A stretch of 64,000 nt of DNA from Aurantiochytrium sp. KH105 (Eukaryota > Sar > Bigyra > Thraustochytrida > Thraustochytriidae). The position numbers and the translations under genes were made by a program. Below the pieces are notes generated by a model. It was not told the DNA's origin. It was given only the letters and a program-made list of their open reading frames with translations, and did no database searches. Below are positions 1-64,000 of this stretch, one piece after another; within the stretch, counting starts at the first letter, position 1; each line of letters begins with the position of its first letter. The stretch spans positions 1 to 64,000 of the forward strand of contig BGKB01000244.1 of assembly GCA_003116975.1 (NCBI GenBank). Direction: 5' to 3'.

Positions 1-860
1 CGCAACCCCGAAGAAAATGAAGAGACCAAGACGATCCGTTGCCGCGCCTCTTGCGAAACGCAGTCCCAGACCGTTGGACTCGAAATAGGCCCAAAAATTT
101 TGAATAGGCCTCTTTCTTTCATGCTCGAAAAAAATTGGTAGCCGAGACACAGACCCGCGGATCAACGGCAAACTGAGCTGTCAAAGTGATTGGCGCGAAG
201 AGCTTCGCATGCGATACTGTGGGGCTTCCTGTACACAAATCAGTGCTCTCAATGAACACTTGAATTTGCTCTCATCGTCAAAAAATTCTTCGCAAAAATC
301 GACTTGGCCCAACTTGCTCGAATGTATTTGACCATGTACGCCTCCTTGCTCACCGCCCTTGCACCGCCCTGGCACCTGATTTAGGGGACCTCATTTGGGC
401 ACTCAAACGTCAAGTCCGTCCTGTTGATCTACTTTGGAATTTTTGAGTGCCCAAGCTTCGCTCCTCTTGTCGCTGTGCAGCAAAAAGTGCATCTAACACA
501 GCCCATTTTGTTCATTTTCTGCTCAACTATCGCCCAGACTGCAGGTTCAGCGAGCGACGCGACACCTTCAGCGCACCCTCACGCGGCTGCAACAGGTATG
601 ACACCAGCGGCTGACGATTTCTGCTGCACCGCAACCAATACCATAGAGCCGTGCGAAGCTTTCACAAGTGAAGCTTCTTGTTGCCCTTGTTGCAGTACAA
701 GAACCAAGTCGATCTGTGCCAAGCCGACACACGACGCGCCACACGCACAGACCGCCCTGTCTTGCTCGCCATCGCACATGAAAGCCTCTTGCGCAGCCGG
801 CTGCTCGCTCGTGAAAGATTTCGTCACCATCTTGTTTGCCGTTCGCAAGCCCCGTCAGCC
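1..860. other. Left flank, no supportable gene
   Basis: This stretch precedes the satellite array. It holds only short, unrelated open frames, none with a recognisable domain, signal peptide or convincing splice signals. It shares no obvious block with the 1.4-kb repeat until about position 860, where the repeated sequence begins just before the CCACTGCAGAGAC landmark at 901. It may be unique sequence or a more diverged repeat, and I cannot tell which by eye. Confidence 0.5.
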
Positions 861-3800
861 TGCCTTCTGTGTTGGCTCTCAACAGGGCAGCTTTTCGCAT
901 CCACTGCAGAGACAGTGACTGTGCCGACGAGCTCAGCACTTGCCTCAGCCCCAGCACCTACCTTGCACAATCTCGCCCTGCCATGCGCATATCTTTTGCT
1001 CACTCGCGCCGCAGTCAAAAGCTTGCCATCTACATTTTCTCTCTTGTTAGCTCGCGTCATGTTGATCAACTCTAGCCATCCTTCACTGCCGCAAGTGGTC
1101 GTCAACAGCAAAACAAACCACGCTCAACTCTTGCACTGGACCTACGCTGCCTCTGGCTTCCTTTGTTTCGCCTCTGCCATCTCTCGCTTGCTCGATCTCC
1201 TGCCACAAAGCCAACCTCATCTTCTCCTTGTATTTGTGTCGTTCTTTCTTTCACAACAGCGCTGCCTGCACGAGCTCGCCGCCCACGCCGACGAAATCTT
1301 GCCACGCCACCTCTCTGCGCAAGACCTATGCACCGCGCGCCTCGCTCTGTCTCACGACGCTGCTCACTTCTTCTGCAGGCAGCGAAACCAACAAAGAGCT
1401 CAGCTCCAATAACAAAAAAGCAGGAAACAAACGCACTATCATGCTTTTCTCTGCGACAACAATCAATCGAGCCAATCCAAAGCCATGACGTCAGCCTCTA
1501 CACTTGGATCAACCTTTGCAAGCTCATTTGCACATCATCCGCCATCCCTCTCAAGCCCTTAGCAGGCCAAAGCACACCAAGCTAGCCAAGCCGCACCTCG
1601 CTCGCAACGCTAGCCTTGACTTACACAAGCAGCACGCTGTCAAAACTACTCTCGCGGATCTGTCACATGCCTGCCAGCCTCCCCAGGCTCTGTGGCCATG
1701 ATCGCGCTGCATTTGTCTGCTCTTGCGCGTTTTGCCAACGCTGCCCCATATTATTTGCCTTTATCTTGCTCGCCTTCTTGCACCTCGAACGCAGCACATA
1801 TTCTGATGACTCGAAGCCTATCTCCCAAGCAAGCTTGCGCACGCAAATTTGATCATTCGTTGACGACGCAACACCTTTTTCTATCCGTGAGACCAGTCTT
1901 CAAGCCAATACTCTGCACTACAATGCACGTTAGGCTCTCTTCCTCGCCAACGACACCTGCAACATGCGTCAATCATCTTGCAAACGAACAAATATATTCA
2001 CCAACACCCATTCATGCTAATCAGCTCAGCGAGCTTGTCTCGTCATGTCTGCAGCTTGCGTATCATCATCAACAACCCATACATATCTTTTCTTCTCGCG
2101 CACAGACGCCTCACAGACCCACCGCTGAACCCTTGATCCATGCGAAATCGCGCGCATGACGCCACAACATCTTACGCGAGCCTACTCACAGCGTACGCGG
2201 ACGATTTGCAGCCTTTGCATCGAGTTCTGCGACGAGCAAGCCCACCCAGCTTGCCTTCTTTGTTGGCTATCGAAATAAGACAATGACGCCACCATGGCTG
2301 ATATGGCATGGACAAGATGACGTCAACCTTTCGCTCATGAACAGCCTCATCTAAACCCCTTGCGGCGGTCAGTGGACTAGGTAAGGGCAGAGTACAAAGT
2401 CACGGCAGTGAACGTCTCCTAGCCGAAGAGTGTGACAAAGTCCCGTGCTCCTCACCAGCTTCTCTGCACATCACTTATCGAAGTCTCGGACCTGGCGCCG
2501 AGGCAAAGCGGCCCCGTCACGAGCAGACACGAAACATTCCTAGCCAATCAGCGTTGAACAGAATCCATCTTACACTCCATGTCCTCAGCAGTTGGCTCTC
2601 GACAAGGCAGCTTTCCGCATCCCCTGCAGAGACAGTGACTGTGACGACGAGCTCAGCACTTGCCTCAGCCCCAGCTCCTACCTTGCACCATCTCGCTCTG
2701 CCATGCGCGTACCGTTTGCTCACTCGCGCTGCAGCCAAAGCTTGCCATCTACACTCGCTCCCTTATTCTCTCCTTATTTGTTCGCCTCTTTTTTCGTTGA
2801 CTTTAACCATCCTTCACTGCCGTACGTGGTTGCCGACTGCAAAAGCAACCGCGCTCAGCTCTTGCACTAGACCTGCGCTGCCTACCCCTGCCTATTTTTC
2901 ACCTCTGCCATCTCTCGCTCGCTCGATCTCGGGCCAAAAAGCCACGCCTCATTTTCTTGTATTTGAATCGTTCTTTCTTTCACAACAGCGCTGCCTGCAC
3001 GAGCTCTCTGCCCATACTAACACAATCAAGCCACACCACTTCTCTGCGCAAGACCTATGCATCGCGCGCGTCGCTCTGTCTTATAACGCTGCTCATCTCT
3101 TCTGCAGGCAGCGAAACCAACAAACAGCTCAGCTCAAATTACAAAAAAGCAAGAGACAGCCGCACTACCATGCTTTTCTCTCCAACAACACTCGCTCGAT
3201 TCAAACAAAAACCATAGAGCCAAGCTATACACTTGGATCAGACTTTGCAAGCTCATTTGTAGTCCATCCGCCATCCCTCTCAAGCCCTAAGCGGACCAAA
3301 GCGCACCGAGCTAGCCAAGCAACACCTCACTCGCAACGCTAGCATTGACTTACACAAGCAGCACGCTGCCAAAACTGCTCTCACTGATCTACCACACCCC
3401 TGCCAGTCCTTCACAAGCTCTGCGACCAGGATCTCGCTTCATTTGCTTGCTCTGGCGTGAGTTGCCAACGCTGCCCCATATTATTCACCTTTACTTTGCT
3501 CTCTTTCTTGCACCTCGAAGGCAGCTGGTATTTCTCTGATCCGCAGCCTAGCTCTCACACAAGCTCTTACACGCAAGTTTGATCATTTATTGACGATGCG
3601 GCGCCTCTTTCTATCCGTGCAGTCAGTCTTCAAGGCGATACTTTGCATAATCACGCACTCTCGGCTCTCTTTCTTGACAATGACACATGCAACATGCGTC
3701 AGCCTTTTTGTAAACGACCGCATACAATATCCAGCGCTCATTCATGCCAGTCAGCTCGTCGAGCACGCATCGTCACGTCTGCAGCTTGCGTGGCTGCTTC

Positions 3801-6800
3801 GCTCACTCGTACAGAGCTCATCTTCTCGTGAACAAACGTCATAAAAACTAATGCCAGCGCCTCTGATACATGCGAAAATGCTTGCTTGACGCCACAAAAT
3901 CTTGCCATAGCCTGTACGCAGCCTGCGCGGACGATCTACAGCATTTTCGTCGAGAGCGGCGGCGGACAAGCCCGAACAGCTTTTCTTTTTTTTGCCTCAA
4001 TAAGCAGCCTCTTTTCGCATCCACTGCAGAGACGATGACTGTGCCGACGAGCCCAGCGCTTGCCTCAGCACTAGCTCCTGCTCAGCACCGTCTCGCCCTG
4101 CCATGCGCGTACTTTTTCATGTTCTTGCAACAGCAGACGCCTGCCATGAATACTCGCTCCCCTATTCTCTCTTTATTATTTCGTCTTTTTTGGTCAAGTT
4201 TAGCCACCCTTCACTGTCGCAAGTGGTCGTAGACAGCAAAAGCAACCACGCTCAGCTCTTGCGCTAGACCTTCGCTGCCTCCGGCTGCCTCTGTCTTGTC
4301 TCTCCCGTTGCTCTCTCGCTCCGTCTGGTGCCACAAAGCCACACCTCATTCTCTTCTTCTTCTTGTGTCGTCATTTTCTTCTTTCACAACAGCGCTGCCT
4401 GCATAAGCTCTTTGCCCACGCCGACGAAATCTAGCCATTCCACCTCTCTGCGCAAGACCTACGCAGCGCGCGCATCGCTCTGTCTCACGACCCTGCTCAT
4501 CTCTTCTGCAGGCAGCGAGACCAACAAACAGCTCAGCTCTAATAACAAAAAAGCAGGAGACAAACGCACTAGCATGCTTTTCTCTTCAACAATACTCGCT
4601 CGATCCAAACAAAAACCATAGAGCCAAGCTACAGACTTGGACCAATCTTGGCAAGCTCATTTGCAGATCATCCGTCAGTGTCGGCAGGCTGTAGACGGAC
4701 CAAAGCACATTAATTTAGCCAAGCAACATCTCGTTCGCAACGCTAGCCTTGACTTGCACAAGCAGCACGCTGCCAGAACCGCTCTCGCGGATCTGCCACA
4801 TGCTTGCCAGCCTTCCCAAATATCTGCGACCATGCTCGCGCGTCATTTGCTTGCTCTCGCGTGCGTTTCCGACGCTGCCCCATATTGTTCACCTTTACTT
4901 TGTTCGCCTTCTTGGCACCTCGAACGCAGCTGAAATTTTGCTAATCCCCAGCCCAGCTCTTGAATAGGCTTGCCAGCGCAAACCAAACCCTTTGCTGGCC
5001 ATGCAATCCCTCTTTGCCCGTGCAGCCACTGTCCAAGCCGATACTTTGCTTTGCTTATACCACGCACTCTGGGCTCTCTTCCTCGCCAAGCACACCTGCA
5101 ACATGCGGCAAAAATCTTGAAAACGATCGCATACACCGTCTAGCACCCATTCACGGTCAATCAGCACGACGTGCTCGTCTCGCCGGGTCTGCAGCACGTG
5201 TGGCTGCGTCGCGGACCCGCGTTCCATTTCCTCTTCTGTGAAACAAACGCCATAAAAACCACCGTCAAGGCCCTTGATCCATACAAGAATGATGACACGA
5301 TGCCACAACATCTTGCCAAAGCCTGCACATAGTGTGCGCGGACAATTTGCAGTCTTCTCAGCGAGATCTGCGGCGAACGAGCCTAGCCAGCTTTTCTTCT
5401 TTTTTTTGCCTCAACAAGCAGCCGCTTTTCGCATCCACTGCAAAGACGATGACTGTGCCGACGAGCCCAGCGCTTGTCTCGGCACTAGCTCCTACTCTGC
5501 ACCGTCTCGTCCTTCGATGCGCGTACTTTTTCATGGTCTTGACGTTGCAATCGCCTGCCCTACATTCGCTCACATATTCTCTCCTAATTTGTTCGCCTCT
5601 TTTTTTGCCAACTTTAACCATCCTCCACTGCCGCACGTGTTCACCGACAGCAAAAGCAACCACACTCAGCTCCTGCACTAGACCTGCGCTGTCTACTGCT
5701 GCCTTTATTTGGCCTCTGCCATCTCTCGCTTGCTCGATCTCCTGCCACAAAGCCACACCACATTTTCTTTCTTTTTTGCGTCGTCTATTTTATCTTTCGC
5801 AACAACGCTGTCTGCGCGAGCTCTCCGCCCACGCCGACGATATCAAGCCACACCACTTCGCTGCGCAAGGCCTACGCATCGCGCGCGCTGTTCTGTCCAA
5901 TGACGCTGCCCACTTCTTCTGCAGGCAACGAAACCAACAAAGAGCTTGGTTCAAAAAAAAAAAAAAACAGGTCAAACTCATTAGCATGCTTTTCTCTTCA
6001 ACAAAAGTCGCTCGATCCAATTCAAAGCCATAGATCCAACCCGTACACTTGGATCAGCCTTTGAAAGCATATTTGCAGGTCATCCTTCATCCCTCTCAAG
6101 CTCCGAGCGGACCAAAGCACATCAATTTAGCCAAGCAACACCTCACTCGCAACGCTTGCCTTGACTTACACAAGCAGCACGCTGCCAAAACTGCTCTCGC
6201 TGATCTGCCACATCCCAGCCAGTCCTCCACAAGCTCTGCGACCAGGATCGCGCAACATTTGCTTGCTCTCGCGCGCGTTGCCAGCGCTGCCTCATATTGT
6301 TCACTTTCTTCACCTTTCTCTCTCTCTTGCACCTCGAGCGCAGCTGAAATTCCGCTGATCCCCAGCCCAGCTCTTGAATAGGCTTGCTCGCGCAAACCAA
6401 ACCCTTCGCTGGCCTGCGACGCCATTTTTCTATCCGCGCAGTCAGTCTGCAAGGCAATACTTTGCACATACCACGCACTCTAGGCTCTCTGCCTCGCCAA
6501 CGATACCTGCAACATGCGTCAACCATCTTGCAAGCGAACAGATATATTGGCCAGCGTGCAAACGTGCCAGTCAGCTCAGCGAGCTCGTCTCGCCGGGTCG
6601 ACAGCTTGCGTAGCTGCTTCGCTCACTCGTACGCACCTCATCTCCTTGTGAACAAGCGCCATAAAAACCACCGTCAAGGCCCTTGATCAATGCGAAAATG
6701 CTTGCATGACGCCACAACATCTTGCCAAAGCCTGCACGTAGCGTGCGCGGACGATCTACAGCCTTCCCAGCGAGATCTGCGGCGAACAAGCCCAGCCAGC

Positions 6801-9790
6801 TTGCCTTCTTTTTTGGCAGCTTTTCGCATCCACTGCAGAGACAGTGACTCTGCCGACGAGCTCAGCACTTGCTCCAGCCCTAGCGCCTACCTTGCACCGT
6901 CTCGCCCTGCCACGCGTGTACCTTTTGTTCACTCGCGCCGCAGCCAAAGCTTGCTATATACACTCGCTGGCCCACGCTCTCTTTATGAGCTAGTCCTTTT
7001 TTGGTCAAGTTTAGCCAACCTTCACTGCTGCACGTGGTCGCCGACAGCAAAAGCAACCACGCTCAGCTCTTGCATCAGACCTGTGCTGTCTACTGCTGTC
7101 TTTGTTTCGCCCCTGCCATCTCTCGCTTGCTCGATCTCCTGCCACAAGCCACACCTCATTTTCTTCTTGAATTTGTGTCTTTTTTTTTCACAACAGCGTT
7201 GCCTGCACAAGCACTTTGCCCATGCCGACAAAATCGCGCCGCGTCACTTCTCTGCCCAAGACCTACGCATTGCGTGTGTCGCACTGTCCAACGACGATGC
7301 TCACCTCTTCTGCAGGCAACGAAACCAACAAAGAGCTCGGTTCAAATAACAAAAAAGAAAGGAAGCGACGCACTTGCGTGCTTTTCTCTCCAACAACAGT
7401 GGTTCGATCCAATCGAAAGCCACGGCGTCAAGCCACAGACCTAGACCAGCCTTTGTAAGCTCATTCGCAGATCATCCGTCACTATTGGCAGGCTAATCCC
7501 GGGCCAAAGCACATCAACTTATCCAAGCAACATCTCGTTTGCAACGCTGCCTTGACTTACACGAGCCGCACGCTGCCAAAACTGCTCTCGCGCTTCTGTC
7601 ATATGCCTGCCAGCCTTCTTCAAGCTCTGCAACAAGGATCGCACTGCATTTGCTTGCTCTGGCGTGAGTTGCCAACGCTGCCTTATAGTATTCACCATTA
7701 CTTTGCTCTCTTTCTTGCACCTTGAACGCAGCTGGTTTTTCTCTGATTCGCAGCATAGCTCTCACACAAGCCTGTCCACGCAAGTTCGAACATTCGCTGG
7801 CGATGCGGTACTCTTTTCTATCCGTGCAGTCAGTCTACAAGCCAATTCTTTGCACGTACAATGCACGTTGGGCTCTCTTGCCCAACAAACACACCTGCAA
7901 CATGGGTCAACAATCTCGCAAACAGACAAATATGACGACCAGTGCCCATACGTGCCAGTCAGCTTGACGAGCTCGTCTTGCCGGGTCTGCAGCTTGCGTG
8001 GCGGCGTCGCGAACTAGCGTCCATCTCCACTTCAGTGAAACAAACACCTCATGGACCACCGCCAAGGCCTTTGATCCATACAAGAACGATGGCATGACGC
8101 CACAACATCTTGCTAGAGCCTGCACGCAGCCTGCGCGGACGATCTGCAGCCTATTCATCGACATCTGTAACATCAAGCCCAACCAGTTGGCCTTCTTTTT
8201 AAAAACTCTCGAAAACGAGCCGCTTTTCGCATCCACCGCAGAGACAACGACTGTGCCAACGAGCTCAGCACTTGTCTCAGCCCTAGCGCCTATCTTGCAC
8301 CGTCTCGCTCTGCCACGCGTGTACCTTTTGCTCACTCGCGCCGCAGCCAAAGCTTGCCATATACACTCGCTCACATTTTCTCTCTTTTTTATAGCTTGTC
8401 CTTTTTCGGTCAAGTTTAGCCAACCTTCACAACTGCACATAGTCGCCGACAGCAAAAGCAACTGCGCTCAGCTGTTGCCTCAGTATTGCGCTGGCCATTC
8501 CTGCCTTTGTGTTGCCTCTGCCATCACTCGCTCGCTTGGTCTGGTACCACAAAGCCACCCCTCATTTTCTTCTTGACCTTTTCTTTTTTACAACAGCGCT
8601 GCCTGCACGAGCTCTTTGACCAAATCTAGCCACGCCACCTCTCTGCGCAAGACCTACGCATCGCGCGCCTTGCCCTGTCGTACGACGCTGCTCATCTCTT
8701 CTGCAAGCAACGAAACCAACAAAGAGCTCGGCTCAATCACGAAAAAGAAAGGGCCAAACGCACTAGCATGCTTTTCTCTTCACCAATACTCGCTCGATCC
8801 AAACAAAAATCGTGACGCCAAGCTGTACACTCGGGTCATTCTTGGCAAGCTCATTTGCATATCATCCGTCACTGTTGGCAGGCTGAGGCCGGGCCAAAGC
8901 ACATTAACTTTGCCAAGCAACACCTCGTTTGCAACGCTAGCCTTGACTTACACAAGCAGCACGCTGCCAATACTGCACTCGCTACGCTTCCTTATGTCTA
9001 CCAGGCTTTATCAAGCTCTGCGACAATGATCGCACTGCATTTGCGTGCTCTCGCGTGCGTTGCCAACGATGTCCCATATTGTTCACTTTTACCTTCCTCG
9101 CCTTCTTGCACCTCGGACGCGGCTGATATTTCTCTGATTCGCAGCCTAGCTCTCAAACAAGCTTGCTCACGAACATTTGATCACTCGCTGACGATGCGGC
9201 ACCTTTTTTTCTATCCGTACAGTCAGTCTGCAAGCCAATACTTTGCAAGTACAATACACTTTGGGCTCTCTTGCTTGACAATCACGACCGCAACATGCGT
9301 CAACCATCTTACAAGCGACCGCATACAGTGGCTAGCGCCCATACATGCCAGTCAGCTCAGCGAGCGCATCTCACCGGGTCTGCAGCTTGCGTGGCGGCGT
9401 CGCGAACCCGCGTCCATGTCCTCTTCTATGAAACAAACGCCTCATGAACGAACGCCAAGGCCCTTGATCCATGCAAAAATGCTTACATGACGCCGCAAAA
9501 TCTTGGAAGAGCCTGCACACAGCGTGCGCGGACGATCTGCAGCCTTCCTAGCGAGATCTGCGGCGAACAAGCCCAGCCAGCTTGCCTCCTTCTTGGGCTC
9601 TCAACGAGTAGCCACTTTTCGCATCCACTACAGAGACAACGACTGTGCCGACGAGGACAGCGCATGCCTAGGCACTAGCTCCTGCCCTGTGCCGCCTCGT
9701 CCTGCCACGCGCGTACTTTTTCGTGGCCGTGGCGTTGCCCAAGCTTGCCCCCTATTCTCTCCAACGACCGAGCGCCGCGGTGCAACTTCA
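860..9790. repeat. Degenerate ~1.4-kb tandem satellite array (about six units plus a partial)
   Basis: A landmark (CCACTGCAGAGACnnnGACT) recurs at 901, 2621, 4021, 5435, 6830, 8233 and 9625, giving spacings of 1720, 1400, 1414, 1395, 1403 and 1392. Further blocks recur in the same order in every unit: a CACAACAGCGCTGCCTGCAC block, a CTTCTGCAGGCAGCGAAACCAAC block, a GCAACGCTAGCCTTGACTTACAC block and a GCGCGGACGATCTGCAGCC block. Units differ by many substitutions and small indels, so the array is old or fast-evolving. The + strand is pyrimidine-rich. Open frames inside it are not conserved between units, so I treat it as non-coding. The seventh unit is cut short near 9762-9790, where the dispersed repeat begins. 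Confidence 0.9.
2275..2580. repeat. Extra ~310-320 bp inside the first satellite unit
   Basis: The 901-to-2621 interval is about 320 bp longer than the other unit intervals. The surplus lies between the block ending in CTTGCCTTCTTTGTTGGC (about 2270) and the resumption of GTTGGCTCTCGACAAGGCAG (about 2591). It has no counterpart in the six other landmark intervals. No terminal inverted repeat or coding frame is visible, so it could be an insertion or an ancestral segment lost from the other units. Confidence 0.6.
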
Positions 9791-12003
9791 TAGTCCACTT
9801 TGCAGCGCGAAAAAAGTCACTTGACAAGCGCAAGTCTTGGCGCAAGCTTGCAAGAGCTCGAGCTTGCCAAGGATGGATGGGCACGCCAGGCGCCTCGAAA
9901 CAGCCTCGCCCGCGAGCTAGCCCGGCCTGGCATGCTTGGCATACTTGATGATCGCGACTCATCGAGGCTTCTCGAAATTAGAGTTGAAAGGCGCAATCCT
10001 GCACGATCTGGTGCTGGCACAAACAAGATCATCAAGGCGGACTCCGTCATCGTGGCAAAAATAAGCGTATACTGAGGTGGTCGTGAGCGATGTCGAAAGC
10101 AGACAATGCTGAAAGTGCTGCTGCAAATGGCAATTTTTTTTGGCGGTCCTCTTGCGAAGATCCAAGTGAGGTCCCAGCCTCCTTCACGTTGCCTCTCCTG
10201 GCCTTGAGCACCAAGTCTCGTGCTACCTCAGACCAAATGTTTACGCTCTAGTAAAGGGCAAGAGCTAAGTCGGCGCCGCGGCCAACGCGCCAGTTCGTGC
10301 CGGCTTCTTTTGCCTGACATTTTGTCAGCGCATCGCAAGAATGACAGCAAGCACCAGGAGAGAACAGGATCATGTGACGTGTAAGCACGAATCGCGTGAC
10401 GACAAGCTCATACAGGTGTCGTAATCTGGGCCTGAAACGCCTCTACAAGCCGAACTGTTTGTCCATCGCCAGCGTGCGAAAAGATACGCATATCTTCGAA
10501 ACCAGTCAGTCAGCAATCAAGACCAGCAAGTCCCGGCCATCTCTTATTTCTAATCTGACCTTGGCCACAAAACAGCGAGTCAGTCTCAAGCTACCCTCTC
10601 TGCTATCGTTTTGTCTCTGAGATCATCGTTGACAGCTTCTTCGACAAGCTTGCCAATGCTGCTTCAGCTCGGAAACGCGGCGGCGCATCTTCAATCTCGC
10701 TCAAGTCTAGCAAGCAGCACTCGTGCTCGTCGCGCCGTCTTCTTGGATCAGTTTTCGCATATTACACGCCTCAACGCAGCACGCCGGCCGGCCGGCAAGA
10801 CCCAAACTCGCGCATGCGTACGCACATACATATTTAGGTCAGGAAACTTCAAGTTTTTGGCAAGGCTGGTGGCGACCGTGTCTCGAATCGACGATCATGT
10901 CCGCTTTACACGCGAGAATATCTGGCAGACCCGCAGAGAGACTTTCAAAAGATGCCTCTGGCCTGCTCAGCTGAAGAACGCCAGGATGAAACGATCAAGA
11001 TTACAGGCGACCAAGTAGCTCTCGCAACGTCGGCCGCAGCACGCGTGGAGCGCTCGGTGTCCACGTTTGTGAGCCAGTGAGCCATTGGCAACGACACATT
11101 GTCCAAGCGCACAACACCAGTCAATTATCTTCACAGGACTTCGATGCCCTTCGGCCTCTTGCTCGTCACCTGACACAGCAACAGCACAGCCCGTTTCGCC
11201 GAACGATGTCATTTCCACGGGTCGAGATTCTTTCGCGTGCACGAGGCACAGCAGCAAGCGGCGACTTTGACGACATGGCGCCTACAGTTGAGCCTCTGGT
11301 GCCAGCGATCGTGGCCGCATAAACTTGGGGATCGATGCCTCGCGATTGGCGCTAGCAGCGATCGACTTTGCTGTAGCCAACTTGAACGCGAGTTCGATGC
11401 AAGACCACCACGCGCACGAGTAAGCCATTGCATATTACATGCACGCGCTGCGTCGTTCGAGTTTTCTTTGATCATAAGCGCTCGCGAGGGCACCTGAACG
11501 CTGCGGCAGCCTTTTCTTCGCCTTCCTCGTTGCTGCGCAAGAGGCCGAGACGCCGGACAGCGCAAGACAGTCTTTCTGGCTCGCACGTCTCCACTGCAGC
11601 TCACCATACTCAGCCTCCCCGCTTATCTCCTGGCTCGCTCACTCGCGCTGCCGGCACCCGCGCCTGGAGACGTCGCCTTCGCGCCTTCGCTGGTCGTTTG
11701 CATCGTCGTTGGATCAATCCAACTCCAAGCCGCTCCGTGCGCCAAAGCGCTGCGGCGAGGCCTGCCACGGGCGCACGCCCGCCTGAGCACATCGGGCTCT
11801 CAACGCCATCCGTCGGGCCGGCGCGCTGCCTAGGCGCGCCCCTCTCCTCTCCGCGGCGCCCAGCTTCGTCGTTTTGTCTTCGGCGGCGACGATGAGAGAG
11901 AGAGGTCGAGACTGGCCGAGTCTTTGTTTTCGCTGATTGTGCCTGGCTGTTTGTTCATTTACAAGGACCAATGATCCACTTTGCAACGCACGGATAAAAC
12001 ACT
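9791..12003 (+). repeat. Dispersed repeat family, copy A (~2.2 kb)
   Basis: Copy A shares long collinear blocks with copies B and C. Its left part (CGCAAGTCTTGGCGC, about 9828; GCCGGCTTCTTTTGCC, about 10295; GGCGACCGTGTCTCGAAT, about 10869) matches 19690-20400. Its right part (GGACAGCGCAAG, CTCACCAT, GCCGGCACCCGCGCCTG) matches B at 15570-15690 and C at 23640-23760. The block TCCACTTTGCA.CGC occurs at both the left boundary (about 9793) and the right boundary (about 11973), as expected of a unit in head-to-tail arrangement. A 135-codon frame (10611-11018) overlaps the segment whose peptide is conserved among copies. Mobile element versus decayed multigene family is unresolved. Confidence 0.75.
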
Positions 12004-12622
12004 TGCCAGATGTGGATATGGGCACATAAACGAGCTCGCTGCGCGGCAAGCTAGCCACCGATGCCCAAGTCAGACGCGTCGCTCACGAGGCAGCCTGGTC
12101 TGGCCTGCTTGGCTTGATAAAAAACAAAAGGCTGAATGCTTGCCAGTGCTCGAAGAGACGCGCTCATCATCGCCGCAGCCGTCACCATGTTGATCCTTTG
12201 CAAGGAAAGAACAAAGTGCGTGCGCTCAACAACAACCCACCTCTGATCTCGTCCCGGTCTCATCCAATGCTATCACCAAAGACTCTCCGTTGCCGCCGTT
12301 GCAGTCACCTCAAAGGCAGCCACCCACTGCGGCACTTCGCCGATCGAAAGAAAAAAAGGAGATGATGACACTATCTCGCCGTCCTCGCTCTGTCCATCCC
12401 CAAGTTGGTTCCCACGGACGACCACTTTTCTTTTTATTTTCCGTATACTCGCTCTCTTCATTTCTCGAGCATCATCATCTTCGCCACGCGCGCAGGATCT
12501 TCGGGCGCCGGCCAGCGAGCTGCGAATGGCCCAGTATGGGCGCCAGCGCACGAATGGCGCCACCGAACCCGTGGCCTTGAGCCAAACGCATCCGCCAGCA
12601 GCACCCGTTGGCTGTCTTGCGC
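12004..12622. other. Spacer up to the assembly gap
   Basis: The first about 130 bp (to about 12120) resemble the left head of the dispersed repeat, for instance a CGAGGCAGCCTGGTCTGGCC block comparable to CGAGCTAGCCCGGCCTGGC near 9915. This suggests the start of a further head-to-tail copy. After that I see no gene or recognisable repeat before the run of Ns. Confidence 0.4.
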
Positions 12623-12910
12623 NNNNNNNNNNNNNNNNNNNNNNNNNNNNNNNNNNNNNNNNNNNNNNNNNNNNNNNNNNNNNNNNNNNNNNNNNNNNNN
12701 NNNNNNNNNNNNNNNNNNNNNNNNNNNNNNNNNNNNNNNNNNNNNNNNNNNNNNNNNNNNNNNNNNNNNNNNNNNNNNNNNNNNNNNNNNNNNNNNNNNN
12801 NNNNNNNNNNNNNNNNNNNNNNNNNNNNNNNNNNNNNNNNNNNNNNNNNNNNNNNNNNNNNNNNNNNNNNNNNNNNNNNNNNNNNNNNNNNNNNNNNNNN
12901 NNNNNNNNNN
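12623..12910. other. Assembly gap (288 N)
   Basis: An unbroken run of N. All translations across it are artefacts. It lies between two repeat-bearing stretches, so collapse or mis-joining of repeats here is plausible. Confidence 1.
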
Positions 12911-14559
12911 TCCACATTCGATCATACCACGTGGGCAACTCCTCATCTCATTCGCACTGAGCAGAAAAGTCACGTAGGGCCGGGTTAGTAGTGTGATAGG
13001 GGACTGCACGCGAAGTCCCGGTGTTGAATGTTTTTTTTGCTTTTTTTTTTTTTCCGAAATTGCGTTTTGCTGTCCCGCCGAGCTTGGGCTGTGAAACTTG
13101 GAGAAGCAAATTGTAGCTTGCAGACCGAGCGCTCCGGCTTTTAGGTGACCTCTGCGAGTCTTCGCACGATGATGAGGAGTTGCGATACGTGTCATTGCAA
13201 AAGCATTGAAGCTTGGGCTGTGAAACTTGGAGAAGCAAATTGTAGCTTGCAGACCGAGCGCTCCGGCTTTTAGGTGACCTACCTCTGCGAGTCTTCGCAC
13301 GATGATGAGAAGTTGCGATATCTTGCATTGCAAAAGTACTGTTTAGCGAGAGCTGCGAATCGTGAGGTCGACCAAACTGGGTGCGGTTGTATTGACAAAC
13401 CAAACGTAAGCCTGAGCGGCGAATATTGTTGCGAATGAGCGAATTTATTGCAGATTATGGCAAAGGTCGAATATTCTCGTTGAATAGAGTTCGCATATCT
13501 GCTTGAAGCTCGGGCTCGCTGCTGTCAGACGTAGCCAGACTTTGCTTATCGCTTCGACCTCTGCTATCAAGCTGCTCTCGTGCGTGCATGCTTACTCTTG
13601 CTTCCCTCTTAGTTAGGCAATGAACACGTCGGAAGTGACGTTGAAAAAGGGATGTCCATTCACTGCAGCCGCGCCATGACGAACCGTGCGCGTTCTCGGG
13701 ACACACGCCAACAATTCACCTTTTCTAAATGAGCCGCACGCCGCACGCCGCACGCAAACAGCCGAAAGCGCACGTGCCTTTAGTCGCGCTGGGTTTCCTT
13801 TTCCTCACTGCCAGGCTGCAAGATGAACTTCTGGCACTTTATCAGGTGCCGTGCCTGCGCAACGCAAATTGCGAGCGCAACGCAAAGTGTGAGCGACTTT
13901 GCCGGCAAGCTGTACTTCGCATGACATCAGGCAGTGAATGGGACCCATCCCATTGTCTGCCAGCTGCAAACACGCGTTGGCCCGGCCCGTCCGGGCGGTC
14001 GCGTGCGCAGCGGAGAAGCATCCGGTCCGACTGTCGCCTGTAGTCGCGGACGCGCGCTCTGCGAGCAGCAACAACGGAACTGCGCGAGGTTCCGCAATGC
14101 ATAAAATATCTTCTTCGAGTGAACGCGACGGCGAGGAAGCTTCTAGAGCCCGAGTTGCCGCTGCGGAAAGCACGCGAGCAAGGGTAACACCGTGCCTTCA
14201 GATAGAATTTTCTCTGCAACTAGCATCCATTGTGAGGAGCGACGGAAAAAAGCCTCGATCATGCACAAGCCTCTTTACCTTTGACTGCTAGCTCTTTGTT
14301 CACGACCGAGTCCATCTTGCACATCTGCGGGCTCTTCTCGCACGCGTAGAACGATCTTTAATCGCGCTTCCGATTTTAAAAGAGGCCGACTTTCACTTCA
14401 TCAGCATTCTCGTGATGAAACGAAGACCATTTCCCCCCGGCTACTGACGGTGAGCATCCATCATCAATCATGAACGAGGCGCTTTGTTTGCTGAACGAGA
14501 TGGTCGCCAAGATCGTCGAGGTCGCCTCATCGTCAAACAGCAAGGTCGACATGAAGCGT
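12911..14559. other. Spacer with a direct duplication, no supportable gene
   Basis: Apart from a poly-T tract (about 13030-13052) and the 129-bp duplication annotated separately, this region has only short unrelated open frames. A 30-codon frame at 14470 ends in TAG and runs in phase with the conserved peptide of dispersed copy B. It may be the 5' remnant of the sequence from which the copies derive. Confidence 0.4.
13082..13341. repeat. Tandem duplication of a ~129-bp unit
   Basis: Two copies lie head to tail, at 13082-13210 and 13211-13341. The first about 70 nt (GCTTGGGCTGTGAAACTTGG through TTTTAGGTGACCT) are identical. The remainder differs by a 3-4 nt insertion (ACCT) and a few substitutions. 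The near identity implies a recent event compared with the satellite to the left. Confidence 0.9.
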
Positions 14560-15990
14560 TAGCTTCAGCGTGCCAGAGGCACATACATAATCTGGTCAAG
14601 AAGGTTGAAGCTTTTGGCAAAACTAGCAGCAGCCGTGCCTGACGTCGACGACGATGTCCGCTGTATACACAAGCTTATATGGAGGACCCACAGAGAGGTG
14701 TTCAAGAGTTGCCCCTTGCCTGCTTAGCTAAGAGAACTCCAGGATGGATAGAGCAAGATTGTAGGCGACCAAATGTAGCTCACATGACGCCGGCCGCAGT
14801 ACGCCTCGTGCGCTTGGTGTCCAAGTTCATCAGCCAGTGAGCCGTTGTCAACGACACACTATCTCAGAGGACAGCGCCAGCCATTTCTTCTCCAACCCCT
14901 CCCCCCATTTCGTTGGAGCTCTTGCTTGCTTCGAGAAACAGCAGCATACGGGGTCATTTCAACCACCAAGTCTTTCGCGTACCTGAGGCCAGGGAGCAAA
15001 GTACACATTCGACACGATAACAATGACATCGGCGTATGGATCATGATCGCACGAAGTTGGGATCGATGCCTCGCGTTACCGTCTTCGATAGCATCAACAG
15101 AACGATCGAGTCAAGCAGCTTCGATTCTTAAACAATCAACTTTGCTGTAGCCAAATTGGCCGTGAGCTTGGCGCAAGACAGCCACGCGTATAAGCATCCT
15201 CGTACACAGCGCATGTACGCTGCGTCGTTCGAGTCGAGCAGCCTCGATTCTTGAACAATCAACTTTGCTGTAGCCAAATTGGCCGTGAGCTTGGCGCACG
15301 ACAGCCACGAGTGTAAGCATCCTCGTACACAGCGCATGTACGCTGCGTCGTTCGAGTCAAGCAGCCTCGATTCTTGAACAATCAACTTTGCTGTAGCCAA
15401 ATTGGCCGTGAGCTTGGCGCACGACAGCCACGCGTATAAGCATCCTCGTACACAGCGCATGTACGCCGCGTCGTTCGAGTCATCTTCGATCACAGCGCTC
15501 GCCGAGGCCCAAGACACTGCCGCGGTCTTCCTTCGCCTTCCTCGTTGCTGTATATAAGAGGTAAGCCGTCGGACAGCGCAAGGCGGCCTTTCCGCCTCGT
15601 ATGTCTCCACTGCAGCTCACCATCCTCCGCCTCCCCGTTTCTCTCCTGGCTCGCTCGCGCCGCCGGCACCCGCGCCTGCAGTCGCCGCGCCGCCGCGCTC
15701 GTCGTTCTCGTCCCTGTCAGCTCGTCCATCCGTTCCCAAGCCATTCTAGGCGCCAAAGCGCTGCGGCGAGACCTGCCACGAGCGCGCGCCCGCCTGAGCA
15801 CATCGGATCCTCAACGCCATCTGCCTGAGCGCACCCCTGGCATCTCCGCGGCGCCGGATCTTCATCATCTGCGTTGGCGGCGGCGATGGAGACTGACCAA
15901 GCCTTCGCCGATTGCGCCTGGCTGTTTGCTCACTTGTAAGGACCAATGATCTACTTTGCAGAGCGCGAATAAAACTATACCTCTGTTGCC
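14560..15990 (+). repeat. Dispersed repeat family, copy B (5'-truncated)
   Basis: Copy B starts inside the family at a block matching copy A about 10820 (GCACATACATA then AAGCTTTTGGCAA) and runs to the ACTTTGCAGAGCGCG tail at about 15952. That tail corresponds to the tail of A at about 11975. It shares with A a core (about 14795-15496) containing GTGAGCCGTTGTCAACGACAC and TTGGGATCGATGCCTCGCG, and this core is absent from copy C. A three-fold 123-bp expansion within B is annotated separately. Confidence 0.75.
15111..15485. repeat. 123-bp tandem repeat, three copies
   Basis: The landmark AACAATCAACTTTGCTGTAG begins at 15131, 15254 and 15377, exactly 123 bp apart. Copies differ at only a few positions. 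Copy A of the dispersed family has a single diverged counterpart (about 11365-11480), so the expansion is specific to copy B. Because 123 is a multiple of three, a minus-strand frame stays open through all three copies as a 41-residue repeat. That could be incidental. Confidence 0.9.
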
Positions 15991-16985
15991 ATGGTTGCTG
16001 CTGTCGCCCAGAGACAAAAAGCCGCCAACCAACACTTTGCCGCTTGACTGAGAGGCAGACGATGACGATATTGATCCCGCCGTCTTCACACAGACTCGTC
16101 TGTCATAAAGACCTCGCCGCCTTGCCCTCCCTTCTTCCCCCGCGAGCCTGCTCTTTTCGTTTCTCGTGCGTCGCAGCAGCCAGCGCAGCGGTCAGTCTCC
16201 TCATCGCGCGCGGCCACCAGCCAGCCAGCAGTCGGCTCCGGGCTGGCCTGGTCTGGCCACAGGAGGCGCGCTAGGCGACTTGCAGCAGCGGCCATCTCGC
16301 GGCGACCCATGGCTTGCGTGGCCCCCATGATCCACCAGGGACGAGATCTGCACGCGCGCACACGAGCCAGCGCGACGCTAGTACACACGAACGAGGGAAG
16401 GATCCGACCATCGCCAGCACTGCTGCCACGGCGAGCAACAGCCACGATAAACTGCCGGACCATCCCTCGCCCGCTCCCTTCCCCCCCTCGGGTCCTTGCC
16501 TCCCTTGCCTCCTTCCAGTCCCTGTCTCCCTTCCACTGATTTCACACGCCAGCGAGGGAGAGAGAGACCCGCCACACGCGCGTCGTCCTTTCGGCTCTGG
16601 CCAGCCAGCATAAAAAGGAGGAGGGGAGTTCTCGGTCCAGTGGTAGTAGAGCCTTCTGGCTGGTAGGGAGGCAAGGCGGGCGCACAAAACCAGCATCGCA
16701 ACGGCACGTCACGTCACGAGGGTGCAAGACTTCAAGAAGAAGGTAAAAGTGGGCCTCTTCCGGCCCACGGGCGGGCACGCGGCCCGTGGCACGGTCTCCA
16801 ATGATTGAAAGCTGCCCACGTTCATTGTTATAACGCCAAGTCTCAGAGTCCGGCGAGCCGGGATAGACCGGCGAATGAGAAGGTATAGCACTGCAGACAC
16901 GCAACAGACGCACGTCCTCACTGTCGGTCCGGAAGCCAGCAAAAGCTCAAATTGGTCCTCTCCAAGCAAGAACGGCGTGGCCGCG
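15991..16985. other. Intergenic region upstream of the LRR gene
   Basis: No gene is visible. The stretch is GC- and CCTC-rich with short poly-C tracts, and it carries a CATAAAAAGG sequence at about 16608 that could serve as a TATA-like element about 375 bp before the LRR start codon. The latter is only a guess. Confidence 0.3.
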
Positions 16986-19372
16986 ATGATGCTTCGGCAT
17001 CTGCTGCTCCTGGTCGTCCTTCTTTGTGCCGCAGCCTTGACGAGTGGCGCAACTTGCGACTGTGGCTCTTCCACGTGTTCGGACTCGTCGACTGAGGCTG
17101 ACTGCACCTACACTATTGCCGAAGACGAGGAACGCAACACTGACGTTTTTGAGCCTGCTCTTACCTCCTTGACCTCGCTCACGTCCCTGTAAGTTTTCTT
17201 CGTTGCAGAGTGCTGGCAAGGTATACTAACCAAGTCGTCTATAATCGTAGCGATCTATCGGAAAATGGGTTGACGGCTATCTCTGAATCTATTAGCCAGC
17301 TGACAAATCTCGAGTACCTGTATGTGCAAGATCATCAATGTGGCGCGACGAAGAAAGGGTTGTCACTAACATTCGATTTTTGAGAAATACCTCACTGCAG
17401 AAGTCTCTACTACAATGAGCTCACGGAGTTGCCTTCCTCGATTGGGGCTTTGACCAAGCTCGAAAAACTGTACGTAAACGTGGCCGATGCTTGCCGTGCT
17501 TCTTGACAGTGAAAAGGTCGAAGCATACTGACGAGTACGATCACAACAGAGATTCAAGAATCAACCTATTATCGTCCCTCCCCGAGAGCATTTCGGGGCT
17601 TTCCGAACTCACCAGCCTGTAGGTCAGTCAGATGATTTCATCGAATGTTTGACGGTAATTAAGCGGATTGCCACTAACATTCGCTGTTTAAAAATTCCCT
17701 CATTGCAGAAATCTCTACTCCAACGAGCTCATGGAGTTGCCTTCCTCGATTGGGGCTTTGACCAAGCTAGAAAGACTGTACGTAAATGTGACCGAAGCTT
17801 GCCGTGCTTCTTGACAGCAAAGAGGTCCAAGCATACTCACGAGCAGAAGCACTACAGAGATTCTTCCAGCAACCAGCTCACGTCCCTCCCCGAGAGCATT
17901 TCGGGACTTTCCGAGCTTACTTACCTGTAAGTCAGATGATGTCATCAAATGGTTGACAAGTCCTGAAAGAGTTGCCACTCACATTCGCTTTTTCAAAATA
18001 ACCTCACTGCAGAACTGTCCAACACAATAACCTCACGGCATTGCCCTCTTCGATTGGGACTTTCACCAAGCTGATTTACCTGTACGTGAAAGTGGCCAAA
18101 GCTGGCCGTGCTTCTCGAATAGTAGAAAGATGACACTTACACTTGAACGCGAACCAAAACAGACAAGTCGACAGGAACCTACTCACGTCCCTCCACGATA
18201 GCATTTCGGGACTTTCTGAACTCACCAACCTGTAAGTCAAATTGATGTCATTGACGGGTTGATGAGACGTAAAGAGTTCCCACTAACATTTGCTATTTGA
18301 GATTTACCTTATCGCAGAAACGTCGACTTCAACAAGCTTTCTATACTACCCTCTTGGATTGGGGCTTTGACCAAGCTCCAAAAATTGTACGTGAAAGTGG
18401 CCAAAGCTTGCCGTGCTCTTTGGTTGACGAGTCCCAGAAGTGTTGCCACTAACATTCGCTAATCCAAAAATACCTTGCTGCAGAAATGCTCAACTCAACA
18501 GCCTTACAGCATTGCCCTCTTCGATTGGGGCTTTGACCAAGCTCGAAAAACTGTACGTAAAAGTGGCCGAAGCGCGCCGTGATCCTCGAATTATAGAAAG
18601 ATGACTCTTACACTTGAGCGCGCGCAAAAACAGATATTTCTACAGCAACCTGCTTACGTCCCTTCCCGAGAGCATTTCGGGACTTACCGAACTTCGTTAC
18701 CTGTACGTCAGAAATTGTCATCGAGATGGCGAGGCAGGAAAGGATTGCACGAGCGAATCGTTGGAGGGAAACTAACAAGTTTGCTGTGATAGATCCCTAC
18801 GTGACAACCCTCTCACCTCCCTTCCCGAAAGCATGTCTGCACTCACACAGCTCCGTTCACTGTACGTTCAACACACACGCTCATTAGAATCAAGATCAAG
18901 CGTACTCACAATCAATCAAACAGGCAAATCGCCGACACAGATCTCACGAAGCTTCCTCAAGCGATCACATACATGACAAGTCTGATTTACTTGTAAGTCC
19001 TTCGCGAGAAAGTAGCGGCGCAAGAAAGCTCACACGATCCCGATGCGCAGGTACATTGATGACGTTCCTCTCTGCGGCCCACAGCCAGTTCTTCCTGCCT
19101 CCCTCACCGGGACATACAGACCCTATGAAGGAACTGGAGATTTCGAATCGTGCCCCCCTACGCAGGCTCCTACGCAGTCCCCTACGGCCGAGCCGACAGC
19201 GAGTAACGATGACGAGTCGTCGGCCACGCCGCTGGCGCTTATCGTGGGTCCTGTCGTTGGTGCGTTTGTGGCCGTCTCCATGTTTGCCGCTGTCGTCATC
19301 CGTCGCCGCCGTCGCTTGGCCAAGACCGAGGCCGACGAGAACGCCAAAGTCGCCGCTGTTGCCAGTCTGTGA
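16986..19372 (+). CDS. Type I membrane leucine-rich-repeat protein, 14 exons, one LRR per exon
   Basis: Spliced model of 450 residues. Exon 1 (16986-17188) encodes a signal peptide (MMLRHLLLLVVLLCAAALTSG) and a Cys-rich stretch. Exons 2-13 are 17251-17319, 17401-17469, 17550-17618, 17709-17777, 17858-17926, 18013-18081, 18163-18231, 18318-18386, 18484-18552, 18634-18702, 18793-18861 and 18924-18992. Each is 69 nt in phase 2 and encodes one LRR of the form LxLxxNxLTxLPxSIxxLTxLxx. Exon 14 (19051-19372) encodes an LRR-capping Cys segment, a Pro/Thr-rich stalk, one transmembrane helix (about ALIVGPVVGAFVAVSMFAAVV) and an Arg-rich stop-transfer with a short cytosolic tail. There is no kinase or TIR domain. 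Introns are 58-97 nt, GT-AG, several with ACTAAC before the acceptor. LRR ectodomains usually bind proteins or glycans; the ligand is unknown. An in-frame ATG at 16875 is a less likely start because it would bury the signal peptide. Confidence 0.9.
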
Positions 19373-19674
19373 GACACTCATCCGAAGCTCGAGTCATACT
19401 TTTATCGCATGCATCACCGGCATGGATGAGCTCGAAGAGATTATCAATGTTCTAAAAGCCAAAAAGAAGCTGAAAGTAAACTTCATCTTTCATTGCAGCT
19501 CCAACACCAACATCAAGTTCGAATTCTGATCCAACATCCCCTTCAGCTTCTAGGATCCGACTCAATCTCGTGCCCAAGAACATCAACTCGAGGTCACCGT
19601 GACAAGTATTCTTCTGATTAGGCCCTCTTTGGGGGAAAAAACATAAGGGAGATTTCGGTGGCGCTTTGCGCTCC
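19373..19674. other. 3' flank of the LRR gene
   Basis: No gene is supported. A 35-codon frame beginning at about 19423 has no domain. The dispersed repeat (copy C, left part) begins at about 19675. Confidence 0.5.
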
Positions 19675-20558
19675 GAACAAGTCAGTTGGCGAGCGCAAGT
19701 CTTGGCGCGAGCTTTTAAAAAAAGAATCAAGCTCCCCAAGGAAGGATGCCAAAGCAAGGCGCTTCAAATCCGCGTCGCTCGCGAGCTAGCCCGGCCTGGC
19801 GTGCTTGTCACACTAATGATCGCGTCTCATCGTAGCTATTCGGCATCGAGTGGAAAGGCGCAATCGTCCTCAATCTGCTCAAGCTGCTACGCTCAACGCG
19901 CCAGCTCGTGCCGGCTTCTTTTGCTCGAAATTTTGTCAGCGCATCGCAAAAATGACAGCAAGAGATAAGCGGGATCAAGGTCACGTGTATTGCGTGACGC
20001 CAAGTTTCCACAAGCTCCAGTGCCGTGGCAAGCGTCAGTGTGCGAAAAGAACCGCATTGCTTCGAGACCATTCAACAAAGAGTCCTCTCTCATATTCGAG
20101 TTTACCTTTGGCCATTCGGCCGCGAGTCAGCCTCAAGCTACCTCCTCTGCCAAAGTATTGTCTTGTAGATCATCATTGAGAGCTTCGTCAGCTGAGAAGC
20201 ACGGTGGCTCAGTTCCAGCCTCTCTCGAAAGCAAGCAGCACCCGAACTTGTCGCGTCGTCTTCTCGGGCCATTTTCGCAACGTGTGGGCCTCGATGCAGC
20301 GAACTAGCCGACCGTCAAGACCTTGGCTCGCGCGTAGGCACATGGTGGGGTCTAGAAGGTTCAAGCTTTTCGCAAGGCTGGCGGCGACCGTGTCTCGAAT
20401 CAACGATGATGCCCGAATTACACGCGAGATCGTCTGGCAGACCCGCAGATAGACTTTCAAGAAAATGTAGCCTCTGGCCTTGTCAGCTGAAGGACGCCAG
20501 GATGGAGAAAGCAAAATTGAAGGCGACCAAGTGTAGCTCACACAGCAACGGCCGCAGC
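19675..20558 (+). repeat. Dispersed repeat family, copy C, left part
   Basis: This part is collinear with copy A 9825-11035: the GCGCAAGTCTTGGCGCGAGC head, TCGTGCCGGCTTCTTTTGC, AATTTTGTCAGCGCATCGCAA, AGCAAGCAGCACnCG and GCGACCGTGTCTCGAATC. Similarity stops at GGCCGCAGCAC (about 20548-20558), immediately before sequence that belongs only to the downstream gene. The first about 50 codons of the longest open frame of that gene lie in this repeat. Confidence 0.8.
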
Positions 20559-23489
20559 ACTATTCTTCTAGCGAAGCTTCTTTTCAAGCATAGCGCAGGT
20601 CTTTCGAGTGAGTCCCTCGGGATCAGGAAGGCCATTGCGAATGCTTTTCCCAAATATCCTATGAAGCTGTACGCCTTCCTTCTTTTCGTACACTCGTTAC
20701 CGTTAGCGCAGCTACAAACCAACGCACTGCGAGAGATGGTTGTCAAGCTTTACGAGCAGGGCATGCGGACATTGAAAAAGATTCGCAGTCTCACCTCCGC
20801 CCAGCTTGAGAAACTGGGGATAGCAAGCTTGCAAGACCGCCGTGCGTTGCTGCAAGCGTTTGTAGGTCCTGGGCAAACGTGCAAGCTCAAGATTATTGCC
20901 GCGGAGCTTTCCAATGCCCGGGCAAAGCGTAGCGAGGAAAAGGCTGAACTCCATCCAATGCTGCGCGATTTCTTTGCCGAGCAGCTCTCACGCGAAAGTC
21001 CGAGTGCCATTGTGGCAAGCTTTGACTCGCAGCAAGTAGCTGTATCTGAGAAAGAGCAAGCGCTCACCACACTGCAGGAAGCCGTCAAGGCAGACCCAGA
21101 AAAGATCCTTGAACGGAACCAGGTGCGGCGCAATCTTTTCACGTGTATTCGAGAGACTCTCGCAATATTTTCAGAAACCAAGCTTCAGGAGCTGGAAGAT
21201 GATGCAAACGACGTAGCCAACACTTGTCGCAAGCTCTGGCGAGATATCCTGGGCGAAGCAGAGAACATTGACGATGCAGCGGAGCTAGTGACCTTTGGAC
21301 AAGTACAGGAGGCAACTCGAACCATGATGGAGGCCATCAAGGCGTGGGAGGCTCGCCATGATACGATTGCTGCACGCGAACGCACCACTGCAGCTCTCAA
21401 CGCACTAAAAGAGAGCACGAAGCGCCTTGGCATTCAGCCTACATTCTTCAAAACGCTGACTTATCCCGAAAGATCACAGGAGTTGGTATTGGAACTTCAG
21501 GACGTGCATCAAGCATTTGCTGCGGAGCTCAACGTCTTGGAGAAAGGCGATCACATGGCAGATGCCCCGCTCGACAAAGTGCGACGTGCGTTGGCCTGCA
21601 TGTTCTCGTTTTACACTCGTACGATTTCGAGCGTGGTCTCGCGCGTAAAGGTCCTTGGGCATTTGCTCTCGCGCCTCACGTCTGGACTTACCGAGCCAAA
21701 CACCGAGGGGGCAGAGCTTCTTCTCAAGAGCCTCAGAAACAAGACGAGAAAGCTTAAGCGTCTTGCTTTCGAACTCGACGACGCCCGCGAGGATGCCAGA
21801 GGAGGTGACGAGGAAGCTCAAGCGCGAATCGCTGACCTGGAGCAAGAGCTTGCTCAAACCGGAAGTGTTGACAAACTCGACAGCGAGCTGCGCAAGGAGC
21901 GAGCTCGCTTGTTGCGTCATGCAGAAGAGCACTACCCTGAGCTGCTCCGGGATCAGGAGTGGCTGAAGCGGCTGGGTTTGGGCGACGGCGGAGCACCGTT
22001 GGAGCTGTCCAAGCTGACCTTATGGCGGACGACGGCTCGTCGCGAGCACTTTGTCACTCTCAAGGAGCTTGCGTCCAAGCCTGGCAAGTCTGTGCAAAAA
22101 GTGCGTGGCCCTGATGGCCGCGATCTCGTGCTTAAGGCCTTTCATCTCGCCAGCGAGGCATGGAGCAGTCGATTTTACCATCAAGTTTCGGCGCTTGCAC
22201 AGATTCAATCGGCCTACATTGTCCAGATTCAGGGCGCCTTCGTGCAGGATGCACTTGAAGGCTGCATTCTGATGCCGTTTTATCCGGGTGGCGACCTCGC
22301 CACGTGGATTCGCGATCATTCGCACGCAGACATGGCAATTCGTCTGCGCATTGCCATTGGCCTCCTTTCTGGCCTCCACGATCTGCATTCGCGAGGCTTC
22401 GTGCACTGCGATGTCAAGCCAGAAAATGTCTTTCTCGCAAAGGGTCTGTCGCCGGTGCTGGGCGACTTTGATGGCGTGCAGACGCACAATGTGACCATGA
22501 CGCAGCCGATGCAGGCCACCATCAAGTACATGGCGCCAGAACTCCGCAACGGAAATGTCGACAAGGTCGAGCCTGCCGTGGACATGTTTTCTGTGGGTGT
22601 GGTGCTCGCGGAGCTCTTTGACGGTTCAGAGGTATCTGACGCAATTCAAGCACTCGTTTCGTCTCTCCAGTCTGCAGATCCAACACAGCGACCCACTGCG
22701 CTTGAGGCCTTGCATCACGAAGCCTTTCAGGCCGAGCCTATGAAGGAGGCCTCATGTGTCATTTGTCTCGACGTTCATCCAGTCAGTGGAGGCGTCTCTT
22801 GCGCCGACGGCCACTTTGCGTGTATAGAGTGCCTGAGCAGGTCGGTGCGCGCTGCCACTGAGGCTCACTCGCACGTCAAGGTATTACGAGATGGAAGCGT
22901 GTGCTGTGTCGCGCCCGACTGTGAACTCCTTGTTTCTGGACGAGCCATTGCATCCGCGGTTCCAGACGGGGATCTTTCAGCTCTACTCGCCATTGCGCGC
23001 GCGCAATTTGAGCGAGACGCCGCAGCCGAACAAGAGCGTCAGTTCCGTGATCGCGTCGACGCAGCACTTCGCGAACATGAGTTGGACCAGACGACGCAGA
23101 ATCACATTCGTACCATCCAGAATGAGGTCCTCGCCATGACGTGCCCGCGTTGTTCGACAGTCTTTGCTGACTTTGATGGCTGCTGTGCTCTCAAATGTGG
23201 CGCTTGCTCATGCTACTTTTGCGCGTGGTGCTTGCAAGATGCAGGCAATGACGCAGACGCTTGCCATCAGCACGTTGCAAGATGCGCGTCAAAGCCTGCT
23301 GGCGAAAAAGACCCATCTTTTACCGATTTTGCTGCTGTAAAGCAAGCGTGGGCTCGGCTTCGTGCACAACGTCTGCGTCACTACATGGCGGAAAAGATCG
23401 AAGACGCAGGCATGCGTGCCCTCGTTCAGCAGAGACTGCGCCCTCTCCTCACGCCGGATAGTATCGACGACGACTTTAAGTTTGAATAG
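20406..23489 (+). CDS. SAM-like / protein kinase / RING-RBR fusion protein
   Basis: Single open exon, up to 1027 residues. The first about 50 codons lie in the dispersed repeat, so the true start may be the in-frame ATG at 20661 (residue 86). Residues about 105-155 resemble the end of a SAM domain (TSAQLEKLGIASLQDRRALL). A helical, coiled-coil-rich region follows to about 540. The kinase domain is about 545-775: Lys577 (VLK), HCDVKPEN at 667-674 with Cys in place of the HRD Arg, DFD at 687-689 instead of DFG, and APE at 710-712. No clear Gly-rich loop is visible. A RING-like segment starts at about 783 (CVIC...CADGHFACIEC). A second zinc module at about 911-959 (CPRC...GCCALKC..CSCYFCAWC...H..C) resembles the RING2 of RBR ubiquitin ligases. 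Inferred role: a signalling kinase or pseudokinase fused to an E3 ligase. I do not know a named orthologue. Confidence 0.85.
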   Translation: MMPELHARSSGRPADRLSRKCSLWPCQLKDARMEKAKLKATKCSSHSNGRSTILLAKLLFKHSAGLSSESLGIRKAIANAFPKYPMKLYAFLLFVHSLPLAQLQTNALREMVVKLYEQGMRTLKKIRSLTSAQLEKLGIASLQDRRALLQAFVGPGQTCKLKIIAAELSNARAKRSEEKAELHPMLRDFFAEQLSRESPSAIVASFDSQQVAVSEKEQALTTLQEAVKADPEKILERNQVRRNLFTCIRETLAIFSETKLQELEDDANDVANTCRKLWRDILGEAENIDDAAELVTFGQVQEATRTMMEAIKAWEARHDTIAARERTTAALNALKESTKRLGIQPTFFKTLTYPERSQELVLELQDVHQAFAAELNVLEKGDHMADAPLDKVRRALACMFSFYTRTISSVVSRVKVLGHLLSRLTSGLTEPNTEGAELLLKSLRNKTRKLKRLAFELDDAREDARGGDEEAQARIADLEQELAQTGSVDKLDSELRKERARLLRHAEEHYPELLRDQEWLKRLGLGDGGAPLELSKLTLWRTTARREHFVTLKELASKPGKSVQKVRGPDGRDLVLKAFHLASEAWSSRFYHQVSALAQIQSAYIVQIQGAFVQDALEGCILMPFYPGGDLATWIRDHSHADMAIRLRIAIGLLSGLHDLHSRGFVHCDVKPENVFLAKGLSPVLGDFDGVQTHNVTMTQPMQATIKYMAPELRNGNVDKVEPAVDMFSVGVVLAELFDGSEVSDAIQALVSSLQSADPTQRPTALEALHHEAFQAEPMKEASCVICLDVHPVSGGVSCADGHFACIECLSRSVRAATEAHSHVKVLRDGSVCCVAPDCELLVSGRAIASAVPDGDLSALLAIARAQFERDAAAEQERQFRDRVDAALREHELDQTTQNHIRTIQNEVLAMTCPRCSTVFADFDGCCALKCGACSCYFCAWCLQDAGNDADACHQHVARCASKPAGEKDPSFTDFAAVKQAWARLRAQRLRHYMAEKIEDAGMRALVQQRLRPLLTPDSIDDDFKFE

Positions 23490-23552
23490 TAAGTGAAGTG
23501 CTGAGAATATCTGCATCGTCGAGCTCGCTGCCATAAAAAAAGGTGTCGTCCT

Positions 23553-23938
23553 GTGACCTGAAGTGCTGACCGAGACCCAAGACGCTGCTGCAATCTTCCT
23601 TTGCCTTGTTTGCTGCTGCACACAAGGTCGAGTCGTCGAGCAGCACGAGATGACCTTTTCAGCTCACGCACCTCCATTTACCGCAGCTTGCGAGACGCAG
23701 CCACGTTTCCAGACCACCGCTCGCTCGTTTCCGGGCTCGCTCGCGTCGCCGGCGCCCGCACCTGCGCTTTGTCATCTTCGTTGTCCTCATCCTCTTGGCT
23801 CAACCAAAGCCCGAACCGCTCCGTGCGCCAACTTGACGCGGCGGCGAGACCTGCCCCGAGCTGAGCGCGCGGCCGCCTGGGCGCCTCAAACTCTCGGCAC
23901 CGTCCGTCAGGCCTGCGCGCGCTCGAGTGGATCGCGCA
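23553..23938 (+). repeat. Dispersed repeat family, copy C, right part
   Basis: Similarity to the family resumes 65 bp after the kinase-RBR stop codon: GACCCAAGACGCTGC and CTTCCTTTGCCTTGTTTGCTGC match B at 15507-15550, GCTCGCGTCGCCGGC.CCCGCACCTG matches B at about 15651, and CCGCTCCGTGCGCCAA matches A at about 11732. The copy ends near 23938. The core present in A and B between the left and right parts is missing here; the kinase-RBR gene sits in its place. Confidence 0.75.
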
Positions 23939-24817
23939 AATGAAATTTCCTTCGGTCTTTCGGTTGTAGGCCTACGGAGTGATTGACGATGACGATGGTG
24001 GATTGAAAAGGATACTACTAGGCCTACCTTGCGTGTTTGTTGCCAGCGATTTCGTTCGGTCTCACTGACCCAGCCTGCCGCCGGGTCGGGAAACTATTTC
24101 GCCGAAAGTCCCGTTCGGTTAGGCCGAACAGAATTTATCCTGTCGCCGATGCTGCGTCCCGAGTCGAGGTCCAGGAAAGAGCCTGCACTCGAGCAAAGCC
24201 TCGCGTAGATCACGGTATACTCTTATCTTCTTTTTTTGGATGGCCTTGGATCTTCGACGTCCAATTTCGCGCACTGATGTTGTACGGCGTCATCCCCCGG
24301 GAATCATCAATCTCCTGGCACTGGCACGCAAGAACCTTTGCTGCTTTAGTAGACAACAACATTCGAGGCTGTACTACACGGACTTTGAGGCAGAAAATAT
24401 CGCCTCAGCCTTCTTTGAAGACGTGTGTCTCGGGGGCGTTCGTGAGACTGCGGCTGCAGGCACAGCGAATACCTTACCTTTCGTTCAGACTCCTTTGACG
24501 CGCAAGCCTGCTGCAGGTCCTCTTTGCCTTCCTCGTTTCCGCTGCTGCTCCGACGTGCTGCTCGCCAAATTTTTTTTTAAAAAAATCGCAACTCACAAGT
24601 CAGGTCGCGGGATCTTTCTCTGAACAAAACCTTTGTGTCACTCGTCATCTGCTTCCCTGCGCGCGCGTGCGTGTTGTGGTGAGGGCCAGCCGGCAGTCCG
24701 CTCAACACGCGCCCCGCCGCCTGCTTTGCCGGTCGACTTGCTTGGTTGCGTAGGCTTGGAAACGTCCCCGGTCAGACCGGGCATCGCCCTCCTCAAACTC
24801 ACAGCGAGTGCAGCGCC
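23939..24817. other. Intergenic region upstream of the lipase gene
   Basis: An AGGCCTAC palindromic motif occurs twice (about 23968 and 24020). A 127-codon frame (24240-24623) has mixed composition and no domain, so I do not call it. A CT/CG-rich stretch leads into the start of the next gene. Confidence 0.4.
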
Positions 24818-27280
24818 ATGTCCTCACCACCCCCGCCGCCACCACCACATGTAACGCCGCCAACGCCGCCGCCACCGCCGCCACCCCCTCCTCGTACATC
24901 GTCTCTGCAATCACAGCCACCGCCACCGCCACCGCCACCTCGAAGTAGTTCTTTGCCGCAGCCGCCGCAGCCGCCGCCGAGGACACGCAAACTCAAGGCC
25001 TTCACCGAGGCTTCGTCGCGGCAGATTGGTATCGGCGATGTCGAATGCGTCGAACAGGACCAGCCTCAGGAACCACCGCCCTTGGACGCCAGCATCGCTG
25101 ACGCGCAGCCTTCCGTGCCTCCCGTGCCGCCCATCGAGACCACCGCGTCGTCGTCATCGTCATCGTCCTCCTCCTCTAGGTGCTCACAAACTTATCTTCC
25201 CGAGGGGACGACGCGCAAGCCAGTCCTCATCGTCCCTGGCTTCATGTCTAGCGCGCTCCGCGTAGAGAAATCATCCATTGTTCCGCGCTGGCAAGGAAAA
25301 CGAATATGGATGTCGCTCGGGCGCCTCGGGTTCACCGGCAAAGTTCTCGGTACCTCGCACGTCTTCGAGACTAACGACGACGAGACCGAGCAGGTGAGCA
25401 TGCGCAACGACTGGCTTCTACACCTCACCTTGCAAACTGATTTGCTCTCCGAACGTGAGGGCATCGAAGTACGCCCAATACCAGGTCTCAGCGGCGTTGA
25501 TTTTCTCGAACCGGGTCTTTTTCTCAGCGCCCAGACTTACGTCTTTGGGCCCGTCATCAAGGCGCTCGTGAGTCGTGGGGGCTACACGTGTGAAAAAGAC
25601 CTTGACGCTGTTCCGTACGATTGGCGGCTTCCTCCGACTATTCTCGAGGAGCGCGACGCATATTTTTCCAAGACGCTTGATCGCATCGAGACCATGGTCT
25701 GCGACAATGACGGCGCTCGCATTGTTCTTCTCTGTCACTCCATGGGTTGTCAGGTTGGCGAGTACCTCTTGCGCTTTGCGCTTGACAAGCGCGGCCAAGC
25801 CTGGATTGATGCTCATGTTGACACTTATTTACCAATTGGCGCTCCCCATCTTGGCGCGGCGAGCTCCCTTGCCAGCATCATCCGTGGTTCCAACATGGGT
25901 CTCCCCACCTCCTTTCTCTCTCCTCATGCGGCGCTCATCATGGGGCGCTCGCTCGGATCTACTCCTCTTCTTCTTCCCGTGGGCTCGAATGGCCGCCTCG
26001 AGACGGAGGTGGCATTCTCCACTCGTGCCTTTTGCCCAATTGTCAAGCACACCGGCATGCTACGCATCAAGCTTTTGCAGCTCGACTTGCGCCAGCTTGC
26101 AACCTTTTATCGAAACCTTGGCCGTATGCGTCTTCGCATTAAGCTGGCCTCGACAAAGCTTGCCACGGCATGGTATCAGGCGGATCCTCAGTTGCTGGTG
26201 GAGCCCTCGGATGGCGAAAATGCCTATGTCATGTTCGAGATGGAAGCGCCCGTGGACCTGGGCCAGGGGGATGACAGACTTACACTTGAGATTCAAGAGC
26301 AGGTTCTTGCGCCGGATGTTGCTGCTCGTCGTCTCTACACCAGTGGACGTCGCGCTGCACGAGGGGTCGCTGAGAAAACAGGTCTTGCCAAGGTCGGGGC
26401 CCGTCTCTATGACAAAACCATAGGCGCAGTCAAGACTGTGGATCCGGGTCACGTCATCTGCAAGGCGGACTTTATGCTCGGTCACATTCTCACACCGCAA
26501 TATGTCTCAGGTACGACAGTGCTCATGACCTTTCCCCTCGCGCCAGCAACCTCGTCGAGCTCGCGACTCGGATGCACGGCGCAAGTGACCATGGAGATCG
26601 CGTGGTTTTCGCCTCAATTCATTCACTCGCAAAATGCCGCACAATTGCCAACGTGCCCGGCGCCTGTGACTTCTTCCCCCGCGTCTCGCTCGCATCTTAA
26701 CCCCGAGAGCTCGACATATTTCTGCTACACTCCCATCGACATGCTCAGAATAGAGGGACTGCACGACACAGTTCGCCTCTGGGAGTCTCATTTTTTTCAA
26801 CGCGATCCGTATATTGCCACTTCAGCGCCTCCCGTAGACAACGTCTATGCTATCTATGGCATCAACGTCAATACGATGACCTCTTGTATCTTTAGACGTC
26901 AGGCCAAGCAAGTCCGCTCTTCAAAGCTTGCCAATGACTTTCAGGTCGATACGTCCGCCACATTGGACCCCGAGTTCGCCAAAACCCACGGCCTTAAGCT
27001 GTCCAAGGGCGTCATTTACGAAACGAGCGCCACGCCTCAGCCTGACGGCAAGCGCCGTGCTGGCGACGGAGTCGTACCCTACCAAAGTCTTGCGCACGTC
27101 TCGTCTTGGGCAGCCACTGGCAGCTGCAAGGTTCGTACCAAGGAGATACCAGGTGCAGAGCATCGCGCCATCCTCAACAACCCGGATCTTCACGCGGCTC
27201 TCCTGGACTTTCTCGTCACGCTTCCACCAGAGCCACTGCCAGACGCCATTCCCTGCGTAGAAGCAGTGCCTTTGTCATGA
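24818..27280 (+). CDS. LCAT/PDAT-type acyltransferase or phospholipase
   Basis: Intronless frame of 820 residues from the ATG at 24818 (context gcgccATGt); an in-frame ATG at 24746 would add 24 residues. Residues 1-75 are an extreme poly-Pro tract, and a Ser run follows. The alpha/beta hydrolase begins at about 145 (KPVLIVPGFMSSAL, the oxyanion/lid region of the family). YDWR is at 267-270, the nucleophile motif HSMG has Ser308, PIGAPHLG follows at about 342, the GDGVVP motif holds the likely catalytic Asp750, and GAEH gives His782. These are hallmarks of lecithin:cholesterol acyltransferase, phospholipid:diacylglycerol acyltransferase and related phospholipases A. An insert of about 270 residues (about 410-680) separates Ser from Asp/His and may be a beta-sandwich domain. 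No signal peptide precedes the Pro tract, unlike secreted LCAT, so a cytosolic or membrane-peripheral enzyme is likely. Whether it transfers or hydrolyses acyl chains cannot be read from sequence. Confidence 0.9.
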   Translation: MSSPPPPPPPHVTPPTPPPPPPPPPRTSSLQSQPPPPPPPPRSSSLPQPPQPPPRTRKLKAFTEASSRQIGIGDVECVEQDQPQEPPPLDASIADAQPSVPPVPPIETTASSSSSSSSSSRCSQTYLPEGTTRKPVLIVPGFMSSALRVEKSSIVPRWQGKRIWMSLGRLGFTGKVLGTSHVFETNDDETEQVSMRNDWLLHLTLQTDLLSEREGIEVRPIPGLSGVDFLEPGLFLSAQTYVFGPVIKALVSRGGYTCEKDLDAVPYDWRLPPTILEERDAYFSKTLDRIETMVCDNDGARIVLLCHSMGCQVGEYLLRFALDKRGQAWIDAHVDTYLPIGAPHLGAASSLASIIRGSNMGLPTSFLSPHAALIMGRSLGSTPLLLPVGSNGRLETEVAFSTRAFCPIVKHTGMLRIKLLQLDLRQLATFYRNLGRMRLRIKLASTKLATAWYQADPQLLVEPSDGENAYVMFEMEAPVDLGQGDDRLTLEIQEQVLAPDVAARRLYTSGRRAARGVAEKTGLAKVGARLYDKTIGAVKTVDPGHVICKADFMLGHILTPQYVSGTTVLMTFPLAPATSSSSRLGCTAQVTMEIAWFSPQFIHSQNAAQLPTCPAPVTSSPASRSHLNPESSTYFCYTPIDMLRIEGLHDTVRLWESHFFQRDPYIATSAPPVDNVYAIYGINVNTMTSCIFRRQAKQVRSSKLANDFQVDTSATLDPEFAKTHGLKLSKGVIYETSATPQPDGKRRAGDGVVPYQSLAHVSSWAATGSCKVRTKEIPGAEHRAILNNPDLHAALLDFLVTLPPEPLPDAIPCVEAVPLS

Positions 27281-27418
27281 AACGAGGAAAAGAAAAAGAT
27301 GTGCTGACACTGATTACCAATCTACGGATGACCAGAGTCCAAATGTAAAAGAGGGCCAAAATGTGACAAACAGAATCTTTTGTGTGTTTCTAAAAGTATT
27401 CTAACGACTGCGTCGAGC
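27281..27418. other. Short convergent intergenic spacer
   Basis: Only 138 bp separate the stop codons of the lipase gene (+) and the dynein gene (-). Both 3' UTRs and polyadenylation sites must fit or overlap here. The stretch is AT-richer than its surroundings. Confidence 0.7.
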
Positions 27419-30400
27419 TCAGCATATGTGGCCAACTACAGGCCAGCGAAGTACGCTCGGATCGCAAGGCAATCCGATTGCAAATACTTCGCTTGCGTGG
27501 CAATCCATGACACGAACGAGCACACGCGACCAACTCTCAAGTGATTCTCGAAAACCAAAAGGGTCGAACGTCTGACCGCTATCTTCGCCAAACTTGACAA
27601 ACATCCATGGACCAAGCGTGCGCTTCCCTGCAATGTAGGGTCCTTCCATACGCCGACTTCGCGGATTCCAGCGTAGGCCTTCAATAAAAAAGCCCGGAAT
27701 TTCCACATCAGCCCAATCACTGTGCTCTCCGGGGCTCCCCAAACGAACAACGGCACGCAAACTCGACAAAGGCTGGCCTTGATCTCTGCTGGCTCGACAC
27801 ATGCGTCGCCAGAGTCTCATTTGCGCAATATCTGTTCCCCCATCTGCTGCCTCGCCAAGGATGATCACCTTGGCCCCATCTTCAACATCTCTGTTGGCGT
27901 GCTTCAAAGGTGTCGTCATGTTGTAATCAACAGATTGGTCTGGAATCCTTGGCTCTTCCGCTGCTACCTTGTTAGGCATAAGCCCATGATCGTGCGAATC
28001 CATGGCCGCCAGCATCGGAGATTCGTCCGTGAGAGTTCTGGAAACTTGTGCCCGCAGCCCATTTGAGAGGAGCGTAAGATATCGTGAATCTCTTGTGGCA
28101 TCCGCGCCACACGTCTCAAACCAGTCAAATCGGTCGTCATCGTCTGCAGCGGACCCAGACGAGAAATGGTATTCGCGACAGTCCAGATTCACACCTGCAA
28201 CCTGAATTTGATACGCCTTCGCCCAAGGCGTTGCCAGCGTCAAATGTCGATACTGGCCATGTGCCATCAGAGGCACAGCCATCTCCCAAGACTGAAAGGC
28301 ACATTCCAGCAAAAGATCTCCTGCGTGATGCTCCTGAGTAAAGACACCTGAAACACCTAGCATAAGCCGCTGCGCTTCAGCCTGTGTACCCTGACCATCA
28401 AGACCATCCTTGATTTCTAAAAGCATTGGCGCTGGAACCTCATCCTCGATTGAATCGTCATCATTCGCACAATCTTTGAAGCTTTCTTCCAGTGCTTCGA
28501 GCCTGTGAAACAAGGCATCTCGTGCAGCCTCGGGCGAGCTTCCTTGCAAAGAGGAGATCACCTCGCCAGTGAACAGACTCGCAAGAATTGTCTGACGCCA
28601 TAGGTGCTTGTAAGGCAGACACTTTTCTCGCCTTGCGTTCCATGCCTGTTCTCGCCTTGCGTCCCACATTTGCACAGCACTCTTGAAGCGCGCACCAAGA
28701 TTGACCCGATCATGACTGTCTTCGTTCAAGTCAAATACGCACGCGCTGTCGAGAATTGCAGCAGGCACGTCACGGACGGCGTCTTGAGCCAGCAAAATTA
28801 CACGAATTTGCTGCACAGCAGTGAACCCTTCGTCTCCATCCTCGCTGTCTTCGTCCGACTCAGATGCAGACGCAGACTTGTCATCGCGATCTAGCGTTTC
28901 CTTCTTTTGATCGTTCCGCAACGTTTTCAACCAGCTGCGCTGCGTTCTCACACGCTGTAAAACCCATTTTGCTTCGTCATGAATCATACATTGCGGGCTG
29001 CCCAAGACAACCCAGACGCAGGAAGCTCGCCACTGGAATCGACTCTGGGCAAGATCCTCCACGGATGTAGCAGCCACAACTTCCACGCCTTCTTCGTACA
29101 TTGCCGTTTCGTTGATGAGCGCGCGCACTCCCTCGAGCCCCATATGCCCATCTCGGGCCATCACAATAGGTGTCGTTGCCGGCAAGCCATCAATCGACCG
29201 TCGCAGCGTGCCGGGCGTTTTGGTCGCGCAGAGCCCTGCAAAGGCAGGTGGCGCCATAAATGAAGACGATGACGACTGGCTCGGACCGAGATGCAGATTG
29301 CGCAGGCTCAGTTTACTCTTGCTTCTCCCCAATGCCCACAGCATCCTGCGCGGAGATGATTTTTGCGTCGCCGCATTCATCGAGGCCCGACGTTCGACTG
29401 CGTCTCGGCTTCGTGATGCAATAAGCTCGGCCAATGGACCATGGGCATTGGCAACAAACGCCTGTGCTGCGCGCATCAGCTGCGACGGACACGAATTTGC
29501 GACAACGGCAAATCGCGCCAATGCATCCCAAGCGTCATCCACGTCCGCGTCGGCGCCAAGCTTCACAGCCAATGCGTGCACCGGGTTCGAGGACAGCTTG
29601 AGCTGCAAAAGATCGATAGCCGGTACCGCCGAAGCCAAAGGGACAACCATCTCTGTTACGTCTTCAAGATAAGCCGACCCATCCCCAAAGATGCTGCCCA
29701 TGAGGCGTGTCCAGTCAATTTTTGACATGCGAACTTGCGTTCCGTAGTCCGGCTGGATTGTCAAGTACGCTGCAAGGCTCGTGTCAGCGCCACTTACAGA
29801 AACAGAACTATGCCTTCGTACATGCGTGGACGCACGTTGTGCCGCAGCGCAAAGATCGCGACGTGCATTGACGCGATGAAAGTCATCAAGGCGAAAAGTT
29901 GGTCGTCCCATCGATCCATTCGAGTCGCGAATACTGCGTGACGACCCTTGTCGTCGCGTCTGCTGCCCGGGTCTCTTTCGCGGGTGCACGTGCTGAGGGC
30001 CCGCACGGGATGCTGAACTTGCGCCGCCACCGCCGCTGCCGCTGCTGCTACTGGTGCTGCGCCTGCCCTTGCGTCGGTCCTGCGATCCATCAAACAAAAG
30101 CATGATCATTGCCCGCACAAAAATGCGAGAGTCATGCTTTTCCACGCGCACCTTTTCTGCACACGCGAGTTCCAGGGCACCTACGAGCTGTGCTGCAAGC
30201 ATTCCTAACGTGTTTACTGTGGTTGGAATGGCCTGGACGAGCTTTTGCTCGAGCTGCGACATTGCGAAGTGAAGACGCGCCCACGGAATCGTCATGGACC
30301 GCTCTGCCCATAACTCTTGCGCAACATCGCTAACGGCGGCAGTAAACGAGGCATGCCCGATACGTGCCGCGAGCACAACACTCTGCGATCGTTGAAACAA

Positions 30401-33400
30401 TCGCAGGCGGTGAAAAAGACGTGCTGCAAAAGCTGCAAGCGGCCACACGGCCCGCACCATCCTCGCCATCTTGCCCATGCGTTCAAACTTCCACGTGGTA
30501 AAGCTCTGCAACACTTGAAGATAGTCTTTTCCACTGTGCACAACATCTGCAAAGACTTGAGCGTTTCCAAGCAAGAGTTCCGTCGCTTCGCTGCTCATAT
30601 CCCGCGCGTCGCTCCTCGCAAAGCTTGCGCGAGCTTCTCCCTTTTCGGCGCCGTCTTGCCGTCGCGCACAGAGATTTGACATCAAGAGCTCGTGCAGTTC
30701 TAATTTGCGTGCAAGGGTAGAGAGGTGCACAGTGGCAAACGTGTGCCATCCCGAGAGCGTCACCATCTGCGAAGGCGCCTTGAGCAATGCTGCCTCTGCA
30801 GCTCCAAGCGTCAGCGCGTCGAGTGATGTCGCAATGCCAAAGTCAAAGACGGCCAAACTTGTGCCAAAGCAGCTCACTTCTTCGCCAATCTCGTCATGCT
30901 CGACCACAACGACGATCGCAAAAGACTTGCTGTCGCCCCCATCCGCCAAGGTCCCACCACCCGTCAGAAATGCACGAACATGCGAAAGGATTGCTGGCGA
31001 GATTGACAGTCCACTGCCCGACGCCACGGTGATGACGACGGTATCTGCTTGCCCCTTTGCCGCCTGCAAAAACGCACTTGAAACTTGAGTGTCCGTTGCG
31101 CACGCCGCAAGCACCAAGAGATTGTGCTGCTTGCACGAGGTATACGCGCGGAGCCAGCGCATGCCCAAACCGTCTGGATCCACCATGCATGGCAAACGCA
31201 CAGACCACGCGAGCCGAGATGTAGGTGTCACGCCACGCGAATCCTCCAACACATTGGCGAGAAGCCGCGCCTGGGAAATGAGCGGTCTGTGCAGCGGCAG
31301 CATCGCTTGGAGCCACGCCATGCACGCATCCACGCTGATGTCTGTTTCCAGCACGTCCCCAACAGGGAAAAACAGGCGCAAATCCGCCGCTCCAAAGTCT
31401 ACCGGGATGCCGGCCATCAGTCCGGGAAGCGACACAACCATCGCAACCGCGTCTTCCTCGTTCATATTCTCATCTTCTTCATTGTCCTCGCCGTCGTCGA
31501 CGCTCCCTGTCGCGGACGCTGCCGCAGTAGTCGCCGACCCAGACCAGTCCACGAGTTTCACACCGGTGCTCAGACTGGGGCGCAAGCCACGGTCCAAGAG
31601 CACCTCCATCCAGGCCCCTAGGCATGCGCCACGAAGTGTCGGTGGAACTTTCCCGAGATACATTTCGCACGCAGTAACAAGAATGGCGTCAGCGGCAAGT
31701 GTTCCATCAGCGGTGTCGTCCTCGTCTTTGCGCCGAAGCCGCGCAAGATCTCGCTGCCAAGCTCGCTGAATGTCGTCGCCAAGGACTTCCTGTAGCTGCC
31801 GTGCGCGTTCGCTTTTAACCCCGATCGTATCGATACGGTCCCGCGCTTGCTCTTGCGTTGCTGCTGCGTCTCGCCGTCGCTTGGATGCCTCCCGAGATCG
31901 ATGCTGTGCATCCGCAACAACTCGCGCGAGTTCTTTGCGCTCCGTGTCGAGCACGGCCAACTCTGTCAGACTGCGCTGCAGCGACTCCTGTAGCGGACGA
32001 ACAGAATGAAGAACTTGGCGGTACCTCAAGACCGCCAACATCCAGCCTAAAAACACCTCTAGCGTTGGGCGGCAATCCACGAATTTTCGACGCCCGCCGC
32101 CATTCATTGATAGGCTGCCATCCGCCGATACGTCAAGATTAAAGGCTTCGCGCACCGTTGATGTGGCAAGCAATCGCTGCACTTCTGCAATCACGTCATC
32201 GCCAATCGCATCCTTCTGCAAAGCTAAAAGCCGTCCGCAGAGTCCTGGATCGTCCAACAGCTCGGGGGACACGGCTTTCTCCCAATAGTACTGCTTGGGC
32301 GCAAATTGCTCAGCGACTTCGTCGCGTCGCTGCTGCAAGTACTCTGCCGATTCCTGTCGCGCAGCACTTTCGCGTTCCACGCGCTCTTGCTCCAAGGCAA
32401 GCGCTCTTTCGCGCGCATCCAAGGCTTCGCCACTCCCCAAGAGATACAAGGCACGGAGAACGGCCCGCGTTGCGCTATTGGGATTGCGCAAGTTGCGCAC
32501 CTCTACAATGCGAGCTCGTGAGAGCTTGCCCAGACTCTCTGTGGTACTCGAGAGCAAGGGTCCAATCTCGTCAATTGCAGACGAAATGACGCTGCGCAGC
32601 CTGCGCACCTCGGCATCCGTAAAGGTCCATGTTGCCGTTTTTGCCTCGAGATTTCCGGTCGCAAGAGTCAGCTCCTCCGCAAGACTCCTGGATTCTGCGC
32701 TCGCTGCTTCAAGCACAGCCTCCGCAGCGTCCAGTTTGGGTTGCAGCATCGCCAGCTCACCGCGCATGCTCACCGCAAACAGAGAAGCTACGTCCACCAT
32801 CAAAAGGGCTTGCTCGGTCTCGGCAAACTTCTTCTCGAGCTCAGCACGACTCTGCGCGAGACGCCGGCTTGCCGCCCACACAAGACGCAGCAAGTCATTC
32901 ACGTCACCGAGCAGACCATCTTCCTCTCCACGTGTCGCAAGTGCATGCACTTCAAAGAGAACCTGGCAAAACTCAAAGAGGCTGTCTTCCGTCCCACTTG
33001 CACCCTCATTCTCCCCAGCAGCTCGCTTGAACAGCGAAATGAGCTCTGTGCCGCGTTTCTCGTCTCCCAGGGCATTTGCGGCACTGCGTTTGGCTACTTG
33101 GACCGCCAAATCCGCCAGATCCTCCAGCGTTGGTCGCTCCGTCTTGACAAGATGTGCACCTCGGAGCCCGCGCGGGATCCGCTTTGCCGATTCCACACAA
33201 AAGACAACTTTCAACCGCTGGCGAATGTGGCGAACAAAGTCGTCGTGCACAAGTGCGCGTTGTGTGCCCTGCGACATCTTTCCCGGATCTCTGTGCTGCG
33301 ACGCAACAATTTGCTGCCGTGCCGCGACGCTTGCATCAGCACCCTGGGCTGCCTCCTCAGCCCCAAGCCCAAGCTGCGACCAATCAATTAAATGATCCAC

Positions 33401-36400
33401 CGAGCCGCGACGTGCGATTTGAACCAGATCATCCAGAAAAGGCGAATTGTCGCAGCCCGCCTGGCTCCCTGCTTCTACATACAATAGCACCTTGTCCTCG
33501 CCACTTCCCGTCGCGACAAGAACCTTGCGCAAAGTCTCATGCCACGAAACTTCGTCCGTGGCCACGCTGGCCTCGACCACCTTGTATCCAAGACGTCTTG
33601 CTGCCTCTTGAACCACGAGTTCTCGGAGATGCGGGCTTCCCAGGGGCTCCAAAAGAACCACGCAAGTTGCTCCATCCGTCGAGCTTGGCGCGGCAACTGC
33701 CATCTCCATGCTGCAGACCTGACGCGCAAGAAATATTGAAGGGAAATTGCACGCCCGCGTTTCCCAAAACTGCTTCAGCTCCTTCATCTCAGCAGTGGTT
33801 GCATCTCTTGCTAGCACAATCACCTCCTGGCCCTCAACCGCAATGTTGTTCTTCTCCACCTCACTGCTATCATCCTCCGCCAACGAGTCAGAAGACGAGC
33901 CAACTTCATAGGCACCATCTTTCTCCTCTTGGTCCGCTGGGTGGGCCAGCGAATCGTTGCCTCGACAAGTGCTCGAGACGTGCGCGCATGCATCGCACGC
34001 TTCCTCGTCGGATGCGCTCGTCGCCTCGATTGCCTCCTCGTGGTCGTCGTCTACACGAGCGTGGTCGCACAAGGCCAGACGAAGGCCTTTGACCTTTGCA
34101 TCGGGCACGTGTCGGACGACGCGGCTGATCATTTCCCGAATACAGAGCTCACGTTCTTCCGCAGAAAGTTTGTGCGCGTGGTGCGCAAGAGCTGCGCCAT
34201 ACGTAGTAATTGCGAGCTTAATCACGCTGTCCACCTGAGCTGGCAAGCCTGGGGCAAAACGGAGTAGAAATTTGCAAGCTTCGACGATCGTCGCCCCAGC
34301 ATATTGCTGGGGCACGGCTTTTCCAAGATCGTCGAGAACACTTGCCCAAGGCATGCAGAAATCAGCTGCTCCAACCCTTTGATTTCTGCAGACAATGACG
34401 GAAGCAAAGGCGGCCGTCACGGCTTCCGCCTCAAGTTCTCCCAATTGTACCACTGTGGCAAAACGCGCACAAAGGCGAGACGATGCCGGCATGCGCTGCG
34501 CCGTTGCGAGAAAGCTACATCCATGAAACCTGATCTTGCCCACTTCAGCGGTATCGATAACTGTCCCCGTTTCGAGGGCCTGGCGGAGCTGCGCTTTCGC
34601 GGGCTCAGCCGAGGGATCGTCGAGAGCCAAATCGTCCACAAAGACGAGTCCGACAGAGGGCATGACACCACCCATCGATCCAAAGTCCCCATGCTCCTGC
34701 ACTGGCGGGGCAAAGTGGCCCTCGCAAAACCGATCAAGCTTGGTCAAAATACCAATCGGTTTGTCACCTTGTGCAAGACCCATGCGATGCACAACGACTT
34801 GACGAGACGGTGAATCCTCTTCAACTTGAGTTCGCAAAAGGGCCAGAGCTGCCTCGGATACGAGTCGCTTCCCGCTATGAAAGGGGCCCGTGCAAAGAAC
34901 ATCTGCGCGATAGCGAAGCTGCGCCGCAACAAACCAGGCCGCGCGTCGCTGCTGTGCCGTGAGGATACGAACCTTGTCCCGAGACACGAGATCAAGCGCC
35001 GCCATGCACGTGTAATCCTTCCAAGGCACCCATGCGCCGGCATCAATGTCATAGGCATGAAGAAAAAGCGACGGACCCTCGTCGGGACCCGCACGCGGAG
35101 GCAGCTTTACGGGAATTTTCATGCCCACGCGCGTGCTACGTCGCGCATCTTTGCCGTACGCAAGAGCAGCTTCGACCCGCGCGTCAGATCGAACAGGTGA
35201 TGACTTGCTGCCCCCCCAGACTCGTGCAAGGGCAAGTTCCACAAGTCTTGGGTCGAGGCCCGGCAGTTGCCCCACCGTCCAGAGAATGCCCAAGGTGACA
35301 GCAGCGTCTACAGGCTCGCGCGCCGGCACATCCTGACGCACACGGCCTCGCTCGTCAAGCATACGTTTCGAGAAGCCTACCAGCAGTGCATTCACTGTGC
35401 CAGCGAGTCGGGTGAGCAAGAGCGCTGGAAAGGCCTTGCCTTGGGGCCGCGAAAGCGCCCACAAGACTGGCAGCGCTACAACACACATTTCCTCAATCCG
35501 CTTTTGAAAGGGGATAAAGAAGTGAGGAAGCGCGAGGCGCGCGATCTCGGGAGCAGTTGCCGCATTTTCCGAATCTGGCGAAGCTAACCATGCATGAAGC
35601 ACCTCGCGAAACGAAACAGTTGCGTCGTCAGTGCGGACCAGGGCACATTTTGCAAGCATTCCCGGGGACATTTCCGCCAGAGACACAGTCTCAAAGACAA
35701 AACAGGCGCGCCGAGGAAGCAAGATACGTTCCTCACCTTCACGATTCGTTGCGCAGATTGCATGATCTTTGGGCTCCACGAGACATTCCACAAGGCTCGC
35801 CGCCGAGTTCTTGTCTAAATCGCCGTCCAGTACCACCCACGACAAGCCTTGCACAGCTTTGAAGATGCTGGCAGCCACAACTTCGTCATCTTGAGATTCA
35901 AGATGGACTCCATCGACAAGAGCGCTGGCCTTTTTCTTCTCCTTCTTCTTGGACTCCGCTTTGTCGGTTTCGTTCGCAGGCACGGCCAGTACGTCCTTTC
36001 CGGAGATGGTATCGAGGTCTGCTACATCGGTGGGGAGCGAAAAACTTCGGGTATCCTCAAAGTCAACGAACTTCTGGAACGCTAGTGACGCTGAAGAGCT
36101 GGCCTCGAGAACACGCATAATCTCGCGTTGAAGCCAGCGCGGTCGTGCATCAGCAAAGATCCGAGCAGCACGAAGGTTAACATTTCGCAGCAAATTTAGC
36201 GCTGCGACAATGATGCGCAAGACCAGAGACTTGCCGCTGCCAGGAGGGCCAAACAAAATGACACTCGAGCGCTCCAGAAAGCTGTCCGCGTCCAAAAAAC
36301 CCGACGCGTGCAAAACATCGAAACATACAGGCACGAGCCCGCTGCCTCTTGGTTCGATTCCTAGTTGAGTCATTGCGTGCACCAACAACGTGTGCAAGAC

Positions 36401-39400
36401 CCTGTCGCGCCTTGCTCGTGCAACGGGAGCATCCACAAGACGCCGAGAGCTGCCGCTCGAACGCCCAAGGGGGCTGCTGCCTAGTCCCAGGGCCTGGTTC
36501 GTGCGTCGACGTCTAATTTTAGACCGGCGAAGCGAGGCCGCTTCGTCAGGACCAGCTGCGATTTGTGCAGCTTCTTTCATTGACGTGTGCTGGCCACCGA
36601 AAATGCTAATAATGACATTGATTGCGGTCTCAAAGTCTTCCGCGCGACCCTCCATGATACGCACGAGAGCGTTCGCCAAGAGCGACCGTACGTGTGCCAA
36701 GGAGGCGCCCAACTTTACGTCTACCTGGAGCAGGCTATCACGTCCGCCCGTATGCTCTTGCTTGGCATTTAACGAGGAGTCCGTGCCCACATGCGATTGC
36801 CATGCCTCACGGACGACGCGCGAGATCACCGCAGCATTCCACTGGGCGCCATTGTCAATGAGCTTGAGCGCACCGCTTACTTCTCGACCTAGCTGGCTGC
36901 AGTCCTGTGCGCTCAGGCCGTTAAATTTACACAATATTTGGCTTGCGCCAACAATGGCACAGTCTGCGGATTCGACTCGGCATACGCGTATCCGAAAGTC
37001 CAACGAGGTCGGCAACGGTCCGCCTCGAGTAGTCGCAAACATGGCAGGACGGCTTTCCCGAGCTGACGAGTGGGCCAGTCTTGGGGACAGGTCGCGTAGC
37101 CATAATTGTAACGTTTCGTGGTGAGCTCGCGAAAGAAGATCGATTCCCTCCACAAAACCCCATGCCCCCGTCGCCGCGAGGCCCTTCAAAATGCGCTCAA
37201 AGGCAGAGCCATGGCCCACGGTGAGCGTAGACATCGCCAAGCATCGTGTTCCCGTCAGGTCAGCGAGCTCTCGAATGGTTGCAGACTTGCCAACGGTTGC
37301 GCTCCCACAAGCGCAGCCGATTGCCCCGGCCGTGGCTGCAAGCGCAAGTGCACGGAGACATCGAAGAGTGGATGGAGCAATCACCAAACGTGTTCCCTCA
37401 AGTGCGTCCCAGGCAAGTCCATGCGTAAAGCGAGCCCCCAGCGTCTCAACTCGCAAGTGCAACGTCTTTGCGCCTTGGTCGCCAGCTTTCAGGTAGGATC
37501 GAAACGCAAGCTCCCATAGCAAAGGTTTTCGACTTGCGGCACTCACACGATCTCGCATGTCCTGCAGTGTGGTGATACAGGCCTGAATGCGTGTCACGGC
37601 GCAAACAGGCAGCTTTGCATTCTTTTCGCTCCCAAGAAGCCCACAGCAAAATTGGATCCCGCTTTGCAGACGCAAGAACGGGTCTTCCCCGTTCACTTGC
37701 GCGCGCGGCGACTTGAGCGCTGTGGTGGAACTCTTGAGAAAGGAGCCCGAATTGACGACCTGCAGCGCTGTGTCGCCGAGTAAGTTGTCGACATCTCCGA
37801 AGGCTTGCTCCACGAGACGCGTGCAAGCCACTCTAAGGGCTGCAAGGATTGCACCCTGAAAAGGGCACTCTCGAATGGCACGCGACAGCGGGTCCCACGT
37901 GCTCAGGTCCGCCATGGCTTCGACAAGAGTTGCAACGCATTGCAAAAATTGTGTCTTGCCACGCACGTCGAGCTCTGCAATCCACTCATCCACCGCGATC
38001 TTGCGGGCCGCAACGGGCGCGCCATCGACTCGCTGTCGGAGTTCAAATGCCACGGGCAGAGGGGGGTTGTCGAGTCGAAACGCCGACTTTGACAAATTCT
38101 GACGCGAAGTATAGCCTCGTACTACCATTTGATGAACCTCGAAAACGTCCTTGACCGCGCTCTTTCCAAGATGCGCATGCCGTCGACGGAACTGCGCAAG
38201 AATAGTCTCCGCAGCACCTTCAGGTTGGCCGTAAGGCAGCGCTTCCCACGCAAACACGAGATTTTGCACATTATCAAAGAGCAGGCCGACACGCTCACCC
38301 ACCTCTGCGCAGTCCCGCTGCGCCGCGCTCAAAAACGCCAAGAGCTGCGCGTCAGCAATAAAGTAGAATCGCGGACACTTTCTTCGGATCTCCTCGAGTT
38401 TGCCGCCAAGAGACTCATTGATGGCGTCCATGCACTCATTAAGATCGGCAAAGAGTCGCAGGGCAGGGACGCGGAATTCCTCGCCCTCTGGATCGTCTTG
38501 TGCAAGTCTCTGCAGTGCCGCAACCGTATCGCTCCTGCGCCCATGCAAGATATCCATGAGTAGGTGCAGTGAAACGCGACGATTACTCACGGTGGCCGTG
38601 AACTGGGACCAGAGCCGGTTTGCAAAGTGGAATGACTTAATTTCCTTCTCGCTCAATTTGATCGGCATTGGGCTTGCCGCGGAGTCCGCAAAGAGCGCTT
38701 CAATGGGCTCCCATTTCGTCTGGAACATCTTTACCGACTGTAGCCACTCCCGCAAATGTGCAATGTCCTTTGCCCAGTCCTCGGCGCGAGCCGTCATGTT
38801 TCCCGATTCTGTAAACGTCGAGGCTTGAATGCGCTGCATCTCAATCATCTGATTTTCGATCAGCAGCAATATAGAGTCCATGTCGAGAGATTGCGGGGTT
38901 GTGGCGGTATTGGTACCAGACGCGCTGTCGGCAGCAACAGCCTGTGCTGCGCCCGAGTTTCCAGGACCCGTTGCGTCGAGACCGCCTACCTCCCCTGCGG
39001 GCGTTGCCGCATGCACCTGGACGACGCCCTCGCCATCGGCATGCAAGGTATTGTTCTTGGCATCAGAATCTCCGGCGATCTTGACCTCGCGCTGATGCTC
39101 ACCAGAGAGGATGAGGATGTGCGCAGCAGTGATGCCTACTTTGGCGGTGCGCAGACGGTGGGCGTGCAAGTCTGCTGCCATTTTATCCATCTTGAGCTCG
39201 ATTTCGTACTCGTGTTCAGCCAACGCGCAAATCTCTGCAATCTCGTCATAATAGCGTGCAATGTGCAGTTCCTCCAGGGCATGCAAGCTCACCTTGTCAT
39301 AGCGAATGGCTTCATCATTTCGAGATGGTCCTGCTTTGCGACGTGATACGCTGATGCTTTCCCGCGTACTTTGTGCGAGCCTAGTGGCAGATACATTCAT

Positions 39401-42400
39401 TTCTACGACTTGTTCTTGGCCGTCCTTATCATTGCCATCGTCCTCGCCACTATTGTTGCCATCGTCCTCGCCATCATTTAGCCCGAGAAGGCCGCCGAGG
39501 AAGTTACCATCGAGGGGCACCATGATTGCTATAATTTGGCGCCAGTGACGCGCTCGCAAAGCGTTGCTCGTCAAGAGACCGAGCAACGGGAGTGTGTCCT
39601 TGAAGTCGAGCAGCAGTTGCCGAACCGAGAGACAAATGGTGAGGGGCACATCGTCGTCAGCTCCATTCAACTCGGCCAAGACCTCGTCGAGGCCCGGAAC
39701 CCAACCTCCCTCGCCAGTAATAAGCTCGAGGGCGTCGTCAGCGCTCACATTTGAAAAGGTGCTACGTCGCCACGTCTGAACAGTCTCCCGCGCATCTGCC
39801 ACAATGGACCAAAGTTGATTAAAAAGGCCCACGCGCTTGCGCATGGCCACCACATCTGCAAGCGCGCGCTCAGCGTCGAGCGTGTGCTCGCTCTTGACAA
39901 CAGGAATTCCATACACCTCCTTTTCCGGACGGTCGAAGACGCGAATTCGCGAGGCAAGAAGCTCCATCATGCTACAGGCTGTCGAAACGGCCTCGTTGAG
40001 ATATTCCGTCTCGGCGGCGATTTGCATAGCCTCCTCGACGTTGTCACGCGCTGTTAGCTGGACGACCTGGGCGCGAAGCAATTCAAGGCGTTCCTTGAAG
40101 CGCTCCTTCTCCGCGTTGAGGCCCACCAGGAAACTGCTTTCGTGCGAGCGAGCCTTTTCCACGCACGCATGGCACGTGGTGCGAGCAAGATCTGGCTTTG
40201 CGAGCAGTGTGGCCTGAAAGGCAATGTCTTCGGAGCTCTGCATGTACTGTAAACGCTCCAGTGCGTCGAGCCTGCGTCGGGCGGGCGCAAGGCACCGCTG
40301 CGCAATGTCGTCCAGAATTCTCTCGAGATCTACCTCAAACTTCCACAGCGTGCTAAGGTCATCTGCCGTGGCGATCCCAAGCTGGACATCCGCGAGCAGC
40401 TGATCATATTCATGTTCCGCTTTGCGCAGGTGGCGCGTGGCCTGCGCGTGAATTTCGTCGAGTATGATTGTGGCCATTTGGTCGCATCGAGCCTTGAGGG
40501 TTTGCTTGGCGTCGCGAGACTCGACGTGAAAGAGAGGAATGCGCAGGTCCGTGGGTAACTCGCAATCAATCTGCGTCGACACGCGGCGTAAACGAAGAAC
40601 CTCCTTTTCACAGCTTTCGAGCATGGCTGACTCGTCTTCGGGCTCGTCCGAGATCTCATAGTTTGCTTCAAGATCAGCGTGAGTTCTTGGAAAGGGGTCA
40701 GTTTCCCGCGAAAAGGTGAATTGATGCCCTGCCTTTAGGCCAGAGCTCACTGCAGCATCCTCTCCCTCTTGCCCCGGCGCAGGAGTTTGCGCCGCCAATT
40801 GTTCGTTCCGTTCTGCGATATCAAGACCGAGGGTCGATGATGTTGAGCCAGATGAAAACGAGGATGATGCCGTAGCAGACATGTCGTGCTCGCCCCAGCC
40901 GAGGAAGGAGTCTTCCGATACGCGATCAGGAAGACCACCTGCACCTCGTGATACAGTCGGCATGGTGCTTTGACGCGCACCAAGAGCACCGCCCTCTAAA
41001 AGTAAATAGTTTTCAGTGCTGTTAGAACCCGTGGGAGACAGGTTTTTCCGGCGTGCGAGTGGCTGTGTGAACCACTCGCGATATATGTTCAAGTCAAGGT
41101 GAGTAACGTCTGTAAACCCAGCGTGAATTCCCGCGAGGATCTTTGTCTCGAGGCCGTGCATGACCTCGAGGACCTCCTCGGCCGCGGACACTGCCTCCGA
41201 GACGATTGCATCGAGCCTACAGCTTGCGGACCATATGCAATTGGCGACAAAATGTAGAGGGTCTTGGGCGTCATCTTGCAAGGCGCGGTGAAAGACGTAT
41301 AGCACGGGCGAAGCGTGCACAGATCGTTTCTTACGAACCGTCATGAGACTGCGGAGCACGAGGGGAAGAAGGGCAGCTCTTGCATTGGAGAATGAAATGG
41401 AGGTCTCCTCGGTCGAGACGTTCCGAAGCGCCGCAAGGACGGGCATGAGATCGTCAGTGGGATCTTCGATGCTCGTGATTGCTTTAGCAAGATGCTCTAT
41501 CGTGGCAAGAACACGCTGTCGAACGTCACTGAGCGGCGGCGAGAACTCTGGGCCCTCGCGAAAGAGCAGCTGAACGGTGAAAAGGCCTTCGCGCTGCGTA
41601 TGGGCCGCAAGACGCTTTTCGAGCTCGACATCCATTCTCCGTCCGTGGGACGGACCGTGCAAGGATGCCGAGGCGAGGAAGCCGCTGCTCGCCTGAAATA
41701 AGGCCACGTAACGCTCGAGCGAAAGCTGGACGTACTCGTACAAGTGTTGGCGAGCTGCGAGTCGTGTGCGGTACACGAGGCGCTCTGTGACACTTCCGTG
41801 GTGTTCTTCAAAGCTCCGCGAGTAGAAATTATACGTGCCGCCATCCGGCCCGGGTTGACCATGGACCTTGCTGAGGCAGATCATGACGATCCCATGCATC
41901 CACTTGCTCGTCAAGAGGTGCGAGACGGTTTGCAAGTGCATACTCTGCTTTTTGGAAAACACTGATACGCGAAGTGGTGGCGCGAGGTCCTTTGTGCCGA
42001 GAAAAAGATGAATATCAGTGCCTCCATGACCAAGAACACTTGGTAAGTCGGCGCCGAGGTGTTGCGCCAAGAACATGTATTCACGAAGGTGCTGGAAACA
42101 AAAGATGGCAGATTCGCGGATCGCCTGCCGCGTCGTGAAGAAAGAGACCATTGGGTTTTTCGCGCTTGTTCGCGCCTGCCGTACAACGCGAGCTTCTTGC
42201 TGCACTTTGTAAAAGGCGCGTAGTCCCCACTGCTCAATGGCTACCATGTGCATGCCCAGCATACGAGGTCGAGCCCACAGCGGGGTGCCCTGCCAGCGCC
42301 GAAGCATTTTCTTTCGTCTGCGCTGCAGCTGTCGGGCTGGCTTGCTGCTGAGGAACAAGTTGTATGCGCACGCTGCCTCGTGCATGTGTTGTTCGGTGAC

Positions 42401-44095
42401 CTGCGTGAGCTCTTGGCCGAGCATGTGGTGTACTTGCTCGACAAGGTGACGCAAAGCAATGCGTGTATTGAGAAGATGGCTGTCGATCCCACGTGGCAAA
42501 TGCGTCATCTCCGAGACAGCATTGACCGGCATGGCCTCGTCGGACTTTAAGGTGTTCTGTTGCGTAGTACTCGTGAGAGGACTTGCTGGCAAGAGCTTGG
42601 TGAAAATCGTGTCGACGAGTTCCTGCACGCGGTCCTGAAAGGGACGTGCACGGTCTTCTCGGGACCTGGGGCCAGGAAGCGCGGAGCAAGGCGCGTCAAT
42701 ATCGAGTAATCTCTCCATTTCTTGCAGCATGCTTGCCAGTGTGACAGAGTTCCGCGAGGCGTCTCGCCCGAGCTGACTTTGATTGCCACCTTCTTCCTGT
42801 AGGTGCATCATTGTGTCGCCCGAGTGCGAGCTTCCGGAGCCGAGGCTACGGATTGGAAAATTCAACGCGCGGGCGGCAATGCGTTCCCGAAAACCCCACA
42901 CGCGTGAGGGCGTATCGTCTGCGGGTGTTTCGACCTCGTTGGAAAGGATATATGCATCGCTTTGACGAGGATGCGTATCGAGGAAGTTCTGGTACTTCCA
43001 GGTCATGCCATGGACGAAGCGTAAGGCGTCGGCGTGCTGGACACGTGCCTGGAAACAGGACGGAGGCTCATTGCGAAATCGTAATATGGTTCGAGGACAA
43101 AGCTTTTGCGCAAAGTGTCCGTCGTCGTGCAAGCTCAAGCGAATAGTGTAGAGTTTCGCCACGGGATCGTACGCCAAGACTTGGCATGGAACCTGAATGG
43201 CAACTCTACGTATTGAGCTAAATGTCTGCAGAAATGCAGGTGTTTCTCCTTGATCGTTGCGGCCACTGAGGTTCGCATGCGTGTCCGCGACCCACTCGGC
43301 GTCTTGAAGCAAGCACGGAAACTTGCGTGCCTCGCCTTGCGCGCACGTGTGACCGCATACGCCGGGGCCCAGATCGAAGGATGTCAGATAAAGGACGCGG
43401 GTGGTGCGTTCGTCTTGGTTTGGACCCAAGGGAAGGGCAAAGGTGAGCCTCTGAGGCGCGCATGCGTGAACATCGTGGCTCGACGAAGCGCACGCGGGGC
43501 GTGGCCGCTTCTTATGCCGTTGATGCGAGCTGGGAAAGGTTCTCAGGTCCTTGACTTCGGTTTCCAAAAGCCGAAAGGCAGGGCTGTATGCGTTGGCAAT
43601 GCGTGACGTCATGGAGTCGTGTGGTGATGCGATGGAAAAGACCCGGTCGGTGTCTCTTTCGCGAAGCCTTCGACCCGGGCTCGGCCGCGGTGATGCAGGA
43701 GTCTTTCTATTGAGTGCACTGTGCTGTTGACGATGATGAGCTTCGTCGTCCTCCTCGCGCTTGAAACTCTTTCGTTGTTGTTGTTGTTGATGATGTTGTT
43801 GTTGCTGCTGCTGCTGCTGCTGCTGTTGCTGGTGATGACGAGAAGCCAAGCGCCTTGACGGGCTCCCTGGCGGGCGTCTTGGGACGGGTGCCTTTGGTGT
43901 CTTGTCGCGAAGATTCTTCATTCGAGAATGCCAGTCGGTCTTCTCCACGAAGCCGCCAGTATATTCTTTCCATCCAGAGGTGAGTTGAAAGCGATCCTTG
44001 TCGCTGTGGATGCCGCTGCTGCTTTTGCGCTCTTTTTCGGTTTCGTTGTTGCTGTATTTGTCCTGGTCCTCCGCGCGCTCTTCTCTTTGCTGCTT

Positions 44096-44160
<65 letters not shown>

Positions 44161-44544
44161 CCTGTTGCGCAACATCATCATCATCTTCATTATCATCATC
44201 GTTGTCGTCGTCGTCGTCGTCGTTGTCGTCATTGCCGACCTCGTCGTCGCCGTCATTGTTATTTTTTTGGGCATCGTGATCACTGGGGTTTCTTGCCAAG
44301 CCTATACTTTTTGCACCAGAAAAGACCAGCTCGCGCGTAACGAGGCGCTTTGTGAGGTCTTCGTTGCGAGCGTCGACGCGCGAAGCCGCATCTTCAGTTG
44401 CCTGAATAGCCTTTAAGATGGCCTCGAGAGCTCTGGTGTTTGGTCGTTCACGTTAGTCCCAATCCGAGCGTCAGATTTTTCTCTGGGTACTCACCTGTCC
44501 CAGTCAACATTGCTGCCTCGCTCCGCGACGTCATCGAGGTCCAT
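27419..44544 (-). CDS. Divergent dynein heavy chain, about 5687 residues, two exons
   Basis: Exon 2 (44432-27419) is an open frame of about 17 kb. I infer exon 1 (44544-44495, starting MDLDDVAERG) from a GTGAGT donor, an ACTAAC branch site and a CAG acceptor bounding a 62-nt intron; no ATG begins the long frame itself. Residue order: Asp-rich stretch, poly-Gln at about 107-130 and about 218-234, tail, linker about 1480-2050 (LPLLGLL..ALRARHW, CPRFYFIADAQLL), AAA1 Walker A GSATVGKS (Lys2399), AAA2 GPPGSGKS (Lys2751) with VVLDGDLD, AAA3 GPFHSGKR (Lys3205) with VFVDDL, a P-loop-less AAA4 (about 3613), stalk coiled coils about 3877-4220 flanking the microtubule-binding domain, AAA5 (LPCMVDPDGLGMRWL), AAA6 and the C-terminal domain (FIEGLRWNP). 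Typical heavy chains have 4000-4700 residues; low-complexity inserts explain part of the excess. It is presumably axonemal or cytoplasmic; the subclass is not assignable by eye. Confidence 0.95.
43783..43832 (-). repeat. Poly-Gln (CAG/CAA) microsatellite in the dynein N-terminus
   Basis: A trinucleotide run, read as GCT/GTT repeats on the + strand, encodes a Gln tract with flanking His/Gln residues at about residues 218-234 of the dynein. In-frame length polymorphism is likely. Confidence 0.9.
44098..44162 (-). repeat. Poly-Gln (CAA) microsatellite in the dynein N-terminus
   Basis: A long GTT run on the + strand encodes more than 20 Gln in the dynein N-terminus. It is followed upstream (44165-44270) by GAT/GAC-type repeats encoding Asp. 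The antisense frame gives poly-Leu and is not a gene. Confidence 0.9.
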
Positions 44545-45044
44545 CGGCCGCGAGTGCTTGATACACGCGCGGTGCGCCCTTCGCCACGCGCGCGCGCCGC
44601 CGCGCGGTCGCCCTGCTGTGCCAGTTGGGCTTTCTTTTAATGATCGAAAATTGGGACTCACCTCTTCTCTCATCTGCAAGAAGGCAGGCGAAGGCAGGCC
44701 TTTAAAAAATTTCAACCGACACTTCGGGGGTAGAGTCCCAAACCCAGAAGCGAGGCAGACAGAGAATTGACAAACACGGGACGCCAGCGGTAGTCGGGCT
44801 CGTAGGTTCGTGGGCTGGTGCGGCAAGCAAGCCAGCAAGCCAGCAAGCCAGCAAGCCAGCAAGCCAGCAAGCCAGCGAGCCAGCAAGCAAGCCAGCAAGC
44901 AAGCAGGCCATCGAACAAGCAGCAGCCCAGCAACGAGCGAACCATCCATCACGTTACCTCGCGTCGCAAAAGGCCAAACCGACCCATCGTACTCGAACGA
45001 AGCTTCTTGTACGCGCCCCAAGACCAATCAGCTGCAACAAGAAC
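44545..45044. promoter_or_regulatory. Divergent intergenic region with an AGCAAGCC octamer array
   Basis: These 500 bp separate the start codons of the dynein (-) and the small SAP-like gene (+), so both promoters must lie here. Positions about 44824-44905 hold about eight tandem AGCAAGCC-type octamers with AGCGAGCC variants. This is either a microsatellite or a cluster of identical factor sites; sequence alone does not decide. Confidence 0.6.
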
Positions 45045-45499
45045 ATGGCGGCCAACCAAGACGACTCCAAGTTCAAGCTCGACAACGTTCATTGTGCGAC
45101 AGTTTTCGAGCTTAGACAGGTACGTGCGGATGCTTCTTCTTGTCCGCAGACGATCCCAACAAAAGGGAAAACATCTAACCAAAGACGAGACGCAGTGACA
45201 CTAACGTAGTCAATCGACCTCGCCCATCTCAGGAATGCGAGCGACGAAGCCTCGAGCTTCCCCACGCCATCTCCCATGCCTCGCTGATGCAATGTCTCAT
45301 CAAAGACCTCTTGCGCGAAAAGCAAGAGGAAGAGCGTCGCTATGCAGAACGACTTGAAGAAGAGCGTCGCGACCTCCAAGCACGTCTCGCCCAGCAAAAG
45401 GCCGAACGGAAAAAGGCTGCTCTCGAGCGTAGCCGTCTTCGGCAAGACGCAGCATCCCGGGCTAAGGCCGAAGAAAATGCGGCATCGTCTCTTTCATGA
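45045..45499 (+). CDS. Small SAP-like / coiled-coil protein, two exons
   Basis: Exons are 45045-45119 and 45233-45499, with a 113-nt GT-AG intron carrying ACACTAAC before the acceptor; the product is 113 residues. Residues about 18-50 (TVFELRQECERRSLELP...LMQCLIKDLL) resemble a SAP domain, a short helix-turn-helix DNA/RNA-binding motif with a characteristic LRxE...R.L core. Residues about 50-105 are a charged Glu/Arg/Lys helix likely to form a coiled coil. The ATG context (aagaacATGg) and the in-phase splice support the model. It is divergently arranged with the dynein gene. The SAP assignment is by pattern only, and no orthologue is named. Confidence 0.75.
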
Positions 45500-46288
45500 T
45501 CGCTTTCTCTTTTTTTTCCCCCTTCAAAACTTGATCTCTACGCTCGCGTCTCGCCGACGCTCATATGAAGACCAGCCGGACGAGCTGAAGATGAATCATT
45601 CGCCTGCAACTGATCGATCTTGTCGTGGACCTTTGTCTCCTTTCACGAGACGAGTCGCATTTACTATCAAGGTAACAAAGACCAGGGGGCGGTGGTGGTG
45701 AGAACGTACTTTATGAAGTCACTAGTAGCCTCTGAGCATCGCTCTCCTCTTCCTCCCCCCCCCCCCTTGGACAAATAACCTCGAGCCGCTCGGAATGTAA
45801 CGGCTCGCGGTTGTTGCGTAACGTTTTGCAACGATCAACGGACCTTTTCGACTTGGCTCGGAGTCCGCGGCGCGTGGCTTTTCCTTTCATTCGTTCTTCT
45901 GTCTGATAGTTTCTTTTGTGGCAAGCTTTCATTTCTATGCCAATGGTAAGCCGAGATAATAATAGCCTTGTGTCTCTACCTGCGGCGCGGAGTTGGTTGT
46001 TCTTGTCCATCTTGATGAGCCCCCAGCCCGGCCCTGCCAACTGACGACACTAGGTCGTCCGAGGCTCAAAGTGGAAAACGCAGGATTTCATTCATTCATT
46101 GGTTTCTGCTGGCTGGAACGTAGGCCAAGTACTACATGAGACGTGACGCGAAGAAGAACTCGAAGAAGAAGTAAAAGCAGTTCGAAGAAACCTCGCGTGG
46201 CTCGTCGCGTGCGAGCTACGAGCGCACGCGGAGCAGGAAAGCTCGCGAGCAAGCCAGGGAAGCAAGCAAAGCAAAAAGCAAGCTCAAC
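45500..46288. other. Intergenic spacer, no gene seen
   Basis: Contains a poly-C run (about 45757-45770), an ATTC microsatellite near 46090 and an AAGAAGAA-type stretch near 46150-46185. A 109-codon minus-strand frame (45711-46040) has no domain and random-looking composition. Confidence 0.5.
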
Positions 46289-47001
46289 ATGGCGAGCAAA
46301 GATGCGCCGTCGCAGGTCTCGATGAACGAGATCTGGCGCGAGGTGATTCGACGCGAGGACAATGCGCTGCGCAAGCAGAAGCGCGTCTATTCCTGCAACC
46401 TGAATGCGCTGCGCAAGGACCGCATCACTGAGGCGCCAGGATTTCGAGCAGAACTTCGGCGAGAGCTTTCTCCCGAAGAGGACGGTACGTTTCTCTTCCC
46501 CCTCGAATCAACAAGCGAATTGACATGCAAAGCTTGCTCTTCATCTCGAGTTCTCCCCACGTTCTCTATTTGACGTTTCCGATCCGCTGACTCATCCCAT
46601 TGCACCAACCATGCTCCGCAGCCGAGGCGACTAAGATCCTTGAAAGCTACGGCTTCAAGACCCGCGCGGAAGACCCTTCCACGATTCGCGTCCCGATCAC
46701 CTCGAGCGGACAATTTGGGTAAGTTGTTCTCGTAGTCTCGCCACCATCACCTTCGCTCGCTGACCTGACTGTGATTGAACGATTGAATGCATGAATGCAT
46801 GAATGCATGGATGGATGGATGGATACATGCATGCATGCTGGCACGCGCCCCCTCCACGCGCCCGAACGCAGGAACTTTTTGTACTTTGCCTACCCTGACG
46901 ACCGCCGCACCGAGAACGTGCGCAAGTGCTGCGAGGAGACCAAGTACGCCAAGAACTTCGCCGCCATGACAGGCAAGTCCGCCTTCGCCAAACAGTCCTA
47001 G
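46289..47001 (+). CDS. Small conserved-looking protein of unknown function, three exons
   Basis: Exons are 46289-46484, 46622-46718 and 46872-47001, joined by GT-AG introns of 137 and 153 nt in phases 1 and 2; the product is 140 residues. The protein is soluble, basic and helical (NEIWREVIRREDNALRKQKR near the start; ETKYAKNFAAMTGKSAF near the end), with no signal peptide or transmembrane segment. The reading frame closes cleanly over three exons, which is good evidence for a real gene. Small size, a NEIWRE-type N-terminus and a KYA-containing C-terminus vaguely recall small axonemal proteins such as the CFAP144/FAM183 family. I have not aligned them and do not assign the function. Intron 2 carries an ATGCATGA/ATGG microsatellite (about 46787-46835). 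Confidence 0.8.
46785..46840. repeat. ATGCATGA / ATGG / CATG microsatellite in an intron
   Basis: A run of tandem GAATGCAT units, then ATGG units, then CATG units, lying inside intron 2 of the small three-exon gene. Confidence 0.85.
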
Positions 47002-47196
47002 GCCAGACCCTGCGCGGTCGGCGTCTGGGCGGCGGGATCCACGGGAGCCAATCGATGTATTACTCTCAATGTCGGTCAGAGTTCTTGCCTGTACACCATC
47101 TATCTGGCTGTCATGCCATCTGTCATCCCTCATGATGCCATCGTCACGGGGAAGGAAAAAGGGAAAGTAGTTCGTAAATGAAGCAGAGAAGAAGAA

Positions 47197-47211
47197 TACA
47201 AGAAGAAGAAG

Positions 47212-47241
<30 letters not shown>
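47197..47241. repeat. GAA/AAG trinucleotide microsatellite
   Basis: An almost uninterrupted AAG run of about 15 units, in the 3' flank of the small three-exon gene. Confidence 0.95.
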
Positions 47242-47242
<1 letters not shown>

Positions 47243-47972
47243 TCTTGTCGTTGTTGTCGCAGAGCAGCCACCTCGGACGCCTGCTCCCTTGCGCCTCATT
47301 CCGAGGACGGCGTCCTTCGGCCAGCCACCCTGCCGCCCGTGATCATCGCCACGACGCATGATCTCGAGCGTGGTCAGGGTCGCTCCCGCGCCCTCGCCTT
47401 TCCCGCTCGTCGATCGAGGAGCGGGGCTCCTACTACTACATTCTTGTCCTGGCCTGGCTGCCCTCGAGACCGCGATAGATAGATCCCGGTGAGCGTCTCG
47501 CACGCGCCCGTCAAGCTCGAACAGGAAGCAAGCAAGGCAAGCAAGCATCCGAAGCAGGCGTCACGCCACGCTCAGCCCATTCATCCCATTCGAATCCATC
47601 GACCCTCCCTCGCTCGCCGCGCAAGAAGCCTGCAGCCAAGAATGTTGTTCAACTTCAAGTTCGAGACCACGGTCTCCGCGCCTTGGCTGTGAAGCCGGTC
47701 TCCACCAGCCTGCCCGAGCTCGACTCGGCCTGCGTCGCGGCCCGTGCGCTCTCCATCCCTCTCCTACGTATCTATCTACTGGCTATCCATCCATCTATGT
47801 ATCTCATCTGTTTCCTCACCTCTCTCGCGCGGCCTGGCGTGCGGTGCGGGCTGCGGCCAAGCGGCTGGGTGAAAGACGCGCTGCGGGGCGCCGCCCTCCC
47901 CACGTCCCCCCACAGCTGCTGCCCTCTGTGGCCGCCGCTCCGGACTTGCTGAGTCAGACTGACTGACAGTGA

Positions 47973-48434
<462 letters not shown>

Positions 48435-49594
48435 TGATCTCGAGCCCGTGCGTGCAATTCGAGCAGCGGCAGCGAGCAGAGAGCAGCCGCGAGGCGAGCA
48501 GACCGCCAAGCGCGAGACCCGAGGCGCGCCCGCGACCGCGCCGCCTGCCGTGCCGGCGCTCCGCAGCACGCCCCTGGGCTTCGCGAGCTTGCTAGCGAGC
48601 TTGCTAGCGAGCTTGCTTGCGAGCTTGCTTGCGAGCTGCCGCGAGCGAGGCGAGCTTGCGGAGCGGGCTCTCGCCGCGGTACAGGCCTCTCTCGTTTTCG
48701 AACCTCGCGGACCTCGCGCCGCGGGTCTCTCTCTCTCTCGCTCGCTCGCTCCCTCGCTCTTGCGCGTGGCTGCAGCTGCGGCTGCGGCTGCGGCTCGGCC
48801 TCGCCCGGCCTCGCGCCGTCGCGCCGCCCCGCGCGCTGCACGTGCCGCGCCTCGCTCGCCCCGCGCAGCGCGTGCGGCACGCGCTGCATCTCTGCGCCTC
48901 TCTCGCTCCTCCTCTGCACGCGCCTAGCCCAGCCCAGCCAAGCCAAGCCCAGCCAAGCCAGGCCAAGCCAAGCCAGGCCAAGCCAGGCCAAGCCGCCGCT
49001 CTTCTCTCCTCGCGCGACCGTCGCGCGGGCGTGCGGCCTGGCCAGAGCGCGCGCTGAGACGGTCAGAGACAGAGACGCGGAGGCCGTCCCCCCGTGCCTT
49101 GCCCGCGCTTCTTCTCCGCTCTCCGTGTGGTCCTCCTGCTCCTTCCCGTCGTCCTCGTCTCCAGTCGCGCCTCCCCGCTCGCCCTCTCGCAGCGGCCAGC
49201 TGCAGCAGACTGGACGGAGCGCGCACGCCGCGGCGTCCCGCGCGAGCGCTCGACGCGACCCTGCTTTCCCGACCGACCGACCGACCGACAGACAGACAGA
49301 GAGAGACAGACAGAGAGACAGACAGCGTACATTCGGACCTGCATCGCTCGAGCTCCTGCGTCGCTCAGTACATACGCTACATCGGCGCTGCTCACTACGT
49401 ACGTACGTATACGGAACCGGGGCAGGCTTGGCAACGAACGAACTGCTGAGCAAAGTCGGTTGGGACGCGGACGCGAAGCGGGCGAACGGCAGCGCGGGAT
49501 CGCGGACACGGCGTCAGGCAAGCACGCACGCACGCACGCAGGCACGCAGGCTCGCGGGCGGGCGCGCAGACAGGCAACGGCGAAGACAGCAAGC

Positions 49595-51853
49595 ATGGCG
49601 ACCGCGAGGAAGAGACGCGGCAGCACCAGCGCCGGAAGCAAGTCGAGTCCGAAGCAGCAGCAGCAGCAGCAGCAGCCGCAGCCGCAGACGCACGTGCAGC
49701 AGCGACAACAGCAACAGCAACAGCAGCAACAACAGACCCAAGGGGACCACCAGCAAGGCGGCATGCGGATCGGGGACTTGGACAATACCAAGGCCACGGC
49801 ATGGCAGCGACCTGACGAAGACGCCGCGCTGAGGACGCGCGGGTTTGTGAGGATCGCACAAATCATCTCCCGCGGCGTTGTCCCAGAGACCAAGCGCAAC
49901 AAGCCCAAGGAATACAAGATCTCGCTCATTCTCGAACGCATGTGCTACGAACACGCATGCACGCGCGAAGAGTACGAGAACATGCGCTCCTTCAAGGTCC
50001 TCCTGCACCGCATGGCCGCAGAAAAGGCCAAGCGCCGCACGGCGTCCTCGGAACAAGGCTTTCGCTATCCCCTGCTTGATGCCAACGCCCTTGCCAACAG
50101 TACCACGACCACGACCTCGTACCTGACGTCCGCCACTCGGTCTTCGGTACTCACACCCCTGCTGCCGCACCTGCAGCCCCTCTCGCGGTCTCGCGCGAGC
50201 GCAACGCCCTCGCCTTTTACGCTTCCTCTCGCCCCGGGCTCTGGCTTTTCCTCTCAAGGGCACTTTTCGTCCTCGTCCTCGTCCTCGTCCTCGAGAGCCT
50301 CGGGCGGCGTCTCGCCTGCCCTCCACGCATCGCTGCCCGGCTCTGCCTCGCACCAGTCCAGCAAGTTCGATGCCTTTTACGATCGCCTCAGCAGCAACGG
50401 CAAAGGCAGCGGTAATCACGACAGCCACCTCAGCGATATTCTTCTCCAGCACGGGCGCAGCGTCAACAACGACAAAGACAATCATCACCACCATAGCAAC
50501 AACAATGGCGACAACGACGGCGACGACGACATGGCCGCCTTTGATCGCACCTTTGTCAAGGATGAGTATCTCGGCGACGCCGACGTCATGGGCTTTAGCG
50601 TCTCCAAGCCTCCTACACCCATTCTTCCTCAGCTCGCGCACCGCGAGCAGAGCATCGGTAGCATCAGCAGCGATCACAGCATGAACAGGAGGTTTTATCC
50701 AAAGCTCGACCTCTTTTTCGACCACGACCAAGAAGATGACGTTAGCAACATCGCCACCACCAGCAACCTTCAACACGATGTGCAACAACAACAACAACAA
50801 CAGCAACAGATGCTGCTACAGCATCAGCAGCAGCAACAACCTCTTTTTCGTCAGAAGCGTACTGCATCAGGCACGCCCGCGTCCTTATCGCGCAGCTCAA
50901 GCACCAACTCGCCCATGGTCGACATGGACTACTGTCCAATGCCCTTTTCTGGATCGGGTCTCTTTTCCGGATCGAGCCATGCCATGCTCTCGCCCATTGC
51001 GCCAGCGCCATCCTTTACAAACATCGACATGGTCTTTTCTTCCCCCGGCAACGAGGAGCCCGACGCTACGCAAAGCACGCGCAAGCCCCAGGCCAACGAT
51101 CGCAAGCCGCGGGACACCGCGACCAAGACTGCGTTGGCCTCCGCGCGCCCATCTTCCTCCTCGACACTCTCTTCAACTTCGACCACCACTTCATGTACAG
51201 AGGCAGGGTCTACCTTGGCCCTCGGTGGTGCTCTTGGCTCTCGCAGCAACAGCGGCGCAAGCAGCAGCGGCGGTAGCAACGTGGAAGGCGAAAGCAAGGG
51301 TGGCGAGAAGAAACTCAAGCTGAGCACTGCACAAATCAAAAAGTCCAAGCAACCGATGTCGCGCTCGGCATTTTCCGGCGACTCCTTGCACTCCTGGGCA
51401 GATCAAGGCCGCGGTTCCGATGCGAGTCTTGTCCAGGAACACCCGCGGCCTACCACAGAATCACAACTTCATAGTGGCCTGCAAGGCGGACCTTCCGTGG
51501 CATCTTCCGGGGCAGGACTGCATCTCAAGGGCAGGTCACATAGCGATAGCAATCTGCCCGTATTCAACTCTGGCGGCCCCGTGTCTGGGTCCGCCAGCTT
51601 TCTTGAGCCAGGTCACGATGGCACAGCTTTTGCGCCTCAAGGCGGTGCGGCCAGTTCGCGCATCGCTCGTTACGGCCAACGCCACGATAACGGAGACCGC
51701 CATCCGTTCCGGGAGCGCACGCCGCGTCGTCGTCAGAGCGTGGCCGTAACTCGATTCTTTGCAGATAACAACGACGCGCGTTTGCAGGGCGTTAGTCCAG
51801 GGAACTCCCACATGCCTTGGTCTTCGCAGCGTTGTTTCACGGCAATCGACTAA
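49595..51853 (+). CDS. Poly-Gln protein with an N-terminal KIX-like domain
   Basis: Intronless; 752 residues from the ATG at 49595 (agcATGg context). The frame is open upstream, but the upstream part is simple sequence. Residues 1-55 are basic then Gln-rich (runs at 21-27 and 38-47). Residues about 78-148 (RIAQIISRGVVPETK...LILERMCYEHACTREEYENM...) match the spacing and key residues of the KIX fold of CBP/p300 and MED15, especially MCYEHACTREEY against MYESANSRDEYY. The rest is disordered: Ser-rich, Asn/His/Asp-rich (about 288-310) and a second Gln run at about 390-410. KIX plus poly-Gln is the layout of Gal11/MED15-type co-activators, so a transcriptional co-activator role is plausible. The KIX call is by eye; a fungus-like MED15 identity is not established. 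Confidence 0.8.
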   Translation: MATARKRRGSTSAGSKSSPKQQQQQQQPQPQTHVQQRQQQQQQQQQQTQGDHQQGGMRIGDLDNTKATAWQRPDEDAALRTRGFVRIAQIISRGVVPETKRNKPKEYKISLILERMCYEHACTREEYENMRSFKVLLHRMAAEKAKRRTASSEQGFRYPLLDANALANSTTTTTSYLTSATRSSVLTPLLPHLQPLSRSRASATPSPFTLPLAPGSGFSSQGHFSSSSSSSSSRASGGVSPALHASLPGSASHQSSKFDAFYDRLSSNGKGSGNHDSHLSDILLQHGRSVNNDKDNHHHHSNNNGDNDGDDDMAAFDRTFVKDEYLGDADVMGFSVSKPPTPILPQLAHREQSIGSISSDHSMNRRFYPKLDLFFDHDQEDDVSNIATTSNLQHDVQQQQQQQQQMLLQHQQQQQPLFRQKRTASGTPASLSRSSSTNSPMVDMDYCPMPFSGSGLFSGSSHAMLSPIAPAPSFTNIDMVFSSPGNEEPDATQSTRKPQANDRKPRDTATKTALASARPSSSSTLSSTSTTTSCTEAGSTLALGGALGSRSNSGASSSGGSNVEGESKGGEKKLKLSTAQIKKSKQPMSRSAFSGDSLHSWADQGRGSDASLVQEHPRPTTESQLHSGLQGGPSVASSGAGLHLKGRSHSDSNLPVFNSGGPVSGSASFLEPGHDGTAFAPQGGAASSRIARYGQRHDNGDRHPFRERTPRRRQSVAVTRFFADNNDARLQGVSPGNSHMPWSSQRCFTAID

Positions 51854-52390
51854 GTGACCATGGTGACCATTGATTCCTATTCTTTCGAGGGCACGAGCAC
51901 TTCTTTGCCTTGCCCTCTTTTCTTTTTCTTTTTTCCTTTCGTTCCTTCTTTTCCTACCCCCCCCCCCCTTTTTTTATCATTTGACGATGACCTTTATTAG
52001 TTTTATGTTCTCTTTCTCTGCAACAGTTTTCCAGAATGAGCGGTGGTTAGCAAGCAAAAGACACATGTCCTGCGAGGCTGAAGACCCCGCGACGTGTAGG
52101 TCCAGTGCGTATTTTTGCTTCAGAGAACAATGAGACTTGTCTCGCCACCAACGGAGCCCCTCTTCACACGGGAAACTTTGCCGAAGCATTCAAGTCTTGC
52201 GTTTACGCCAAGAAAAAGAGACTGACTTGATGGGCAGAGGCGGTCGCTTCGACGCCCACACCTTTCGAGTCCCACTTCAATTCACTTCATTTCATTTCAT
52301 TTTATTTCTTTCCATCTTGACGTCACGGAAACTGGATGCAGTGAGTATCTCTTTTCCCTCCCTCGGAAGCTTTCTGCCATTGTCCAAGGA
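51854..52390. other. Convergent intergenic spacer
   Basis: No gene. A strong T/C tract (about 51908-51977, including a run of about 13 C) follows the KIX-like gene. The remainder holds short frames only and serves as 3' flank for this gene and for the vWA gene on the opposite strand. Confidence 0.6.
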
Positions 52391-54853
52391 TCACACCTCG
52401 ACACTTGCGAGAAAGTCTTGGAGCATGCTATAGATGCCATTTCCCGAGAGTGCCGAGTAAACGCGGGAACTCGCGCCTGTAAGCTTGGCGAGATCGCTCA
52501 AGTGATCACTGTCATCAGGGTCCACCGTTGCCGCATATACGACTGCCGCGGTATCGTCTCGAAGGGCAGCCGCCTTGGAACGAGCTGCGCTCGTGTCGCT
52601 CGATGTAGCATCCTTGTGCGTGAGCAAGATTACGGCGACGGGCCGAAGAGGGTCCTTGCGATCATTGAGAATGTGTTTACGTGCTCGTCTGAAACCCGGA
52701 GCAAGACACTGCGTTCCTGCCCGTGTGGTGTCACGGCCAGCGCGAATAAGCCTGCGAATCCCTCGCTTCGTATCCTTCCACTTCACACTGCCGCCTAGTG
52801 TCTTGTCCCAGGCACAAGACGTTGACACGAGCGCCATACTAAAGATGGCACCATTGTACTCGAGAGCTTTGCGCACCTTGTTCGCAAAGTTGAAGAGCTG
52901 CTGTTGACAGCTCTCGAGACCAAAGGTCGCAACGCATGCATCTTCTTGCGCTGTAGTGGTCTCCGCGTGGTCAAACATAATGAGAACATCCACGGGCAGC
53001 AAAGAACGAGTGTCCTCCCCAGTGTCCGCACCAGCTTCGGTCGGACGCCGCGTTGGAACAAAGTCAGTCGGGGGTGGCGTTGGGTACGCGTTTGTATAGC
53101 ACAGCATGCTTCCGATGCTGTCCAAAGCAGCAGCCACATCCCACGAGGATACCGTAAAGATATTGTAGCTGCCGGGGGACACAACGCTACGCTCAGTGTA
53201 TGTCTCGCACTCCACGGTCCCGCCCGCGTCATAGGAACCAGAGCACCATTCGGAGTCGCTATCAATGAGACAGGCCGCGTTGGTATCGGGGTTCACGCAG
53301 CATTGACTACCTTCGAGCGCACCCGTAAAATAGTCTTCCATTGGGGCGCGATTATCCACGTTGGGAACGCCGACGAGCGCAATGCGCACGCCATCGGCAC
53401 GGAGACGCGAGGCTGCCATCGGGACAGTCTCCGTCACGTACTGGCAACGATTGAGCCGCCACAAAGCCTCCGAAGAGCGCCACATGTAAGGCCCGGTGCC
53501 AAAGTTCTGAAAGGGTGTCCCGTCCGTAAGGACGAGCACCAGCTTATCCTGCCCTTGGCGATAATTGGCGCGCAAGTAGCCCTGAAGCATTTCAAAGGCC
53601 TCGGCAAGGTTAGTGCAGCATTCCAAGGTGATGTCGGCAAGGTTATTGTCAACTGCTGTTGCAAACTTGCCCGAACCGCCAAACTCCTTTATGGGAACGC
53701 GAATAACCGTGTTGCCCTCGCTGCCAAAGGTCGCCACTCCAATGCGCGAGCCGGCGCCATAGCCGACCTGATCGCCCACGCCCATGATGATGGTCAACAT
53801 CTCATCCGAGAAGCGAGCCGGATCAATGGATTCCGAGGTATCGACAAGGATCATGACGTCGCGCTTGACGTCGAAACACCCCGCGCCAGGATCCGACCAG
53901 TCGAGACAGATCTTGTCGAGAGCCTTATCGACGAGGGGCTGCATGTCCCACGTTTCGACGCCAAAGGCGTGGTCGTCGACGGGCTCGGAGACGAGCGGAC
54001 TGTAGGAAAGCGTGCCACAAGAGGTCTGGGATGGGGTCACATCCTCGTTCGTGTAGCAGATCTCGTCGTTCGCGAGCTTGCCATTGAAGTAGTCAATGTT
54101 GACGTTCTTGTCGGGGTCATTGTGCGGAACGCCGATGAAAAAGACGCGGATTCCGAGGTTCTTGAGGTCGCGCATCTTCTTGGGCACCTTTTGCGTGGCG
54201 TACGAGACGCGCATCTCATCGCGCTGACCCTTTTTGTTCTGGGTCCATCCACTCAAGGAGAGTCCACGATCGTCGTAGAATTGTCTTGATCGCGAGTCGT
54301 CGGCCACACTGTACTCACCGAACTTGTAGTTGATGAACGGCTGACCGTCCGTCACGAAAAAGGCAATGTTTTCGTAGCCATCATTGAGACCGCGGGCCTT
54401 GAACATTTCCTTGGCGAGAATGGCTGCCTCGGCGTGCGTCGTGCAGCAGCGGAGCGGGGTCTGGTATCGCACGTAGGTGTTGATCGCCGTTTCGAATTCG
54501 TCGGGAGTGAATTCTGTAAAGGGAATGCGGGTCTCAATGTACTGGTTAAAGGTAATGACGCCGGCCTCGTACTTGACGCCCCCGGCCGTGTTGCGAAAGC
54601 CGCAGTATGTGTTAATGACAAAATCCATCATTTCCATGTCAAAGTGTGTTTGGTTGATGCTCAGACTGCCATCCAGGATAAAGAGAATGCGGCGGCTTTT
54701 GGGGTTGCATTCTTGCATCGCGGAACAATCAACGGCACTGACGCCGTGCGAGCAAAGAAACAAGGCGATGGCCATGTGAAGGATAGCCCATGCTATCACA
54801 TTGTAATGTCCGTGGGGCCGCATAGTTTGGGGCGCGGTCGACCTGCTTCTCAT
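52391..54853 (-). CDS. Secreted or extracellular protein with three vWA domains
   Basis: Single exon, 820 residues from the ATG at 54851-54853; an in-frame ATG at residue 11 is an alternative start. A hydrophobic segment (AWAILHMAIALFLCSHGVSA) acts as a signal peptide ending near residue 40. vWA1 starts at about 55 with MIDAS DGSLS (Asp61-Ser65), followed by FFVTDGQP. vWA2 starts at about 332 with DTSES, followed by LVLTDGTP. vWA3 starts at about 617 with DHAET, a degraded DxSxS, after a Pro/Thr-rich linker (about 590-605). Many Cys pairs suit extracellular folding. No transmembrane segment or GPI-type tail is seen at the C-terminus, so the protein is probably secreted. vWA domains bind proteins through a metal ion; adhesion or matrix assembly is the likely role. 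The three domains are only distantly alike, so duplication is old. Confidence 0.9.
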   Translation of the reverse strand: MRSRSTAPQTMRPHGHYNVIAWAILHMAIALFLCSHGVSAVDCSAMQECNPKSRRILFILDGSLSINQTHFDMEMMDFVINTYCGFRNTAGGVKYEAGVITFNQYIETRIPFTEFTPDEFETAINTYVRYQTPLRCCTTHAEAAILAKEMFKARGLNDGYENIAFFVTDGQPFINYKFGEYSVADDSRSRQFYDDRGLSLSGWTQNKKGQRDEMRVSYATQKVPKKMRDLKNLGIRVFFIGVPHNDPDKNVNIDYFNGKLANDEICYTNEDVTPSQTSCGTLSYSPLVSEPVDDHAFGVETWDMQPLVDKALDKICLDWSDPGAGCFDVKRDVMILVDTSESIDPARFSDEMLTIIMGVGDQVGYGAGSRIGVATFGSEGNTVIRVPIKEFGGSGKFATAVDNNLADITLECCTNLAEAFEMLQGYLRANYRQGQDKLVLVLTDGTPFQNFGTGPYMWRSSEALWRLNRCQYVTETVPMAASRLRADGVRIALVGVPNVDNRAPMEDYFTGALEGSQCCVNPDTNAACLIDSDSEWCSGSYDAGGTVECETYTERSVVSPGSYNIFTVSSWDVAAALDSIGSMLCYTNAYPTPPPTDFVPTRRPTEAGADTGEDTRSLLPVDVLIMFDHAETTTAQEDACVATFGLESCQQQLFNFANKVRKALEYNGAIFSMALVSTSCAWDKTLGGSVKWKDTKRGIRRLIRAGRDTTRAGTQCLAPGFRRARKHILNDRKDPLRPVAVILLTHKDATSSDTSAARSKAAALRDDTAAVVYAATVDPDDSDHLSDLAKLTGASSRVYSALSGNGIYSMLQDFLASVEV

Positions 54854-56015
54854 GTGTGCTCGCTTGTTCCTTCGGAACGTTGGCTTTCTTGGTTTGCTTT
54901 TTGCTTGTTCATCGCAGCACGAGACGAGGGCCAGTTGGGCAGATGCAGGTTATTCTCTTACTCTTGATTTTTTTTTTCAGGAATTTCAAGTTCCATGGAG
55001 CTGGCTCTTACTGTTGAGTCGGCCTCGACTCGTTCAGAAAGCGAAGAAAGCCTGGGGAGAATAAAGAAATAAAAAAAGCCCTTTGGTTATTCCCATTCAG
55101 ATTTCGACTTTTGCCATCCTCCAAGACAGGATGGACATTGGAATCGACCAAGCACTATGGTCCGCTCTTGCTGCGGACACGCCGCGGCATCAGATTAATT
55201 GCGATGCTATTCTCTTCCCAATGCCAATGTTGAGGCACGTCGAGGGCCCACCGCGGCACGATCTTTTTCCCCATATCATCACGGTCGAACTCGTCGGACA
55301 GTCTTGGTCGCGTCCCAGCTCGGAGCTCCTGCCTTCGTTCAGCCCATGCGGCCTATCAAGGTGGGGTCTCCAGACATCCAGTCGGACCTTTGCGCATACG
55401 ACCTACCTTATGTTTTTGCACAATCTTTTTTTTTTTTTTTCTTCCCGGGAGGCCGCGCCCTGGCTTCTGGCCAAATTAGGCCCAAACTTCGGACCGTTCA
55501 CTGATTGATTTCGGCACGTTCACGTCGTCGCCACTCAAGCGCAAGAAGCCCATATCTGAGCGCCGCGTTCTCGACATCTCGAACCCAGGCCGTTTGTTTA
55601 TCTCACCGAGCGCACGCAGGCAGTCAGTCACCTCGACACCGACAGCCAATGCCGGCGGGATTTTCCACGCACACAGTGCAGCTGAGTGCGCGTTCTCGTC
55701 TGCCGCGAGGCGGCTTCGCTCATCACCAACTTGTAGGACTCGGACTCGGACGTGGCGACGCCGGCGCCGCAGCCCGTCATCCACCGGATCTTTTCCCTTT
55801 CTCGTGGTCGAGATCGATCTTGCACTGCAAGAACAAGCGAGACGAAGGAAGAAGAATGCAGAAGAAGAATGCCAACGAGCGGCCTTGGGCTCGCGCGCGC
55901 GAGGGCATGACGCAGGCCCGGCGCGGAGGAGTACGCGCGCGAGGAGAGCACGCCTGGGCGCGCGCGAACAGCTAGCGCTGGAGTCGCAGCAGCTCTCGGG
56001 GCTCGACGCGACGGC
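54854..56015. promoter_or_regulatory. Divergent intergenic region between vWA and WDR83 genes
   Basis: Both start codons face away from this 1.16-kb stretch, so both promoters lie here. It contains poly-T tracts (about 54966-54978 and 55427-55441). A + strand frame of about 125 codons (55083-55508) and minus frames over 55476-55790 have no recognisable domain, and I do not call them. I cannot exclude a small spliced gene. Confidence 0.45.
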
Positions 56016-57059
56016 ATGACGGGCAAGGAAGTCGAGGTGGATGTGGGCCAGCAGCGTGGGCAGCAAGAGCGTGGGCAACAGCAGCAGCGCGTGACGCTCC
56101 GCGGGCACCGCGGGAGCGTGTTGGCGGCATGCTTTGCCGGACGCTACGCGCTGACAGCGGGCGCAGACAAGAGCGTGCGACTCTTCAATCCTACGGTGGA
56201 CGCAGACACGGCGCGTGAGATCGCCGTCTTTGCAGGTCCACACGGCTACCCACTCGTGGACGTTGCCGTGAGCAACGACAGCAGCGCCATGGCGTGCTGC
56301 GGCGACGACAAGTGCGGATTCGTGTGGGACGTCGAAGAACAGCAAGTGGTGCAGCGACTCTACGGACACGCAGGCCCACTCACAACGACGCGCTTTGCAC
56401 CAACCAACAATCTCGTCGTCACTGGCGCCAAGGATTGTACGGCGCGCATTTACGACCTGCGCTCTCGTAACCCGGCGGGCGTGATGACCTTGCGCGGGTT
56501 CCGAGACAGTCTTACGGCAGTACACGTACTCGAAGCTGAGATTTTGGCTGCATCCGTGGATGGGACGCTTCGAACATTTGACGTGCGTCGCGGTCTCGTC
56601 ACCACAGACCACCTTGGGAAGATTGCCACCACGAACGTTGGTAGCAGCAGTACTTCTTTGGCTAGCCTGGACGCGTCTGTGGATGGGTCATGCGTCCTCA
56701 TTGGCTGCGTGGACCCCGGGATGATCTGCCTCATGGAGCGTTCGTCGGGCAGGGTACTCCAAGTATTTCGAGGTCACGTGAACGCAAGCGCGCGCATTCC
56801 TGCAAAACTGTATGGCCCGCGTAAAGACGATAACAACAACAACAACAACAACAACAAGTACGCTTGTGTCGGATCGGAGCGCGGCGAACTGTGGATGTGG
56901 GATGTGGAGACGGGCCGTAAGATTTTGCAAGAGCACATGCACGAAGGCCCACTGAGCGCGCTTGCATGCTCTTCCTCCAGGTCGCATGGCTTGGTTTTAA
57001 CGGCTGGATACGATGGCAATGTCTTTGTCCATCGCGACATACTCGCAAGGAAAATGTAA
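56016..57059 (+). CDS. WDR83: WD40-repeat protein, WDR83/MORG1 homologue
   Basis: Intronless, 347 residues, predicted as a single WD40 beta-propeller. After a Gln-rich leader the repeats begin at about 25 (RVTLRGHRGSVLAACFAGRYALTAG). HGYPLVDVAVSNDSSAMACCGDDKCGFVWDV corresponds to the second blade, with the residue pattern of WDR83 (GHGYEVLD.A.S.DNS.....GDK.V.LWDV). RLYGHAGPLTTTRF, EILAASVDGTLRTFDVR and GRVLQVFRGH also fit that family blade by blade. WDR83 is a MAPK-pathway scaffold (MORG1) and a spliceosome C-complex component in animals; a splicing role is the most widely conserved. A short Asn run (from AAC repeats, about 56830-56856) interrupts the sixth blade. The stop lies 144 bp from the convergent H2A stop. 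Confidence 0.88.
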   Translation: MTGKEVEVDVGQQRGQQERGQQQQRVTLRGHRGSVLAACFAGRYALTAGADKSVRLFNPTVDADTAREIAVFAGPHGYPLVDVAVSNDSSAMACCGDDKCGFVWDVEEQQVVQRLYGHAGPLTTTRFAPTNNLVVTGAKDCTARIYDLRSRNPAGVMTLRGFRDSLTAVHVLEAEILAASVDGTLRTFDVRRGLVTTDHLGKIATTNVGSSSTSLASLDASVDGSCVLIGCVDPGMICLMERSSGRVLQVFRGHVNASARIPAKLYGPRKDDNNNNNNNNKYACVGSERGELWMWDVETGRKILQEHMHEGPLSALACSSSRSHGLVLTAGYDGNVFVHRDILARKM

Positions 57060-57203
57060 AGGCAAACGAATCATCATGGATGGAGCTCATGGATGCGAGG
57101 GAACGGAGGAAGGGGAGAAGAAGTAGCAGATTGTTGTTTTTGATAATGTACACATGCAATTGTTGGGTTTTTATGTTTTGTAAATGGATCAGAAACAGGT
57201 CGC
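57060..57203. other. Convergent spacer between WDR83 and H2A genes
   Basis: A stretch of 144 bp separates two convergent stop codons. I see no animal-type histone 3' stem-loop for H2A on the minus strand; the sequence after the stop is AT-rich, consistent with ordinary polyadenylation. Confidence 0.6.
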
Positions 57204-57587
57204 TTAGGCAGCGGGGGCCTTCTTCTTGCTGGGCATGAGCACGGCGTGAATGTTGGGGAGCACACCACCCGAGGCAATGGTCACGTTGCCGAGGAGCTTG
57301 TTGAGCTCCTCATCGTTGCGGACGGCGAGCTGGATGTGGCGGGGGATGATACGCGCCTTCTTGTTGTCGCGAGCGGCGTTGCCAGCGAGCTCGAGGATCT
57401 CGGCGGCGAGGTACTCGAGGACGGCGGCCATGTACACGGGGGCGCCACCACCGACACGGGTAGCGTAGCCGCCCTTCTTGAGGTAACGCGCGATACGGCC
57501 GACGGGGAACTGAAGACCAGCCTTGGCCGATCGGGTCGTGGCCTTGCCGCCCTTCTTGCCGCGTCCGCCCTTGCCCTTGCCCGACAT
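57204..57587 (-). CDS. H2A: Histone H2A (canonical)
   Basis: Intronless, 127 residues. It begins [15 protein letters not shown] and carries the signature [14 protein letters not shown], the acidic-patch segment ([19 protein letters not shown]) and the docking segment ([23 protein letters not shown]). The C-terminus is SKKKAPAA, with no SQ(E/D)-hydrophobic motif, so it is not H2A.X, and it lacks H2A.Z-specific features. It pairs with H2B in the nucleosome. The gene is transcribed divergently from H2B. The 5' leader includes a short CTTG/GCTTG run (57588-57615). The start is fixed by conservation of the N-terminus. Confidence 0.99.
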
Positions 57588-58242
57588 TCTGCTTGCTTGC
57601 TTGCTTGCTTGCTTGAGGTTTTCTGGCTGCTGCTGCTGTTCTTGTTGCTGGTTTGCTGCTCGAGTTGCTGGTTTGCTGCTGCTCCGGCTCGCCGTTCTCG
57701 CCGCCGCGCTCGCTTCGCGCTGCGCTCTCGTTTTTTTTCTCCCTCCCTTTCTTCCTTCATCGCGCCTGCTTCTTTCCTTTTCTTTTCCCCCTTTTTTTCC
57801 CCGCTCTTGCTGCGCTTCTCTCCTTTTCTCCCTTTCCCGCGGCCCGTCGGCCCTGCGCGCGCGGGGTTTTGTTTGGTGCGGCTGCACCGGACCCGGCGTT
57901 CGCTCATTCCACCGTCTCTGCGCCAGCCATTGGACCCCCGGGAAAAATAGGCAAGGGTGGCGCGCTCGTACGGGAAACAAAACCCCGCGCGCGCAGGGTT
58001 GGGTCGGGGGGGCCAACGAACGGGCGCGCTACCGGAGAGTAGGGAGTGCTAAGGGGACGGGTAGGAACCGAGAGCGAGGGCGAGAACGAGAGCGAGAGCG
58101 AGAGCGAGAGCGAGGGCGAGAGTAAAAAGCGAAAGCAAGAAAGAAAAGAAACGGAAGGCGGAGACGGCGCGCGCGACGGACGAGGGTCCCGCGCGGCTAG
58201 GCGAAGCAAACCCGAAACCTCCTCGAGCAACAAGAAGAACAA

Positions 58243-58273
<31 letters not shown>

Positions 58274-58300
58274 TTTTGCATACAAGACCAAGCAGGAAAG
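57588..58300. promoter_or_regulatory. Shared bidirectional H2A/H2B promoter with a perfect 24-bp inverted repeat
   Basis: This 713-bp region separates the two histone start codons. Positions 57851-57874 and 57975-57998 are exact reverse complements over 24 nt, with 100 nt between the arms. Each arm contains a CGCGCGCG-type core joined to AAACAAAACCCC (read on one strand). Between them lies a CCAAT box on the minus strand (ATTGG at 57929-57933). The arrangement gives each gene the same element in the same orientation relative to itself, as expected for coordinated S-phase expression. The 5' leader of H2B carries a CAG run (about 58246-58274). The function of the arms is inferred from their symmetry and position only. 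Confidence 0.75.
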
Positions 58301-58660
58301 ATGGCCGGCGGATCCAAGGGCGTTAGCAAGAAGGCGGCCAAGGCCACCAAGGCCTCGGGCGACAAGTCGAAGAAGCGCTCGAAGCGCACGGAGACCTACT
58401 CGTCGTACATTTACAAGGTGCTCAAGCAGGTGCACCCGGACACCGGTATCTCCAAGAAGTCCATGAGCATCATGAACTCCTTCATCAACGACGTCTTCGA
58501 GCGCCTCGCCACCGAGGCCGGCAAGCTCGGCAAGTACAACGACAAGGCCACCCTCTCCTCGCGCGAGGTCCAGACCGCCGTCCGCCTTGTGCTTCCCGGT
58601 GAGCTCGCCAAGCACGCCGTGTCGGAGGGCACCAAGGCTGTCACCAAGTTCACCAGCTAA
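58301..58660 (+). CDS. H2B: Histone H2B
   Basis: Intronless, 119 residues. A Lys/Ala/Ser-rich tail ([17 protein letters not shown]) is followed by the histone fold: [39 protein letters not shown] and the C-terminal helix region [29 protein letters not shown]. The conserved Lys in AVTKF corresponds to the H2B ubiquitination site. It is divergent from H2A, with a shared promoter. No replication-type stem-loop is evident after the stop codon. Confidence 0.99.
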
Positions 58661-59452
58661 GACTTGGGCTCAGTCGCCACTCTTTCTTCTCTACAACTCC
58701 TCTCTCTTCTTCCTTTTCCCCCTCCCCCTGCGTTCTGCCGACCTGCGAGAAAAGCGCTTGCTCGCGGCTCTTTTATCAACTAAACCTTTTGTACAATGAC
58801 GATGATCTTGACGATTTCTCTCTGATTGTTTGATGTTTTGTCCCCGCCCACTTTTCGAGATAAGCGTTTCTTGCAAGAATCCGTAAACGTGGAAGCCTGA
58901 TTGGGGCTATGGCTCCTGTGCTCATCGTGAAAGCTAGACTTGAGCATTCACAGCTATCGATCGACATTGCTTGTAAACGTTTGATTCGAAAAAGCTGGCA
59001 AGATGATGAACTTTACCGTGCTTACTCGCGTTACGGAGAAGATTGATCATTCATTCATCACTGCGTGTCATGACTGACTTTCAAAACTCATGTTGGCAAC
59101 ACGATGGACAAAGATGAGAGAAGGATCGACATTGGCAAAAGGAAAAAAATTGAAACTATAAATGATGATGTTGATGCGAAATCTTGATGGGGCGGCGGTC
59201 GGCCAGTTTGTCAGTCAGCAAAGCCAGTTGGCCAGCTGGCCGATCAGCGAGCTGGGCAATAGATTAATCCAAATCGATCAATCGATGGATCAATCGGCCA
59301 TCCATTCATCCATCCATCCCGACTTTTCCCGCCTTCCCCTTCCTCCTCAATTCTCGACTTTCTTGCTTCCGTTCGCGAAAGGCATCAAGTCCGAGTTCGA
59401 TTCTACGCTCTCTCTCTCTGCTTGTGTCTGTCTCTGTGTGTGGGCCGTAATT
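58661..59452. other. Convergent intergenic spacer
   Basis: About 790 bp of relatively AT-rich sequence between the H2B stop and the SET-protein stop. A CT-rich stretch follows H2B and several ATCGATCAA/ATCCATCC simple motifs occur near 59270-59320. No gene is seen. Confidence 0.6.
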
Positions 59453-60091
59453 CTATGCAGAGGCTTCACAGTCCTCGCTCTCCTCGTCAAATGCAAAGTA
59501 CTCCGTGTTGTCTTCCAAAGAGGCAAGCAGAGCCTTGTACTCGTTGACCTCTTGCAGACTCTTGCTGCGCACAAAGGGACTGACCTCCTTGATGATGGCG
59601 GTGCGCTCCTCAATCGTAAGGTACTTGAAGCCCTGAACGTTGGTCGTCTTGCCGGCAGCCTGGCATGCCGGGCAAGCGCAGGCAAAGGGCGAGTTCATGT
59701 CCCACTCAGTGGTGTTGTAGTTGAAAAAGAGATCCTCGCCTGCCTCCACGGGCTTGGTCACAACAAAGGACGCGCTACGGCAATCCTCGTCCACAACAAT
59801 GCGGGTGTTGGTATCGGCGCAGGCGTGGCTGATGAATTCTGCGCCCAGGGTGGGCGCCACGTGCGTCGTCTCGTCGAACTGCACCGTGTGCATGGTCGGC
59901 CGCGACTCGACGGGTTCCTCAAAGACGTTGATGACGGTGCCGGGCTGCAGCGCGACCTTGGCGATGGCCTTGCGACCGATGTTCTCGGTCTGGACCAGTT
60001 CCAGGGCGTCGCCGGTCTTGAGCACGGTCGTGAGCCGGCGCAGGGCGAATTTTGGCTTGCCCACGCTGCGCAGCGCTGCGGTCGCAAACAT
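59453..60091 (-). CDS. Small SET-domain protein with a post-SET Cys motif
   Basis: Intronless, 212 residues, ATG at 60089-60091. The SET core is recognisable: GRKAIAKVALQPGTVI at about 39-54, FISHACADTNTRI at about 85-97 (the NHxCxPN-type motif with Ser for Asn and Ala-Asp for Pro), EDLFFNYNTTEWDM at about 117-130 (corresponding to ELxxDY), and a CACPAC post-SET motif at about 137-142. It is similar in size to short SET proteins that consist of little more than the catalytic domain. The Asn-for-Asp change in the FNY motif and the altered NHSC motif leave methyltransferase activity uncertain. The N-terminus (MFATAALRSVGKPKFALRRL) is Arg/Ala-rich without acids and could be an organellar presequence. 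The Glu/Asp-rich C-terminus is not part of the fold. Confidence 0.85.
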   Translation of the reverse strand: MFATAALRSVGKPKFALRRLTTVLKTGDALELVQTENIGRKAIAKVALQPGTVINVFEEPVESRPTMHTVQFDETTHVAPTLGAEFISHACADTNTRIVVDEDCRSASFVVTKPVEAGEDLFFNYNTTEWDMNSPFACACPACQAAGKTTNVQGFKYLTIEERTAIIKEVSPFVRSKSLQEVNEYKALLASLEDNTEYFAFDEESEDCEASA

Positions 60092-60131
60092 CTTGCTCTT
60101 CTGCTCTTCGCTCTTTGCTGACTGACTAGCT

Positions 60132-60160
60132 CGCTATCTATCTATCTATCTATCTATCTT
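60132..60160. repeat. TATC tetranucleotide microsatellite
   Basis: About seven tandem CTAT/TATC units, located in the 5' flank of the SET gene. Confidence 0.95.
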
Positions 60161-62149
60161 GCTGCTCGTCTGCGTGCACTACTCTATCCACGCTACTACG
60201 AAGCGGTCGGTTTGGTTTGCTCGACTGGCGTTTGTTGATTAAAGTTAGTCAATCACTTGATATTCTCTTCTCTCCATCTCCGATCACATCGCATCCTCCC
60301 TCTTGCGTCACTGCTCGCTCGCCCCAACGCGCGCGGAAGGCCCTGTCTGTATCCACCATGGCGCGTCGAATAATTCTGCCACATGCGCCCGCCCTTACGC
60401 CCTTACGCCCTTACGCCCTTACGCGCTCACGCCTCCCTCGCTCTCTCTCTCGCCGACCACGATCGTCTCCTTGTCCGTCTCCCTCTCGCCCAGCACTCGA
60501 TTGCAAGGCTCGCGGAGTTTCGTCCGCTCCTCGCTGCCGCTCATCCATCTCCTCCTCCTCCTCCTCGTACCCGCTGCTGCTCTTCTCCCCCTCCTTCTTC
60601 TCCTTCTTGCCGCTGCTCTTCTCCTCGTCGCTGCTGCTGCTACTGCACTAGTCCCCGCCGCTGTCGCTGTCGCTGCCGCTGTCGCTGTCGCTGCCGCTGC
60701 CGCTGCCGCTGTCGCGTCGCGTCGCATCTCCCTGGGCTCACGCCATCCTCTCGCGCCTCGCTCGCCATGACCGGTGTGCGCGCGTCCCTCGCTGCCTCGC
60801 TCCCTCGCTCGCTCGCTCGCTCGCTCGCTCCCTCGGCCCCCCGCCGTCTTCACGCACCTGGCCGCTGCCGCTGCTCGCCGCGTTGCGGGTCTGCCGCCTC
60901 CGCTGCGTCGCCTCGCCTCGTCGCGCGTCGCGTCGCGGGGTGCTCGCTCGCTTGCCTGCCTGCATGTTGCCTGGCGCGGAGTATCTTTTATTACGCAGCG
61001 GAGGAGAAGACCAGGAGGAGGACTTCCCTCCCTTGCGCACGCACGGGCCCGAGAAGACCTCGCGACTGCGGCTCGCACGACGCAGCAGCAGCGGCGGCGG
61101 CGGCGGCGGCGACAGAGCGGGTGGCTGCGGCCGCCTCGCCTGGCTGGCGTGGAGAAGGTCGTCGGCCAGCCAGCTAGTTAGCTAGCTAGCTAGCTTGGTT
61201 TCGACGCTGCTTGTCCCGCTGCAGGCGGCAGCAGCTGCGTTGCATGCATGCATTGTCGTGCTCAATCAATCAATCACACAGGCGCCGCAGGAACGCGGCA
61301 GCGCAGGAAGCCGCAGCCCGCGCGGCGTCCTCGTCCGCAAGCTTGATGCGAAGCCGCGAGTCAACTCGCGTGATTCCAACTTCTCAAGGCGCGCGTCCTC
61401 CTCGTCTTCATCGCCGTCCATCTCGTCCTTCTCCCCGTTCTTGCGCACGCCCTCTGTAAGAGCAATCGCAAACCTAGCTCGTGTCATACATAACCCGCCC
61501 AAAAAAGGAAGCGAGCGCACACCCCCTTCCTCCCCTTTCCCCCCCTTTTTCCCCCATAAAGCTGCCGCTTCCAGCGCGAACCTCCCGGAAAACCTAACCG
61601 CCCGCCGCACGCCGCGGCGCCCGCGAAATGCGCCGCGCGCCGCCGCCCGCCGCCGCAAACCCAGGTCCCGCGCCGCGGGCTCCGCGCTGCCGCCGGCCCT
61701 CGCGCGGGCTCCCGAGGCGGGCTCGGCCGAGGCCCCCGCCCGCGTACCGGGATCCCGCGCGAGGAAGGTGCGCCGGCACGGTCGCGCGCCGCGGGGCGGA
61801 CGCAGGATGAACAGTGTGGGAAACTAGTTTCGAGGGCGCCCGCAGTTAGCAAACTAGTCTGCGAGACTATGCGAGGCGACGCAGGAAAAGCTTGCGCGAG
61901 CAACGCGCGTGCGCCGCTGGACCGCCCGCGACCAGCAGCAGCTTGTCCTCAGGAAAGGAAGAGCTCGTCTCGTCTCGCCTCCGTGGCGAAAAGGGTGGAC
62001 TTCGAGCCCCGCAGCCTGCTGCTGGACACGTCATGGCCTGGCCGTCCGTGGACAATGCTCTTGCCATGGCGACGATGCCGACGACATCTTTCGTCGCTTT
62101 GCTCGACCAGAGCGAGTCCCGCGCGCCGCACTGTATCCTCCCTGCATTC

Positions 62150-62298
62150 CCCACTTGCGGCCGCCGCGCGCAAGTGGGTTATCGCGCCATTCCGCACTGC
62201 CCGACAGGCGCCGAGAGAGCCACTCTGGCACGGGGAGCTCTCGCAAGTGCCGCGCGCCCGGCGCAAGTCGGGTATAGCGCGCGCGCAAGTGGGTTATG
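62150..62298. promoter_or_regulatory. Cluster of CGCAAGTGGG elements upstream of the terminal gene
   Basis: GCGCAAGTGGGTTAT occurs at 62168-62182 and 62283-62297, and a variant (GCGCAAGTCGGGTAT) lies at 62261-62275. The reverse complement CCCACTTGCG at 62150-62159 forms a 10-bp inverted repeat with 62169-62178, separated by 9 nt. Recurrence in both orientations about 430-580 bp before a start codon suggests a transcription-factor site; this is inferred. Confidence 0.5.
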
Positions 62299-62728
62299 CG
62301 GGCGCGCACAGTGGGCCCGCGCTCTCCCTCCCGGCAAAGAGACAACGCGGGCGCGACGCGGGCGACGCAGAGTCCGCGAGACGCGCCGCGCGCTCGAGGC
62401 CAGGCACGGCCAGGCCAGGCCACGCGCGCAGACGAACGCGGCCGCGCAGGGAAGACGCCGCCCGCCCGCCCGCACGCACGCCCGCACGCCCGCACGCCCG
62501 CCCCCGCTCGCGCGACCTCGCAGACCCTGGTCGTCGCGCGCGCGACGCGCCAGACGCGGGCAGCGCAGACTCCGCCTCGCGACCCGCGCCGCCGCCGCCG
62601 ACTCCGCTGGCGCGGACAGGATACAGGCCCGCGCGAGGCCTCTCGCGTGCCCGCCCGCCCGTCCGTCCGTCCGTGCGTGCGTGCGTGCGAGCGCGAGATA
62701 AGGAAACGAAGCCAAGCGCGAGAGCACC

Positions 62729-64000
62729 ATGCTGCGCGGGCCCGACCAGGTGGAGAGGGACGAGGAGGAGGGCGAGGAGAACTTGCACCGCAGCGTGGCG
62801 GACAGCAACGGCAATGTAGATGGGGAGGAAGAAGACGACGACGACCTCGAGCTCGAAGACTTCACGCAGCGCAGAGGCCGGAACCGCAGCCAGTCCTTTG
62901 TGAACGAACTCGAGGACCAGGAGTTTCGTCTCAAGGAGGACGACCTCCTGCGCAAAGTCGAGACAAGCGGCACCGGAACCGGCTCTGGCGCCACTGCTGC
63001 GGACAACCTGGTCTCCGCATCACAGAATCTGGCACCGCCGTCCCCGGCGCCAGGAGCACACACATTCAGCAACCCCGGGAGGGGCGGCATGTCCAGCTAC
63101 GACTCCATGGAGGGCTTTGAGCCACACATCAAGACTCAGCTCTCGGCCAAAACCCTCGATATTATCACCAACCTCGACCACACAAAGTACAACGCGCGCC
63201 TGAAAACATCCGGAAGCGGGCTCTTCCCGTCGCCCGTCGTCAGCATGTCCGCCGAAGAGGCAGAGGAAGAGAGCAGACTTGAAACCCTTCCGCAAACCTT
63301 GCGTCCCGCTGGCACCTCCCGCACAAGCGGATCTTCACGCGGAGCCTCGGCGAGCGCCGCGTCCAAGAGTCGTCGTCGCAAGCGCTCCAGTGTTTCCGGC
63401 GCGCTCACCGGGTCGTCCTCGAGACGCAAGCTCGTCGCATCTTCGTCTTCCTCCTCGTCGGCGGCGCCCTCCTCGGGCCTGCCTCCACGCGCGCCCCACA
63501 CGTCCTCCTTGGACCCCGTTGCGAATGCCCATGACACGCGCAGCACAGATCTCCCGGTCAGCGGCGAGAATGGATCCAGCCAGTCCGAGAGCACCTATGA
63601 ATTCTCGTTCGAGGACGTCGCGGACGATCATGACGAGAACCCCGCTTCGCACAATACCCCTCCCGACGGAGCTCGCGACAATGGCGGAGACCCTTTGAAC
63701 GCGGGTCAGACACCCACAGCAGAAGGGGCGCGTGAACCGGGCGCAGAGGGCGTTCAGGATAGCGGTGACACCCACGAAAGCGCCAGCGCAACGCTCGAAA
63801 CGATAAAGCAAGAACAAGCAGAGGAAGGAGGCCAAGACCAAATATCAAAGAGCGCACCAGTCGCAGACACGAGCTCTAGCGAACCTACGTCAAGCACAAC
63901 AGCGTCCTCCGCCACTCCCGGTCAAGCAAAGCCTCCTGATCAAGGCAAGGATTCCACGAAATCTTCAGAGTATACATCTTCCCAGCTCGCCAAGGCAAAG
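62729..64000 (+). CDS. Acidic, Ser-rich protein of unknown function, 5' part (runs off the window)
   Basis: The frame opens at an ATG (gagcaccATGc) and stays open for exactly 424 codons to the last base of the window, so the gene is partial at its 3' end. The sequence seen is very acidic at the start (RDEEEGEEN, EEEDDDDLELED), then has a charged stretch (RNRSQSFVNELEDQEFRLKE). A possible helix (PHIKTQLSAKTLDIITNLDH) follows, then a Ser/Arg basic patch (ASKSRRRKRSS) and a long Ser/Thr/Pro/Glu-rich disordered tail. No catalytic domain has appeared by the window edge. The basic patch could be a nuclear localisation signal. The combination of a 424-codon open frame and an amino-acid composition unlike the antisense frames supports coding. 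Confidence 0.7.
   Translation, partial: MLRGPDQVERDEEEGEENLHRSVADSNGNVDGEEEDDDDLELEDFTQRRGRNRSQSFVNELEDQEFRLKEDDLLRKVETSGTGTGSGATAADNLVSASQNLAPPSPAPGAHTFSNPGRGGMSSYDSMEGFEPHIKTQLSAKTLDIITNLDHTKYNARLKTSGSGLFPSPVVSMSAEEAEEESRLETLPQTLRPAGTSRTSGSSRGASASAASKSRRRKRSSVSGALTGSSSRRKLVASSSSSSSAAPSSGLPPRAPHTSSLDPVANAHDTRSTDLPVSGENGSSQSESTYEFSFEDVADDHDENPASHNTPPDGARDNGGDPLNAGQTPTAEGAREPGAEGVQDSGDTHESASATLETIKQEQAEEGGQDQISKSAPVADTSSSEPTSSTTASSATPGQAKPPDQGKDSTKSSEYTSSQLAKAK

Follow-up and report, generated by a model that had tools for sequence, protein, structure and literature searches.

A putative dynein-derived heavy chain with an altered AAA1 active site, open on two haplotypes

Among the ring sites of dynein heavy chains (DHCs), AAA1 is described in passages of a 2016 review as the only one strictly required for motility and as having its full catalytic set in every dynein isoform (PMC4879348). 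According to the same passages, ATP binding at AAA1 frees the microtubule and bends the linker, the attacking water is handled by the Walker B Glu and the sensor I Asn, and the transition state is stabilized by the arginine finger and the Walker A Lys together with the magnesium that the Walker B Asp holds (PMC4879348). DNHD1 has been portrayed as an orphan dynein-like gene and 'ghost gene', possibly turning into a pseudogene (PMC8754002), its protein being given as 4753 residues long (PMC9916431). Its knockdown in zebrafish was reported to result in fewer and shorter cilia, with ciliary motion unimpaired (PMC9749982). As an orphan or 'ghost' chain (PMC8754002) that is dynein-like, large, and divergent, DNHD1 would be the best functional parallel of the chain presented here; its role lies in cilium formation, ciliary motion being spared on its loss (PMC9749982).

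The chain is encoded in the window, i.e., the whole stretch of 64,000 nucleotides analysed, which sits on contig C244 of an assembly comprising 76.0 Mb in 367 contigs. It is probably a dynein-derived heavy chain whose AAA1 is off the canonical hydrolysis cycle and which is retained as a subunit that binds microtubules and has a structural or regulatory role. A more specific version, in which selection maintains a full-length DHC without motor ATPase to crosslink microtubules, either statically or under ATP gating, the catalytic Glu being a heterozygous polymorphism, is put forward tentatively as a serious possibility. A literature search, with most subscription journals outside its coverage, returned nothing on this protein.

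Open frame, dynein modules, and relatives in the genome

The modules of the frame are given below with their window coordinates; residue n begins at window position 44452-3(n-1) on the minus strand. Values named 'own HMM' are E-values obtained with profiles built from nine other DHCs of the same genome, at a nominal database size of 1000.

27419..44452, minus strand: entire open frame from stop to stop, uninterrupted over 5677 codons, plus the stop
37553..39844, minus strand: linker, approximately residues 1537-2300, with DHC_N2 segments around 1537-1644 and 1857-2067; own HMM 1.2e-15
36533..37552, minus strand: AAA1 module with degraded active site, residues 2301-2640; AAA_6 9.4e-11, own HMM 3.2e-8
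35063..36532, minus strand: AAA2 module, residues 2641-3130; own HMM 5.7e-5 (full sequence) and 0.0035 (top single stretch)
33833..35062, minus strand: AAA3 module, residues 3131-3540; AAA_7 3.9e-5, below cut-off
32903..33832, minus strand: AAA4 module, residues 3541-3850; AAA_8 0.006, below cut-off
31703..32902, minus strand: stalk and microtubule-binding domain (MTBD), residues 3851-4250; own HMM 2.1e-7
27422..31702, minus strand: AAA5, AAA6, and C-terminal part, strongly diverged, residues 4251-5677

The first in-frame ATG of the frame is residue 178 (window 43921), and the start and any 5' intron are provisional. Near the N-terminus, long polyglutamine and acidic repeats were observed (about 43800-44160, minus strand), the lengths of which differ between alleles. 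The heavy-chain loci of the assembly come in pairs with near-equal scores, suggesting that both haplotypes were kept in one assembly. The partner allele of the dynein-like gene is located on contig C14 (G000:C14) and features a protein identity of 96.9% over 5655 aligned residues; the flanks of the gene also match between the window and C14, and both haplotypes are without stop or frameshift across about 5650 codons. An assembly artefact is unlikely, as the two haplotypes, compared at the level of the assembly, agree apart from ordinary variants.

Judged from profile comparisons, the frame is a very divergent DHC by descent, with linker, AAA1, AAA2, and stalk/MTBD being profile-supported, AAA3 to AAA5 more weakly, and AAA6 and the C-terminal domain barely. 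In Pfam, two overlapping queries matched DHC_N2 (6.6e-36 and 8.4e-10), the AAA_6 match covered just profile positions 10-89 of 327, and the AAA2 P-loop matched AAA_22 just under its cut-off (2.3e-5). The N-terminal 2933 residues retrieved 81 sequences from the PDB at E ≤ 0.01, with 8glv_Kg on top (7.8e-18). Profile searches of each AAA module and modelling of the ring had been proposed in the original prediction. In the former, our own HMMs for linker, AAA1, AAA2, and stalk/MTBD matched in the expected order, followed by weak values for AAA4 (0.007), AAA3 (0.81), and AAA5 (3.4, with one of 20 shuffles getting to 2.5), and those for AAA6 and the C-terminal domain gave no match in the window protein. 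The latter was run with AF2, the single-sequence models of which reached mean pLDDT values of 39.1 and 37.8, too poor for testing the fold.

When each module was scored in its expected segment only, the real score was reached by none of 500 shuffles of that segment for AAA3, AAA4, AAA5, and the MTBD, by 5 of 500 for AAA6L, and by 2 and 289 of 500 for the end and the middle of the C-terminal domain, respectively; the segment before AAA6L gave no score in this restricted test. Furthermore, the C-terminal 1139 residues found a single match in the PDB (E 1.7, non-dynein), and no Pfam match was obtained for the C-terminal domain. Because profile, PDB, and shuffle support is so thin, it is mainly their position that makes AAA6 and the C-terminal domain plausible; the second part of the C-terminal domain is described as missing in some dyneins (passage in PMC4047620). 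The earlier statement that linker, stalk, and C-terminal domain are all present could be upheld for the first two, and for the C-terminal domain only weakly. As a separate observation, the first MTBD helix is followed by a charged stretch (about 32294-32440, minus strand) that exceeds the consensus of the nine canonical chains by approximately 30 residues.

When linker and preceding tail were used to search the genome, no further loci than C24 and C13 matched (27% identity; 1.7e-10 and 3.3e-10); C13 is of the DNAH6 type by PDB comparison. The window chain would be inner-arm-like at most, its linker appearing nearest to that of single-headed inner-arm dyneins. Like the latter (DNAH6/DNAH12 type; 8glv_Kg), it can be aligned in the linker, the AAA1 start, the AAA2 Walker B region, the stalk, and the MTBD, whereas it differs from them in its altered AAA1 active site, its longer frame of 5677 codons, and its barely recognisable AAA6 and C-terminal domain. 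Mean motor-core identity to nine canonical chains was 0.196, compared to 0.46 among the nine, and in a tree with these chains the stem branch of the window gene amounted to 3.39 substitutions per site (canonical terminal branches, 0.25-0.95). On this very long branch, its position had weak support (0.88 and 0.755), and no class was assigned from it.

Orthology to vertebrate DNHD1, which would make the window chain a member of an ancient orphan family instead of a lineage-specific one, is compatible with a retained non-motor chain and draws on both proteins being the same sort of object, large and divergent DHC-like. It appears rather doubtful, however, as no chain named DNHD1 occurred among the best 60 of 81 PDB matches or in further match lists (39 matches, and the best 60 of 151), and the closest linkers belong to ordinary inner-arm chains.

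A midasin-like protein encoded on C66/C42, which we read as midasin (Rea1/Mdn1), scored 7.5e-20 and 2.6e-8 with the dynein AAA3 and AAA6 profiles, compared to 0.81 and no match for the window protein, so that AAA3 and AAA6 of the latter are further from the dynein profiles than midasin is, which counts against the favoured reading. Both carry several AAA modules within one giant chain. The window protein was nevertheless rejected as midasin, since it features linker and stalk matches that are absent from the midasin-like protein, and the two are distinct genes. Viral contigs searched for related loci gave two pattern matches and no relative.

The AAA1 active site

AAA1 of the window gene reads GSATVGKS ... 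GAWGFVEGIDLL ... TTRGGPLPTS; 17 of the 18 other DHC loci of the genome are canonical in AAA1 (GPAGTGKT ... C[FL]DEFN ... TMNP). All other DHC loci found, at least 18 in number, were examined with one allele each, and C33/C47 with both. The altered positions are as follows.

37283..37306, minus strand: AAA1 Walker A, GSATVGKS; conforms to the consensus GxxxxGK[ST] and is kept in both alleles
37133..37156, minus strand: AAA1 Walker B region, FVEGIDLL; Glu in place of Asp and, in the window allele, Gly in place of the catalytic Glu
37145..37147, minus strand: codon 2436, at the catalytic Glu; window allele GGA (Gly), C14 allele GAA (Glu), a single transition
37004..37033, minus strand: AAA1 sensor I region, TTRGGPLPTS; Asn replaced by Arg on both haplotypes
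36824..36844, minus strand: likely sensor II position, QWNAAVI versus HYDYGMR; Arg to Ile in a by-eye alignment, MAFFT placing a gap here
35645..35668, minus strand: AAA2 SPGMLAKC versus SPATVSR of nine canonical chains; Arg to Lys

The original prediction described a P-loop surviving only in form; its letters were read correctly, but the consensus is in fact satisfied. Similarly, the loss of the Asp-Glu pair holds for the Asp, replaced by Glu, whereas the Glu is lost only in the window allele (FVEG) and is present in C14 (FVEE). The catalytic Glu is therefore heterozygous, with the 'lost pair' being Glu-Gly on one haplotype and Glu-Glu on the other, and the ancestral state may be either. The sensor I without Asn was found exactly as claimed, at a position where 17 of the 18 other loci have TMNP. 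Compared with the complete AAA1 catalytic set, the gene retains Walker A, has EG (window) or EE (C14) at Walker B, and carries Arg at sensor I. Furthermore, by alignment, sensor II and the arginine finger of AAA1 appear to be lost, the latter being taken as the Arg in SPATVSR of AAA2.

The first Walker A Gly and the Walker B Asp position are separated by 52 residues in the window gene and in all nine canonical chains checked, and because this spacing is fixed, an overlooked canonical Walker B elsewhere in AAA1 is unlikely. From the Walker B Asp position to sensor I, 41 residues were counted in the window gene versus 50-51 in canonical chains; the pre-sensor-I insert, described in section 13 of PMC4047620, is therefore about ten residues shorter.

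A second DHC with an altered AAA1 was detected in the genome (G000:C33:240203-241366, L041, and G000:C47:104463-105626, L043), so that such changes are not confined to the window gene. Its AAA1 has GPAVSGKT as Walker A and LEEF as Walker B (Glu in place of Asp, yielding Glu-Glu) and lacks the sensor I Asn, with an allele dN/dS of 0.21 over 530 codons. It shares with the window gene the altered AAA1 and the missing Asn, and with the C14 allele the Glu-Glu Walker B, but is outer-arm-like by its AAA1 stretch (DNAH17, E 3.9e-72) and without special closeness. Since Glu-Glu also occurs there, the exchange of Asp for Glu may be tolerated.

This observation, together with the GxxxxGKS of both alleles and the FVEE of C14, speaks for an AAA1 that is unusual yet active, in which Glu instead of Asp would hold the magnesium and the Glu-Glu allele would hydrolyse slowly, giving a slow or gated motor. 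We regard such a motor as unlikely, because sensor I Asn is exchanged for Arg on both alleles, sensor II and the arginine finger are apparently lost, the pre-sensor-I insert is shortened, and the catalytic residue is Gly in one allele. With several catalytic residues lost together, the cycle should stop, which agrees with the favoured non-motor chain; the intact Walker A consensus and the catalytic Glu of the other allele make some hydrolysis possible, and this counts against it.

Selection between the alleles and the remaining ring sites

Between the window and C14 alleles, 268.5 synonymous and 188.5 nonsynonymous differences were counted (dN/dS 0.215), and both alleles are under purifying selection. 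The lowest values by module were found for stalk/MTBD (0.092), linker (0.103, residues 1851-2300), and AAA4 (0.115), followed by AAA6 (0.138), AAA2 (0.147), AAA3 (0.215), tail (0.228), and AAA5 (0.262), with the highest values in the C-terminal part (0.33) and AAA1 (0.334). A pseudogene is unlikely, as the frame is open on both haplotypes and dN/dS is not near 1; the concern that the gene might be a pseudogene in other isolates is thereby answered for the two haplotypes of this one genome.

In AAA1, 18 nonsynonymous and 18 synonymous differences were found in the window gene versus 1 and 84 in total in four canonical allele pairs (p 1e-10), corresponding to dN/dS values of 0.33 versus 0-0.011, with the canonical pairs biased towards conservation because they were picked as top AAA_6 scorers among the 18 other loci. 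All four canonical values were computed on aligned sequences, and the codon ranges compared were 340 in the window gene and 319 in the canonical pairs. Compared to all the rest of the same gene, constraint on AAA1 was not significantly lower (p 0.29), a point against the favoured reading; compared to linker, AAA2, AAA4, stalk, and AAA6 pooled, a p of 0.015 was obtained, the pool having been chosen after the fact.

Late decay of a former motor, a 'ghost gene' with fading constraint and no present role, would account for a dN/dS far above that of the canonical DHC regions, whose four pairs have 25 nonsynonymous and 350 synonymous differences against 188 and 268 in the window gene (p 9e-33), for the stem branch of 3.39 substitutions per site against 0.25-0.95, and for the heterozygous catalytic codon. 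Against it stand about 5650 codons free of stops and frameshifts on either haplotype and a dN/dS of 0.215 overall, falling to 0.09-0.15 in stalk/MTBD, linker, AAA2, AAA4, and AAA6. Moreover, allele-to-allele comparison tends to overstate dN/dS, slightly deleterious variants still segregating. Such decay is considered quite improbable.

The P-loops of the other ring sites read as the original prediction had claimed: AAA2 has a clean GPPGSGKS (36227..36250, minus strand; Walker A, intact), the Walker A Ser/Thr of AAA3 is replaced by Arg (GPFHSGKR), and the P-loop of AAA4 is gone. In addition, AAA3 keeps FVDDL but has lost the sensor-1 motif, and LEPLGSPHL stands where AAA4 would have its P-loop. 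Its suggestion that catalysis may have moved to another ring position, the protein still being a full motor, could not be sustained and is very improbable, because no other site acquired a full set: the clean P-loop of AAA2 and the FVDDL of AAA3 would favour it, but the AAA2 Walker B is Asp-Gly (LDG) and lacks the Glu, a state shared by the nine canonical chains that were read over their full length, and the AAA3 and AAA4 sites are damaged.

A proposed non-motor role and the surroundings of the gene

The preferred reading, a structural or regulatory heavy chain as already suggested in the original prediction, fits the open haplotypes, the dN/dS of 0.215, and the constraint being strongest on stalk/MTBD and linker. 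Since Walker B and sensor I are altered, and sensor II and the arginine finger apparently so as well, AAA1 would bind ATP and turn it over slowly at best, and no ATP-paced stroke would therefore be expected; AAA2 may still carry a structural nucleotide. Stalk and MTBD would hold microtubules without release-and-step cycling, the linker would connect them to a partner bound by the tail, and tail and linker would keep the chain in place. The chain could then serve, most likely in the flagellum, as a static crosslinker or as a subunit for regulation or assembly, and an axonemal or zoospore role may be conjectured.

A DHC kept on both haplotypes without the catalytic set, its stalk/MTBD and linker being the most strongly selected parts, would make a non-motor role of dynein in the cilium testable, and the window chain would help to decide whether DNHD1 and similar orphans function as pseudo-motors or are genes in decay. 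If the proposed role is true, the chain would represent a protist counterpart of the orphan dyneins, in which the lever and the microtubule-binding arm are reusable without the engine.

Of ten neighbouring frames submitted to Pfam, four matched at E ≤ 0.01, namely a protein kinase (20406-23489, plus strand), a lecithin:cholesterol acyltransferase (24746-27280, plus strand), a von Willebrand factor A domain (52391-54853, minus strand), and WD40 (56016-57059, plus strand). The first 10 kb of the window (positions 1-10000) showed a GC skew between -0.21 and -0.28 and only one frame of at least 250 amino acids, with no tandem array at a score of 80. A tandem array was detected at 15106-15482, consisting of 3.1 copies of a 123-base unit with 96% matches.
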